Source: Zingiber officinale | Lineage: Eukaryota > Streptophyta > Magnoliopsida > Zingiberales > Zingiberaceae | Direction of reading: 5' to 3' | DNA length: 64,000 nucleotides | Assembly: GCF_018446385.1 (NCBI RefSeq) | Contig: NC_055996.1 | Span: 51,072,365 to 51,136,364, forward strand | Shown here: positions 1 to 64,000 of the stretch, in pieces | Layout of the letters: every line of letters starts with the position of its first letter | Position numbering within the stretch: the first letter of the stretch is position 1 | Program-made: the position numbers and the translations under genes | Notes under the pieces: model-generated | The model's input: only the letters and a program-made list of their open reading frames with translations | Database searches by the model: none | What the model was told of the DNA's origin: nothing

Positions 1-747
1 TAGCAAATTAAGAACTTAGTTTCTTTTCTTAAGATACCTTTATGCATTTCTAGTGGCTTAAATGTTATAAATTAATAAACCTCACACTATATCATGTTAG
101 AATGCTAGTTGATAGATATTAGAACGTTTTCCATGCATTATATAATTGTTGTGTGAGATTTTGGCACGAACAAGTGCTGAAATCCGGGGTTCTGATTCGA
201 AATCAGAAACCTGATCGATCTACAGATCGATCAGAAGTGGGTTGTGCCACTGGATCGGTCAGCTGACCGATCCAGTCGCGAACAGAGAGTTTATGGATCG
301 GTCAGCCGACCGATCCAGATGCGAACAGAGAAGTACAAAGCTCACTGATCGGTCAGCCGACCGATCAGTGTACTCCTGGATCGGTCGGTAGACCGATCCA
401 GCTGCATACAGAAGCGAGATGGCTTGTGGATCGGTTAGCCGACCGATCCAGAGTTTTTCTCCGTGCCGGTATCAAGCTGGATCGATCACTGGATCGATCC
501 GACAGCCCAATCGATTCATGGATCGATTGAAATGCCTGATTACAGCTAGCAGGACATCCCAGAGGCATAAATTATCTTCCCTAGCATGTGTACAACTCCT
601 AGGTACACCTAGAATATTAAGTTCAGATTTTTCAGTAATCAGTTTAGTAAAATTTTAAGTAATCCAGATTTCCGCAATAGTAAATTTGGCACAGCATAAT
701 GTAGCGATCGACCTCACAGCCTAGTCAGTAGAAGGCGGGTCGTTACA
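1..747 (+). mobile_element. 3' part of a Ty3-gypsy (Tekay-like) LTR
   Basis: The segment ends in gtcgttaca, the same terminus as the complete Tekay-like LTRs at 8635 and 25717 (ggcggtcgttaca). Immediately after it the sequence changes to the purine-rich tail of a Sirevirus, so this is best read as an LTR inserted in that tail. Its left end lies outside the window, so I cannot say whether it is a solo LTR or part of a full element. It contains a palindrome array at 211-529. No coding region is supported; the open frames across the array are by-products of the repeat. Confidence 0.6.
211..529. repeat. Array of eight GATCGGTC-type palindromes
   Basis: Eight inverted repeats of about 22-26 bp lie at 211-234, 250-275, 294-317, 344-369, 376-401, 427-450, 477-500 and 509-529. 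The core is GGATCGGTC-nnnn-GACCGATCC. The arms vary but remain complementary: GGATCG with CGATCC, TGATCG with CGATCA, and CAATCGAT with ATCGATTG type pairs. Spacers are 8-28 bp and unrelated to each other. Similar palindromes occur in the Sirevirus LTR at 1916-2166. Confidence 0.85.
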
Positions 748-974
748 ATGAGTATCTCTTCAGGGGGAGAGATAGTGGTTGTTTGATGTGTGCCAATAGG
801 GGGAGAATGTGTGGTTTAAGTTAGACCTTCATTACCTATGGGGGAGGTCATAGGGGGAGAATGAAGGGAACCAACATTCATACTTTGGCATGAAGAGAGT
901 TAAGGCTGTGGGATTAGCTTAACTCAGAGTAGTCCTAACTTAAAGGTATTGTCAAACATCAAAAAGGGGGAGAT
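748..974 (+). other. Sirevirus 3' non-coding tail with repeated polypurine tracts
   Basis: Purine-rich blocks of the form agggggaga recur near 762, 799, 838, 853 and finally 961-974 (aaaaagggggagat), directly before the LTR start TGTTGG. The last one is the polypurine tract that primes plus-strand DNA synthesis. Several tracts upstream of the 3' LTR are a known feature of Sirevirus elements. The polymerase gene that should lie upstream is outside the window or displaced by the LTR at 1-747. Confidence 0.7.
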
Positions 975-1180
975 TGTTGGTGTAATATCCCTTAGGTCAA
1001 GGTTGACTGGTTTGACCAAGCTTGAGTCTTGGTCATAGTTTCGATGTTTGATAATACATGTAGACACATGGATAATGTAGGTGCAGTTGTTCATATGGGG
1101 AGATTCTGATCAGGGACTGATCAGTGTGAATGAAGAAGAGTCAAGTAGGTCAAAAGTGACCGGATACCTGACTGGGAAGT

Positions 1181-1577
1181 CCTAACTGGAAGGTTAGGCA
1201 GAAGGAAATCCTGGTGAGTGAAGCCAGGTGAAAGTCCTAGTGAGTGAAGCTAGGCAGATGGAAAGTCCTGGTGAGTGAAGCCAGGTGAAAGTCCTAGTGA
1301 GTGAAGCTAGGCAGATGGAAAGTCCTAGTGAGTGAAGCTAGGTAGAAGGAAATCCTGGTGAGTGAAGCCAGGTGAAAGTCCTAGTGAGTGAAGCTAGGCA
1401 GATGGAAAGTCCTAGTGAGTGAAGCTAGGCAGAAGGAAATCCTGGTGAGTGAAGCCAGGTGAAAGTCCTAGTGAGTGAAGCTAGGCAGAAGGAAAGGAAG
1501 TCCTAGTGAGTGAAGCTAGGAAGATGGAAAACCCTAGTGAGTGAAGCTAGGTGAAAGCCCTGGTGAGTGACGCCAGG
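1181..1577. repeat. Hairpin array, loop tgagtgaag, 13 units
   Basis: Thirteen copies of a 19-bp unit have a constant 9-nt loop (tgagtgaag) and 5-bp complementary arms. Two stem versions occur, CCTAG/CTAGG (for example 1236-1254) and CCTGG/CCAGG (for example 1210-1228), so both arms change together. The last unit has one loop change (tgagtgacg). Units are joined by short linkers such as tgaaagt or cagatggaaagt. A related hairpin, CCTAAC/GTTAGG, precedes the array at 1181-1198. Confidence 0.9.
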
Positions 1578-1588
1578 CAAGGGAAAAT

Positions 1589-1873
1589 CCAGATGGATCA
1601 AGGATGATCGGACATCTGGTGTTGGGAAGTCCAAGTAGGTCAAAGGATTGACTGGATACTTGGCATGAGGAAATCCAGATGGGTCAAGGTTGACCAGACA
1701 TCTGGTGGAAGTCCAAGTAGGTCAAGGTAGTGACCGGATACTTGGCACAAAGAGAAAAGTCCAAGTGGGTCAAAGGGATTGACCGGACACTTGGTGGGGA
1801 GTTCTGGCAGGTCAAGGGAGTGACCAGATGCTAGGTATGATGTACCAACAAGTCAAGGTTGACCGGATGTTGG
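1589..1873. repeat. Second hairpin array with variable outer stems and a GGTCAA...TTGACC core
   Basis: At least six units of 29-34 bp share an inner core near ggtcaaggttgacc and are enclosed by a 6-bp outer stem that differs between units but stays complementary: CCAGAT/ATCTGG (1589-1619, 1675-1705), CCAAGT/ACTTGG (1631-1663, 1713-1745, 1761-1794) and CCAACA/TGTTGG (1845-1873). A weaker unit lies at 1804-1834. The block follows directly after the 13-unit hairpin array. Confidence 0.9.
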
Positions 1874-1915
1874 TTTGAGAGGCTTGGGACTTGGTTTTGG
1901 GCAAAATACCAAGAG

Positions 1916-2166
1916 CTGGATCGATCAGTGGATCGATCCAGGCCTTTCCTAGCGAACAGAGAGCCTCTGAATCGATCAGTGGATCGATCCAGAGGTCCCA
2001 ATCGATCAGCCGATCGATTGGGACGCTGCTGCTTCGTGCGATAAGCGCTGGATGGATCCGTGGATCGATCCAGGCATTTTTCCAGAGCACAGAGGCACTC
2101 TGGATCGATCCGTGAATCGATCCAAAGCCTCCCCGATCGATTGGGAGTTTTTGAATCGATCGGGAT
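1916..2166. repeat. GATCGATC palindrome array in the Sirevirus LTR
   Basis: Inverted repeats such as ctggatcgatc-agt-ggatcgatccag (1916-1941) recur at 1968-1993, 1997-2021, 2048-2073, 2098-2123 and 2132-2166. Arms vary between GGATCGATC, GAATCGATC and CAATCGATC but remain mostly self-complementary. The array resembles that at 211-529 although the host LTR belongs to a different retrotransposon superfamily. Confidence 0.85.
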
Positions 2167-2678
2167 CCGACCGTTGCGTCGTATTTGAGCTGAAGGCGAG
2201 CGTCTCCTTCGGCATATCTTCACCGATTCATTTTAGGTCTCTCACCAGCTCCTCCACAGCGCTCTCAAAGCTCAGATCGCCAGTTCTTGAAGGATCTTGG
2301 AGGTTTTCCAAGTCAAGAGGCGGATCAAAGCCAAGAAGAGAAGTTAGGGTTAGGGCTTTCTGTACTCATTGTAAGCTTTGTGCTTGTATTTTGTTTCCCT
2401 TTCCTTTCTTCTTGTATTGAGAGTCTTGTAGGGCTTCTCCGCCTTCGGTAGTTACCGAAAAGGAGTGTTTCATAGTGGAGGTGTGTGTGTGTGTGTGCGT
2501 GGATCCTTGGACTAGTCACCTCTTGTGAGGTGGATACCAAGTAAAATCCCAAGTGTTAGCGTTGTATGTTTTTGTTTCTTCTATTTCCGCTGCACATCTT
2601 CAAAGAAACAAGCAACGCCAACCACGAAGCACGCGACGAGCTATTCACCCCACCCTCTAGCTACTTTTCGGTCCCACA

Positions 2679-3540
2679 TCATCGATCCTACATTATGTTC
2701 TTGTATATAAAGTATTTGATTTGGATCTAATTTAAATGTAATATAAGATAGATTAATTGAAATCAACCCCTTATTTTCCATCTCACCGAACCTAGATTTT
2801 TAATTATATTATACTTATGAGTGTTTGTGAGATGGTTGATTAAGTTTAACTTAGATTTGATGTTTGATTGACATTTAATTTAGGGTTCATTAGGTTTAAT
2901 TACATTAATTTAGGTTTAGTTTTATTTAGGTTTGATTTAGTTAATTTTGGTTTAATTAGATTAAGAGAGCTTGATTTAGGTTTAATTAGATTAAGTTTTG
3001 TTTAATTTAAGGATTGATTAAGTTAATTTTGCTTTAATTAGATTAAATTTGGTTTGTTTTTAATTAGATTTAATTGGATTAAATTTTGTTTGGTTTTAAT
3101 TTGATTTAATTAGATTTAATTAATTTTCTTTGGTTTCAATTGGACTTAATTAGATTAAATTAATTTTCTTTGGTTTCAATTGGATTTAATTAGAGTAAAT
3201 TAGTCTTAATTTTGTTTGGTTTTAATGAGATTAAATTAATTTTGTTTGTTTGGGTTAGGCTAATTCTCAATTTTAACTTAAATCCATCTCATCCTTTTCT
3301 AGATTTTCAATCAAGGAACCTTAAGATTTTTGTGAGATGGTTAATTTTATTTTTTTATTTAAGTTGAAGTCTATGGATTGATTATATTTGAGTTAGACTA
3401 AGGTTTGATAGTTAATCAGTTAAATAATCATTTCAATAATTGATTTTCAGACTATGGCGAGGCACGAGGTCTTCTTGGGTATTGGAGCTACAACTACTTT
3501 TAGACAAAGTCTTTTAAAGAAATTGAATATTTTTTTTTTT
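2679..3540. other. AT-rich intergenic stretch without gene
   Basis: No supported open frame. From about 2860 to 3270 the sequence is a degenerate array built on the words tttaattagattaaatt and tttggttt, suggesting slipped or decayed simple tandem repeats. A T10 run is at 3531-3540. The stretch separates the plus-strand Sirevirus LTR from the minus-strand Sirevirus remnant. Confidence 0.5.
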
Positions 3541-3599
3541 GAGAATCCTTGGTCTATCTAAACAAGTGTCGATCAAGTCTAAGTCCTTATCTATCCTAA

Positions 3600-4393
3600 T
3601 CTAAGCATAAATAATGAAAGCGGTAAATCAAACATCAAACAAGTCTATCCAATAATGAAGATGGTCTTTCTATTGGCTCTCCCTACATTATACTATCAAG
3701 GTAGTGGATTTGATCCTTAGAAATCCAATATTGATCAAGTTCAACTTGATTAATCAAGTTAGACTTGGGGACCCATGCTTGATTAATCAAGTTAGACTTG
3801 GGGGCCCATGGTTGGACTACTTTTCTATTGGTTTGATTAACTAGAGACAAGTAAGATTTAAATTTTTATTTAGCCTTATACCCAAGTCCAGATTGATTGT
3901 ATACGGCTCTTTGTTTTCCAAGAATCAGATCAAGATTCTTGGAACCCAAGGTGAACCGTTCCAATGTGTCCTTTAGTTCATTGACTTGACTTTTCAAGTT
4001 GAAATTTTCTTCCTCAAGTTGTTAGACTTGAGTTGAAGCTCCAGCATGAATAGGTTCGGTTAAGGGACTTAGGTTAGTCACTTCCTTAAGGGTTGTTACC
4101 TCCTTTTGAAGTGACTTAACACAGATATTGGACTTAGCTAATTTATGCATCAAATAATTAATCAAATTATGCAACTTATCTATTTGAGGGGAACTTACAG
4201 TGTTGTTTGGCCCTTTGAAAATGAGTACAGATCTGTGGCTTCTCTTGGACTCGAATTCTAATTCAACTCTGGTTTTGGACTCAAACTTGGACTCAGTTTC
4301 AGTGATATGAGGTTGTACTAGTAAAGCAAGGAAGCTAGCTTGGTCATGTTCTTTATTAGAGTCTTCTGAGGATTCAGACCATATTGCTTTCAA
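3600..4393 (-). pseudogene. Sirevirus gag C-terminal/linker region, decayed
   Basis: An open stretch (4393-4022) encodes an acidic, Ser/Glu-rich start followed by a helical segment with the sequence DKLHNLINYLMHKLAKS. The downstream continuation to about 3600 includes LGKQRAVYNQ and repeated WVPKSNLINQ. The same order, acidic stretch then coiled coil, occurs in the better-preserved copy at 50894-51418. Several stops interrupt it. It is a remnant, not a functional gene. Confidence 0.55.
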
Positions 4394-4650
4394 AGCCTTT
4401 CTTCTTCTTTGCTTCTGGTTTGGACAATCCGTCTTATTGTGCTCCTTCTAGTTACACCCATAGAAGATTACTTCTGATTGAGTTTCATTGCTTGATTCAG
4501 ACCTGACTGTTTACTCTTGGATTGGATCATCTTTTTCTTCTTAAGCATTTTCAGAACTAGGTTGACTATTTGACAGTGATCTCGTCTTCATCTTTGGAAT
4601 CTGATTTGTCTTCGGATTTGAGTTATAGTTGGTACTTGGGCTTCTCCTTC

Positions 4651-5031
4651 TTAGTCTTGAAATTTTCCTACAAGTAACACGATACCTTTCTCTATCAGAG
4701 TAGCATTAGATTGTTCATGAAGTTCAAACTCAAAAAATAGTTTGTCTAATCTAATTAAAGAAAGGTCCTTAGAGACTTTGTAAGCATCTACCATGGATGC
4801 CCACAAAGTGTTCCTCGGGAAAGCGTTTAATGAGTACCTTGTAACATTGTGATTCTCCACCTTTTGTTTGATCGCATGGAGTCCATTGAGCAGGTCTTGG
4901 ATTCGAGTGTATAATTGTCTTGTCGATTCATCATCCTCCATTTTAATATTATATACCATATTTAAAATAAGGTCATGTTTACTTACTTTTGCATCATAGG
5001 TGCCCTCTGTAGTTCGATCAATTTCTCCCAT
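4651..5031 (-). pseudogene. copia gag (UBN2-type) fragment
   Basis: A 126-codon minus-strand frame matches the central part of the intact copia gag at 51471-52454: it shares the pattern LNAFPRNTLWASMVDAY and the following SKDLSL..LDKLFFEFELHEQ segment. This is the capsid-like UBN2 region of Sirevirus gag. The amino-terminal DUF4219-like part and the CCHC zinc knuckle are not preserved. The role of the ancestral protein was particle assembly; this copy is dead. Confidence 0.7.
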
Positions 5032-5580
5032 AGAAGTTGCACTTGAGAATGGACTGACTTGGTTTATCTCTTCTTTGCTTAGTCCGCACTATACAGTCTA
5101 AGTGGCTATAGCGTCAACATCGACCTTCTTCATTAGGTGTGGGTTCCAGTTGTCGCATGTCTCTGGTTTCCCAGTTCCGTCGAGTGGTGGTGTGAAGCCC
5201 ATTTAGATGATTATCCACATTTCAACTTGAGTTTTCAAGTGGTACTCCATTCAACTTTTCTAGTAACCGAAGTCTTCACTAGAGAAAAGAGGTGGAAGAG
5301 CAGTGTTGTAGCCTTCTTGGTGGGCAATTAGAAAAATAATTCTTGTACACAAAAAAATGAAGAATGTTCTAAGACTTGATCTTAGATTAGTAGTGCATGA
5401 TAAAAAGAAAACTAAATAACTCTAGTGGTATTGCACCAACTTTGAGAAAAAAAATTTTGATTGTAAAAAAAATCTAATCAGAAGGGGTGATAGCACTGAT
5501 TTTGATGACTTCGAAAAATTCAAAAACAATACCATGAAAAAATTGTTTGAACGATGGTTTCACTAATTCAAAGTAATCTC

Positions 5581-5592
5581 GCTCTGATACCA
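5581..5592 (-). other. Primer-binding site (initiator Met tRNA) of copia-1
   Basis: On the minus strand this reads TGGTATCAGAGC, the standard site complementary to the 3' end of initiator methionine tRNA. It lies 2 bp from the LTR end (TGTAGGATTG on the plus strand from 5595), fixing the orientation of copia-1 as minus. Confidence 0.9.
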
Positions 5593-5594
5593 AT

Positions 5595-6244
5595 TGTAGG
5601 ATTGAAAGCTCTAGAGGGGGTGAATACCACTCGTGACTTTCACATTCGTTTAAGACTCAGAGAGTAAGAAGCAATAGAATAAGATAGAAGAGAAAGAAAA
5701 TGCAATTCTAACACGGCTAAGTTTTACTTGGTTCGTAGCCTATGGTGACTCCTACTCCATGGCCCGCATGTGAGAGTACTTTCGTTGGGCGATCACTAAT
5801 CAATTGAAGAATACAAATACAATTTCAAATGAGTATAAGTAACTTACATAAAAAAAATAATACCGACGACTTATAGAAAGAGATCTTCAATGTAGTTGTT
5901 GTCGGAGCAGCTTTTAGGTACGTAGAGATCGTTTCAGAGCAGCGTGCAGGAGTGAAAGTTGTTTCAATTGATGTATTTAAGCTACTGGTCGAAGCCTCCA
6001 TTTATTTCCCCATTCGTGCACCTAGATTCCTTCCTGGGTGCCTGCACTATGCTAACATGGTGAGCTCTCATTGAAACTTCATCTTGGAAGTTTATCCATG
6101 TCTGGGCCCTCAAACCCCCGCCAGGCGCCTGGACCGCTAACATGAGTCAGCCATTCGTCACACTCCAACTCAGCATGATGATGAAATTTTGTTTGTCCGG
6201 GCACCTAGAGTAACTCTAGGTGCCTGGACCACCCGGGTACCTAG
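5595..6244 (-). repeat. copia-1 5' LTR, first part (interrupted at 6244)
   Basis: Plus-strand reading starts TGTAGGATTGAAAGC directly after the primer-binding site. The LTR is interrupted at 6244 by the Tekay-like element and resumes after 25717, with CCTAG (6240-6244 and 25718-25722) duplicated at the junction. It contains repeats of the words caggcgcctgg and ggtgcctgga, themselves small palindromes. Confidence 0.8.
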
Positions 6245-6471
6245 TGTAACACCCATAAATTTCCTCTATTTAAATAAAGAAAAAAGAAGTAGAAGAAGAG
6301 AAAAGGAAATAAAAATACAATCATAAATGGCCTGGGCTAGGATTGAACCCTAGACCTCTTACTTGAAATTATTTTAAGTAGCCATTAGGTGGTGGTAAAG
6401 CATCACATTAGCAATAGGAAATAATTTCTTATAAGCAGATTTTGTGGGAGGAGATGTTTCAACTTCCACTT

Positions 6472-6482
6472 AGTATAAAAGG
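6472..6482 (+). promoter_or_regulatory. TATA box of the Tekay-1 5' LTR
   Basis: The sequence agtataaaagg occurs about 230 bp into the LTR and is repeated at the equivalent place in the 3' LTR (about 23551). It is followed by a pyrimidine-rich stretch and aaaccctag, a usual arrangement for the retrotransposon RNA start. Transcription start itself is inferred. Confidence 0.6.
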
Positions 6483-7959
6483 GGATGGATGAGAGAAAAC
6501 CCTAGTTTTCATCTTCTCTTCCTTTCCCTAGCCGAAATGCTCTTCTACCCCCTTTCAAGTTTCGGCCAAGGAACCCTAAGGCTTCAATTCTTAAGGTTTT
6601 CAAGGGGAGAATCTAAGGGGAGGGTCTCTCCCAAGGAAGTAGTACGTGCTGAAAAGGGTTTTTGAGATTAAGGCGTTCAAGAGAGGATTTTCTTCGCTAC
6701 ACCCTCTATAACAGTAAGATCTAGCGAAAGGATGTAAGTACTTCTCACCTGTTGTATAAGTTGCTTCATCGATGCATGTTGTAGTATGTATCTATGTAAA
6801 CTAAAAGAAGATTCATTCCATGATATGCTTTATGTATGTTAAAGGAGATAGATGTTATAATTGTAAGATGCCCTCTAAAGTTTAGGATTAAGAGCACGTT
6901 TAGAGTATTTGATTTGCTTCCCATTAAGTTTTGGGACTAAGAAGCATAATCAAGTGCCCCAAGGTGCTTCCCTATAAGTGTGAGGGATTAAGTGCACACA
7001 AGGTGTTTGTTGAAATGACAAGTTAGTGCAAGTATAATAAAGAAGTATTAAAAAGAAAGTATTTTACTTTAAGATGGCATGTACTGGACACAAGGTCCAT
7101 GGGTGGGCTCGTAGATCGCCCCTAGATCGCCTAGTAGTACCTTAATAGGTTCGGGATTAGCTACCTCGGATCTTATTAAGGTTGCGTGCAAAGTGGTACA
7201 ATGTCGGGCCCAAAACAAGTTGATTATTATTTTCACTAGTACGTAATATGAAGTTTTCCCAAGTTCATTGTTTATTTAAGTGAAAGCATTCTTAAATTTG
7301 GGAATTAGAGACTATAAGGTGCAGTTTTGATGAACTCTATTGTATGGCAAAGTTTATGGTTTTCATTACTTATTTTCAATACAAGCAGGGTTTTATGTTG
7401 ACGTCTCATGATAATTCTATTTAAAAATGTTGATGCTTGCATGATGAGTCTATTTAAAAATACATGTCATGTACATATTTCCAAATTACGGGTTTTAGCA
7501 TGAGTAATTATTAAGTGCATGTTTTGTGATCTTTCAAGCAGTTTTGCAAAGCATGTTTTCCCTTTTTAATCATTATTTTGTGAGTAGATGGTACTTACTA
7601 AGTGTTTGCTTATAGATTACTTTTCCTTATACTGCAAATAAAGGTAAAGGAAAGCTCGAGTAAGGAGGGGCAGCAAGAACGATGTTTGCTGGTGTGTGTG
7701 ACGGAACAGTGGGAAGTGATCTTGGAACTTACTAGTGCATGGAATGTGTTAGGTTTTGGTACTGATGGACCTATTTTCTTATCTCGATTAGTATAAAAAT
7801 ATTATTAAGAATTGTGTATGATGAAATTGACAGTTTGTTAGTAATTAGCATGTCAAAGACTCTCCCTAAAGAAATGGGAGAGAATGGTAAGCCAAGAGGG
7901 AGTACAAAGGGGAGAACCAACCTCCTTTGTAGTGTTGTGTGCGACCCCTGCATGGCTCG

Positions 7960-8440
7960 TGACACGGCCGTGTGGATTCACATGACCCTCACCTGCTCCC
8001 TCTCGACCAGGGTGACATTGTCGTGTGGATTCACATGACCATCACCTGCTCCCTCTTGGCCAGGGTGCTACGACCGTGTGGTTTCACACGGTCGTGCACC
8101 TCTTCCTATCGGCCGAAGTGACACGGTTATGTGACTTTATAGGGACGCACATTCCTCTTGGTCTCGGTCAAGGTGACACGGCCGTGTGAAGCACACGGCC
8201 GTGCACCTCTCCTTCTCGGGTAAGATGACACGACCATGTGGTTTCACACGGCCATGCACCCCTTCGTCACAGTGGAAGCCACACGGTTGTGCCCTGCTCC
8301 AGCAGGGGAGGCCTTACACGATCGTGTGGTACACACAGCCGTGCCCAAACTTGGGTTTGGAAAGGCCACACGACCGATCATCACCACACGGCCATAGCAT
8401 GCCCCTTCACGGGTACGACCACAGGGCTGGTTAGGGTCAC
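7960..8440. repeat. CACGGCCGTG palindrome array in Tekay-1 5' LTR
   Basis: More than a dozen units such as cacggccgtgtgg and tttcacacggtcgtgca are spaced 20-50 bp apart, many as paired inverted copies (cacacggccgtg). The 3' LTR holds the same array at about 25015-25520, with many C-to-T and G-to-A differences between copies. In this element the array lies well downstream of the TATA box, thus in the transcribed leader. Confidence 0.85.
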
Positions 8441-8638
8441 ACGGCCCAGACCCCTCAGCAGCTATAGAGTTCCTCTCAGCTCTACTTCACTCCAAACCAT
8501 GGCTTAACAGTCAAAACAAGTTCAGACTAGATTTTCTGAATCGAGCGAAGTGCAAAAATAACAAAGTCTTTAGAAGGTATGAAAAGAGTAACGTCCGTGC
8601 TCTAAGTTAGGGTTTCAGAAGGGGCGGTCATTACAGTT

Positions 8639-8650
8639 TGGTATCAGAGT
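8639..8650 (+). other. Primer-binding site of Tekay-1
   Basis: TGGTATCAGAGT lies 3 bp after the 5' LTR and is one mismatch from the site complementary to the 3' end of initiator methionine tRNA. This tRNA is the usual primer for Tekay/Del elements. Confidence 0.9.
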
Positions 8651-8870
8651 GGTTCCATCCTTCCGTCACACACACAACAAGCATTGATCCTGTAGCTCCC
8701 AAGTAAGAAAGTATCTGCTCACAACTTTTATGTATTTTATTTTTGTTATGATTAGTAAGAAATGCTTTTTAAGATTCAGCATGTTTATAGATGAAAGTAG
8801 TAATTATAACAAGTAGGAACGAGGAGTGGCTAACGTATGTTTTGACTGGTTTTGACTTATGATATGTAGA

Positions 8871-10124
8871 ATGGCTAGAGGATGACAAGTTAGATAGCCG
8901 AGGGTTAATGAACCTCGACCAGGGGAAAATGAGTCTGCACCACAGCCCAACCTTTTGGAAGTAGTAGCTCAGCTTCAGAGACAAGTGGCTGAGCAGCAGC
9001 AGGTTATTGCCGCCCTGATTGCTAACCAGCAAGCTCCCTCTATGGTTCCACTGGAAGTCAATATGGTAACACCTACTATAGCTGAAGTACCATCCGTTAC
9101 ACCTGTAACCCCAACAAAGGTGGTGAGGCAAGAAGCATATCTTATCCAGTGGCAGAAACTGAAACCAGAGCATTTCTCTGGTACCAATGAACCATGGGAT
9201 GCTCAGGCATGGTTCAAAACCCTGGAGAGCATAATGGAGCTATTGGACTAGCCGAAGGTAGAAAAGATTAAGTGTGCCTCCTTCTGCTTCACTGGGGATG
9301 CAAGAATGTGGTGGGAACGGGTCAAGGCAAAATGAAAAGTAGATCAAATGACCTGGTCTGACTTCGAGACTGAGTTCTTCGAACAGTTCTTCCATATGCG
9401 AGTCACGAACAAACATTACGATGAGTTCACGAAATTCCAACAAGGAAGTTTATTAGTAGATGAAGTCGTGAAGAAATTCAATAGGTTTGCTCGCCTATGT
9501 CCCGAGCCGGTCAGCACAGAAAGAGAAAGGGTAAGACTAATGCTCAAGATGTTGAGGCCAAAGATAACTCTGAATGTAGCTGGCAGAATTAATAGACCGC
9601 AGACTGTAGAAGAGCTGATTAGTAGTGCCCTGATCACGGAGCATTATCTGAACAGTATCAAGCAGCAGAAGCCAGTACTGATAGAGAACAAAGGTCAAGG
9701 GAGTTCTGGCACTCAGAAACCCCAGAGTCATGGGTCAACCTGGAAAGGGAGCTCCAAGAGGAAGCAGTGGAGTAATAAGAAGAGAGGATCCGTAAACAAG
9801 CAACCTAAGTATGCCACATGTTCCACCTGCAGAAAGATGCATCCTGGAATCTGTCGCAAGGGCATGAGTGGTTGTTATACTTGTGGTCAAGAGGGGCATA
9901 TGGCCAAGAATTGCCCGACCAAGATCAACCTTCCTCCTGCATAACCTGTGCAATATGGAGGCAAGCAGGCACAGCTACACCAGATGCAGGCCGCGTTGGA
10001 GGGTCCTCATATTAGCCAAGGTAGACTGGAAGCTCCACTAAGTTCTATAAATGCTCGAGTTTTCTCCCTTACCAGAGAGGAGGTAGCAAACGCCTCCACC
10101 GTTGTCACAGGTTAGATATGCATT
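8871..10124 (+). pseudogene. Tekay-1 gag, broken by in-frame stops
   Basis: One frame runs from an ATG at 8871 to the CACTA1 insertion. It shows a helical Gln-rich N-terminus, the gag capsid signature around WDAQAWFKTLESIM (about 9197-9238) and FETEFFEQFF (9363-9392), and a CCHC zinc knuckle, CYTCGQEGHMAKNC (about 9874-9915), used for RNA binding. In-frame stops occur at 8883, 8895, 9249, 9333, 9942 and 10113. All can be explained by one C-to-T or G-to-A change, and no frameshift separates them. The ancestral protein formed the particle shell; this copy cannot be made in full. Confidence 0.85.
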
Positions 10125-10700
10125 CACTATGTGAAAAACGACTTTTTACTTCGTTGATTACATGAAGTAAAAGACCTGTTTTTACCGAAGTAGACACGCG
10201 TGAAGTAAAAAGATTTATTTTACTTCGGATAAACTCCGAAGTCGTAGGCCCAGAAAAATGAAGTCGTATTGGGTGTCGGGTTCAGACATATTACGAAGTA
10301 AAAAAGTGCATTTAACTTCGTCGGTTTTTATAAACACCGAAGTAATTAATCCTTTTCGACTTCATCATTTAGTATTTGTTGTGAAGTAATATACCTACTT
10401 TAACTTCGGTTAAAAATGAAGTAATGGATTACTTTTACTTCGACATATATCGTTAATTCCTGAAGTAATTATCGATTAAATTACATTTATCTTCGTTCTG
10501 GATCGAAGTAATAGATAGATACTACTTCGAAATTTTTGGTAATAACCGAAGTAGTTGATACTATTTTACAGCAACAAATTGTATTGCTTCGAAGTTATAA
10601 GTAGATTTTACTTCGGATTTTATGAATAAAGTGAAGTATTTTTTCTCATTTTACTTCATTATTTTTAGACTTCAGTAATTTTGAGCATTATAAAAGGTAA
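10125..10700. repeat. CACTA1 left terminal inverted repeat and subterminal acttcg repeats
   Basis: After the CACTA terminus, about twenty copies of acttcg or its complement cgaagt are spread over 570 bp, often as facing pairs. In En/Spm such subterminal repeats bind the element's TNPA protein. The same word recurs at the other end, 19685-19926. Confidence 0.9.
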
Positions 10701-10876
10701 ATTCATAAGCCTTGATCAAAATAAGCCATGATTTCAGCATATGTTTATACAAAACAAATCTCACAACCTGCAATTCACACAACCATAAAAAACGAGTACA
10801 CAATCTCCCTAAATATGGTCAAAATAAGCCATAAAAAACCAAAAACATGTACTGGTTCATTCACACAACCTGCAAT

Positions 10877-13800
10877 TCACTTCAAGAATGAGTACACAAA
10901 TTCACTCCATTCAATTCTCACTTCATCATATTGTGTCTGCGTATAGTACTGGTTCTTCACACAACCTGCAAACTGCAATTTAGAAAGAACCATCATGTTA
11001 TGTTTTGTAACTGAAAACTTTAAATCAAAACACAGTAAGTTGACAAAAAAATCATGAATTAAATTAACAAAAGCATGATAAGACAAATAAATATGTATTT
11101 TTATATGCACTCTTATAGTAACAATTTTGTTCGAATTATAACATGTGGGTCACAGAAGCCTAAATAAATTTGGGCCTTACATGCTCATTATTTTACTGGA
11201 CTAAAAGTTGAGGCATTGTCTATCACAAAAGAATATTTTAAAAAAAAATCTGTCTGAAGTAAGCTCAGGTTGTGTGAAGTCCAGCAACACTTGAAGTAAG
11301 CTAACTAGAGACCAGCAATACTTGAAGTAAGCTAACTGAAGTAAGCATTATCTATCACAAAAGATAATTTTTTGAATCCTAAAAAAATCTACCTAAAGTA
11401 AGCTCAGGTTGTGTGAAGCTCAGGTTGCTTAACATATATGTAGCTAACTTTTGCAAAAAATCTGTTATGTTTTATAGGCAATTTCTGGAATCCTAAAAAT
11501 CAAAGAGAAGTATAACCCAGAAATTTGGATGCTTGAAGTAAGCTCAGTGGCTACAGAAGCCCGATTTGGAATGGATTTTGCATAATACTCAACCCCCCCC
11601 CCCCCCAACACAATATTACTAAGCACACACACACACACCCCATTACTAAGCACATACACACTTTGTATAGACAAATAACTAAAAAAAACGTACCCCTATT
11701 CACCTTTACCCTCTTCCCACAGGAAAGTACGCATGTTAGCCCCAAATCAGTTACTAATTTCCCCCAACTACTAATAGAACTATGCATAACATAGTTTTGT
11801 ATAAAACCATAAACAGGGTGTCATCTAAGGGCGAGGAAAAAGAAGGAAAGAAGCCATATCAAAGCATGAGAAGAAAGCAGTAGCAGGGTGTGAACGATTT
11901 GATTCAGTGTGCAACACTATATCGATTTGATTCAGTATGTGCATTCCTGTTCAAAATGGAAGAAATTCACACACCTTCCTCTCCAACTGTAGATCCTCAC
12001 ATTCAACAATCTCTTTCATGTACTGCATGACACAATATCCACATTCAACACAACCTTGTTGTTTTAGATTACCCTAATGAATCAAAGTTAATGCAAAGTG
12101 AAAAACCAAATATATAAGAACCAGAAATGCATGTTTTCAATAAGACATACCGTCAACTATTTGAAAGTTGGTCGTTTTGGATTACCCCTCATACAAAGGT
12201 ACGTCCTCACTCCACTACATTGTAAAAATAGAACTTATTTCATTTCATATTTGCTAATCAATCTATTCACAATCTACATAATCTAAAACATACTTGCACA
12301 CTGTAGTTTTTCAAGCGTTATCTCGGTTCCTATTACCCATTGAGTCCAACAAATAAATTGTATCTTTGTCCTCGTTTATAACGGTCAAGATCCAGTGGTT
12401 CCTGCACGATTGTCAATATATAGCTAAGCTACTATGTATTAGGAATTGAGCAGGGATTAAAAATATACCCAGTGTTGTATGGGATAAGGCATATGCTGTC
12501 TCCGTTTGATGCTTTCAACTGATTAGCAATGTGTTGTGAAGAGGTACTGCCATCTTGAGCGGCTGGTATTTTGTTGGGATCCACAAACGACACATACTCA
12601 GCCCTGTTTGTTTCCTTCAAGTACTTGTACAAGTAACTGCATTCAAGTAATAAAAAACATGGTTACTTAAGACATGAACTAATGCAAAGAGAAGAATTGT
12701 ATATAAGACATAACTTACCCCATGTAAACCAAAATTTGCCTGGCCCCTATCTCTCTCATTTCCATACAGCGCATGACATCCTCTCTCAACAATGATGTAC
12801 TCACATTACGTTCAAACATGGCATCATCAAATTCGATAGGAATGGTCTCCTCCTCAATCATCAGTCTAACAACATAAGAATACAAAAACTTGCATGGCAT
12901 TGGTAGAGCACTTTCAACTTCTTTGAATTTATTTTTCTCATCAGGAACCTCCAAAATAACAAATGGTGGTGCATGTTTCTCCTTTTTCTGCAATTTTAAA
13001 TAATTGTAGCAAAATATATAACTATAGCAACAGAAAAGTGAACTGAAAATACCTTTGTTGTCGGAAATGTCACCAACTCTTTTGGCCAGCCAACCACAGT
13101 TCCAACAGCATCTACCATTACTGTTGGTCCCGACTTAAGTGGAATTGGAAGCTCCGCTTCCTCCTGTAAAACAACATCAACAGACACCTTTAAGTTGCCT
13201 TCCCCAAGTGGAGCATTGTGCAGCATAACATTTGGGCCTCCGTCAGATACTATCGTGCCATATGCCACCACATTCCCCTTATTCTTCAGAGCCAAATGAC
13301 ATTTTTTCCCCTGAACAATAAGATATTATGTTTTAATATCTAAAGCTAGGAAATAAATTTAATGTACCAAATATAATATAAAACCTCATTGAATGAACTG
13401 TCGCATTCAAAAACTTCCACATCATCTTCCAATCTTTGAACTGCCATGTGCGATGACTTATTAGATGCTACACGTTCAAAAACTCGATCACTTGTTTCTG
13501 GCATAAATCGAGCAAGAAGAGCCTTGAGTTTTTCAACTTCAGCTTTCAAACTCTTTGTTTCCTCCACTTGCTCTTTGTAGTTTTCAGCCAAAGCCTTTGA
13601 CACCAACTCCCTCTTCTTCCTTGGAGTTTTGAAGTAGACTTGGGGCTTCACAAATCCCCCTACACCTCTAACCCTGTCGTAATGTTCTTGGCTCCCTAAT
13701 GCAGTAGTTAATACGTCATTGCTTTCAGAAGATATGAACTCTCCCCTCTTTTTCTTGTCCAACAAATCGTCCCAAAAATATGGAGGTAACATTAAATATC

Positions 13801-15062
13801 CAATGAAGACACTTTTTTCACTTATTATGAATGAACTTGAAAAACAACTAAAATAATATAATTTTTTCAGCAACTTCAGCAGTCTCTGTATTTGTGATGT
13901 TTCCGGATTTGTCCTCGCGGGCCTTACGCCAAAGTAATGACCTATCAACTTCCTCATCCTCCCTGAATATTTTTCTCTGCCTCTACAATTCCAAAAAATG
14001 ATCATTTAAAACATGACGTACTACATGAAAAGGATAATATAATGTTCCATGGATTACCAATTCAGTCTCCAAGCCAATGTAACCTTTGTGAGACATTTTG
14101 TGATGATACTTGCAATGGCTCGTCCGTTCCTTTTGTTTTTCATGAGTGACCTATATCACGTAAAAAAAAGTAAATTTATAGAAGAATTGCTAGAATTTAA
14201 AAACAATAGGATGGAGTATGATGAACTTATTATATATATTCCTGCTGTAGATGAACTTATTATATATATTCCTGTTGTACAGAACTTCATTTTGTTAATT
14301 AAATGCCCTAAATGTTTTAAATCTTGGTGCATATAATAATTTAAATATAACATGATAATATCATCAAGTACCTCCCAAGATGGATGTAGCCTCTCATCGA
14401 CAAAAGCTTTCCAAATTGCAGATGGGATCTGATACTGCTCCGGTAGTGACCTCAGTTTTTCAGGATTATCTCTATATGGCCAGACAAACCTACTGTTGAG
14501 TTTGTTTTTGAAGTCTCTCCATTTCTGGCCTGCTGAACTCATCACTGCCGCCTCGCTTTGAGGTGCTAAGTCGAAGACATTTTGTAACACATAGCAGTAA
14601 TTGCTATCAGTTTGTATATTGAAAAAATCACAATGAAAAAAAACATAAGCAATCTCATAAGGAAGTGTATTTTTGGATTATACTCACCGATATTTCTTCC
14701 CACACTTTCTGTTTCATGTTCTCTGGAACAGTGGGCCATGACTTTATGTTAATTGGCACCATGGATCTAACAATAGAGCCTATGAAAGATTGTAGTGCCT
14801 TCCTATTTTCATTGTACACAGGTCGTCCCATGTCATCATATTCAATCGTCGACTTTTTTCCCCATCTTGCAGCAGCAATAAGTCTGCACATTGATGTAGG
14901 CCCCCGAGTCTTCTTCTGCCCAGTAATAGAAGGTTCTTCTATTTCAGTCTCTCCTCGTAGCTCTGCAGCGGCTAACCCATCAGCATCTTGGTGTAGTTCG
15001 ATGTCCTCAACTACACGTGGCTCATCATATTTTACTATTTTTCACTGTTTTTTAGGACGCAT
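10877..15062 (-). CDS. CACTA1 TNPA/PTTA-type gene with Ulp1-like protease domain
   Basis: A multi-exon minus-strand gene. Exon 1 (15062-14688) holds an [16 protein letters not shown] segment and ends at a GT donor. Exon 2 (about 14597-14374) has [17 protein letters not shown], and exon 3 (14150-14058) has [14 protein letters not shown]; together these match the plant PTTA/En-Spm transposase-24 family. Next come an [10 protein letters not shown] exon (about 13990) and a coiled-coil exon (about 13793-13385). Later exons (13295-13050, 12993-12715, 12632-12440, about 12415-12300) lead to HWILTVIN and IYLLDSMG, the His and Asp positions of a C48/Ulp1 cysteine protease. The final exon ends at 10877 with [12 protein letters not shown]. 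An in-frame TGA at 15044-15042 interrupts exon 1 after six codons; an ATG further in could bypass it. Exon borders are approximate. The catalytic Cys exon was not located. Confidence 0.7.
11593..11606. repeat. C14 homopolymer in a CACTA1 intron
   Basis: A run of fourteen C residues is followed about 20 bp later by an AC repeat. It lies in intronic sequence of the TNPA-type gene. The reverse-strand frame across it is not a gene. Confidence 0.9.
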
Positions 15063-15240
15063 TTTTCTTTTCCCTGCATATAGGAAAATAAATGATGAGA
15101 TAACGGTATATAAAGTCTGTAGTGACAATATAATAAAAGAAGACGTGATACAAATAATAACATTAACACATACGAACAAGTAAAAATAATACTAGTAAAA
15201 ACAATAAATATTAATGCAGATGATATAAAAGTGGAAAACA

Positions 15241-18200
15241 TCATTTTTTCTTGTTTGTTACAAAGAAACCCTCTTTAGAATATCTAAAGTATCCTTCATG
15301 TGTAGGAATACAATGAATATCAACATTATCAATTGGTCGAGCTTCGGGAATTCTGGTCCAAAGATCCTCTTCTCCCTCGTAACATCTATTTGGAACTTGA
15401 AGCACTATTGACCACCCTTTGTTCAGTGGGTCAGCAACATAAAATACTTGTCTAACTTGACTTGCAAGCACAAATTCATCCTTCTGGTGGCCTCGTTTGT
15501 TCAGATTAACTAAGGTGAAGCCACATTCATCATTGTATTGTATTCCTTTGTCATTTGATACCCATGCACACTTGAAAAGAGGAACTTGAAATTGATGATA
15601 GTCTAGTTCCCATATCTCTTCAATAACTCCATAAAAAGTCACATTCTCTAACACGGGATTCTTATCTTTGGCACTACAAACAAGCATCGTGTTGGCAAGT
15701 AGAGAAACACCACTATTTTGACAAACTTTCTCATCATCCCGCTCTTTTGTTTGGTATAAATTGTCATTTATGACATAGCTATCACACTTTAAGACTCGCA
15801 CACGTGGTCCATGGGCCAGCCATCTCAATGACGATGTCATTCCACCATTGCAACTATCGATTTCAGCAGCCACCTGACATGCATTCCTTTTAATTAGTGT
15901 GATCAAAACAATGATTAACAAATATTGTATGTTAGCATCTTCTACATCACCTTTGCACGAAACTAGTCAATGAACCTCTTATTATGAGCATCTTGTATCC
16001 ACCTTGCATCTTTCTGTTTCTTGGGAAACATTGTCTTCAAGAAGGATTTGTGTTCACTGAAGAAGTAAAGTTCTAAAGTTTTATTTTCATGAATACATAT
16101 GGACTGCCAAGTACATATAATTATTAGTTATGCAGTACACTTACATAATGTATGGAGATATTTCTTCTGTATTTTCTAGAACAGTCAAGTGTGCTTGTTG
16201 GAGATCAATTTGTTGGACGATGATTGATGAATTTCTTGCTGAGAAACCAGGAATGCTTGCATTTGGGTCACGTAGTGATTTAGGGACCCCAACAGGATCA
16301 AGGTCATTGAGATATTCTGAACAAAATTCAACTGCTTCTTCTGCTGCATATCTACGAACAATGCAACCTTCCGGATATTTTCGACTGCCTATGTAACTTT
16401 TCAACACCTTCATGCATCTTTCAAATGGGTACATCCATCTGAAGTAGACTGGTCCACATAATTGGACTTCACGAACAAGATGAACTGTTAAGTGGAGCAT
16501 GATATCGAAGAAAGAAGGGGGGAAATACTGCTCCAATAAGCAGAGTGTAACGATCAAGTCAGATTGTAGCTTATCTAACTTGGCTACATCGATAATCTTG
16601 CAATAAATATCTTTGAAGAAGAAGCATAATCTTATGACAGCATATCTAGCATATTTTGGCAGAGAATTACGTATGACTATTGGCAGGAAGTGCTGCATTA
16701 TAACATGAGAATCATGTGATTTCAAGCTACTCAGCTTCATCTCATCCATGCAGACAAGATTCTTCATGTTTGATGAGAAACCTTCCTGAACTTTTATATC
16801 CATTAATGACCTACATACTTGTAATCTCTCATTTTTTGTGAATGAGCATGCTGCAGGAGGTAGATATGTTCTTTTCTCACCAATTTTAGGAGCCAATTGA
16901 GGCCTAATTCCCATCTGAACCATGTCCAACCTAGCTGCCACATTGTCCTTGATTTTTCCCTTGATGTTCATTAAAGTATTAATCAGAGACTCGAAAACGT
17001 TTTTCTCAATGTGCATAACATCGAGACAATGCCTAACATGTAGGTATTTCCAGTATAGAAGATTGAAAAAAATTGACTTCTTCTTCCAACATTTACTGAA
17101 ATTTATAGCTCCAACATACTTTTCTTCTTCAATGTCTTCCACAATATTCTCCGTTGCTTTTTTCCTTATTTTCCCCTTCACACTTGTTTTCTTTCCAAAC
17201 TCACATGTTATGTCTGAAAGCTTGTCAAACAACTTAATTCCAGATAATGGCCTACCTGCTTCACCAAGTTCCTCCATGCCATTAAACTCCTTTATTTGCC
17301 TCCGATATGGATGAAATCGTGGTAGGAATCGTCTATGCCCAGCAAATGACATTTTCTTCCCATTTTGTAAGTGCTTTGCATAAGTATCCTCACCACATAT
17401 TGGGCATGCGTAATAACCATGTGTAGTACATCCACTAAGGTTACCATATGCAGGAAAGTCGTTGATGGTCCATAAAAGAACTGCTTTAAGAGTGAAAACC
17501 TCCCTTCGATAAGCATCATAAACTCCATCAACTCCTTCCCACAATAGCTGCAAATCATCAACCAGAACCTCAAGGTAGACGTCGATATCGTTTCCAGGCT
17601 GTTTCGGCCCTGAAATGAGCATCGTTAACATGATGAATTTCCTTTTCATGCACATGTCTGGAGGCAAATTATATGTGGCCAGCATGATTGGCCAGCAGCT
17701 GTAGTGACTACTAAGATTGCTGTGAGAATTAATTCCATCGGCTGCAAGTGCCAGGCGAATATTTCTTGCCTCACTTCCAAAGTTGGGCCATATATGATCC
17801 ATCAATTTCCATGACGGTGAATCAATTGGATGGCGTAACTGACCAACAACTCTTGTGCTATCTGCATGCCATGTTAAATTTCTGGAAGTTTCTAAAGATT
17901 TAAACATGCGCTTAAATCTTGGTATGGGAGGCAAATACCAAACCACTTTTGCAGGAACACCTTTCTTCTCAACATTTTTCTTGGTTAGCTTCCATCTTGA
18001 TAAGCCACATTTCGGGCAGCTTACGCAGTCTTTATATTGTTTTCTATAAAGGATGCAATCATTGGAACAAGCATGAATCTTTTCATGACTCAAAGCCAAA
18101 CAACTCAACGTCTTCTTTGCTTCATAAATTGACGATGACAGATTGTGGTTATCTGGCAGCATGTCCCCAAAATCTGCTAGTAGATCTGAAAATAGAGCAT

Positions 18201-18669
18201 CACTCATCTCATGTCTTGCTTTGGTATTGTATAGTTTTACAAGTGCACTCAACTTTGTGTAACGTTTGCATCCCTTATACAGTGGCTTCTCTGCTTCCTC
18301 CAAAAACTTCATAAATGCTTCTGGATTTTTTGTATGGTTATCATAGGCTGCCTCACACAAATTAACAGTTTCAAAATCATCATGACAATTATCAGTTGGC
18401 TCTTGGTTGACACTCGAATTTAATCTATCCTTCTCTGCAGACTCGCCATGCCAAATCCAATTCAAATAATTTTTACTGAAACCATTGAAGTAAAGATGCT
18501 CCCGAATCCACATAATCGCTCCCTTTTTAAGATTCATACATTTGCAATAAGGACAATGAATTAAATTGGGGTCGATATGTGGATTCTGCAAACAAGTTCT
18601 AATGAATTGTTCCACACCCTCCTCATACTCTTTGGACCTCCTATCTAAGTAAATCCAGGATTTATCCAT
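15241..18669 (-). CDS. CACTA1 TNPD-type transposase (TNP2 family)
   Basis: Long exon 1 starts at MDKSW (18669) and runs to a GTAAGT donor near 16144. It encodes about 842 residues: a Cys-rich N-terminal association domain (CPYCKCMNLKKG), the TNP2 catalytic region with LALAADGIN, LVDDLQLLW and LLWTINDFPAYGNLSG, and a DUF4218-like part (LPKYARYAVIRLCFFFKDI). Exon 2 (about 16110-15948) encodes KTMFPKKQKDARWIQDAHNK. Exon 3 (from about 15873 to the stop at 15241) is a DUF4216-like domain (FYGVIEEIWELDY). The protein should bind the ends and cut the transposon. A TAG at 15965-15963 in exon 2 stands where relatives usually have Trp (FID-W-F), so the encoded protein may be truncated before DUF4216. 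Confidence 0.85.
15963..15965 (-). other. Nonsense codon in the CACTA1 transposase
   Basis: Read on the minus strand, exon 2 gives KRFID then TAG then FRAK and a GTGATG donor. A TGG-to-TAG change is the simplest origin. Everything upstream in exon 1 is open over about 842 codons, so this is the only clear lesion I see in the transposase gene. The identity of the lost residue is inferred from the family pattern. Confidence 0.6.
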
Positions 18670-19684
18670 TATAGTACAACAGAATCCCAAGAAACTTCTT
18701 CAGAATTATCGTGCTAAAATTATTTACCGCTAGCTCAATGTGTTCTTTGATCAAAACCTGAAGATACTACATATATGTTAAGCAAAAGTTAGAGTAAGAC
18801 TGCAAAAAGGTAGTCAAATTCATATCGAGCACAGTTCCATATTTTATACTCATTCCAACAGCTGTCAATATTTTCTACTCATCATGAAGAAAAATAATGC
18901 GTATTTTGTACAATATGTGGATATATAAAGAACGAAAGCATGGGATGACTCATAAATCTCATGAAGTATAGTCAGTGCTCAATAAAAAACTATATTTGTG
19001 CACCTGAAATGCATTCTTCTACATCAAAAACCAACAATTTTAATTGGTATAAACTTTCACAACAGAAATCAATCCCACAATACACGATCCACAACAACAA
19101 ACCAAATAAAGAACAACCAAAAATAGAAGTATCTACTCCAAGATAGCATCATGAATTATCCCTTTAGGTAATGACCTCGTAAACATAGAGACTGAAAAAA
19201 AAAGCAAAAAAAAATTCCAAACACTTTTCTTTGTTGGAAGAATAGCACCAAACCTACAACAAATTGGAGACCGTCTAAAACATGATTTTGCAAAATAAAG
19301 GAGGAGAAAAAGAAGAAGAATAAGAAAAAGAAATCGAAGGAAAGAAACCTGAACCTCAGCCTTCCGCCAGCTCTGTCAAATTGAAAACATATGGTATATC
19401 TCAAACACTTGCAACCTAAACCCTGCGTAAGAAAGTTCAAGTTGCCAAACCTTATTTTTGGCTGACTGCTACAAACCTTCATCTATGTTGCCTAAGACTC
19501 CAAATCGGAAGCCCTAACGAGGGGGAACGGAGAGGACTGAAATGAAGGGGAAGGAAGAGGAGGTCCAACAACTCAATTTCGGAAGAGGAGCATCGGAAGC
19601 CCTAACCCAAGAAAACGAAAGGAAGTGGGGGGAAATAAAAGTGGTCAGAGTCTCTTTGTAAAAATAAAAGTTAACTCTTTGTAC
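18670..19684. other. CACTA1 region upstream of the transposase gene, no gene seen
   Basis: Upstream non-coding region between the transposase start and the right subterminal repeats. It is AT-rich to 19300, then mixed. I see no conserved domain in any frame. By position it should contain the promoter and any 5' untranslated exon, but no clear TATA box can be assigned. Confidence 0.4.
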
Positions 19685-19926
19685 TATTACTTCGGAGTAA
19701 ACACTAAAAAATGTATTCACGACATTACTACTTCGGTATTTAACAAATTTTCGAAGTAATAACTAATTTCAGTTTAAAGCGAAGCCCGTGTTTTTAAACC
19801 TGAGAATTCTATATTTGTATATACTTCATCGATTTTTGCAGCGAAGTTGCTTATACACTTTTACTTCGTATATTTAAATTGACGAAGTAAATTGTAGCGA
19901 AGTAAAAAGTCATTTTTCACATAGTG
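19685..19926. repeat. CACTA1 right terminal inverted repeat and subterminal repeats
   Basis: Copies of acttcg/cgaagt occur at about 19689, 19732, 19752, 19783, 19824, 19841, 19862, 19883 and 19896, ending in the inverse of CACTATGTGAAAAATGAC at 19926. The array mirrors that at 10125-10700. Confidence 0.9.
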
Positions 19927-19929
19927 ATT

Positions 19930-22900
19930 TTTAATCAATATGCAACTGTGCTATTTGATACTGGGGCAACCCATTCGTTTGTCTCTATAGTATTCGCTGA
20001 AAGAATAGGTATACCACCGGAGATCCTAAGAGGATAATTCTTGATGACACTACCCTCGGGAGAGATAATGACATCTACGCACTGGCTACAAGCTGTGCCA
20101 GTCAAAATTTCAGACAGAGAACTGTTCAGTGATCTGATCTTGCTAAACATGTCTGATTATGATGTTATTTTTGGGATAAACTTCCTGAGCAAGTATGGTG
20201 CTTCCATCGAGTGTCATAAGCGAAGGGTTTTATTCCAACCTAAGGCAGAGTCTAAGTTTGAGTTCATCGAAGATTCAAAGAAGAGAACCCAGAAATTTTT
20301 ATCGGCCCTGAAAGCTCAAAAGATGTTAGCTGATGGATGTGCTGGGTTTCTAACTCATGTGGTTAATACCCAGCAAGAAAGAAATCAAGAGCTAGAGGAA
20401 ATTAGAGTCATGTGTTCCTACCCAGAAGTGTTTCTCGATGGGTTGCCAGGTTTATCGCCGGATAGGGAAATTGAATTTGAGATTGAACTCATCCCTGGTA
20501 CCCATCCAATCTCAAAAATACCCTACCGCATGGCTCCGGCAGAATTGAAAGAACTTTAGGGATAGTTACAGGAGCTACTCGACAAGGGCTTCATTCACCC
20601 TAGTCACTCACCATAGGGATCTCCGATGTTGTTCGTAAAGAAAAAGGACGGGTCCATGCGAATATGTGTGGACCACCGAGCACTGAACAAAGTAACAATC
20701 AAGAACAGGTATCCCTTGCCGAGGATTGATGATCTATTTGATCAGTTAAAGGGAGCCACAGTCTTTTCCAAGATAGACTTGTGGTCTGGATATCATCAAG
20801 TGAAAGTGAGGGCATATAATGTTCCGAAGACGACATTCCGAACGAGGTATGGACACTACGAGTTTATAGTCATGCCTTTTGGAGTGACGAACGCTCTGGC
20901 TACATTTATGGATCTAATAAACAGAGTGTTCAAAGCGTATTTGGATAGGTTTGTAATCGTCTTTATAGACGATATTCTTATATATTCCAAAAGTCAGGAA
21001 GAACATGCTGAACATCTGAAGACGATATTACAGATTTTTCGACAAAGACAGTTGTACGCGAAGTTCTCCAAGTGCGAGTTCTGGCTCGATCATGTGTCCT
21101 TCCTAGGTCACATTATTTCCAAGGATAGGGTCATGGTAGACCCGGCAAAAATAGAAGCTGTGAGTAATTGGAATAGACCCAAGAATGTCAGTGAAATCAG
21201 AAGTTTCCTTGGATTAGCAGGTTATTATAGGAAATTTGTTGAGAACTTCTCAAGGATTGCCTCTCCATTGACAACACTTACCAGAAAGAATAGAAAATTT
21301 GAGTGGATAGAGGATTGTGAGAAGAGTTTCATTGAACTAAAAAGGAGACTGACCAGTGCTCCAATCCTGACTCTTCCAGAAAATGGTGAGAGCTTTGATA
21401 TGTATAGCGATGCTTCTAAATTGGGACTCGGAGCTGTACTGATGCAGATGGCAGAGTCATTGCCTACGCCTCGAGACAACTCAAAGATTATGAGAAGAAC
21501 TATCCCACTCATGACCTTGAGTTAGCAACAGTAGTTTTCGCTCTCAAAGTCTGGAGGCACTACTTATATGGAACTCAGTGCAAGATTTACACAGATCACC
21601 AGAGTCTGAAGTATTTCTTCACTCAGAAAGACCTAAAGATGAGATAATGGAGATGGCTTGAGTTAGTCAAAGACTATGATTATGAAATCCTCTACCATCC
21701 AGGGAAGGCGAACAAGGTGGCAGATGCGCTAAGTAGAAAATCTTGCGCAACTTTATTGTCCTTATCTGCCATGTCCCAACTCCTACGGAAGGAAGTAGTA
21801 AATTTTGGGCTAGAAATTATTACTGGGCAGCTCTCTACTTTGACACTAGTGTCAACCTTGCTTGAAGATATACAGAAAGGGCATGATGAAGATCCTAATA
21901 TTCAGAAGATCAAGCAAAGAATACAAGAAGGAGAAAATGGGGAGTTTTGAATATCAGACCGTGAGATGCTATATTTTGGTAATCGTCTTTATGTCCCTAA
22001 TCAAGAAGAACTGCGAAAGAAAATTCTAGATGAAGCCCATAGAACACCCTATGCAATGCATCCTGGTTCCACCAAGATGTACTAAGATTTAAAGGAATTC
22101 TTCTGGTGGTCTAGAATCAAGAGAGATGTTGCTAGATACATCAGTACCTGTTTGATGTGTCAACGGGTTAAAGCAGAACATCAGAGACCAGGCGGAGTTT
22201 TGCAGCCTATCCAGATCCTAGAGTGGAAGTGGAAGGATATATCTATGGATTTTATAGCAGGACTACCCAGAACTACGAACGGTTATGATGCTATCTGGGT
22301 AATAGTAGATAGATTGACCAAGTCTGCTCATTTCCTAGCAATTAGAACATCCTACTCTATTGAGCAGTTAGCACAATTGTATGTGAAAGAGGTCATCAGA
22401 TTGCATGGAGTTCCCAAAATCATAATTTCTGATAAAGATGGTCGTTTTACTTCACACTTCTAGGAGTGTGTTCAGAGAGCTCTTGGCACTAAGTTACGAA
22501 TCAGCACTACATTTCATCCTCAAACTGAAGGGCAAACAGAACGGGTGAACCAAATTTTGGAGGATATGCTACGGGCTTGTGCCTTTGATTTCAAGGGGAG
22601 CTGGTGTCGATACTTATGCTTAGCAGAAATCATATACAATAATAGTTATCAAGCTACTATCGGAATGACACCCTATGAGGCTCTATATGGGAGGAGATGT
22701 AGATCTCCTATTTGTTGGTATGAAGATGGTGAAAAGGAAGAAATGGGACTCCAGACAGACCTCATCGAAGACACCACCAAAGCTATTCAGAACATTCGCC
22801 AAAGAATAGAAACTGCTAAGAGCCAGCAGAAAAGCTATGCGGATGTGCATCGTAGACCGCTGGAATTTAAGGTTGGGGACTCAGTGTTCCTCAAAGAAGC

Positions 22901-23288
22901 TCATATGAAAGGAGTGATGCGGTTTGGGAAGAAAGGAAAGTTGAGTCCACGATATGTGAGGCCATACTTGATCATCAAAAGAGTTGGCAAGGTAGCTTAT
23001 GAGTTGGAACTACCTCAGGAAATGTTAATTGTTCATAATGTATTTCATGTCTCAATGCTGAAGAAGCATGTTCCCGATACAAACCAAGTGATTGAACCAC
23101 AGACGGTACAAGTTCAAGAGGATCTCAGTTATGAAAGTCGACCTATTCAGATAATAGATCGAGAAGTTAAGAAGCTGAGAAACAAAGAAATACTGTTAGT
23201 AAAAGTGTTGTGGCAAAGTCAACAGTATGAAGAGGCAATATGGGAACGCGAGGATGATATAAGACAGAAGTATCCACAATTATTCTAA
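19930..23288 (+). pseudogene. Tekay-1 pol: protease, reverse transcriptase, RNase H, integrase
   Basis: Protease begins after the CACTA1 insertion with the catalytic motif LFDTGATHSF (about 19948-19977). Reverse transcriptase has [20 protein letters not shown] (from 20629) and catalytic FIDDILIYS (about 20962-20988). RNase H follows with [11 protein letters not shown]. Integrase shows H2C2 zinc-binding residues, MDFIAGLP, IISDKDGRF and an E in TERVNQILEDM (D, D, E triad). The C-terminal part has the VFHVSMLKKH motif and a chromodomain-like end with LVKVLWQ and AIWEREDD. In-frame stops lie at 20035, 20557, 20563, 20614, 21645, 21948, 22083 and 22461, and a 1-bp deletion near 21447 shifts the frame. 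The frame ends at TAA 23286. It is dead as a gene. Confidence 0.92.
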
Positions 23289-23309
23289 GTTCGAGGATGA
23301 ACTTTTTAT

Positions 23310-23323
23310 AAGGTATGAGGGAT
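23310..23323 (+). other. Polypurine tract before the Tekay-1 3' LTR
   Basis: The purine-rich run aaggtatgagggat abuts the LTR start TGTAACACCC. It is the expected plus-strand primer site. It is interrupted by two pyrimidine positions. Confidence 0.65.
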
Positions 23324-25717
23324 TGTAACACCCATAAATTTTCTCTATTTAAATAAAGCAAAAAGAAGTAGAAGAAGAGAAAAAAAATAAAAATACAATC
23401 ATAAATGGCCTGGGCTAGGATTGAACCCTAGACCTCTTACTTGAAATTATTTTAAGTAGTCATTAGGTGGTGGTAAAGCATCACATTAGCAATAGGAAAT
23501 AATTTCTTATAAGCAGATTTTGTGGGAGGAGATGTTTCAACTTCCACTTAGTATAAAAGGGGATGGATGAGAGAAAACCCTAGTTTTCATCTTCTCTTCC
23601 TTTCCCTAGCCGAAATTCTCTTCTACCCCCTTTCAAGTTTCGGCCAAGGAACCCTAAGGCTTCAATTCTTAATATTTTCAAGGGGAGAATCTAAGGGGAG
23701 GGTCTCTCCCAAGGAAATAGTACGTGCCGTTCAAGAGAGGATTTTCTTCCCTACACCCTCTATAACAGTAAGATCTAGCGAAAGGATTTAAGTACTTCTC
23801 ACCTGTGGTATAAGTTGCTTCGTCGATGCATGTTGTAGTATGTATCTATGTAAGTTAAAAGAATATTCATGCCATGATATATTTTATGTATGTTAAAGGA
23901 GATAGATGTTATAATTGTAAGATGCCCTCTAAAGTTTGGGATTAAGAGCATGTTTAGAGTATTTGATTTGCTTCCCATTAAGTTTTGGGACTAAGAAGCA
24001 TAATCAAGTGCCCCAAGGTGCTTCCCTATAAGTGTGAGGGATTAAGTGCATACAAGGTATTTGTTGAAATGACAAGTTAGTGCAAGTATAAGAAAGAAGT
24101 ATTAAAAAGAAAGTATTTTACTTTAAGATGGCATGTACTGGACACAAGGTCCATGGGTGGGCTCCTAGATCGCCCCTAGGCCCCTAGATCACCTAGTAGT
24201 ACCTTAATAGGTTCGGGAATAGCTATCTCGGATCTTATTAAGGGTGTACGCAAAGTGGTACAATGTCAGGCCCAAAGCAAGTTGATTATTATTTTCACTA
24301 GTACGTAATATAAAGTTTTCCCAAGTTCATTGTTTATTTAAGTGAAAGCATTCTTAAGTTTGGGAATTAGAGACTATAAAGTGCAGCTTTGATGAACTCT
24401 ATTGTATGGCAAAGTTTATGGTTTTCATTACTTGTTTTCAATATAATCAGGGTTTCATGTTGACATCTCATGATAATCCTATTTAAAAATGTTGATGTTT
24501 GCATGATGAGTCTATTTAAAAATACATGTCATGTACATATTTCTAAATTATGGGTTTTAGTATGAGTAATTATTGAGTGCATGTTTTGTGTTCTTTCAAG
24601 CAGTTTTGTAAAGCATGTTTTCCCTCTTTAATGCATTGTTTTGTGTGTAAAAGGTACTTACTATGCGTTTGCTTATAGATTACTTTTCCTTATACTGCAG
24701 ATAAAGGTAAAGGAAAGCTCGAGTAAGGAGGGGCAGCAGGAACGATATTTGCTGGTGTGTGTGATGGAACAGTGGGAAGTGATCTTGGAACTTACTAGTG
24801 CATGGAATGTGTTAGATTTTGGTACTGATGGACCTATTTTCTTATCCCATTTAGTATAAAAATACTATTAAGAATTGTGTATGATGAAATTGACAGTTTG
24901 TTAGTAATTAGCATGTCAAAGACTCTCCCTAAAGAAATGGAAGAGAACGGTAAGCCAAGAGGGAGTATAAAGGGGAGAACCAACCTCCTTTGTAGTGTTG
25001 TGTGTGACCCCTGCACGGCCCGTGACACGGCCGTGTCGATTCACATGACCCTCACCTGCTCCCTCTCGGCCAGGGTGACATGGTCGTGTGGATTCACATG
25101 GCCACCACCTGCTCCCTCTCGGCTAGGGTGCTACAGTCGTGTGGTTTCACACGGTCGTACACCTCTTCCTGTCAGCCGGAGTGACACAGCCGTGTGGCTT
25201 CACACGACCGCACATTCCTCTTGGTCTCGATCAAGGTGACACGGTCGTGTGAAGCACACAGCCGTTCATTTCTCCTTCTCGGGTAAGATGACACGGCCAT
25301 GTGGTTTCACACGGTCATCCACCCCTTCGTCACAGCCGAGGTGACATGGTCGTGTGGAAGCCACATGGTCGTGCTCTGCTCCAGCAGTGGAGGCCTTACA
25401 CGGTCGTGTGGTACACACGGTCGTGCCCAAACTTGGGTCTGGAAAGGTCACACGACCGGTCATCACCACATGGTCATAGCATGCCCCTTCATGGGTAGGG
25501 CCACAGGGCTGGTTAGGGTCACACGACCCAAACCCCTCAGCATTTATAGAGTTTCTCTCAGCTCTGCTTCACTCCAAACTATGGCTTAACAGTCGAAACA
25601 AGTTCAGACTAGATTTTCTTAATCGAGCGAAGTGCAAAAATAATGAAGTCTTTAGAAGGTATGAAAAGAGTAACGTCCGTGCTCTAAGTTAGGGTTTCAG
25701 AAGGGGCGGTCGTTACA
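23324..25717 (+). repeat. 3' LTR of Tekay-1
   Basis: Same order as the 5' LTR, with scattered substitutions and a 24-bp deletion near 23728. It carries the same CACGGCCGTG array (about 25015-25520) and a TATA box at about 23551. It ends cggtcgttaca, followed by the CCTAG duplication. Confidence 0.92.
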
Positions 25718-26365
25718 CCTAGCCAGGCACTTGCCCGGGGGTGCTCCTTCGTCGAAGCTTACTCGGGTGCCCAAACCACCCTTTTCCATCTTAGTCTTCT
25801 TGTGACAAAGAGTTGGTTGAGACAATAATATATAATGAATAATTTTGACAGCCTCCAGAAGGTCTAGTCCTAACTTTGAATTTCGTTGAAACTCTAGGTG
25901 GAACCGACGCCTACTGTTCCCTCTTCGGGGATCGCGTTCTCACCTACTCCTCTCAGAAGAATTTACCTTTTGCCAAACTTATCCTCCAGATAATTTAGAC
26001 TTTTGCTCAACGTCTGAGTCATTAGGACTTTCTGTTGAACGTTCAATCCTCGACCTGTTCAATCTTCCCCCTGGTATCCGCGACCCCTAGGACTTTCACT
26101 TAGCATCCTCGACCCTAAGATTTCACCTAACATCCTCAACCCACCAAGACTTTGCCCAATCCCTCGGACTAGGACTTCATTGTCTAACTGTAGGTAGGAC
26201 TTTCCTCCTTTTGCCTAGCTTCAACTAAGACTTTCACTTTACCTAAGATCACTTAGGACTTTTCTGCACACTTAGTTCAACTTGTTCGAACAACAATAAC
26301 ACTTAACTTAGAACTCTTTTCCATTATCAAAACTCCGATTTGATCGTCTAGTGCTCCTTGCACCA
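25718..26365 (-). repeat. copia-1 5' LTR, second part
   Basis: Continuation of the LTR interrupted at 6244. It contains a Sirevirus-like sequence with repeated blocks around taggactt and ctaagactttc, and ends gctccttgcacca, close to the usual gcaccaaca terminus. Beyond 26365 the sequence matches a different element (compare 29280), which places the boundary within a few bases. Confidence 0.7.
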
Positions 26366-27100
26366 AACTCAGTCTCAAAGGGATAAGTTACTAGTTTCCA
26401 CTTGTGAAACTATTTTTTATATCCCTTATTCTATTTTTTTATTTTTTTATTTTTTTCTCTCGAAATGTTTGCATTGTGCAACACTTGAATTATATATAAA
26501 AAAAATTGGTGTTTTAAATGTAGCACTAACAAATGTATGGATATTTTAATTTTTCCAAATATGCTTACATGGTATGAGCATCATTCAATAACCAATATGT
26601 GGTCTAAGAAATCACCATGGAAATCCAAGTACTAAACAAATTAGAAGAATCATGACTATTCTAGAATTATCTACTATTCAAGCTTAAGCAAAGTGAAAAT
26701 GAGATCCTTAAGATTAGACAAACACTTAAATTTATCTCATTACAATACAATGCTCACTTTGTGATACTAGAGATAGAGAAGAGAAGTTCAGCAAACATAC
26801 TAGTATTATCTCTTACAGCAACATGAATTAAGAAATAAATGTGCTAACAGTTTTGCTATTAGACAAGCCAACAACAAGGTGAAGATTGATATTCTCAAAA
26901 TGCCACAAAGATAACCAGCAAGACAGTCAAAGAAACTAAAGAAAAATTGCACTCAACTAAAAACTGACATGAAAATAAGCAAAATCCAATAGAAATGAAT
27001 TGGAATGCAAGGAAAAATAAGACTATGTACAACTCCCCCCCCACCCGACTTAAATTTTTCATCATCCTGATAAAATCAATATGGTGGAGGAGAGGGAGGT
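26366..27100 (-). mobile_element. Athila-like internal fragment flanking element E
   Basis: 26366-26805 is clearly similar to 29277-29710, a segment inside element E near its 3' LTR: both have tctcaaa-gg-taa-tt-tagtttcca, the same T-rich tract, and a shared 150-bp block around aaatcaccatggaaatccaag. Thus E appears inserted in, or recombined with, another copy of the same family. The remainder to 27100 is AT-rich with a C8 run at about 27033. No gene is supported. Confidence 0.55.
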
Positions 27101-27138
27101 TGATGTATACAATCCGTAAGTGCATTATTATCATTAAG

Positions 27139-27268
27139 TATACCTCCCTTATGTGCTAGTCACTATTCCAAAAGCTAGTAGCCGTCCGTGATTTGCCTCC
27201 TCCGTGTTGGCCTTGGGATGGGTTGGCGGGGGCGCTGGGGGCGAGCATATTCGCCTTTTGCCACAATG
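27139..27268 (+). mobile_element. 5'-truncated SINE copy in the E 3' LTR
   Basis: About 130 bp match the 3' half of the full SINE at 59146-59355 (from acctcccttatgtgctag to ttttgccacaatg). It is flanked by attatcattaag (27127-27138) and attatcatcaag (27269-27280), a 12-bp target duplication with one change. The tRNA-like head is missing, as expected for incomplete reverse transcription at insertion. Confidence 0.88.
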
Positions 27269-28286
27269 ATTATCATCAAGTAATAAAAGATATTAAATCC
27301 AAAAGGATTGGATATAAGCACTAGAGACCAATCATGATGAATTAGCTAAATGATCAGGAATAGAGAATCTTTGCACTAAAGTAGAGAGAGAGGGAGAGTA
27401 AAGAGAGTTTAGTTGGAGGAAACTTGGTTGAGGAAAGCGTTCTAGGAACTCATTTTTGTTGTGATGCTAATCAATGTATTAGAAATCATCTATTACCCAT
27501 CCTCTATACACATGTAGGAAATTTTAATTCAATTATGGCACTACCCCATGATGGTTGTAATGGAGTACTATCTCTATTGGTATCAAATGCTACCGAATGG
27601 AAGTGGTCCCTAGGAAGTCTGGTTCAAGGGATACCCTTATCACTAGGGCCCCCCAATCATACATTCACAAGGATACACTAAACACTTGATAACATAGATA
27701 TAGAGATAACCCATTAAGTCTAATTCTATACTTTCTTGTAAAGAATTATCCTCCCCTTCAAGGCGATGATCAAGATGTCTAGTTAAAGAAATACCCTTGT
27801 CACTAGGGCCCCCTAGTCACATGATCTAGAGCATCTCCTCTATAGGGTAAATAAATCAATACAATTATTCAATCATAGATGAGATTTAAGCATAAACACA
27901 CCATTCACACATAAGATCAAATTAATACAAGGCATAAGCAATATCATATGGAAAAGAAATTGGAAAATCCAAAGAGTATACATTAATTTTACATCACAAC
28001 TACTCTCTCAATCTTGGAACAATGAGATCTACTCCATGATAGGAAGAAATGAATCCAAATACTTTAAAATTAAAAGCTTAAAATCCAATCTGAAGAGAGA
28101 AGGGAGAAAAGCTTATCCAAGTCATCGAGTGGTGTTCAGATCCAATTTTAAGCTTTTGGAGTCGAAGGATATGATGGAAATGGTTTCGGATCTTTGATTA
28201 GAGCATAGAGAAGGCATAGATCTAGACCAAGATTGGTTTCCCAAGAGGAAAAACCTTCCTCCCTTGAAAAGAGGAAGAACTCCCCT

Positions 28287-28295
28287 TTTATAAAG
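28287..28295 (-). promoter_or_regulatory. TATA box of the E LTR
   Basis: On the minus strand this reads CTTTATAAA followed by AGGGGAG. The palindrome array begins 6 bp upstream (28301). Equivalent boxes next to arrays occur at 30662, 60122-60130 and 61596-61605. Confidence 0.6.
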
Positions 28296-28300
28296 CTTGA

Positions 28301-28680
28301 CATGGCCCTGCACATGGCTCGTGTCACGATCGTGCCTTTTGTCACGGCCAAAGCTTGAAAAGGCTCTATTGAGATGGCATGGCCATGCTAATTGGCACAG
28401 CTAGAGTGCAAAGTCGTTCTTCTAGAATGACACAACCATACCCTGGATTGTCTCTGGTTATGTGGCACGGCCCACCCTTACTTCACCACTGGAAGTTTGA
28501 CATGGCCATGTGAAATCACACAACATTAGTTTGATTGTGCTCTGGTGGAGTGGCATGGCCGTGTAAAACCACAATACTGAAGCTTGGCTCTTCTCTAGTT
28601 GAGTGGCATGGTCATGCCCTTTGGCACGACCATGCTTTGCCTGCCCACAAGTGAAGAGCTACGGTAGTGTGAAACTACAT
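28301..28680. repeat. CACGGCCGTG-type array in the E LTR
   Basis: Units such as catggccctgcacatgg, gtcacgatcgtgcc, gcatggccatgc and ggcacgaccatgc recur over 380 bp, most showing C-to-T or G-to-A decay of a CACGGCCGTG core. The array lies directly upstream of the TATA box in the minus orientation. Confidence 0.75.
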
Positions 28681-28910
28681 AGACAATCTCTTCTCTTCTT
28701 CTTTTGTCTCTCCGAAGCACGTTTCAACACCATTTTTTTCTTCGAAAATGCATCCTATGAATAGAAAACTAAACAAGAGCAGATCTTAAACAAAGGGAAT
28801 AATTATGCTAAAAATATGATAAAAAGGGGTGACAATGCATAGAACATACTCAAAGAAAGTAAGTGAATGTGCGTTAAAATATACATAAAAGTATATATAA
28901 TCTACGTACA

Positions 28911-29713
28911 TCAAACCCCCAGACTTGAACCTTTGCTTTTCCTCAAGCAAAATGCTGCAATCTAGATTCATGTGCTCATATAATGCATAATGTCTAGTAC
29001 ATCAATCCAACTTTATAAACTAGTTTCATTGGTGAGCATGATTATAGAGTAACCTAAGTATGGCCTAAACATAAGTTCTTGTGCACAATGCAATAATAAC
29101 CCAAGCTCTTCAAGTTTTAATTCCTAATCATAGTCAAGTCATCATCTAAATGAAATTCTAGTGTTCCCAGTGATAGATATTTAATTGTTACACACTTTGT
29201 TCATATTTCTTAGTCTACCCAAGGTCTCAAAGGCGTGCTTGACATCAAGAGAAACATAACATTTATTTTCTTAGTAACCTAACTTGGTCTCAAATGGGTA
29301 ACTTGTTAGTTTCCATTTTCGAAACTATTTTTATATCCTTTATCCTCCTTTTTTTTCTTTTCTCAAGGTGATTACATTGTACAACACTTGAATTTATCAT
29401 AGAAATTTTTTTTATGCTTATAGATGTAGCACTAACAAAGGTAGGGATATTTTGATTTTTCCAAATAAACTTACATGATACAAGAATCATCTAGTAACCA
29501 AGATATGGTCTAAGAAATCACCATGGAAATCCAAGTACAAAACAAATTAGATAAATCATGACTATTCCATAGTTATCTACTATTTAAGTTTAAGTAAAGT
29601 AAAAATAAGATCCTTAAAATCAGGCTGACACTCAAATTTATCTCATTAGAATATAATACTCACTTTGTGCTACTAGAGGTACAGAAAGGAAGTTCACCAA
29701 ACATACTAGCACT
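28911..29713 (-). other. Element E 3' non-coding region
   Basis: It begins with tcaaacccccagacttga, which on the minus strand is the purine-rich gtctgggggtttga expected before a 3' LTR. The rest is AT-rich, and 29277-29710 repeats 26366-26805. No coding region is supported. Confidence 0.55.
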
Positions 29714-29832
29714 ATTTGGTGCAGTGGTTAAAGCATGAGGTGTTGCCACATGAGTCCTTGGGGTCAAAACTCGGTGTGTCCAAGCATGCCTCCCCCCATA
29801 CCTTGCCACCTGCACTAATGGTTAATAGCTAA

Positions 29833-31693
29833 TGTGCGTAGATTATATACACTTTTAATCATGTTTTGACGCACATCTATTTATATTTCATTAGCATAAT
29901 CTATGCTTATTGCACCCTATTTCATTATAATGTCATACTTTCATTATATTTTATTCGGAGATCTGCTCTTTACTTGTTTTGATTGATAGGACGTGATTTG
30001 GAGCAAAAACGGAGCTTAAATGAAGTCTAGAGCTTCCAGAGTGTTTGGGTCATGTGGAACTCACACGGGCATGCAAAAACTAAGTATTTCCATGTTATGG
30101 TTGTATGGAAACCACACGGCCGTGTGGAGGCCGTGTGCGGGTTGTGTGGATGCTGTGTGGAATCTACACGGCTGTGTGAAGGCCATGTGGAATTTTTAAC
30201 ATTGTAGACTAAAACTAAAATGGCCATAACATTGTACTCGATTGGAGTTACGAGCTTTTCTTTATATTAAAATGTAGATAACTTTAAGATCTACAACTTT
30301 GATGAAGACTTCAACCAGAGAAAACTTCATATTAATAGTTTAAAAGATGTTTCAATGAGGCATAACTATGTAGAGCCATGTCAAGGGTCATGCAAGGGGT
30401 GTGTGAGATCCACACGGTCGTGCAACACTTCTAGAGAGTAAGCGGTGGTTGGCCATGTGAGCCACACGGCCATGAAACATTTCAAGAGGTTAAAAAGAGT
30501 TAGGTCATGTAAGCCACACGACCGTGTAACCCATCCAAAACTAAAGCAGAACATGGTCATATGAGCCACATGGTCGTATCACCCTGGCTGAGAGCAAGAA
30601 GGAGGAGGCCGTGTGGGGGCAACATGGTCGTGTCATAGGCCGTGTGGTACCCGTGTACTACTCTATAAAAGGGTTTTTCTCCCCTTTTCACTCATCTTTG
30701 GCTTGGGCCTCTTCCCCATTGCTTGGGAAAGGGTTCTCTCCCCTTTTGGGGAGCCCCTAGAAACCACATCTTCGCCGATCCGTCCACCTCCGGAGCAAGG
30801 GAATACCTCCAAGGATGCAACGCTTCAAGGATAAGCACTCTCCTCTCTCTACTTCTTTTTATTGGGTTGTAGTTTTCTTCTTTCTTCATCTTTGGTTATG
30901 TTTCCTTTGCTATAGAGTAGATCTCTTGATCTAGGATGTAGGAAGTAGCTATGATGTGATTATGGATGTATGAACTATGTATTTGGATATTTCCTTATTT
31001 AATGAAGTGTTATGTCATGTTCTATTTGTGTTATACCTTCTATGTGTTTGATGAAGTGTGTGAATGGTGCAAAAATGTATACGTGGATTGATTATGGATC
31101 ACATAGAGGGATACCCTAGATCGTATGACCTAGGGGCGTCAGTGACAGGTTGCCCCGCTAACGGACGTCTAGGGGGTCATCTTGAAAGGAGAAGTAATTC
31201 TCTACAAGGAAGTAGATAGTCGTAGTCAATTATAATTCTCATCTCTATATTTATTAAGTAGTACATGTGTTCCTATGTTGTATGATCGAGGGACGCTAAT
31301 GACAGGTAGATCCCACTAACGGACTTCATAGGAATCATTCCTTTTTAATTGCAAGGGATGTTAATCTAACTAACCTGTCGGTTGTCCACTGCAAGGGATA
31401 GCCGATAAATTTCTACATGTTCATAAGAATGGAGGTAAGGAGATGAATAATGCATAGGTTCATTAATTAGCATCATAGTGAAACTAAAATCCTAGTATCT
31501 ATCCATCCCCAAATCTAACTCTCCCTCTTTCTCTACTCTTTACATTCTCTTTTTCCTTCACCCACTCTTTTCCAATTAACCTTCGATTGTCTAGATAATT
31601 CACTGTGCAAAGTTAACTAGTGCTTAATCAACAGTCCCTGTGGGATCGATAATCTTTTATTACTGACGATAAAACTGTGCACTTGCAGTTGCA
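29833..31693 (+). mobile_element. Solo LTR of an Athila-like element, plus strand
   Basis: It starts TGTGCGTAGATTATAT and ends CACTTGCAGTTGCA, closely resembling the complement of LTRs E and G. It has a palindrome array (30040-30657) and a TATA box (30662-30670). Internal sequence is absent on both sides and the flanks belong to one split SINE. TAA occurs on each side (29830-29832, 31694-31696) but a clear 5-bp duplication is not seen. Confidence 0.7.
30040..30670 (+). promoter_or_regulatory. Palindrome array abutting a TATA box in the solo LTR
   Basis: Copies of cacacggccgtgtgg, ccgtgtg and variants run from 30050 to 30657. The last, ccgtgtggtacccgtgt, stops 5 bp before tctataaaaggg (30662). 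The geometry suggests an upstream promoter element; protein binding is inference. Confidence 0.6.
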
Positions 31694-31799
31694 TAACAGT
31701 AGCCACCCATGATTTATCTCTTTCATGTTGGTTTAGGGACGGGTTAGCGGGGGTGCTGGGATAAACTACCTGTTTCTATTGCTCAAGAATCTATGAGAT

Positions 31800-33100
31800 T
31801 TATACATGGTGTCGATATTATATGAATTTGACTCATGAATTCCCTAAAATCTTCATTCACCCTCATCTCTTCCCTCTGAGCATCCATAAAATCAAACATT
31901 TTCTTAAACAAATCCTTTTCTCTTGAAACACTCATGCATATATTGAAATTGTTCATCTGACATACATTTTTGTTTATTCAATAGATCATTAAGTGAAGCA
32001 TGGTTGTGATGAAGGGTGCCCAAAATAGAGTGAAACTATTGAAATTAAGTCTAGCAAGGTCTTGACTGCTTGAAGGAATTCCTTTCATAGCTAATATAGG
32101 TGAGGCAATAGGTTCTTATTAGAAATAGATAAAAGTCAATTATCCTTATTACAAATGGTTGTTAAATTAGGATTTGGAAATCGCAAGGAAAAATTATTTT
32201 TTAGAATAAGACAATAGTCGTAAACATCTCATCATATCATATGAATTGCCAAATATGTATTTAAATTAATTACTAGGCCATTATTCACCATTTCTAAACC
32301 ATCGAGATCACAACCTAGTGCTACTGCCATGCGGGTAAGCATTCCCCCTAGAACAATGGGATTGGTGGAGGGAGTTCTCCTAACTTTACTAGGTGTTTCA
32401 GAAAGTGATATCCTAAGTTAATTGGAACATTTTCCACCATTACCCACAAAAAATATAATTCTGAAAGCCTCATTGTTCCTTCACTATCACCGTGACCAAA
32501 TATCATATTTCTCATTACCAATTGAAGATAATGGAAAATTGGATTAATGATACTAGTATTCTTTGATGAGTGTGGATCGATTGCTCACTAATTAACCCCC
32601 CCATATATTTGAATTATCGAATCTAGGAAGTATTATTGTTGTTCTGTCATATGGAAAATCAAGAATGCATTAAAATCATCAAAGGTCCATTCATAGTCAT
32701 CAATGAATAAATAGAACATAATTTTCCCTCCCCCTCGAATGTTATGAATACTAATGGAGCTTAAGATTTCCAAAACTAGTCTAGGGAATGTCGAGTATTT
32801 CATGCTCATGAAGTTATTCCATCCTATCCTCTCAAAAACCAATTAATATCATCTCATAAATCTAGAACATCTAAAGTTTCATAATCTATAAATCTAGTGC
32901 ATAAGATGGAACATTTCAACAATAAATCATATCGAAGATTTTATTCATCACTACTAAAGATGATACCAAAGTTGTTTAGCATACCCTTGAAGTGAGCATT
33001 TGGCTCCCTTAAAGAATCAATCTTCTCCTTGCCTTTATTTTTGGGATTGTCTTCCTTCATGGAGCTAAGTCCCTTCTTTAGCCGATTCAACATCATAGAT
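31800..33100 (-). pseudogene. ATHILA ORF1-like remnant in element E
   Basis: On the minus strand a start-like segment MMLNRLKKG (about 33095) is followed by lysine-rich sequence, and then a frame (32842-32633) with FERIGWNNFM and IMFYLFIDDYEWTFDDFNAF. This matches the general pattern of the ATHILA ORF-1 family, which lies 3' of pol in Athila elements and is of unknown function (sometimes called env-like). Stops and frameshifts are frequent. Only this short part is recognisable. Confidence 0.5.
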
Positions 33101-33235
33101 GATGAAGAGGTCGAGTCCAAGGTGAGGTGAGAACTCTAAAAAGTGAGGGGGAAGTGAATGATGAAGGTTGAAGGAGGCAAATGGAGGACTTTTGGAACAA
33201 GAGGAAATGAGAGGAGTTGGGAGATGGTTGTGGAG

Positions 33236-33650
33236 ACGGCACAGCCATGTAAAATCCCCACACCCGTGCCATAGCTATAAGCAAATTGGGCTTGGGTCGT
33301 GTATCTCTGGGTCACATGACCGTGTGAATTCTCACAGCTAACCACATGTTGGCCTCGGGTTGGATCACACGGCCATGTGAAATCACATGGCCAACCCTGT
33401 AATGGCCTCGAGTTGGATCACACGGCCATGTGAAATCACATGGCCAACCCTGTAATGGCCTCGAGTTGGCTCACACGACCATGTGAAATCACATGGCCAA
33501 CCCTGTAATGGCCTCGAGTTGGCTCACACGGCCATGTGAAATCACACGGCTACCCCCATATTGGCCTCGGGTTGGCTCACACGGTCGTGTGTAATCACAC
33601 TGTCATGTGGTGCCTACCATGACAAAGTAGGCACAATTGTGTCATTCAAC
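33236..33650. repeat. Internal palindrome array with 53-bp tandem repeats
   Basis: From about 33305 to 33600, roughly five copies of a 53-bp unit each contain cacacggccatgtgaaatcac and a cctcg-gttgg linker. Flanking single units (gacggcacagccatg, cactgtcatgtgg) extend it. It lies between the end of pol and the ATHILA ORF1-like remnant. A comparable array is in element F at 54895-55290. Confidence 0.85.
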
Positions 33651-33769
33651 ACAGCCTTAATAGATATTCTCCCTCTCTAGAGTTCATTATTCTTCCAAAT
33701 CCTAAAAAGGAAATTAAACATGAATTAGATTACAATAAAAGCGAAAGCTAAAATGAAAAAAAAAATCCT

Positions 33770-36741
33770 GGATTGCCACCCAAGTAGTGCTCGTTTATGG
33801 TCATGAGCTTGGCCCCTTTTAATTCACTCCGGAGGGCTTGGCTCAGAAAAATATAGCCTCTCCTCTCCATCAATTGGTGTTCCAAGGAAATACTTTTTTA
33901 ATTGCTGCCCATTTACCTTGCATTGTCTGAATTCCTCATTTCAAATATCAACTGCTCCATATGAATATACTTTTTGAATTTTGAATGGTCCCATCCACCA
34001 TGACTTTAACTTCCCAAGGAAAAGTTTCAATCTATAGTTGAATAATAATACTAGGTCTCCTTTGAATTCCTATTGTATGATATACATATCATACCATTTC
34101 TTTGTTCTTTCTTTATAAGACCTAGTGTGTTCATATTCATCCATCCATAATTTATCCAATTCATTTAGTTGGGGTTTCCTTTTCTCTCTAACTGCCTTCA
34201 AGTCAAAATTGAGGCGTTGTATTGCCTAATAAGCCTTGTATTCCAATTCCACTGGAAGATGACATGGCTTCCCATAGACTAGCCGAAATAGAGACATTCC
34301 GATTGGAGTCTTGTAAGTAGTTCGATATGCCCATAAAGCTTCATCTAATTTTAGGGATCAATCCTTTTGAGATACAAATACTGTCTTTTCCAATATCACA
34401 TTGACCTCTCTATTGGAAATTTCCACTTGCCTACTAGTCTGCGGATGATATGGTGTTGCAATCTTGTGACTAATCCCATATTTCTTAAGTTATCAAATGG
34501 CTTTTCAATAAAAAGAGACCCTCCATCACTTATAAGTACTCTAGGGACTTTGAATCGAGTAAAGATTATCTTCTTAAATAATTTAATTACGATTCTAGCA
34601 TCACAGGTAGGGGAAGCGATAGCTTCCACCCATTTAGACATATAGTCAACCGCAACTAGAATGTACTTATTTTTGCATAATGAAGGAAAAGGTCACATGA
34701 AATATATTCCCCAAACATCAAATAATTTGACTTCAAGAATATAGTTTAGAGGCATCTCATGTCTCTTGGTGATGTTTCCCATATTCTAACACCAATCACA
34801 AGATTGAATATACTCCCTTGCATCCTTGAATAATTATGGCTAAAATAATCTGGCCTGAAGAATTTTCTTGGTTGTTTTTACAATCCCCAAATGTCCACCA
34901 TAAGATAATGAATGATAATGGAACATAATTTCTTTAATTTCCTATTCAGAAACACATCTTCGGTAGATTGCATCGTCACATTTCTTGTAAAGGAGAGGCT
35001 CATCCCATACATAATACTTAACATCAAAGAAGAATTTTTTTTTATGTTGGTAAGATAGATTTGGTGGAATAACCTTGCTGACAAGGTAATTTGCAATATA
35101 TGCATACCACGACACCTTTGCACTAGATATGGATAAAAGATGTTCATCCGAAAAAAATCATTAATAGGTAAATCATTCTCCGGATCTCTTTGTCCATCAT
35201 GCCATATTCTAGATAAGTGATCCAGTACCATATTTTCTGCTCCTTTCTTATCTCTTATTTCTAAGTTAAACTCTTAAAGAAGCAATATCTATCTAATAAG
35301 CCATGGTTTGACATATTTTTTACTAAGCAAATACCGTATGGCCACATGATCCATATAGACTATGGCTCTCAAACCCTCCAAGTATGATCTAAATTTATCA
35401 AATGCAAAAATCATTGCCAATAATTCTTTTTCTGTGGTGGCGTAATTTATTTGGGCTTCATCCAAAGTTTTATTGGCGTAGTGAATGTCATGTAGTTTTT
35501 TATCTTTCCTCTACCCCAATACTACTCCTACAACAAAATCACTAGAGTTGGACATTATTTCAAATCAAAGTTTCCAATCTGGTGCTTGAATTAATGGGGC
35601 AGTAATAAGGGCTCTTTTGAATTTCTTGAAGGCTTCAAAGAAATGTTTGTCAAAATAGAATTCTGTATCCTTAATCAAAAGATTAGTCAATGGTTTAGAG
35701 ATTTTAGAGAATTTCTTTATAAATCTCAAATAAAATCTGACATGGCCAAGAAACTCCTCACTTCCTTCACATTGATTGGTAGAGGAAGTCTCTTGATTGC
35801 TTCTACCTTTGCCTGATCAACCTCTATTCCATGTTCTAAAATTTTGTGTCCTAATACTATTTTTTCTTTTACTATGAAGTGACATTACTCCCAATTGTGA
35901 ACCAAATTCACTTCTTCACATCTCCAAATAACTTTAGAAAGATTGAATAGGCAATAATCGAAACTAGTTCCATACACTAAGAAGGCATCCATAAATACTT
36001 CCATTATGTCTTTCTATCATATCTGAGAAAATAGCCATCATACAACATTGGAAAGTGGTGGGAGCATTACACAATCCAAAAGGCATTCGTCGATAAGCAA
36101 AAGTTCTATAAGGGCATGTAAAGTGGTTTTCTCTTGATCGTGGAGATATATCGGAATTTGATAGAACCAAGCATACAACCAAGAATACCCATTCAAATAG
36201 CAGAAATAAGAATGTTTGGCTAGCTCTCAAGCATCTGATCAATAAAGGGGAGGGGCAAATGATCCTTTCGAGTTTCTTTGTTTAACTTCTGATAATCAAT
36301 GTGCATTTGTCATCCAGTAACTGTTCTAGTTGGGATCAATTCATTACTTTCATTTTTGATTATTTTCATCCCCCCTTTTTCAAAACTACATGTACTGGAC
36401 TTACACAACGCACTGTCAAAAATTGAGTATATGATTCCTGTATCTAGTAGCTTTAACACCTCTTTTCTAATCACCTCTTTCATATTAGGGTTTAATCTCC
36501 TTTGATGTTCCACTGAGTATTTATGGTCTTCTTCTAATAAAATTTTGTGCATACATAAAGAAGAACTAACTCCTTTGATGTTATCAATGGTGTATCCAAT
36601 CATTTTCCTATGCAAGATCAACTCTTTAATTAGTTTTTTGTTCTCCAACTCAGTCAGATTTGCATTAACTATTACAAGAAAGGTAGAATTCAACCCAAGA
36701 AATTCATATATGAGGTTAGATGACAGAGCTTTAAGTTCCAC
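33770..36741 (-). pseudogene. Element E pol: reverse transcriptase, RNase H, integrase
   Basis: Minus-strand order. The reverse transcriptase start (36741-36310) has the Athila pattern CMHKILLEEDHKYSVEHQRR and LLDTGIIYSI; a mid part (36242-35964) has FAYRRMPFGLCNAPTTFQ. RNase H follows and ends in EIRDKKGAENMVLDHLSR (about 35270-35210). The integrase core (about 34780-34396) has FDVWGIYFM, VSKWVEA-like [11 protein letters not shown] and [10 protein letters not shown]. The C-terminal part runs to HDHKRALLGWQ (about 33770). Stops and frameshifts occur throughout. The catalytic YxDD box lies in a broken stretch and I could not confirm it. Confidence 0.8.
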
Positions 36742-37800
36742 TTAAAATTTTAGGCACAATTGAATTCTGCTCAGATATCTTTATCTGCTCATATTTCGGT
36801 AATAGTCCAGGGATTCTTTGCATGTCCTCCACTACTTCTCCCCAATTCAAACTTTCCTTTATAGGATCTTCTAATGTTAGTAGGAGTAGGTCGATGTTGT
36901 TACATCCATCTCTACCTAAAGCATCTTTATAGTTCTTATCCATAATTTCTTCCATTGGAGAAGCCATAAAATCTAGCATTTGTGTCTGGGTTCCACTACA
37001 CCAAGGAAACAGTTCCTCAAAATCTTCATGATGAAAATGAAAGTCTTCATCCGAAAGGCTTCGAGTTCCACTACTCTTTTGACTCTGTTCCCCATTTTCA
37101 TTAAACTCTACTTCCAATCTTTTAACTTTCATAATTCCCAATGAGAGAGTAATTAGGTTTTCTCTTGACAATTCATTGAGGTTTGTCACTACCTGGTTGA
37201 TTAGTTCGTAAGCTTCATTCAAACTTTTGTTTAGCAAAGAACCTCGAGTAGCCCAATCCAACTGATTCTTGTTCTGAAAAAATATCCCTATGTAAAATAT
37301 ATGGATAATCAACCAGTCCTCAACCTCATGGAGTGGATATTGATATAAAAGTGTTAAGAATCTATCCCATGCTTGGCATAATGTTTCTCCTTCATTTTAT
37401 TCAAAGTGTAAAATTTGATTCCTGAGATGTGTTGTCTTTCGTTTGGGAAAATATTTGTTCAAAAACATTTGCTATAATTCATCCCAAGTCTTAATACTTC
37501 TAGGTTGCAAGGTATTCAGCCAAACTTTTGTGACCCCTCTGAGTCTAAAAGAGAAAATCATTAACAAAATTGAGTCAGTGGGGCTCCTTCATGCTTCATT
37601 ATGTTACAATATCTATAGAGCTCTATTAAATGTGAATAAGGATTTTCTGATTTTGACCCTCCAAACTAATCTTCTTGAATTTTAAAGATAAAAGCTTGAT
37701 CAAGAGTAAAGTTGGGAGTATAAATTCCTAGTGGTTCGATAAGACCCAATTCCCTTGTTGAATTGGGCACAGGTAGTCTTTTAGAGGCCTTTGAACTATT
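36731..37800 (-). pseudogene. Element E gag and linker, protease missing
   Basis: From about 37770 the minus strand gives gag sequence (PNFTLDQAFIFKIQED, FGGSKSENPYSHLIELYRYC), then WLIIHIFYIGI and SLNEAYELINQVV, the capsid end found in Athila gag. A 193-codon frame (37312-36731) then leads to WGEVVEDMQRIPGLLPKYEQ and directly into reverse transcriptase. No CDLGA protease motif lies between, although it is present in element F. An internal deletion is the simplest explanation. Confidence 0.65.
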
Positions 37801-38032
37801 CTTATTTGGTCAGTTAATTTGCTAATTTGAAAGTGCAAATCGTAAAAGCAAGTATTCACAAGGCAAGATACAAATTGCAAGATTAAAGTGCTAGAAAGAA
37901 ATTGCATAAATAAAAATAAGAAAATACAATGTAAACGTAGAACAAAAATTACATAAAATATTTACAAAAAGAAAAAATAAAAATAAAGTTTAGACTAACT
38001 CTAGTGTTTATCTACTAATGTTATATGCACAA

Positions 38033-38050
38033 TCCTCATTAACAACACCA
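38033..38050 (-). other. Primer-binding site of element E
   Basis: On the minus strand TGGTGTTGTTAATGAGGA, six bases from the LTR, is a decayed form of the TGGCGCCGTTGCCGGGGA site found in Athila/Tat elements. Copies F (58803-58820) and G (60531-60543) are better preserved. Confidence 0.65.
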
Positions 38051-38056
38051 AAAAAT

Positions 38057-38500
38057 TGATGTCTACAATCTGCAAGTACACACAATTATTATCATGCGCT
38101 AAAAGATATCAAACCCATAAAGATTGGATATAAGCACTAAAGATCAATCACGATGAATTAGCTAAATGATCGGGAATTGAGAATCTTTGCCCTAATATAG
38201 AGAGAAGTAAGTAGAGAGAGAGAGGAAGAGTAAAGAGATTTTGGTTGAGGAAACTTGGTTGAGGAAAGTGTTCTAGGAGCACAGTTTCATTGTGATGCTA
38301 ATCAATATATTAGGAATCACCTATTACCCATCCTCTATGCCTATATACATGTAGGAAATTTTAATTCAATTCTAACGCTATCTCGCGATAGTTGTGGTGG
38401 AGTGCTATCTCTATTGGTATCAAATGTTACCAGATGGAAATGGTCCCTAGGAAGTCTGGTTCAAGAGATACCCTTGTCCCTAGGGCCCCCTAGTCATACA
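38057..38500 (-). repeat. 5' LTR of element E, first part
   Basis: It begins TGATGTCTACAATCTGC and follows LTR 27101-28910 in order. It stops at ATACA (38496-38500), where the copia element enters, and continues at 53561. Confidence 0.8.
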
Positions 38501-38986
38501 TGTTGGAAGATCGGTGGTCGGCTTGAAGGGGTCGGGGTTGGATAGCTAGGTCACCCCCAAATCGATTTCTTCTCTACAAGAGGGTTAGTGCATAGCGGAA
38601 ATACAAAAACTAAAGCAATTAGAAACAAATAAGAATACAAACGCTAACACGCTCGATGTAACGTGGTTCGGAGATGATGCTCCTACTCCACGACGTGTCC
38701 TTGAGGTGGACGAGCCCTTGATCCTTCGGTGGATCAGTCCCCAGCACTTTCCGGCCAAAGCTTCTCCTTCTCGGTGGAGCAAACCTCTCACAAAATGATC
38801 TCTTCCTCTTTACAAGATGGATTTTAAATTGGGAGGAAGAGGATTGAACTTGGAAGCTTTGGGCAAGACTAAGAAGGTTTACAATTAGCACCAGTAACCC
38901 TCTTCAAGCCCCAAAACATTCCTTAAATAAGAGGAGAAAGTTGATCACAAATCAACTCAAACCCCGACACCAGTCGACTGGTCCAA

Positions 38987-39310
38987 CACTACAACAAAAT
39001 CGCTCATAGACATCGGTTTTCCACCGGTGTCTATTTGATTTTCGACCGATGTCTATCAAGCCGATGTTAAAAGTCTGTCATTTTAGACATCGAGTTAAAA
39101 CCGGTGTAGTATCACTTAACGACACCGGTCTTCGAATCGGTTATTAACCGGTGTAGTATCACTTAACGACACCGTTTCATCAACGATGTAAAACCGATGT
39201 AATATTGTATGTTAATAACACCAGTTTTGGCAGCGGTAAATGACCGATGTAATATTACTTTATAACACCGGTTTTTACATCGGTGGAAAACCGATGTAAT
39301 ATGTATATTT
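38987..39310. repeat. CACTA2 left subterminal repeats
   Basis: About twelve copies of gacatcgg/ccgatgtc and gacaccgg/ccggtgt in both orientations, several as facing pairs around ttttt or aaaac. The right end (44935-45157) has the same words. Such arrays are the expected binding sites of the element's TNPA-type protein. Confidence 0.88.
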
Positions 39311-39557
39311 TTTAACAGCACAGATTTGATTTTAAAACCGACAATAACAAAAAAAAATACACAAATATTCACAAATTGTACAAATATTCTTCATTCAATA
39401 ATATCCATAAAATACACAAATATTCACAAATTATATAAATAATCTTCTTACAACAATATCCATAAAATACCCAAACATTCTTTTTACATCAAAAGCTAGC
39501 TAATAGATATCAAAATCAAAGTATAACATTCTGTTAACACATCAAGGTACAACTGTC

Positions 39558-39638
39558 TCAAATGTAATCTAGCATGCATTCAGCCCACTCGAACCGCACT
39601 TCATCAATTTCAACTCTGGAGTACTTGAGATTTGTAAA
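39558..39638 (-). pseudogene. Tail exon of a CACTA TNPA/Ulp1-type gene
   Basis: After a tttttacag acceptor, 27 codons end in TGA and contain EIDEVRFEWAECM. The last exon of the CACTA1 gene has [12 protein letters not shown] in the same place and orientation. This shows CACTA2 derives from a coding CACTA element and indicates the transcription direction. The exons that should precede it are not recognised. Confidence 0.7.
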
Positions 39639-40730
39639 CTGTAAAAACACATAGATCCACCATATGTCAAATAACTAAAACAAATGTGTGCATGTATCAA
39701 ATAAAATAGAATACTGAGTTTTTAAAGGCTGCTGTGGAAGATAACGAATATAACATAGAATCTAAAACTTTCATATATGACACTTAGTATATGCTGCTTA
39801 GAATATAACATAGATAATTTGCTCCTTCTAATTCAAGTGTACAGATTGATAAGAACCGACAGCATCATACAACAACTTACTAGGCATGATAATGGTTGAA
39901 CAAAGAAATATGACTACACAACAAATCCAGTGAAGGAAGCATAGAAGAACAAAGCTACCTCTGATGAAGAGATATACTATTTATTGTACTACCTCTGATG
40001 TCATCTTGGTATCCTGAATATCCTGCACTAAGCCCCCTATTTTCTGTGATTTCTGCTACCAACCACAGCAGCAAGGAATGCGGCAAGAAGGCAGCTGCCT
40101 CCTTAGTTCAGCACTCAAAACAACAAGTTAGAGCTTCCTTTTGAACACTCAAACTAGAACACTCAAACAAGTTAGAGTTGATGTGTATTTATCCTTTTTG
40201 TCTTGTCTTTTGATCCAGATATCAGCATCATAGGTGAATTAACTAGAAAACTCTACATGTTTTGCTTCAAATAATCTCTCAACTGTACAACCTTCAGTCA
40301 TTATTATCTTTCTCATGTTTTTTTAAGGTCGACTTGGGGAATCCATCCTTTGACATAAGGCATTACATCCAGGTGCCTAATTGCTTGAGATAACAAGTCG
40401 ATGGCAATAAATACCTACTCCCCAAATGATCATTTGTTCTTTATTGGTTACTACAGTCAGTCATATGGAGCATGGTTCGCATGAGAGCAACGCCCAACTA
40501 TAAAGGCGCACCTTTAAACACTGCATTTGGAAATATTAGGGTAACTGTAACTCTCTTGTAAGCCACCAAAAGTTCTTTTAACAAACTGGACGTGAAGCTG
40601 AGGCATTGATGGGCAAAACTAAGATCAATTGGCCTTTTAACCCCAAGTAAGTAATACCTACAGGAACCCATAGCAGTTAAAAAAAAGTGTAGGCTGACAT
40701 CTGAAGGATTTGCAATTTAAACTAAGAAAA

Positions 40731-40859
40731 TTAGAAAAATTTCTCACTATCACCCAGCTTAAAACCAGGGATACAGACATCTGTAAAGTCAGCATCTTCT
40801 TCCTCAATTAATTTCTTTATTGTTCCAGATGTTGTTTGACATATTAGTGCTTTCCTCAT
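40731..40859 (-). pseudogene. Unidentified exon-like open frame in CACTA2
   Basis: A 42-codon minus-strand frame containing TSGTIKKLIEEEDADFTDVC, ending FKLGDSEKFF and TAA. Its composition is protein-like and unlike the surrounding AT-rich DNA, and it lies just downstream of a DWF5-like exon. I do not recognise the family. It could be part of a fourth captured gene, a retained CACTA exon, or chance. Confidence 0.35.
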
Positions 40860-40909
40860 ATGCTATATTTATCAACAGCTCAAAGAACAGATGTAAAGAT
40901 AAAATTGAC

Positions 40910-43224
40910 CTGTTTGATGCAATATGTGACGGCAAGAACAGCCCAGGACATCATACCAAATCGGCAGTTTGTAAAAACCTTGATGTCAAAGTTTTTGCCG
41001 ATACGAGGATACAGTTCCATGCCCTGCACAAGAAAAAAAAATTGTCCACAAACTGTATAAATTGCAGCTACATTGATAGGAAAAATTAGGCTGAAAAGCA
41101 TTGCCAAGTAATTCATTTGTTCATTATAGAAGGATATTAATACATGAGATACAACTTGCATAATAACAACACATAGCTAGAAAAACTAGCATGAAGAAAG
41201 GCACAAACCAAATGGTTGAGCAAAAGGAAGTCCAACAATATCAACAAGAGGTAAGATCCTCATGTGGTTTTAATGGCAATTATTTAAAAGCAAAGAATAA
41301 CCTATTCCACCTAAGGTTTCCTCTGCCAGGACCTCATATTAGTGAATATACTTCTCCGTGCAAGAAAATTGAACAAGCAGTGTGAGGCAAGTGTTTATTG
41401 TATAGCCAGAAATCAAACTTTACTGATAAAAAGAGGAGAATTTCAATTCTGTCAAGATGCTCTTTTCCCAACAACTTAACATGAATGGAGCTTTAGAGAT
41501 TGAAAAGTTCATGGAACTGCAGAACTAGCTTGAAAAGCTTAAATAGAGACCAGGCAGGAAAGTATTCCAATGCGCCATATTCAAATTGACTTGTGACATC
41601 CCAATTCATTGGGTATTCCTTATAATGAAAGCTAGAATGTGGTTGCCGAAATCAAAGACATCATATTCTAAGCCATGTTTAAAGAGTTTTTACATGTATG
41701 TGATATTATATAAGATCCCATCATCATAGTAAAAATAATCCTATTGTTGCAACAGAAGTACATGCATATGTGTATTATAGTTGGCAGTGAGACCAAGGAT
41801 GTGAGAGAATTTTTTTTCCATGACGGTGAATATATGGCAACATTGAATATTGGTGGGCAAGTGTTTTAGATTTCTAAATAAATCATTTCATAAGATTTCA
41901 CATAATGGAAAAAATACTTGAAGGTTTTTTGTGATTCAGTTGGTTCCACAAGTAGATATGGTTAGAAAATATCCTCTGAACTCTTAAGTCAACATATCTT
42001 GGATCACGAACAAACACATATAGAGTAGGCAATGAAACATTTGAAAATAAAATACTAATGAAGTCACAAATAAGGTTATTCATTTGTACCAAACATAAAT
42101 ATTTAACTAATTTTTTTTAAGGAAATTGCATTTTCCAATGCAATTTGATCTCATGGTACTCCTTTTACGACTAAAACCCTCAACACCAAAACATGTTATA
42201 GCACAATTCCCCATGGAAATATCTAGAGCATTAACTACTAGTCTTGGGTAGTTCTGCTCCCTGGTGTTGGCTAATGATTGAGAGTTAACTATTCAACAAA
42301 ACAAATCACAGAGTGATTTTCCTGTTTAAGTCTGTGATCAAGAGCATATATTACTTTCTATACTAAAAAAGAAAATGAATGAGGCTACATTGAATTTATG
42401 ACATTTGACTTTAGCAAATAGACGTGCTTTTTTAATGTTTGTTGAGGATAAACATGCACAGTTAAGAAGCAAAAGAGAATCAATTGGTTAAAGAGACAAC
42501 CAGAAGAAAGTAAGACTGTTACATATTCTACAAAGTACACTTACATACACAAATATAGTTTAATCTATATGCAGATTGGAGAAATATCATGTAACCATTA
42601 GTACAGAGAATGGAAATGCAAGAATAGAGTGCACCCATGCAAACATAATTGTAATATGTAAAAATAGTGATACATCTGGGAACAAGTAACAGATAAAATC
42701 CTTCACTATCAAATATAGCTAATAAAAGTTTAAGCATTGGCACATAACCTGCCATGATTAGGTAACAGTGATTAAAAAATAAATCAACAAATCCATTGTA
42801 ATATGTTCATTTGTTTTTTTTTTGAGATATTTGCAAGGCCCCTGCATACTCCATAGTATCTCAAATTATCAATCAGATGCATTTATCTGATTATTTTATG
42901 TGCAATCAATCCAGAAAAAAACAATGACACAACAACTCTGCAAATGATGTCTGGTTAAGAAAGCTCACCCAATAAAAATCAATTATGAAGTTCCCTAATG
43001 AACCAGAATCCGAAGAAGATGGTGCCAAATGACCCTTTGGAGAAAAACAATCATCTCAAATTAGGAACAAAGGACAGTAATAACCATAGGAAAAGCTAGA
43101 TTGAAATTTACAGAAGCTCACTTTCAAGTATAACAAAATGCAGAACACTAAGCTTCCCAGAATAAGTGCTGAATAAATTTCTCCCAGGTGATCATACACG
43201 ACTGCTGGGTTGAAGATTCCAAAC
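40910..43224 (-). pseudogene. DWF5: Captured fragment of a sterol delta-7 reductase (DWF5-like) gene, three exons
   Basis: Three minus-strand exons, each with AG acceptor and GT donor and correct phase. Exon a (43224-43122, 103 nt) encodes FGIFNPAVVYDHLGEIYSAL and a hydrophobic segment ending LLYLK. Exon b (43034-42969, 66 nt) encodes GHLAPSSSDSGSLGNFIIDF. Exon c (41023-40910, 114 nt) encodes GMELYPRIGKNFDIKVFTNC followed by MMSWAVLAVTYCIKQ. These are consecutive middle segments of plant 7-dehydrocholesterol reductase, a membrane enzyme of sterol and brassinosteroid synthesis. I recognised the family from memory, without a search. The N- and C-terminal exons are absent, so no active enzyme can result. 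The intron between b and c is about 1.9 kb. Confidence 0.88.
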
Positions 43225-43935
43225 CTTCAAAGATAATTCAAGAAGCACTGGTCATAGTTAAAAGTTAGAAGTATGTTAAAATAAAGATAAATACACATGA
43301 ATTGCCAACCGATGTCAAAAAATGTGCATACATGTAGAGGAAAATAAGAGATGCAACTAGGTGTCTATAAACCACTCATCTAACTCCCTGCAGAGAAACA
43401 AAATCCTACGTATGCACAACAATACGAAAAAGTATGAAATTAAACCATTTAATTACATACTTGAGGTATGAGTTAAACATAGGAGATCAACAAATTTAGC
43501 AATAACAATGGTAATCATCATGGCGACTTATCATTAATACTAACAAAGATTTCCTTTTTCCCTCCACCCCTTACATCTTCAACTCTAATTAATCCAAATA
43601 CTTGAGAGTTTATGCACTTTACTAACAATATTCAGTCTTTGTCTGCATGACTTTATGCCTCTGTATATGCTTTGTGAACCTTGATCACAAGATAGGACTT
43701 TACCATGTGCTATTAAATTTGGAAAAAGTGGCATACTTGTAGCCGTTTAAGTGATATGCTAGTATATAAAATAAAAAAGATTGCCATTACCTTCAAAACT
43801 TACAACAAATAGCAATCAAACCAATCTCCATAGCTTGTGTTTTCCAAAAACAGAAATTGGAAACGAGAAAGAAAAAAAACCACAAATTTATGTCGGAAAC
43901 GAAAATTTGCGGGAGGGAAAGACAGGGAGTTTCAC

Positions 43936-44323
43936 CTCGTCGGATTCCTCCTTCTCCTCCACCTTCTCCTCCTTCTTAGGCTCCTCTGCAGTTGGGGCGC
44001 CGCCCGTGCCGCCGCTACCAGGGGCGGCGACCCCGATGGCAGCCACAGAGCCACCGGAGGGCACGGAAGCGAACTTCTCCCGGCCGGCAGCGATGACTTC
44101 CGTTATGTCCTTGCCCTTGACTTCCGCGAGGAAGTGGTTGATCCTCTTATCCTCTGCCTCCGCTCCCACTACAAGCAAGAAACAAGGATCACCGAAATGA
44201 AACCAAGATAAATATGAGAGGGAAGAGAGTTCGACCTGATTCAAGGATGGATCTGATATCATCGGCGGAGGGGTTGGGGTTGCCGCCGAGGACGGCCAGG
44301 AGATAAGCCGCCACAATTTTCAT
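43936..44323 (-). pseudogene. RPP2: Captured fragment of the 60S acidic ribosomal protein P2 gene
   Basis: Exon 1 (44323-44236, 88 nt) starts with ATG and encodes MKIVAAYLLAVLGGNPNPSA followed by DDIRSILES. Exon 2 (44168-43936, 233 nt) continues in phase (VGAEAEDKRINHFLAEVKGK, then DITEVIAAGREKFASVPSGG) through an Ala/Gly/Pro hinge to EEPKKEEKVEEKEESDE, and stops at a GT donor. Splice signals are intact. The usual short last exon encoding the conserved acidic C-terminal tail was not found nearby. P2 is part of the ribosomal stalk. The 107 codons have no stop, suggesting recent capture or constraint. Confidence 0.93.
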
Positions 44324-44429
44324 CTTCGCTTCGAGATTTGCAGACGACGATGCCGCTGTTGCAAGGTCTCGGACCTCTCGGTGATGAGTGCGTAGAATGA
44401 GGTGGGTCGGCTTAATTCCAATTTGTATC

Positions 44430-44450
44430 TTATCAAAACCCTAGGGTTGG
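44430..44450 (-). promoter_or_regulatory. Telo-box-like motif upstream of the P2 fragment
   Basis: The sequence aaaccctagggtt occurs about 110 bp upstream of the P2 start codon. AAACCCTA motifs are frequent in promoters of plant ribosomal protein genes. It suggests that the capture included the P2 5' region and perhaps promoter activity. Confidence 0.5.
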
Positions 44451-44738
44451 GTCAGCGGAGGGAGGGCAGCGGAATGCAGGAGTAGGGGTGGGAGACGCAG
44501 CGGCGGCGGCTAGGGGAAAGTTGGTCTTGGCCTTGGAACCACGGAACGCGCGAGCGGCGGAGTCGTAGGCCAGAGCGGCAGCCTCGGCCGAGTCGAAGGT
44601 TCCGAGCCACACCCTGACCTTCTTCCAGGGGTCCCTGATCTCGGCCGCGAACCGCCCCCACGGCCGCTTTCGCACGCCGCGGAACCGCGTCTCCGCTACT
44701 GCCGCCGCCGGCTCCACCAGAACTCGGCCTTTCTTCAT
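44433..44738 (-). pseudogene. Captured ERF transcription factor fragment with complete AP2 domain
   Basis: A GC-rich minus-strand frame from MKKGRVL (44738) contains one AP2/ERF domain (44687-44511, 59 residues: [20 protein letters not shown] to KAKTNFPL). It includes the Ala and Asp positions typical of ERF rather than DREB members. After the domain there are only about 25 residues, so the C-terminal regulatory part is missing. The frame is also open upstream to 44807. The end of the frame runs toward the P2 promoter-like sequence, so the junction between the two captures probably lies at 44440-44500. Confidence 0.88.
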
Positions 44739-44934
44739 CTGGCCAACAGATCGACGGAATGAAAAGGAACAAAAGAAGGGGGAAGAGGGAGCGAGAAATG
44801 GGATCAAAGGAAGAGGAGTGCTAATTTCGCCATGTCGAATTGTTCAAAATTGGGGAGATAAATTGGCTGGTTGCTTCATCCAAGGCGAGGAGAAACCCAA
44901 AAGAAAGGGCGCTAAGAAAGTCCGCCAGAATTTT

Positions 44935-45157
44935 GGTTCATAGACACCAGTTTTAAAAACCGCGGTTAAAATCGGTGTCTATTAATGAAAAAAAGGCGCT
45001 CATAGACATCGGCTAAAAAAACCGATGTCTATGAGCGAAAATCTGCGCTCATAGACACCGGTTTTTGGAAAAACCGGTGTAAAATACTCAAAGACATCGG
45101 TTTTTGCTTAAAACTGTTGTTGTTCCACTGATGTCTATGAGGGTTTTTCTTGTAGTG
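44935..45157. repeat. CACTA2 right subterminal repeats and terminal inverted repeat
   Basis: Copies of agacacc-gg-tttt and agacatcgg occur at about 44942, 44972, 45005, 45024, 45053, 45094 and 45133 in both orientations, ending at the CACTA terminus. Matches the left end. Confidence 0.88.
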
Positions 45158-45164
45158 CAAGCAC

Positions 45165-45380
45165 CAGTCGACTGGTCCAAGCACCAGTCGACTAGTGTGC
45201 CGTTGGACCCAGCCAACGGCTCTCTGCAGAAAGTCAAATTCTGCCAACGGCTATGTACTAGTCGATTGGTCTCAGGACCAGTCGACTGGTCCCCGTAGCC
45301 GACAAGCACAGAATGCTTCTGTGCATTCTGTGAAGCTGGATCAGTCGACTGGTCCTATTACCATTCAACTGGTCCCAATA
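45165..45380. repeat. CCAGTCGACTGG palindrome array in the copia-3 left LTR
   Basis: Copies of ccagtcgactggt and variants (ccagtcgactagt, tagtcgattggt, cagtcgactggt) lie at about 45165, 45184, 45260, 45279, 45339 and 45363; one more precedes CACTA2 at 38970. The right LTR carries the series at 52980-53192. The core is a perfect 12-bp palindrome. Confidence 0.88.
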
Positions 45381-45739
45381 CATTCACTCCTCTCATCCTT
45401 TCCGGAGTCGCCTTTGAAGTCCTCTTCCTCGGCCTTCGTCCCTCAGATGCACCCGAGCCCGCGGCCCCTCTCCATGCCATCCTTCACGCTACCTTGAAGT
45501 CCACTTCCCTCGACTCCACTCCATTGCTCCTCGTCCAGCGGTCCCTCGGATGTCTTCCACACCATCCTTCATCGACTCAACGATCCGAGCCCTTGGATGA
45601 GCTTCCCACACCTAGCCGCACCAACTTCCTCATGTGTTTCACCAAGTCCTGCAAGACTCAAATACATATCAAATACATATGAAAGCCTAACTTAAACTCT
45701 TTGACACACACATCAAAACCTAGGTCGATTGCACCAACA

Positions 45740-45757
45740 ATCTCCCCCTTTTTGATG
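45740..45757 (-). other. Polypurine tract of copia-3
   Basis: On the minus strand catcaaaaagggggagat abuts the 3' LTR. It is nearly identical to the tract at 957-974 before the Sirevirus LTR. Confidence 0.9.
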
Positions 45758-46432
45758 TGTGGCAATATGTTTAAGTTAGGCACGAATAATAACTCTGAAA
45801 ATTACTAGAAATATGTAAATATGAAGCATAAAACCCAAGCTCCCCCTTAACACATGCTCTCAACCTTAATTTTCAAAGATTTGCACACAAGTAGGTTTCT
45901 AACTTAAACCTACCCATTTCTCCCCCTTTGACACCATAAAAAATATTATACCAAACACGTACACATACTATGATATCAATTCCAACCAATTTTGGACCAA
46001 AAACTTGATTTCAAAACCCCTCAGAGTGCTGAAAGGTTGGTACCAGTCGACTGGTACCTGTCACAGTCGACTGGTACATGCTGAACCTAAATTTTAGCCT
46101 TTTGAGGCCAACTTCAGAAATGCATAAAAAATTCCAGAAAATTCGAAAAAATCATGAAATTTTGACAGCATATTTCTTAACATGTTCTTTAACAAGGAAA
46201 AATATATTTTCATGAAAAGTCAAAGTATTTTTGAAATGTTGACCAAATCTCAAAAATCTCAAAATCATGCAAGTTTGTATCAAGTTAAACCTTAGTTTTG
46301 CAATCATATGTTTCAACATAGCTATTCCATAGTAAATAAAACATATAATTATTTTCAAAACATTTAAAATATCCAACTATGATCTTTGGGCAAGATGTCC
46401 ATTAATTAATCATTTGTTTTCCCCATAGTTGG
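45758..46432 (-). other. copia-3 3' internal non-coding segment
   Basis: AT-rich, with two more purine-tract-like blocks on the minus strand (about 45840 and 45920) and one CCAGTCGACTGG pair near 46045. No polymerase sequence. Joins the gag side at 50554 when the solo LTR is taken out. Confidence 0.6.
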
Positions 46433-47509
46433 TGTAACGCCCGCCCTCCCTGCTAACCCTAAGGGACGGGGCTACGATACTCTATGTACAAATTTTTCTC
46501 TTTTTTTTTTTAAAACAGCGGAAGACTTAAAATAATTCTCTTAGTTTAATAAAAACTTTTCTTTTGTTTTCCCTTTCATCAAATCCGAACTACACTACCA
46601 TGGCCTCAATAACATGATATCAAAATTAGTAGAAACATAACATCAAGTCACACATACGGTACTACAATTCATGATACCAAAGCATAGTTCTTTAAAAGTT
46701 TTTTTTTTAAAGCAGGTTCTTATTTGGTTGCCTAGCCACTGCCACACACATCTCCTTGCCTCTCCTGCTGCTCCTCTAGCTCATCCAGCTTTTTCCTTTA
46801 TCTGTGGTACAAGGACAGTAAGCTGTGAGCACTCATAGCTCAGTAAGTTCCTTTCCTACTCACTAAAACCGAAAATCATAGTATAATCAAAGAATGTCTC
46901 AACATGGCATCATTTCAACTAGTCATGACATAATGTAACATACTCTTTTAAGCATATCATGCAACATGAAGAAATCATAACTAGTCATGGCATATCATAG
47001 CGTAAAGCATAGCATGAAGCATAACATAATCGTATCTAATCATGGCATATCGTCATAAGGAGTCATGGCATATCCTACACATGGGCATATCATGGAACAT
47101 AACATAATCATATCTAACCATGGCATATCATAAATCATCATAAGGTATATGCAATATGATTTTTAAAAACATGTATCCGAAAAACATGTGTATGTCTCAT
47201 GATCTTTAAAACCATTTCTTCTTACATATATACTTGAACATAATCTCAACTTAAAGGGGATCCCGGCTATGTACCACTTACATATTGCGCGCAACCTATG
47301 TAGGTCCAAGGTAGCAAGTCTTGAACCCTACAAGGTAACATACTAGGCCCGAGTCTTACTCCATCGACCTAGGGGCACTTAGGAGGCCATCCCTAACGAG
47401 GCCCGAATCTTATTCCATCGACCCCGGGGCACTTATGGAGCCCACCCTTGGTACAAGCCATATAAAGTAAAGTACATGTCATACTTATACATATCATACA
47501 TCATAAAAG

Positions 47510-47775
47510 CATGCATCACTTAGGCACACATCCTATCATAAAAGTATGCATCACTTAGGCATACATCATGTCATAAAAGTATGCATCACTTAGGCATACA
47601 TCATGTCATAAAGGTATGCATCACTTAGGCATACATCATGTCATAAAAGTATGCATCACTTAGGCATACATCATATCATAAAGGTATGCATCACTTAGGC
47701 ATACATCATGTCATAAAGGTATGCATCACTTAGGCATACATCATATCATAACAATATGCATCACTTAGGCATAGA
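47510..47775. repeat. 35-bp tandem repeat in the solo LTR
   Basis: Seven to eight copies of a 35-bp unit beginning atgcatcacttaggcatac, with few differences (aaaagt or aaggt, atgt or atat). Less regular units with catgcata and aaccacatatcat follow to about 48060. Confidence 0.92.
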
Positions 47776-48129
47776 TCATAAAAACATGCATATCTTAAGC
47801 ATAAAGCATATCATCAAGCATGCATAATTTAACCACATAGCATATCATGAAAGCATGCATATTTTAAGCACTAAACATAGCATCAAAGCATGCATAATTT
47901 AACCACATATCATAACATAAGCATGCATAATTTAACCACATATCATAACATAAGAATGCATATTTTCAGCTCATATCATATCATCAAAGCATGTAAAATT
48001 TACCCACATATCATAACGTAAAGCATGCATATTTTGAACTCATATCATATCGTAGAAATTCTCATCTTGTATAGCTCACAAGCATACATGTCTAAGCATA
48101 AAAGTGTATCATGTGCTCATCCAATCATA

Positions 48130-49780
48130 AGGAACAATGTAACATGATTAATTTGGGTACTAAGCTTCCTAATCCTTTGGGTTCTTATCTTGGCCGAAAC
48201 CCTCTTAGGTGCCAATTCAGGTTTTAAACAACATCCAAGCATGTAGAACCTAATTCATCCACATATCATTTTCATAGGAAGTATTATAAACAAGATTTAC
48301 TTGGACTCTAAGTTCTCCAAGTCCTTAAACCTCATTTGGCCGAACCTTAACAAGTGTGAAACAAGGTTCTAAATGACATAAAGCATGGAAACCTTAACCA
48401 TATTTATAGCATTTGTTTCAAGGAATATGGTAAGCACAATTGAGTTAGTTCCTAAATCCTTTAAGCCCTTAAAATTATGTCATGGCCGAAACTTACAAGT
48501 ACTCATTTAGGTTTTCAAGCAAGCATACAAGCATGTGAACTTACTCTAACATCATGTATAAATTTATAAATGGCATCATACAAGTGGTCATGGCCGAAAC
48601 TTCCCTTAGCATCAATTTAGGTCACTAACAACATATAACATGTGAATTTTTAGCTTTCTACATTTCATATTCCATGGAGAGTGACATGAGCATGTTCAAT
48701 GTAAGTTCTAGGGTTTCTAAGGCATGTATCCCTTCATGGCCGAGACTTTAAGGTGTCCATTTGAATCATAGTTAAATGTATAAGCATGTGAACACAATCA
48801 ACATGTTATCTCAATTTCATAAGAAGCCTCTTTAACACATGAGGTCTAAATTTTAAGGTTTCTAGGTCTTTAAACCCTACATGGCCGAACCTCATCAAGC
48901 ATGGAATTTGTTCAAATGGCATAAAAGCATAGAAAGTCATAACACATTTCATAACATGTATAAAAGTCAAGCACTATAAGCATACATTTAAATTGTGTCT
49001 TAGGTTTCCTAGGTTTTTCCTTTCTTTATGTCATAGCATATGTTTGGCCGAAACCTTCCAAGTCTTTAAAATAGGTTTTAGGTGGCCTAAAGTATGGAAA
49101 ACCTAAACAAGTTTTTATGGCAAAAACATCAAAGGAACTATACATATAAGTTTGGTTCACAAACAAGCTAGGACCCTTGTGGTCATAATTATCATATATC
49201 ATGCAACCAATTTTCCTATACTCTAATTAAGCATGGGAGCATCAAACAAGTTTCATATCTTATTGTCATGGAGGTTTTGAGCAAGTAAAAAAAAATCTGT
49301 TTAAGCTATTCTAAACCATCCACCTTACCATGGCCGAAACATTAAAAGTGATGTTCATGAGTTTCTATCAACATACAAGCATGCAACTCTTTAAGAAACT
49401 CTATATTCTATCATATAAACATGGTGAGTTTAAATTCAAAGTCTTCCTAACCCTAAACCCTTCCTTGGATGAAACTTGTGAGTGGGGTACTTTTGGTTCC
49501 AAGTAACCTTCAAGTATGAAAACAATAATGGATCCTTAACCATTTATTTAGAGGGTTTTGTGCAAGTTAGGTAAACAAATAAATTCCCTAGCCCTTATAA
49601 AACCTTTTTGGCCGAAACTCTAGGGTTAGGTACATCTCTAATCCAGCATCACGTATATATAAAAATATGAGAGAAAACCTTCTTACAAAGCATAGAAAAA
49701 TTATCATGAATCAAGGCTTATATTAAACATTCCTAGGATCAACAAGTCCTTTCTTTGGCCGAATTTTCACAACTTTGTTT
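48130..49780. repeat. Degenerate repeats of about 130-150 bp with catggccgaaac
   Basis: The word (c)atggccgaaac(tt) occurs at about 48190, 48349, 48483, 48589, 48737, 48881, 49044, 49330, 49609 and 49757, usually preceded by aaaccct or ccctt and followed by aggttt-aa and caagcatg. The pattern indicates an old tandem array with one motif better kept than the rest. Confidence 0.7.
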
Positions 49781-50893
49781 CTACGTTTTAAAATCCTCAT
49801 AAAATCCAAAAACACATTAAAACCACTTGTACCACAGGTGAGGGGATACTTACTTCCTTTTCGCTTGTGGTTCTAAAGTGTGGTGATGGAAGAAAGGGTC
49901 TCTTCTTCTTGTTCTCCTCCTTTGATTTCCCTTGGTAGCCTTCCTTGTATCCTAGGAGGAACCTTGTTTTGGGGGCCGAAAATGGAGGAGAGGGGGCTGA
50001 GGCTCTCGGTGGTGGAGAGGAGAGAATGAGAGAAATGAGAGAAAAATAAAATCTTCTCTTTACATGCTCCCTTTTATGTTAAGGGGGTAGAGGTAGCAAA
50101 ATTGGTTTTTGCTTTCCTTCTCCCTTAGCCCCTTTTTTTTTCTTTTTTTTTTATTTATTTATTTGTTCTCATCATTCATGATGAAACAAGGGGGAATGAA
50201 TCCCCTTAATTGTCCTCTTTAAGTCACGGCAAAGGGAGAGGAAGAGGGAGAGAAAAGAAGGAAGGCAAGTTGCCTTTCTCTTGCTCTTTTCTTGCTTTCT
50301 TTTGGCTAGCTTTTACTCTCATCCTTATCATGAGTTTCCCTCCTTTGATATCAATATATCATTCCTATCCCAACTGGTTATTACCCATTAATCCTATCAT
50401 TTACATCATGAGAGGTTCAAGGTTCAATCCTTGACCACTCCCTATTTTTATTTCTTTTTATTTATTTTTGGTTCAACATTCTACTAATATTTTTCTTAGG
50501 CAAATTCATCATTCTCATATTTATCTTAAAAGCTTAGTGGGTGTTACAGTTGGTCTATGATTACTAACCATATGATGCAATTCATAACTCATCAAAATGT
50601 CATAAGCATAAATAAATTATTTGTATCATCCTAATATCTCACATTCATGGTTAGAAAATAATGCAAATCATAGTGAGATAAAGGTAACCTCTACTTAGCC
50701 TTCTTGATCATGAATCTCTATCAAGGCTAAGTCCTCCCCCTTAAGGTTCCAAGTCAACCATTTTTCAAAAATTTGAGTTATGATTGGCTGACTAAACTCA
50801 AAATCCTCTAACCCTTGAGGATTGATTTTGGCACCCAATAGAAATTCTTTCTAATTGGGTTAACCAAATATTCCTTGGGGATCTATTTTCTAT

Positions 50894-51470
50894 CTATGGT
50901 CTTGGTTTTTGATTTCCCCTAGCAAGTAAACAATGATAGGTCTTTTCATTATTTGGTTCATTGTATCCTATCCCATTTTTCTTAAAACTTGCCCTTTGGC
51001 TCCCAATGATCATGTTTAGGGTTTTAGAGCCAATTTCAAATTTCCTAAGGGCATTGGTAAGGTATTCTACCTTTTCCCTTAATTCCCTATTTTCTTCTTC
51101 TAAACATGAATCATTTGAAGAATTAGAAGAAGCATGCAAATTGTTGTCCTTAGAGCACATAGATTCTAATTTTTCTTCAAGCATGCTAATATCATGTTTC
51201 AAAGACTTGTTTTTCCTTTTTTCCTTAAACAAGTCATCATTTGTGCTTGAAATAATTTTAATTAAAATATGAGGAGGAAGATTATGTACCTCACTTACCG
51301 AGAAGTCCGAATCCGAAGTTTGACCTCCCCCTTCACTTGAGCTCCCTTCTTCGTTTTCACTTGAGCTCCTTCCTTCTTCTTGTTCGGATGAGGTGGAAGC
51401 TACATCATCAATTCCCATTAGAGCGAAATTTACTACATGGTGCTCTTCTTCCTTCGATGATGATGATGGA
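50894..51470 (-). pseudogene. copia-3 gag, C-terminal coiled-coil part (frameshifted)
   Basis: This continues gag in another frame: WDDPSSSSKEEEHH, an acidic Ser/Glu-rich segment, then a coiled coil (KRKNKSLKHDISMLEEKLES) and a terminal ARGNQKPRP. The frame change relative to the first gag part lies near the T6 run at about 51490-51500. Downstream (50890 towards 50554) YLVNPIRKNFYWVPKS remains, after which Sirevirus protease should start but does not. Confidence 0.75.
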
Positions 51471-52454
51471 TCATCCCATGTCGCCTTTAGATTTTTTAAC
51501 TTTCTTCCCCTTTTCTTTTATCTTTTTCTTTTCTTCCTTCTTCTTCAATAGGGGGCATTCATCTCTTATGTGTCCCTCTCCTTGGCAATTGTAGCAAATG
51601 ATCTTCCTTGTCCTACTTTTTCTTCTTGAGCTTTTCCTAGCATGGGATTTGTTAGATGAAAATTTTTTAAAAGCTCTTCTCATTTTTCTTACCATATACG
51701 CCTCTTGGTCGCTATTCATTGAGGCGCTTGATTCTTCGGAGTCGAATGATGATGGGGATGAAGACTTCTTCTTCTTACCCTTTCCCTTGTTTGCCACAAG
51801 AGCTACTCCTCTTGATCTATTTGCTTCTCCTTCTAATCCTTCAACCCTTGTTTCATGAAGCTCCATTGTTGAGAAGAATTCATCTAGAGAGCTCTTCTCT
51901 AGATCCTTTGAAATGTAGAATGAATCGACAATGGAGCTCCATGTTGAGGTTCTTGGGAAAGCATTGATGGCTTTCATTATGATGTCTCGGTTGGAGAGTT
52001 TCTCACCTACACTTGTTAGTCCACTTAAAATTTTTTTAATTTTAGCATGAAGTGTAGATACCTTATCTCCCTTCTCAAGCTTTACATTGTTGAGTTGAGT
52101 TCGGAGAAGATCTCTTCTTGCTAATTTAGCCTCCGATGTGCCTTCATGAAGCTCCACTAGCTTTTCCCATAACTCCTTGGCGCTTGAGTAGGTTCCCACC
52201 CGTGTTACTTCTTGTTGGGGAAGAACATTTAGTAGATGATGGATGGCTTTCGAATTCGCTAAATGTTCTTCCTTTTGCTTCTTGCTCCACCTTGTTTTCT
52301 CAAGTATCTTATTGTCTTGATCCCTAGGCACTTCGAAACCATTTTCCATGATTAGCATAATATCAAAATTAGTTTCGAAGAATACCTCCATTCTCTTCTT
52401 CCACCAAGAGAAGTCCCCTTCGAATTTGGGTGGATGAATGTTTGAGCCGGCCAT
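51471..52454 (-). CDS. copia-3 gag (Sirevirus-type nucleocapsid protein)
   Basis: A 327-codon frame begins MAGSNIHPPKFEGDFSWWKK. It contains the DUF4219-like start, the UBN2 capsid-like domain (about residues 60-200, ELWEKLVELHEGTSEAKLAR, INAFPRTSTWSSIVDSFYIS) and a CCHC zinc knuckle CYNCQGEGHIRDECP (about residues 287-301), then a Lys-rich tail. The ATG lies about 50 bp inside the primer-binding site. It would package RNA in virus-like particles. The frame is open but ends in a probable frameshift (KSKGDMG, stop) before the acidic region. Confidence 0.88.
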   Translation of the reverse strand: MAGSNIHPPKFEGDFSWWKKRMEVFFETNFDIMLIMENGFEVPRDQDNKILEKTRWSKKQKEEHLANSKAIHHLLNVLPQQEVTRVGTYSSAKELWEKLVELHEGTSEAKLARRDLLRTQLNNVKLEKGDKVSTLHAKIKKILSGLTSVGEKLSNRDIIMKAINAFPRTSTWSSIVDSFYISKDLEKSSLDEFFSTMELHETRVEGLEGEANRSRGVALVANKGKGKKKKSSSPSSFDSEESSASMNSDQEAYMVRKMRRAFKKFSSNKSHARKSSRRKSRTRKIICYNCQGEGHIRDECPLLKKKEEKKKIKEKGKKVKKSKGDMG

Positions 52455-52501
52455 TTGATGATGTGCTCTTCTCGGTGATTAGTCCGTTGAAGGGCAACCT
52501 T

Positions 52502-52513
52502 GCTCTGATACCA
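52502..52513 (-). other. Primer-binding site of copia-3
   Basis: On the minus strand TGGTATCAGAGC, a perfect initiator-Met tRNA site, 2 bp from the LTR end. Confidence 0.95.
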
Positions 52514-52515
52514 CT

Positions 52516-53555
52516 TGTTGGAAGATCGGTGGCCGGCTTGAAGGGGGTTGGATAGCTAGGCCACCCCCAAATCGATTTCTTCTCTACAAGAGGGTCAGTG
52601 CACAGCAGAAATACAAAAAGTAAAGCAATTAGAAACAAATAAGAATACAAACGATAACACGCTCGGTGTAGCGTGGTTCGGAGATGATGCTCCTACTCCA
52701 CGACGTGACCTTGAGGTGGACGAGCCCTTGATCCTTCGGTGGATCAGTCCCCGGCACTCTCCGGCCAAAGCTTCTCATTCTCGGTGGAGCAAACCTCTCA
52801 CAAAATGATCTCTTCCTCTTTACGAGTTGGAGTTTAGATTGGGAGGAAGAGGATTGAACTTGGAAGCTTTGGACAAGACTAAGAAGGTTTACAATTAGCA
52901 CCAGTAACCCTCTTCAAGCCCCAAAGTATTCCTTAAATAAGAGGAGAGAGTTGATCATAAATCAACTCAAACCCTGACACCAGTCGACTGATCCAAGCAC
53001 CAGTCGACTGGTGTGCCGTTGGACCCAGCCAACGGCTCTCTGTAGAAAGTCAAATTTTGCCAACGGCTATGTACCAGTCGATTGGTCTCAGGACCAGTCG
53101 ACTGGTCCCCGTAGCCGACAAGCACAGAATGCTTCTGTGCATTCTGTGAAGCTGGATCAGTTGACTGGTCCCATTACCAGTCGACTGGTCCCAGTACATT
53201 CACTCCTCTCATCCTTTCCGGAGTCGCCTTTGAAGTCCTCTTCCTCGGCCTTCGTCCCTCAGATGCACCCAAGCCCGCGGCTCCTCTCCGTGTCATCCTT
53301 CACGCTGCCTTGAAGTCCACTTCCCTCGGCTCCACTCCATTGCTCCTCGTTCAGCGGTCCCTCGGATGTCTTCCACACCATCCTTCACCGACTCAACGAT
53401 CCGAGCCCTTGGATGAGCTTCCCACACCTGGCCGCACCAAGTTCTTCATGTGTTTCACCAAGTCCTGCAAGACTCAAACACATATCAAATACATATGAAA
53501 GTCTAACTTAAACTCTTTGACACACACATCAAAACCTAGGTCGATTGCACCAACA
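52516..53555 (-). repeat. 5' LTR of copia-3
   Basis: 1,040 bp, very similar to the left LTR. On the minus strand it contains the CCAGTCGACTGG array (53192-52980), followed about 35 bp later by a TATA-like ttatttaagg (52942-52933), then the leader. It ends next to ATACA (53556-53560). Confidence 0.93.
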
Positions 53556-53560
53556 ATACA

Positions 53561-54075
53561 TTCATAAGGATGCAGTAAACACTTGATAACATAGATATAG
53601 AGATAACTCATTAATCCTAATTCCATACTTCCTTGTAGAGAATTATCCTCCCCTTCAAGATAGTGTTCAAGATGTTCGATTAAAGAGATATCTTTGTCAC
53701 TAGGGCCCCCTAATCACACGATCTATAGTATCTCCTCTATGGGGTAAATAAATTAATATAATTATTCAATCATACATAAGATTTAAGTACAAACACGTCA
53801 TTCACATATAAGATCAAATAAATACAAGACATAAGTAATATCATATGGAAAAAAATTGGCAAATCCAAAGAGTATACATTAATTTTACATCACTACTCTC
53901 TCAATCCTAGAGCCATGAGATCTACTCTATGACCGGAAGAAATGAATCCAAAGACATTGAAATTGAAAGCTTAAAATCCAATCTAAAGAGAGAAGGGAGA
54001 AAAGCTTATCCAAGTTGTCGAGTGGTGTTCGGATCCAATCCTAAGCTTTTGGAGTCAAAGGAGATGATGGAAACG
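53561..54075 (-). repeat. 5' LTR of element E, second part (truncated)
   Basis: Follows LTR 27101-28910 from its equivalent of about 27660 up to gatgatggaaac. After 54075 the similarity ends and sequence from the interior of element F begins. About 700 bp of LTR, including the TATA box and array, are missing. Confidence 0.75.
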
Positions 54076-54894
54076 ACCTACAGCCTCTTCAGATCCAATC
54101 CTAAACACTCTAAAAGTCCACTAAAATTCATGATTCATTAGCCTAAAGCTGATTTGACCATTATAGTCTTAATAAAAAAAATGGGTCTCTATTGAGATTA
54201 AAAACTCTAGGATAAGGTGGGGATAAGTTGGTTGGTACAAGTACATCATATCATTCCATTCAAATACACTAATTAACCAATCTATATCCTCATTAATTTC
54301 TAGACTTCCATAGTAGTAGAGTCCAAATATCTAGTGCAAACTAATTTTCAAGTAACAAGAGAATCAAATCTAGACTTTTGCTCAATATTTCTAAAAATGA
54401 TGTCATATTTGTTATTGTTACCTTCATCATGTGAAAGCCATTTTCCCTTGTCCTTGGAAGAAGTCTTCCCTTTATCCTTGTCCTTTCTTGAATCATTTCA
54501 TCCACTAGGTCTTCCACTTCCACATCAGATCCTTTTCAAAATATTAGACATAATTGAAAGAAAAGTAGGGGAGAGTGATTATTAAAGAAGGAAGGGAGTG
54601 TTCTTGAAGAAATGATAAGGGATCTTGAGAGAGAGAGAGGAGAATATCTTGGAGAAGAATGGAAATCTTGAAGGAAAAGAAAGAGGTGAGAACTCTTAGA
54701 TCTAGATCTAAGTCTTAAGAAAAAGAGATCTGAGAACTTTGGAGGAGAAATTTGAGATGGAGATGAAGATGTAGAGGAAGAGGAGGATCATTAGCTCTTG
54801 CTTAGGCTTAAGGATAGAGGAAAGTTGAGATTGGAAAGAGGAAGAAAGAGTTGAAAAGGAAACGAGGAGGAAGAGGGTGAGTTGGCGAGCACAG

Positions 54895-55290
54895 CTGCCT
54901 CCCACGACCATGTCTTATAGACACGACCAAGATGTGTTAGGCTCGGCTAGTCTGGCATGGCCGTGTCAAAATGACACGACCGTACCACGCTTCAATTTTT
55001 TTTAAGCATGGCTTCGCACATAGCTGTGTTAAATGACACAGCCATAGCATGAATGTCTTCTTCCAACATCACATGGTCATGTCAAATGGCACGGCCTATC
55101 CTCAGATCCTTTGGGCCAAATTGACAGGTCATGTCAAATGGCATGGCCTCTCCTCGGATCCTCTCGACCAAATTGATAGGTTGTGCCAAATACACGACCC
55201 ACCTTGAATATGATAGGTCAGGTTCACACAGTCGTGTCAATTGACATGATCATGGCTTGTTCTTCTATGGAGAGTAGACATGGTCGTGTC
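54895..55290. repeat. CACGACCATGTC-type array in element F
   Basis: Units such as cacgaccatgtc, catggccgtgtc and aatgacacgaccgtac recur every 20-60 bp. Same position relative to pol as the E array at 33236-33650. Confidence 0.75.
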
Positions 55291-55489
55291 TAAGAGACAC
55301 ACCCGATTCTTGAGGTGTGTGTGTTGTTAAGATTCTCCATGGTCTTCCTCCTTTCTGTCTTCAAATGGTGACTCCATGCCCATTGGAGGGTCATGGCCAG
55401 CTCGTAGAAGCTATAATAAACCTAAAAACCAAATTAAAAAGTGCATTAGACATAATGATAAAAGAAAGGAAAATGGAAACAAATGAAGA

Positions 55490-55535
55490 AGAAATTCTTG
55501 GGTTGCCTCCCAAGCAACGCTTATTTTAGGTCTAC
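55490..55535 (-). pseudogene. End of pol of element F
   Basis: On the minus strand aataagcgttgcttgggaggcaaccc matches the end of Athila-type pol (ALLGRQP-like). The same junction in E is at about 33763-33800. Only this end survives. Confidence 0.5.
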
Positions 55536-55544
55536 CTTGTCTCA

Positions 55545-56330
55545 TATCAACTCAAAGTTAAGTCCATAGAGGGATGGCTTTCTTTTTGTATGCCCTCTAG
55601 CGGTGGAGTGATTCGGACACCACATGATGGGGAGGGTCCATTTGGTTTGTATGTTCAGATTGCAGGTGGGTATTGCTTGGAAGGACAGAGGCCAAATGTG
55701 CTTCAATGCTACTGCATATCTACTATGGATCAGGCCCCCACTGGTTGGAGTTTGTGTGCCCTCTAGCAGTGGGGAAATTTGGCTAGAGCAAGATCTGCAT
55801 GATGGTGGAGCTTTCATTCGGTTTGCACTGTTTCAGATTGTGAAGAGATGAGCTTGGCCAGGCTTCATGCTACCATCCCTCGAGTTCGGGGATCCCTGAT
55901 GATAGTTTCTAGTTACTTTAGAGGTCAACAGGGTAGAGGAGGGTCGAGACTAGTGGCCAAAGTTGAGGTGCAGTCATGGACAATCAGTGATGATAACAGT
56001 GCATTAGTGGCAATAATGTATTGTTTGTTGTCTTGGAGATTGTCATTGGACCATGGTTGACGGTGATAGGTTGGTGTATCTGGACATATACCAACCCATG
56101 TTAGTGATGATATGTCTTTGGGTATGACACCATCTGGCTAGACGGTAAGACGAGTACCCACACTGATCTGATAGTTGTTTGGACGTGACATGATTGGGAC
56201 TAACCTTATCATTGGTTTATATGTATTTCTTGTTCTTCCTTCATCTTTGCTCTTGCTGGACAGATATATTTTTCATTTTTTTATTGGGGGTCTCCATTTT
56301 TTACTCACCATACTAGAAACAATATTCAAC
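55545..56330. other. Unidentified stretch replacing RT to integrase in F
   Basis: GC content is higher than in the surroundings. It includes a degenerate duplication: gccctctagcggtggag (55588) to cagattg and gccctctagcagtgggg (55759) to cagattg. Open frames of 70-91 codons occur on both strands, but none shows a domain I know. It may be a further insertion or a rearranged fragment. Confidence 0.4.
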
Positions 56331-56459
56331 AGCCACCCATGAGGGTGAAACATATCTGTATCTTGCTAGAATTCATTCAACCTATTACAAAAGCTTTTGA
56401 TAAAAGAAGCATGATTAGAGAATTTAGATAAATTAAAGTCTAGCCTTTCCTTTCCCATT

Positions 56460-56904
56460 ACTAAAGACAATTTATGATTTTTCACATCAATCAAAGCTCC
56501 TGCAGTGGCAAGGAATGGCCTCCACAGAATTATTGGGATCTTTGGATCCTCCTCTATGTCAAGAATGAAATAGTTGGTGAGGATAATGCAGCCCCCACCT
56601 CCACTAGCACGTCTTCAATGATATCCATTGAGTATTTGCATGAATGATTTGTAAGTTGCAGTATCATAGTGGTCATCTTAAAGTTTTTAAGACTTAGCTT
56701 ATTATAAATTGAGAAAGAAATGAGGCTAACATGTGCTCCCAAATCACAAAGAGCTTTATCAATGATTGTAGTTCCTATGTTGCAAGGAATCGAGAAACTT
56801 CCTGGATCTTGGAGCTTTAGAGGTACAGTGTCTAGGAAAAGAGCACTGTACTCCTCAGTTAATGTCATAGTCTTGTAGCCTTCCTTATTCCTTCTGTTAG
56901 ACAT
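56460..56904 (-). pseudogene. Element F aspartic protease
   Basis: A minus-strand frame contains LKLQDPGSFSIPCNIG, then ALCDLGAHVSLI (the active-site D-x-G-A position in the Athila form CDLGAS) and LQLTNHSCKYSMDIIEDVLV. It continues past a stop into PIILWRPFLATAGALIDV. The enzyme cuts the gag-pol polyprotein. Stops interrupt this copy. Confidence 0.75.
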
Positions 56905-57584
56905 AATCTCTTTCAGAAATTTGGCAAATTTGGTGTAGCAATAAAAGGCACTTGGATGCAGAGTTCCTTGACTTTCTCTTTTAATTTACCAAATTCTTCA
57001 TCCTTTTTGGTGTTGGCTAATCTTTGGGGAAAAGAAGTTGTTTGACTTTGGATTACTAGTGAAGGAAGTCTTCAACCTGATCAGTATTCTCCTCCTCTTC
57101 TTGAGTGTCACCTATGTGAGATAAAGATGGAGAGAGCTCTCCTTAAGTATCAATTCCTTTGTTAGGAGCAATCACTTGGGGATCTCCCAAGGTCTATCCA
57201 TTCTGAAGCTTAATTCTATTAAAATATTCAACAAGATTCACATCTAGTTTTTTTGGAAAAATCCCCGGTGCTCTTGATGATAATGAAGCTATTTAGGCCA
57301 CCTGACTATCAAGAATTTTCAAATACTTTTTAGAATTTTCCACCATTTGAGTTAGTTTCTTGATGTCATTCTTCATTTTTAACTGTGCAGTTAGAATCTC
57401 CTCAAGCAATTTATCAGTTTGGGATGATTGATAGTTAGGTTTTTATTAAGGTGGATAGCTTTATTGTTGTCCAGGTTGTTAACTTTGACATTACCCAAAG
57501 GACTACCCTTGATCTTGGTTATTTGTAGGAGAAGTTGGGGTGATTCTTCCAACTCAGATCATATATATTAGAGAATGGGTTATT

Positions 57585-58360
57585 CTACCATATGTTGAAG
57601 TTGCCAATAGTGTTACACTGCTCCATTTGAGCTATTTGAGCGGTGATAGCTCCGAGTGGGCAAGCTTCTTCCGAGTGTTTCATGCTTCCACATGAATCGT
57701 ATACTCCTACAATTGTGTTCGTTGTGTTGGTCCCCATAGACTCAAACTTCTTTGTTAATGCATCCATTTTTACTGACAAATGACTTATTGCATCAACGTC
57801 ATATTTACCAAGCATCTTAATTGGATTTCTAGGGAAAAAAACTTCTACTTCTTTCTATTGTCCACTGATGATGATTAAGAGCCACACTTTCTATTATTTC
57901 TTCGACTTTGTCAAGATTTTTATTCATGAGTGCTCCCCCAGCTGCAAGTCAAGAGATTCCTTTATATGATAATTGATCTCATTATAGAATGTGTGGATCA
58001 CTAACCATTTTTCTAAACCATGATGAATGCATGATCTGAGCATATTTTTAAATCTATTCCATGCTTCGTAAAGAGATTCTATGTTAAACTGCCTGAAGCT
58101 AGCAATTAAGTTCCGCATATGTGCTATTTTCTTAGGTGGATAGAACTTATCTAGAAATAACTGCTCACACTATTACCATGATGTAATGCTACTTGTTGGT
58201 AGAGTAGTAAGCCATTGTTTTACCCTATCCCTCAAAGAAAAGTCAAATAGGAGTAAGTTTCGATTGGTACACCATTCATCTTTATTATCCCACAATTTCG
58301 TAGAAAACCTATACGTGCTGGTTGGGATCCTTGTGCGGTCCTCCCCCAAACTCATGTTGT
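57585..58360 (-). pseudogene. Element F gag
   Basis: Three consecutive minus-strand pieces: 58355-58173 (LRDRVKQWLTTLPTSSITSW), 58118-57924 (FNIESLYEAWNRFKNMLRSC, LVIHTFYNEINYHIKESLD) and 57815-57585 (DSCGSMKHSEEACP, a decayed CCHC knuckle). This is the capsid and nucleocapsid order of Athila gag. Stops separate the pieces. Confidence 0.8.
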
Positions 58361-58802
58361 TGCACCATAGTTATTATCGTAGGCTTAATCTCAAAATTAT
58401 TAGCTTCGATCGACTGTCTTATGATACTAGACTGATGTCCTCAAGCATAAGGTGTTGCATAATCCTTGAGAAGTTTCTTTGCTATGTGTAATGTTGCTTG
58501 TTCTTCTAGTTGCTTCTGTAGGTTTCTTCTTCTTTGGAAGGTTCTATCAATCTCAGGATCAAGGGGTAGTAATTCTCCTACAGGATTAGATCTTCGCATA
58601 TAAGAACAAGTCTAGTTCAAATCAGAATTTACAGAAATTAAGAAATACATAAATGAAATTGCAGGAAAGAAATTGCAAGAATAAAAATAAGAAAATTACA
58701 AGGTAAATGCAAAATGAAAATTATAGAAAATATTTATAAAAAGGAACAGAAAATAATGTTTAGACTAACTCAAGTGTTTGTCTATTAATATTATATGCGC
58801 AA

Positions 58803-58820
58803 TCCCCGGTAACGACACCA
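58803..58820 (-). other. Primer-binding site of element F
   Basis: On the minus strand TGGTGTCGTTACCGGGGA, six bases from the LTR, two changes from TGGCGCCGTTGCCGGGGA of Athila/Tat elements. Confidence 0.8.
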
Positions 58821-58826
58821 AAAACT

Positions 58827-60285
58827 TAATGTGTCCAATTTGTAAATGCATGATTGTTATCAAGTAATAAAAAATATCGAACCTACAGGAATTAGATATA
58901 AGCACTACAGACCAATCAAAATGAATTATCTAAACAATCAAAATTTGAGAAGTTGTGCACTTTAAGTAGAGAGAAGTAAAGTAGGGAGAAGTAAGAGTAG
59001 AGAAAGAGTAAGAAAGAAGAATTGGTTGAGGACTTGGTTGCAAAGAGTGTTATAGGAGTTCGGTTTAGTTGTGATGCTATTCAATGTATTGAAAATTACC
59101 TATTATCCATCCTCTATCCTAATGTGCATATAGAAAGTTGAACTCCCTCGGATGGGTCTAGTGGTTAGCACATGAGGTGTTGCCACAATGAGGTCTGGAG
59201 TTCGAATCTCGACAAAGCCGAGATAAATACCTCCCTTATGTGCTAGTCACTATTCCAAAAGCTAGTAGCCGCCCGTGATTTACCTCCTCCGTATTGGCCT
59301 TGGGATGGATTGGCGGGGGCATTGGGAGCGAGTGTATTCACCTTTTGCCACAATGTAGAAAGTTGAACTCAATACCGACACTACCCCGCGATGGTAGTGA
59401 CGAAGTGCTATCCCTATTAGTATCAAATACTACCAAGTGAAAGTGGTTATCTAGGAAGTCTGATTAAAGGGATTTCCTTGTCACTAGGGTCCCCCGATCA
59501 TACAATCTAAATTACACAAGACACTTGATAACATAGATCTAGAAATAACTCATAAGTCTAACCCAATACTTCCTTGTAAAGAATTATCCTCCCTTTCAAG
59601 GTGATACTCTAGATGTCTGGTTAAAGGAATACTCTTGTCACTAAGGCCCTCCGATTATACAATCTAGAGTACCCCCTTTACGAGGTGAACAAAATAATAT
59701 AATCATTCAATCAAACATTAGATCTAAGCACAAAAACATCATACACATATAAGATCAAAAGAACACAAGGCATAAACATGTCATATAGATAGGAAATTAG
59801 AAAATCCAACAGTATACATCAATTTCACATCACAACTACTCTCTTAATCCTAGAACAAAGAGATTTACTCCATAACAAGAGGAGATAAATCCAATGATAT
59901 TGAAATTATAAACTTAAAACCCAATCTAAAGAGAAGATGGAGAAAGGTTTATCCAAGTCGTTGAGTGGTCCTCCTACTCAATCCTATTCTTTTGGAGTCG
60001 AAGGAGATAATGAATATGCCTTCAAATCTTCAATCAGGATGCAAAAGAGGTGTAGATTTGGACCAAGATAGGTCTCCCAAAAGGGAGAACATTCCTCCCC
60101 TTTATAAGGGGAAGAACTCCCTTTTTATAGAGCATAGCATGGCCCCAAGCATGGTCCATGTCACGGTCGTGCCTTTTGGCACAGCCGAGGCTTGAAGAGG
60201 CTCTGGAAAGGTATCATAGTCGTGCCTTTTGGCATGGCCAGGGTTTGAAGTCATTCAAGTGGTGAAGCATGGTCATGCCAATTGG
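58827..60285 (-). repeat. 5' LTR of element F (truncated)
   Basis: It starts taatgtgtccaatttg (TG to TA at the terminus) and follows the E and G LTRs. It contains the SINE 59146-59355, a TATA box (60130-60122) and the beginning of a palindrome array (60136-60280). After ccaattgg (about 60285) it joins the leader of element G. Confidence 0.75.
59146..59355 (+). mobile_element. Full-length tRNA-derived SINE
   Basis: 210 bp flanked by a perfect 15-bp target duplication tagaaagttgaactc (59131-59145, 59356-59370). The head has an A-box-like gtctagtggttagcac and a B-box-like gagttcgaatctc, about 45 bp apart, the internal RNA polymerase III promoter of tRNA-derived SINEs. The tail ends ttttgccacaatg. 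It is non-coding and relies on LINE reverse transcriptase. Two other copies are at 27139 and 29714. I cannot name the family. Confidence 0.92.
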
Positions 60286-60549
60286 TAATAATTCTCCTAT
60301 AGATTTAGACCTTCGCATACAAGAGCAAAATAATTTAATATAAGTTTGTTTGTATTTTCTGAATATAAATGAATGTAGGTACAGAAATTAAAATTGCAAG
60401 AATTAAACATGCAAAAATTAAAATAAATAAAAGTGAAAACTATGTATAAAAAAGAAAATGAAATGCAAAAAGAAATATTTACAATGTCTAGTCTAACTTA
60501 AGTGTTCATCACTAATGTCAAACAATCTCTGACAACGGCGCCAAAAACT
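60286..60549 (-). mobile_element. Leader and primer-binding site of Athila-like element G
   Basis: Only about 260 bp of the internal region remain, similar to the F leader (taattctcctayagr-ttaga-cttcgcata). On the minus strand the primer-binding site TGGCGCCGTTGTC (60543-60531) is the best preserved of the three. Gag is absent: the leader is cut and joined to the F LTR. Confidence 0.75.
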
Positions 60550-62239
60550 TGGTATATTATCGCAAGTGTACGGTTACATCATCAGTAATAAAATATTGAT
60601 CCCACAGGGATTGATGAGCATCGGTGAGTCCACATGGCTAGCTAACTAGATAATCGAAATATTGGTTGAAATCTTACGAACTAAGGTTAAGGAAGTAAAA
60701 GAGAGAACTAGAATTTTGAAGAGAACAGGTCAAGGTGAGTATTCTAGGGGTTCGGTTTCATTTAAATATTGATCAATGTATTATGGTTGCTTATCTCCTA
60801 TCATCTATCCTTATGAAATGTAGGATGTCTAACTAAATCCTAACAATCCCTCGTGACAGTCATGTCGGAGTGTTGCTCCCTTGATTACCCGATGTCCCTA
60901 GATAGTAGAGATAACCTAGGATGTCCAATTAAAGGATTACCCCTTTGATACCTAGGGTTCCTGGTCATACAATCCTAGATTATATAATACAACTATTAAC
61001 ATAGAATAAGGAATAACTCATTAAGCCTAATTAGGTTCCTCCATGTAGAGAATTACCCTCCCTTTCAAGGTGAATCCTTTGAAAGTTTAGTTAAAGGGAT
61101 ACCCCCTGTCATGGGGCCCCCTGGTCCTATGATCTAAGGAATCCCCTCTACAAGGCGAGTGATATATACATCCAATCAATTAAACATGGAAATTAAGCAC
61201 AAAGACATTACACACATTTAATCAAATGGATACAAGATATAAACATGTCATTAGAAGGGAAATTGACAAATCCATAAAGTCCACATCAATTTTATATTAC
61301 AATTACTCCCTTAATTCTACAACAAATAGATCTACTCCATGACAAGGATAATTGAATCCAACGGCATTAAAATTATAAGCTTCCTAAGTAATTCAAGAGA
61401 CAAGAGACAAGAGAGAACAAAAGCTTATCCAAGTGTGATGTCGGGTCTTTGGATCCAATTCTTGCATCCGGAGAAGATGGAGAAGCCGAAAATTGCCTCG
61501 GATCATCAAATGTGGCGTAGATAAAGTGTGGATCTTAACTTTGAGTCTTCCCATGGGGAAACTCTCCTCCCCCTTCAAAGGGGGGAGAATTCTCCTTTTT
61601 ATAGGCGAGGCACGACCGTGTGAGACAAGGGTCGTGTAATGACCATGCCAACTTATCATAACCAGGTCTCAGGAGTTCAAATATGAGGAGGCACGGTTGT
61701 GTCTCCTAAACATGGTCGTGTCTTGAAATTCTGAGCTAGAGAAGGCATGGTCATGCCTCTGAGCACAGTCATGTCCTCGTTCTTTAGATCAGGGGAGGCA
61801 CGATCGTGTAGATCCACATGACCACCTCCCTACTGGTTTTTGTTAGGTTCAGTTCTTTGCCCGTGGAGAGACATGGCCATGGCATGGGGCACAACCATGT
61901 AGATCCACATGGTTATGCCCCTTTTTGGCTTTGGATGGCACACAACTCTCGGATGTAGGAGATAGTGTTGTGACAAGGGGGCACTACCTTGGCTTTTGAC
62001 TCTTGGTAGGCACGACCAGCCTGTACTTCTTCATGGTGTAGCTCCAAGGTGTGTTTTATCTCCATTTCTTCTCTAAATCACAACCTGTTAATCAAAAAGT
62101 AGAAAATAGTAGATCTCCAACAAAGGGGCAATAATGTTGAAATAATAATAAAATAGAGTACAACAACACAGAATATAATCAAGAAATGTAAGTAGATGTG
62201 CATTAAAATATGAATAGAAGTGTATACAAACTACACACA
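60550..62239 (-). repeat. 5' LTR of element G, complete
   Basis: 1,690 bp from tggtatatt to actacacaca; the complement begins TGTGTGTAGTTTGTAT. TATA box at 61605-61596 on the minus strand, array at 61611-62010 directly upstream. The outer flank (62240 onward) is unrelated to the family interior. Confidence 0.8.
61611..62010. repeat. CACGACCGTG-type array in the G LTR
   Basis: Units such as cacgaccgtgtgag, ggcacggttgtgtc, ggcatggtcatgcc and ggcacgatcgtgtagatccacatg. The first starts 5 bp from the TATA box. Many show one transition from CACGGCCGTG. Confidence 0.8.
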
Positions 62240-64000
62240 TCCTGTGGTTCAAGTAGATTTTCAAATTGAAAATCTTTGAATGAGCTTTGATTTGATATAT
62301 TGTGCATCTTGTGGTTCAATCGAAGTCAAAAGTTATGGTCTCTCAAAGTTTAAGTCAGCAACAACGTTGTTATAGGTCGTCATGTTGAAAAAATTTATCA
62401 TACTTAAATTGAGTTAAAAATTATTGCTGCTCTCAATATAGTATTTTGCGATGATGTTTGAAAACATGGGCATAGTAAGGAGACTGAGTTAAGCTCATAG
62501 GGCTTTATTTGGAGTGAATCAATCATCTCTAGGTCCATCAGCCACTTTTGAAATGAAATTGGTTAATGGTTGCTGGTCTACAAAAGATTGTGTTGCTAGT
62601 CTTTATAAGATTAGTAACACGTTGTTTCTAGTCTTCTGAAGATCAGTAACACGTTGTAGCACCTATGAAATGATAGCTTCTATAACTATAAGTTATAATT
62701 TTGAGAGATTATAACTTTTGATTCTGATTGAACTACAAAACACACATTATTTTTTGGTGTTGTTGATTTTCAAAAACTAACAATACATTATTGCTAGTGT
62801 TGCTGATTTTTGAAAACTAGCAACGCATAATATATCACATTGAAACTCGTTCAAAGATCTTGAATTTTATATATTATGTGTCCCATAGTTTATTCTTAAT
62901 CAAAAGTTATTACCTCTTAAAGTTGAATTGTAGTAGTAGCAGCTACAATTTTGTAGCTGCTACAATGTGTATGCTGAGTAAATTTTGAGATGTCATAACT
63001 TTTAACTAAGATTTAATCATGAGACACACAATATATCAAATCCAAGATATCTAAATAAATTTTAATTTGATATATTGTTTTTCCCATGGGTCAATCCTAG
63101 TCAAAAGTTATGTCTCTCAAAGTTTAAGCCAGCAATAATATCGTTATTGGTTTCTTAAAATCAATAATATGTTATAGCAGTTATAAAATTGTAGTAGCTA
63201 TAACTATAAGTTATAACTTTGAGAGGTCATAACTTTTAATTTGGGTTGAACTACATAATGCATATATATTAAATCGAAGTTCATTCAGAAATCTTCAATT
63301 TAATATATTGTGTGTCTTACGGTTAAATCTAAGCCAAAAGTTATGACATCTCAAAGTTTACTTAGCATGCAGGTTATAGCAGCTATGAAACCGCAGCTAC
63401 AACTACAAGTTCAACTTTAACAAGTGATAACTTTTAATTCAGATTAAACTATGAGATGCACAATATATCATATCGAAGATCTTTGAACGAGCTTAGATTT
63501 GATATATTACGTGTCCTATAATTCAATCCGAATCAAAAGTTATAGTCTCTGAAAATTTAAGTCAACAACAATGTCATTGTTGGTTTTGGAAAATCAGTAA
63601 CACCTTCAAAAATCAACAACAATATGTTGCATAAAAATAGTAATACCATATTATTGATATTTGAAAATCAATCGAAAATTAGAAACACAGTAAAAAAAGG
63701 AGTTCGAAAGACTTTCTGTGTTGTTGATTTTTGGAAATCAACAACACCATGTTGCTGATTTCTGAAAATCGACAACACCTTCAAAAATCAACAACAATAT
63801 TGTGTAGCTAATTTTGAAAAATCAATAGCACAATGTTGTTACTTATTTCGAAAAATCAACAATATAGAAAAAAAAAGTAGTTTGAAATTTTTTTCCAATG
63901 AACACATTATTGTTGATTTTCAAAAACTAGTAACACATTATTGTTGATGTTGTTGATTATCAAAAACTAGCAACATATTGTTGATGATTTTTGAAAACCA
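62240..64000. repeat. Array of 65-bp repeats in alternating orientation and gttgatttt palindromes
   Basis: Nine copies of a 55-68 bp unit (forward: gatatattgtg ... caaaagttatg ... tctcaaagttta) alternate strictly: forward 62288-62354, reverse 62697-62750, forward 62862-62928, reverse 62980-63045, forward 63064-63128, reverse 63214-63279, forward 63297-63360, reverse 63413-63480, forward 63496-63563. Between and after them are words such as gttgttgatttttgaaaatcaacaac, dense from 63560 to 64000. No coding frame is supported. Confidence 0.85.

Follow-up and report, generated by a model that had tools for sequence, protein, structure and literature searches.

A CACTA element carrying pieces of three host genes in the ginger genome, inserted into a Copia LTR and apparently related to many annotated ginger genes

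Transposable elements of the CACTA superfamily that carry host gene fragments have been described in several plants. According to Zabala and Vodkin (2007, PMC1947982), Tgm-Express1, a soybean CACTA element of 5.7 kb at the wp allele, holds five such fragments that are spliced into chimeric RNAs. Pack-CACTAs of maize are described as carrying pieces from several loci, and together with those of Arabidopsis as non-autonomous CACTA elements with captured coding DNA (Gisby and Catoni 2022, PMC8903248). Elements of other superfamilies, the Pack-MULEs and gene-carrying Helitrons of cereals, are likewise reported to take up and disperse fragments of host genes (PMC13317346). Multi-gene CACTA elements with chimeric splicing have thus already been published. 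The titles and abstract openings listed for the ginger genome assembly and CACTA, or for ribosomal protein P2 and CACTA, describe no element of the kind presented here; Zingiber does not occur in the 8 of 30 matches listed for CACTA gene capture, and the main texts of two ginger genome papers contain no occurrence of the word CACTA.

The element analysed here, CACTA2, lies at 38987..45157 on the minus strand of a 64,000-nucleotide stretch of the Zingiber officinale genome (hereafter the window). Like Tgm-Express1, it has CACTA ends and contains unrelated host gene fragments with introns. Tgm-Express1, however, lies within an active gene, in one of its introns, and carries five fragments, whereas CACTA2 is inserted in an LTR and carries pieces of three genes plus a tail exon; the splice sites of the soybean element are used in chimeric RNAs, while CACTA2 is known from its sequence and has many related ginger gene models. 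It shares with the Pack-CACTAs of Arabidopsis and maize the non-autonomous structure and the captured coding DNA, and differs from them in its host and in that the fusion of several genes seems to have spread as one unit and to have received gene annotations. What distinguishes the present case from the published multi-gene elements is that normal ribosomal-protein and transcription-factor genes appear to have been annotated in its cargo.

The first-pass annotation had described CACTA2 as a Pack-CACTA with clean ends, a target duplication, subterminal repeats and fragments of three host genes that all point the same way, and the ends, the target site duplication (TSD), an empty site and the Pfam identities of the cargo bear this out. 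The 6171-bp element begins with CACTACAAC and ends with TTGTAGTG; its terminal inverted repeats (pair I1) occupy 38987..39017 on the plus strand, starting with CACTACAACAAAAT, and 45127..45157 on the minus strand, with arms of 31 nt that are 87% complementary. The trinucleotide CAA flanks it on either side (38984..38986 and 45158..45160). Subterminal repeats built of ACCGGTGT and ACCGATGT units are found near each end, on the left at 39010..39310 in both orientations and in tandem rows (families D2, D3 and D5; pairs I8 and I10), and on the right at 44930..45141 (families D6, D7, D10 and D11; pairs I4, I6 and I9). CACTA2 therefore has the three features of the CACTA (En/Spm) superfamily that were looked for, namely CACTA...TAGTG inverted ends, a 3-bp TSD and subterminal repeats in two orientations, and is separated from Pack-MULEs and Helitrons by its inverted repeats, TSD and ends. 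Since all coding pieces are on the minus strand, the right end is the 5' end. The longest stop-to-stop frame within the element is 143 aa, and a Pfam search gave no match for any of the 10 longer unassigned frames or the four further minus-strand stretches examined, one of the latter being a frame with X at its stops; the search covered part of the 124 frames listed. The element thus combines two properties of a Pack-CACTA, absence of its own transposase and presence of host-gene coding DNA. Scanning the window for tRNA genes and Rfam families gave no match, and the exact left-end pattern had no match in a set of viral contigs, which is uninformative for a plant element.

CACTA2 interrupts a Copia retrotransposon within its left (3') LTR (38501..45739, minus strand). 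The right (5') LTR of the retrotransposon lies at 52516..53555 on the same strand, and its gag domain (PF14223) was recovered by Pfam at 51471-52475, also minus. The right LTR has a single CAA and no element. This LTR represents the empty site, so the insertion of CACTA2 is later than the retrotransposon. The two LTRs differ by a K2P distance of 0.0449 (37 transitions and 8 transversions over 1040 aligned positions), which would place the insertion at most about 1.7-3.5 Myr ago under assumed substitution rates.

Three of four CACTA2 queries gave Pfam matches above the cut-off: AP2 (8.4e-13), Ribosomal_60s (7.8e-17) and ERG4_ERG24 (3.3e-16), confirming the identities proposed earlier as ERF, P2 and a DWF5-like sterol reductase. 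The first piece, at 44433..44738 on the minus strand, is a truncated ERF open frame of 101 aa with an AP2 domain (PF00847), of which ginger copies are represented by P0121-P0127. The frame is closed by a TGA of its own (44433-44435) where it meets the P2 leader, and it is devoid of the C-terminal part that in a longer Ensete relative (P0128) bears a motif we take to be of the EAR type. The ATG of P2 follows within 110 nt of this stop, and 125 nt 5' of that ATG lies AACCCTA (44442..44448, minus strand), a telo-box-like sequence that is a candidate ribosomal-protein promoter element; telo boxes act as promoter elements of ribosomal-protein genes. P2 exon 1 (44236..44323) and exon 2 (43936..44168, ending ...EESDE in phase 0), both on the minus strand, were recognised by Pfam, by splice reading and by a structure match (PDB 4v7e_Cs, E 4.1e-35). 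The last P2 exon (DMGFSLFD), present in the intact ginger protein P0007, is missing, and if exon 2 is left unspliced its frame adds VKLPVFPSRKFSFPT before closing at the stop codon 43888-43890. The DWF5 cargo consists of three minus-strand exons across 43224-40910, D1 (43122..43224), D2 (42969..43034, phase 0) and D3 (40910..41023, phase 0), which together match PF01222 and were placed by tblastn with the ginger protein P0246.

The last coding piece is the CACTA tail exon (39558..39638, minus strand, phase 0, ending in TGA), which corresponds to the final exon in a gene of Ulp1-like type. Its 26 residues have no Pfam match, and its assignment to a CACTA gene, already proposed in the first-pass annotation, is upheld by likeness to the last Ulp1-like exon of CACTA1, an autonomous-type element of the window (10125-19926) with tnp2 and a Ulp1-like gene. 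The alignment with this exon, near 10924, scores 57, a value reached by none of 20,000 shuffles, while the second-best peptide in the window scores 37. A Peptidase_C48 piece lies upstream of the CACTA1 tail exon, one of the four CACTA1 pieces searched being above the Pfam cut-off. CACTA1 resembles CACTA2 in its CACTA ends, 3-bp TSD and type of tail exon; CACTA2, however, has no transposase and has other terminal and subterminal sequences. We considered CACTA1 as the direct autonomous partner of CACTA2 and dropped it, its ends being different (CACTATGTGAAAA); no autonomous partner with CACTA2 ends was seen.

The order ERF, P2, DWF5-like, tail exon on the minus strand stands as first read, with GT/AG at every proposed splice. 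The claim that the exon phases agree holds only in part: the phase at the end of P2 exon 2 is 0, whereas D1 needs two preceding bases. D1 therefore cannot follow P2 in frame, and a transcript that included every exon would meet a stop 10 residues past P2. P2 exon 2 joins D2 or D3 in frame, and if D1 is skipped the frames are open to the stop of the tail exon, giving 193, 171, 155 or 133 aa depending on the route. The ERF frame is not fused in frame to P2 because its own TGA precedes P2. The fragments are indeed without stops, as had been noted, which is weak evidence: neutral DNA would be stop-free with a probability of 0.62 at a per-lineage divergence of 0.0225 and of 0.38 at 0.045. Intact frames were accordingly dropped as a sign of selection, being expected by chance at this age.

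The searches returned P2, AP2/ERF and 7-dehydrocholesterol reductase proteins, and among them a large number of ginger sequences with the structure of the cargo. The 120 best matches listed for P2 include eight clusters of truncated or fused ginger proteins with 41 member sequences (P0001, P0003-P0006, P0008, P0009 and P0011), and the 120 best matches listed for ERF include seven clusters of truncated ginger proteins with 33; member sequences are not equal to loci, as both haplotypes or several annotations may be included. All seven ginger ERF representatives end in the junction peptide TLGF, and several relatives of the cargo are annotated as 'P2B-like' or 'ERF 3-like'. One model, P0009, spans P2 together with the ERF region, the latter read in another frame; P0001 contains P2, the start of D1 and D3, and P0003 runs from P2 exon 2 directly to D3 in frame. 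A chimeric transcript is thus possible, P0001 and P0003 being gene models, not reads, that join P2 to DWF5. Both P2 proteins listed for Curcuma longa (P0013 and P0014) are intact. Canna P0002, at one point considered a P2-DWF5 fusion, was dropped as two tandem P2 copies. The junction-sharing ginger proteins have 94-99% identity to the cargo for ERF and 87-97% for P2; together with Pfam E-values of 8e-13 to 8e-17 they refute the reading that transposon sequence and gene-like matches merely came together by chance without real capture, in favour of which nothing was found and to which we assign a negligible probability. The ginger proteins with the ERF/P2 junction and truncated P2 probably derive from CACTA elements, and relatives of CACTA2 seem to be present at many genomic sites.

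The shared orientation of the pieces and the short distance from the ERF stop to the P2 ATG would agree with an origin as former genomic neighbours taken up in one capture event. The intact ginger P2 (P0007) and DWF5 (P0246), however, are listed on contigs of different length, 165.9 and 88.7 Mb, which speaks against adjacency of the donors; neither of the two outcomes that the first-pass annotation had named as refuting its reading was seen. P0246 itself is perhaps not the direct donor: by eye, six of 94 shared residues differ from the fragment, so it was set aside in that role, and a related allele or paralogue is likelier because at three of these residues, where P0246 has E, C and I, the fragment is like P0242 of Ensete. 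A full-length ginger ERF donor was not identified among candidates at most 1.75 times the query length. The absence of the ERF C-terminal part and of the last P2 exon fits junctions between fragments better, and we regard capture as neighbours as very unlikely.

It is also conceivable that the element has been domesticated as a source of functional protein, either a P2 decoy that lacks the C-terminal motif but still pairs with P1 in the ribosomal stalk, or an ERF without repressor motif that competes for DNA sites. The N-domain of P2 pairs with P1, and the cargo retains in full the part that matches this domain in structure 2lbf (residues 1-69), lacking only the last exon. The AP2 domain is likewise complete, and the EAR-type motif of P0128 is absent; many ginger models retain open frames, and the window copy has no change at conserved AP2 positions and one at conserved P2 positions. 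Annotated models are, however, biased to open frames, which chance would leave intact at this age in any case. The 113 other ERFs listed served as controls and define 42 positions with conservation of at least 95%. Six of the seven ginger representatives have changes at these positions, with a mean of 2.1 compared with 0.27 in the controls, of which 12 have any change and one has 15. This suggests that the cargo is unselected. All eight truncated P2 representatives have changes somewhere among 53 conserved positions (mean 2.5, a gap counting as a change in two of them), but this test is weaker than that for ERF because changes are also seen in 54 of 109 controls (mean 0.61) and in the intact ginger P2, which has two. 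Domestication is, in our judgement, very unlikely. Were CACTA2 mainly a source of small RNAs silencing the parental P2, DWF5 or ERF genes, the numerous ginger protein sequences close to the parents would be relevant; the cargo has one orientation, however, and no long hairpin of a captured piece occurs among the 25 inverted pairs listed out of 66. We consider such a role very unlikely.

We are highly confident of a Pack-CACTA account, in which ERF, P2 and DWF5 pieces were captured and copied as a unit, this copy coming to lie in the Copia LTR. From an ancestral CACTA element the transposase and the greater part of the Ulp1-like gene would have been lost, while the two ends and the final Ulp1-like exon remained. 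The gap would have been filled by the ERF piece, the P2 piece with its leader and the DWF5 piece including introns, each oriented in the direction in which the element itself is transcribed. The three-gene fusion would then have been copied as one unit with transposase supplied in trans, one copy entering the Copia LTR within about the last 1.7-3.5 Myr. The most likely consequence would be that some copies are transcribed from remnants of the ERF or P2 promoter and spliced in several ways, yielding either a P2 that lacks the C-terminal motif or short fusions of P2 to DWF5, with no selected function. We infer the mobilisation in trans, the order of captures and the transcription of the CACTA2 cargo; the element, its insertion and empty site, the identities and order of the pieces, their splice-site letters and the ginger proteins sharing the ERF/P2 junction and the truncated P2 were observed directly.

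In CACTA2 a fusion of three genes arose within a CACTA element and has apparently spread, a clear case that can be dated. The findings suggest that transposon cargo accounts for a sizeable share of the ginger proteins now named 'P2B-like' and 'ERF 3-like', which would distort gene-family counts and expression studies. A survey of ginger AP2/ERF proteins seems to have left out the copies of 101-102 aa, because the smallest member it reports has 117 aa (PMC8620233). It is highly improbable, in our view, that the amplified family yields dozens of expressed, in-frame P2 proteins that lack the C-terminal factor-binding motif or are fused to DWF5, enter the stalk with P1 and alter translation; if it did, a transposon fusion would be a dosage-variable component of the ribosome. 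Should the P2 copies be translated, ginger would offer a test case for variation of the ribosomal stalk via transposon cargo.

The CACTA2 element spans 38987-45157, starts with CACTACAACAAAAT and carries its inverted form at the other end. Its terminal arms (31 nt) are 87% complementary, ACCGGTGT/ACCGATGT repeats lie close to either end in both orientations, and CAA flanks the element at left and right, bearing out the clean ends, CAA target duplication and subterminal repeats described in the first-pass annotation. The flanks, joined by script, match 52513-53557 at 93% over 1070 bases, and this matching region has a single CAA at the insertion site. The interrupted LTR lies at 38501-45739, and its counterpart without CACTA2 at 52516-53555; ATACA is present at the outer side of each, and a copia-type gag (PF14223, 1.3e-16) is encoded on the minus strand immediately inside the right LTR. 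The uninterrupted LTR copy with its single CAA and the copia-type gag therefore indicate that the target of CACTA2 transposition was the 3' LTR of a Copia element. ACCAGTCGACTGGT palindromic units are repeated in the LTRs (38968-38982, 45163-45400 and 53073-53197), and at the insertion site one LTR has one 20-bp unit more than the other; the Copia element also contains a 35-bp tandem repeat array (47489-48051). The LTRs diverge at 45 of 1040 aligned positions (37 transitions and 8 transversions; K2P 0.0449), and their age is an upper bound on the date of CACTA2 insertion. At the grass substitution rate of 1.3e-8 this age is 1.7 Myr. With the 6.5e-9 substitutions per site per year that a ginger genome paper adopted (PMC8342499), it becomes 3.5 Myr.

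The cargo lies on the minus strand in the order ERF, P2, DWF5 and terminal exon from the right end of the element. The ERF frame (44738-44433, 101 aa) contains a complete AP2 domain (PF00847, 8.4e-13) and ends in a TGA where the P2 leader begins. The two P2 exons (44323-44236 and 44168-43936; PF00428, 7.8e-17; top PDB chain 4v7e_Cs, 4.1e-35) are present without the last exon, which encodes DMGFSLFD in the intact ginger P2, P0007. Three DWF5 exons, D1, D2 and D3, follow with introns included (43224-43122, 43034-42969 and 41023-40910; PF01222, 3.3e-16), and were recovered again with the ginger DWF5 protein, P0246, as query; the terminal exon, ending in TGA, lies at 39638-39558. These Pfam matches confirm the three gene pieces proposed earlier on this strand; none of ten longer unassigned CACTA2 frames matched Pfam.

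GT and AG are present at each proposed splice, consistent with the exons being spliceable, as had been claimed. In P2, intron 1 falls between the first and second bases of a codon and exon 2 ends in phase 0. D1 requires two bases ahead of it; joining P2 to D1 therefore breaks the frame, and translation would end after VWNLQPSSRV, at 117 aa in total. The earlier statement that exon phases agree thus fails for the all-exon route, and holds for routes that skip D1 and stay open to the tail stop: P2-D2-D3-tail (193 aa), P2-D3-tail (171 aa), P2-D2-tail (155 aa) and P2-tail (133 aa).

In CACTA1, a second CACTA with both ends (10125-19926), the Ulp1-like gene has a last exon to which the CACTA2 terminal exon is similar, with a score of 57 (0 of 20000 shuffles as good; runner-up window peptide 37). 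Because of this resemblance, CACTA2 probably retains the 3' terminus of a CACTA transcription unit, with its cargo in the sense orientation of that unit. One of four peptides of the Ulp1-like gene matched Pfam above cut-off (Peptidase_C48, 4.3e-05); the other three, including the last exon, did not. CACTA1, with ends CACTATGTGAAAA, TSD ATT and a tnp2 transposase frame of 852 aa (PF02992, 1.7e-84), is possibly autonomous. It is bracketed by a 2.4-kb direct repeat of 92% identity (6245-8635 and 23324-25717), between whose copies gag/pol-like frames were read by eye (8898-9944 and 20038-23288); the repeats look like LTRs, in which case CACTA1 would have inserted into a Gypsy-type retrotransposon.

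We searched proteins with three queries, and family counts refer to the best 120 matches listed for each. Among the best 120 of 1955 matches to P2+D2+D3+tail, truncated or fused P2 occurs in at least eight Zingiber officinale clusters with 41 member sequences, which do not equate to loci (P0004, 30; P0006, 4; P0005, 2; P0001, P0003, P0008, P0009 and P0011, 1 each). Six of the eight representatives have C-terminal VKLPVFPSRKFSFPT, which is P2 exon 2 running into the next intron, as in the window. P0003 fuses P2 exon 2 straight to D3 in frame, P0009 has the ERF region in a different frame and then P2, and P0001 (321 aa, ZIOFF_062833) comprises P2, the D1 start, about 115 residues absent from the window, D3 and an extra tail. 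These residues (129-242), between the DWF5 pieces, match no Pfam family, and could be either an annotation artefact or a fourth gene captured by a different copy of the family. Truncated ERF occurs in at least seven ginger clusters (33 member sequences, again not equivalent to loci) among the best 120 of 1029 matches to the ERF frame, and all seven representatives end in TLGF, the ERF/P2-leader junction, which is therefore common to the family and predates its spread. Identity to the window pieces, on which the assignment of the window to ginger is based, is 94-99% for ginger ERF representatives and 87-97% for truncated P2; the eight P2 representatives come from contigs of seven distinct lengths and the seven ERF from six, lengths possibly drawn from more than one assembly. 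Among the best 120 of 453 matches to the DWF5 part, chimeras were absent and the sole ginger protein was the 434-aa enzyme P0246. Judging by the shared junctions, the ginger truncated or fused P2 and ERF proteins would reside in CACTA elements.

At 42 AP2 positions at least 95% conserved among 113 non-ginger proteins listed, ginger P0121-P0127 show 1, 2, 2, 3, 3, 4 and 0 changes and the window copy none; the controls average 0.27 (none in 101 of 113, 15 in one). At 53 such P2 positions, with 109 controls and gaps counted as changes, the eight truncated representatives show 1-6 changes each (mean 2.5) and the window P2 one. Since the two isoforms of intact ginger P2 show two each and the controls average 0.61 (none in 55 of 109), this test separates less clearly than that for ERF; in both, controls are biased toward conservation because they were chosen as best matches, and cluster representatives are possibly atypical. 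These comparisons suggest that constraint is relaxed on the ERF part; for P2 the indication is weak. That the frames of the CACTA2 copy are intact is no argument against this, because neutral DNA would keep them so with a probability of 0.62 at a divergence of 0.0225 and 0.38 at 0.045.

The ends of CACTA1 differ from those of CACTA2, which would be moved by transposase from a related autonomous CACTA. In a published capture route, complementary deletions in two neighbouring elements yield a hybrid enclosing chromosomal DNA (PMC13317346); CACTA2 probably acquired its cargo in this way, and the process would have been repeated for unlinked genes. Candidate drivers of transcription are a telo-box-like AACCCTA, 125 nt upstream of the P2 ATG, and the sequence upstream of the ERF frame. 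Splicing would vary, by analogy with soybean Tgm-Express1, where variation was seen in cDNAs (PMC1947982), and any proteins made would comprise P2 lacking the C-terminal motif, along with short fusions.

Published precedents include maize Pack-CACTAs carrying several loci (PMC8903248) and a CACTA element whose five host fragments undergo chimeric splicing (PMC1947982); multi-fragment gene-carrying CACTAs are thus already known, and CACTA2 is a further example. The chimeric splicing of the five fragments in Tgm-Express1 is known from cDNAs, whereas that of the three gene pieces in CACTA2 is predicted from sequence. Among the papers listed in our literature search, none concerned a ginger ERF-P2-DWF5 CACTA family. 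This analysis adds that a sizeable set of gene models in ginger seems to be cargo of the CACTA2 family.
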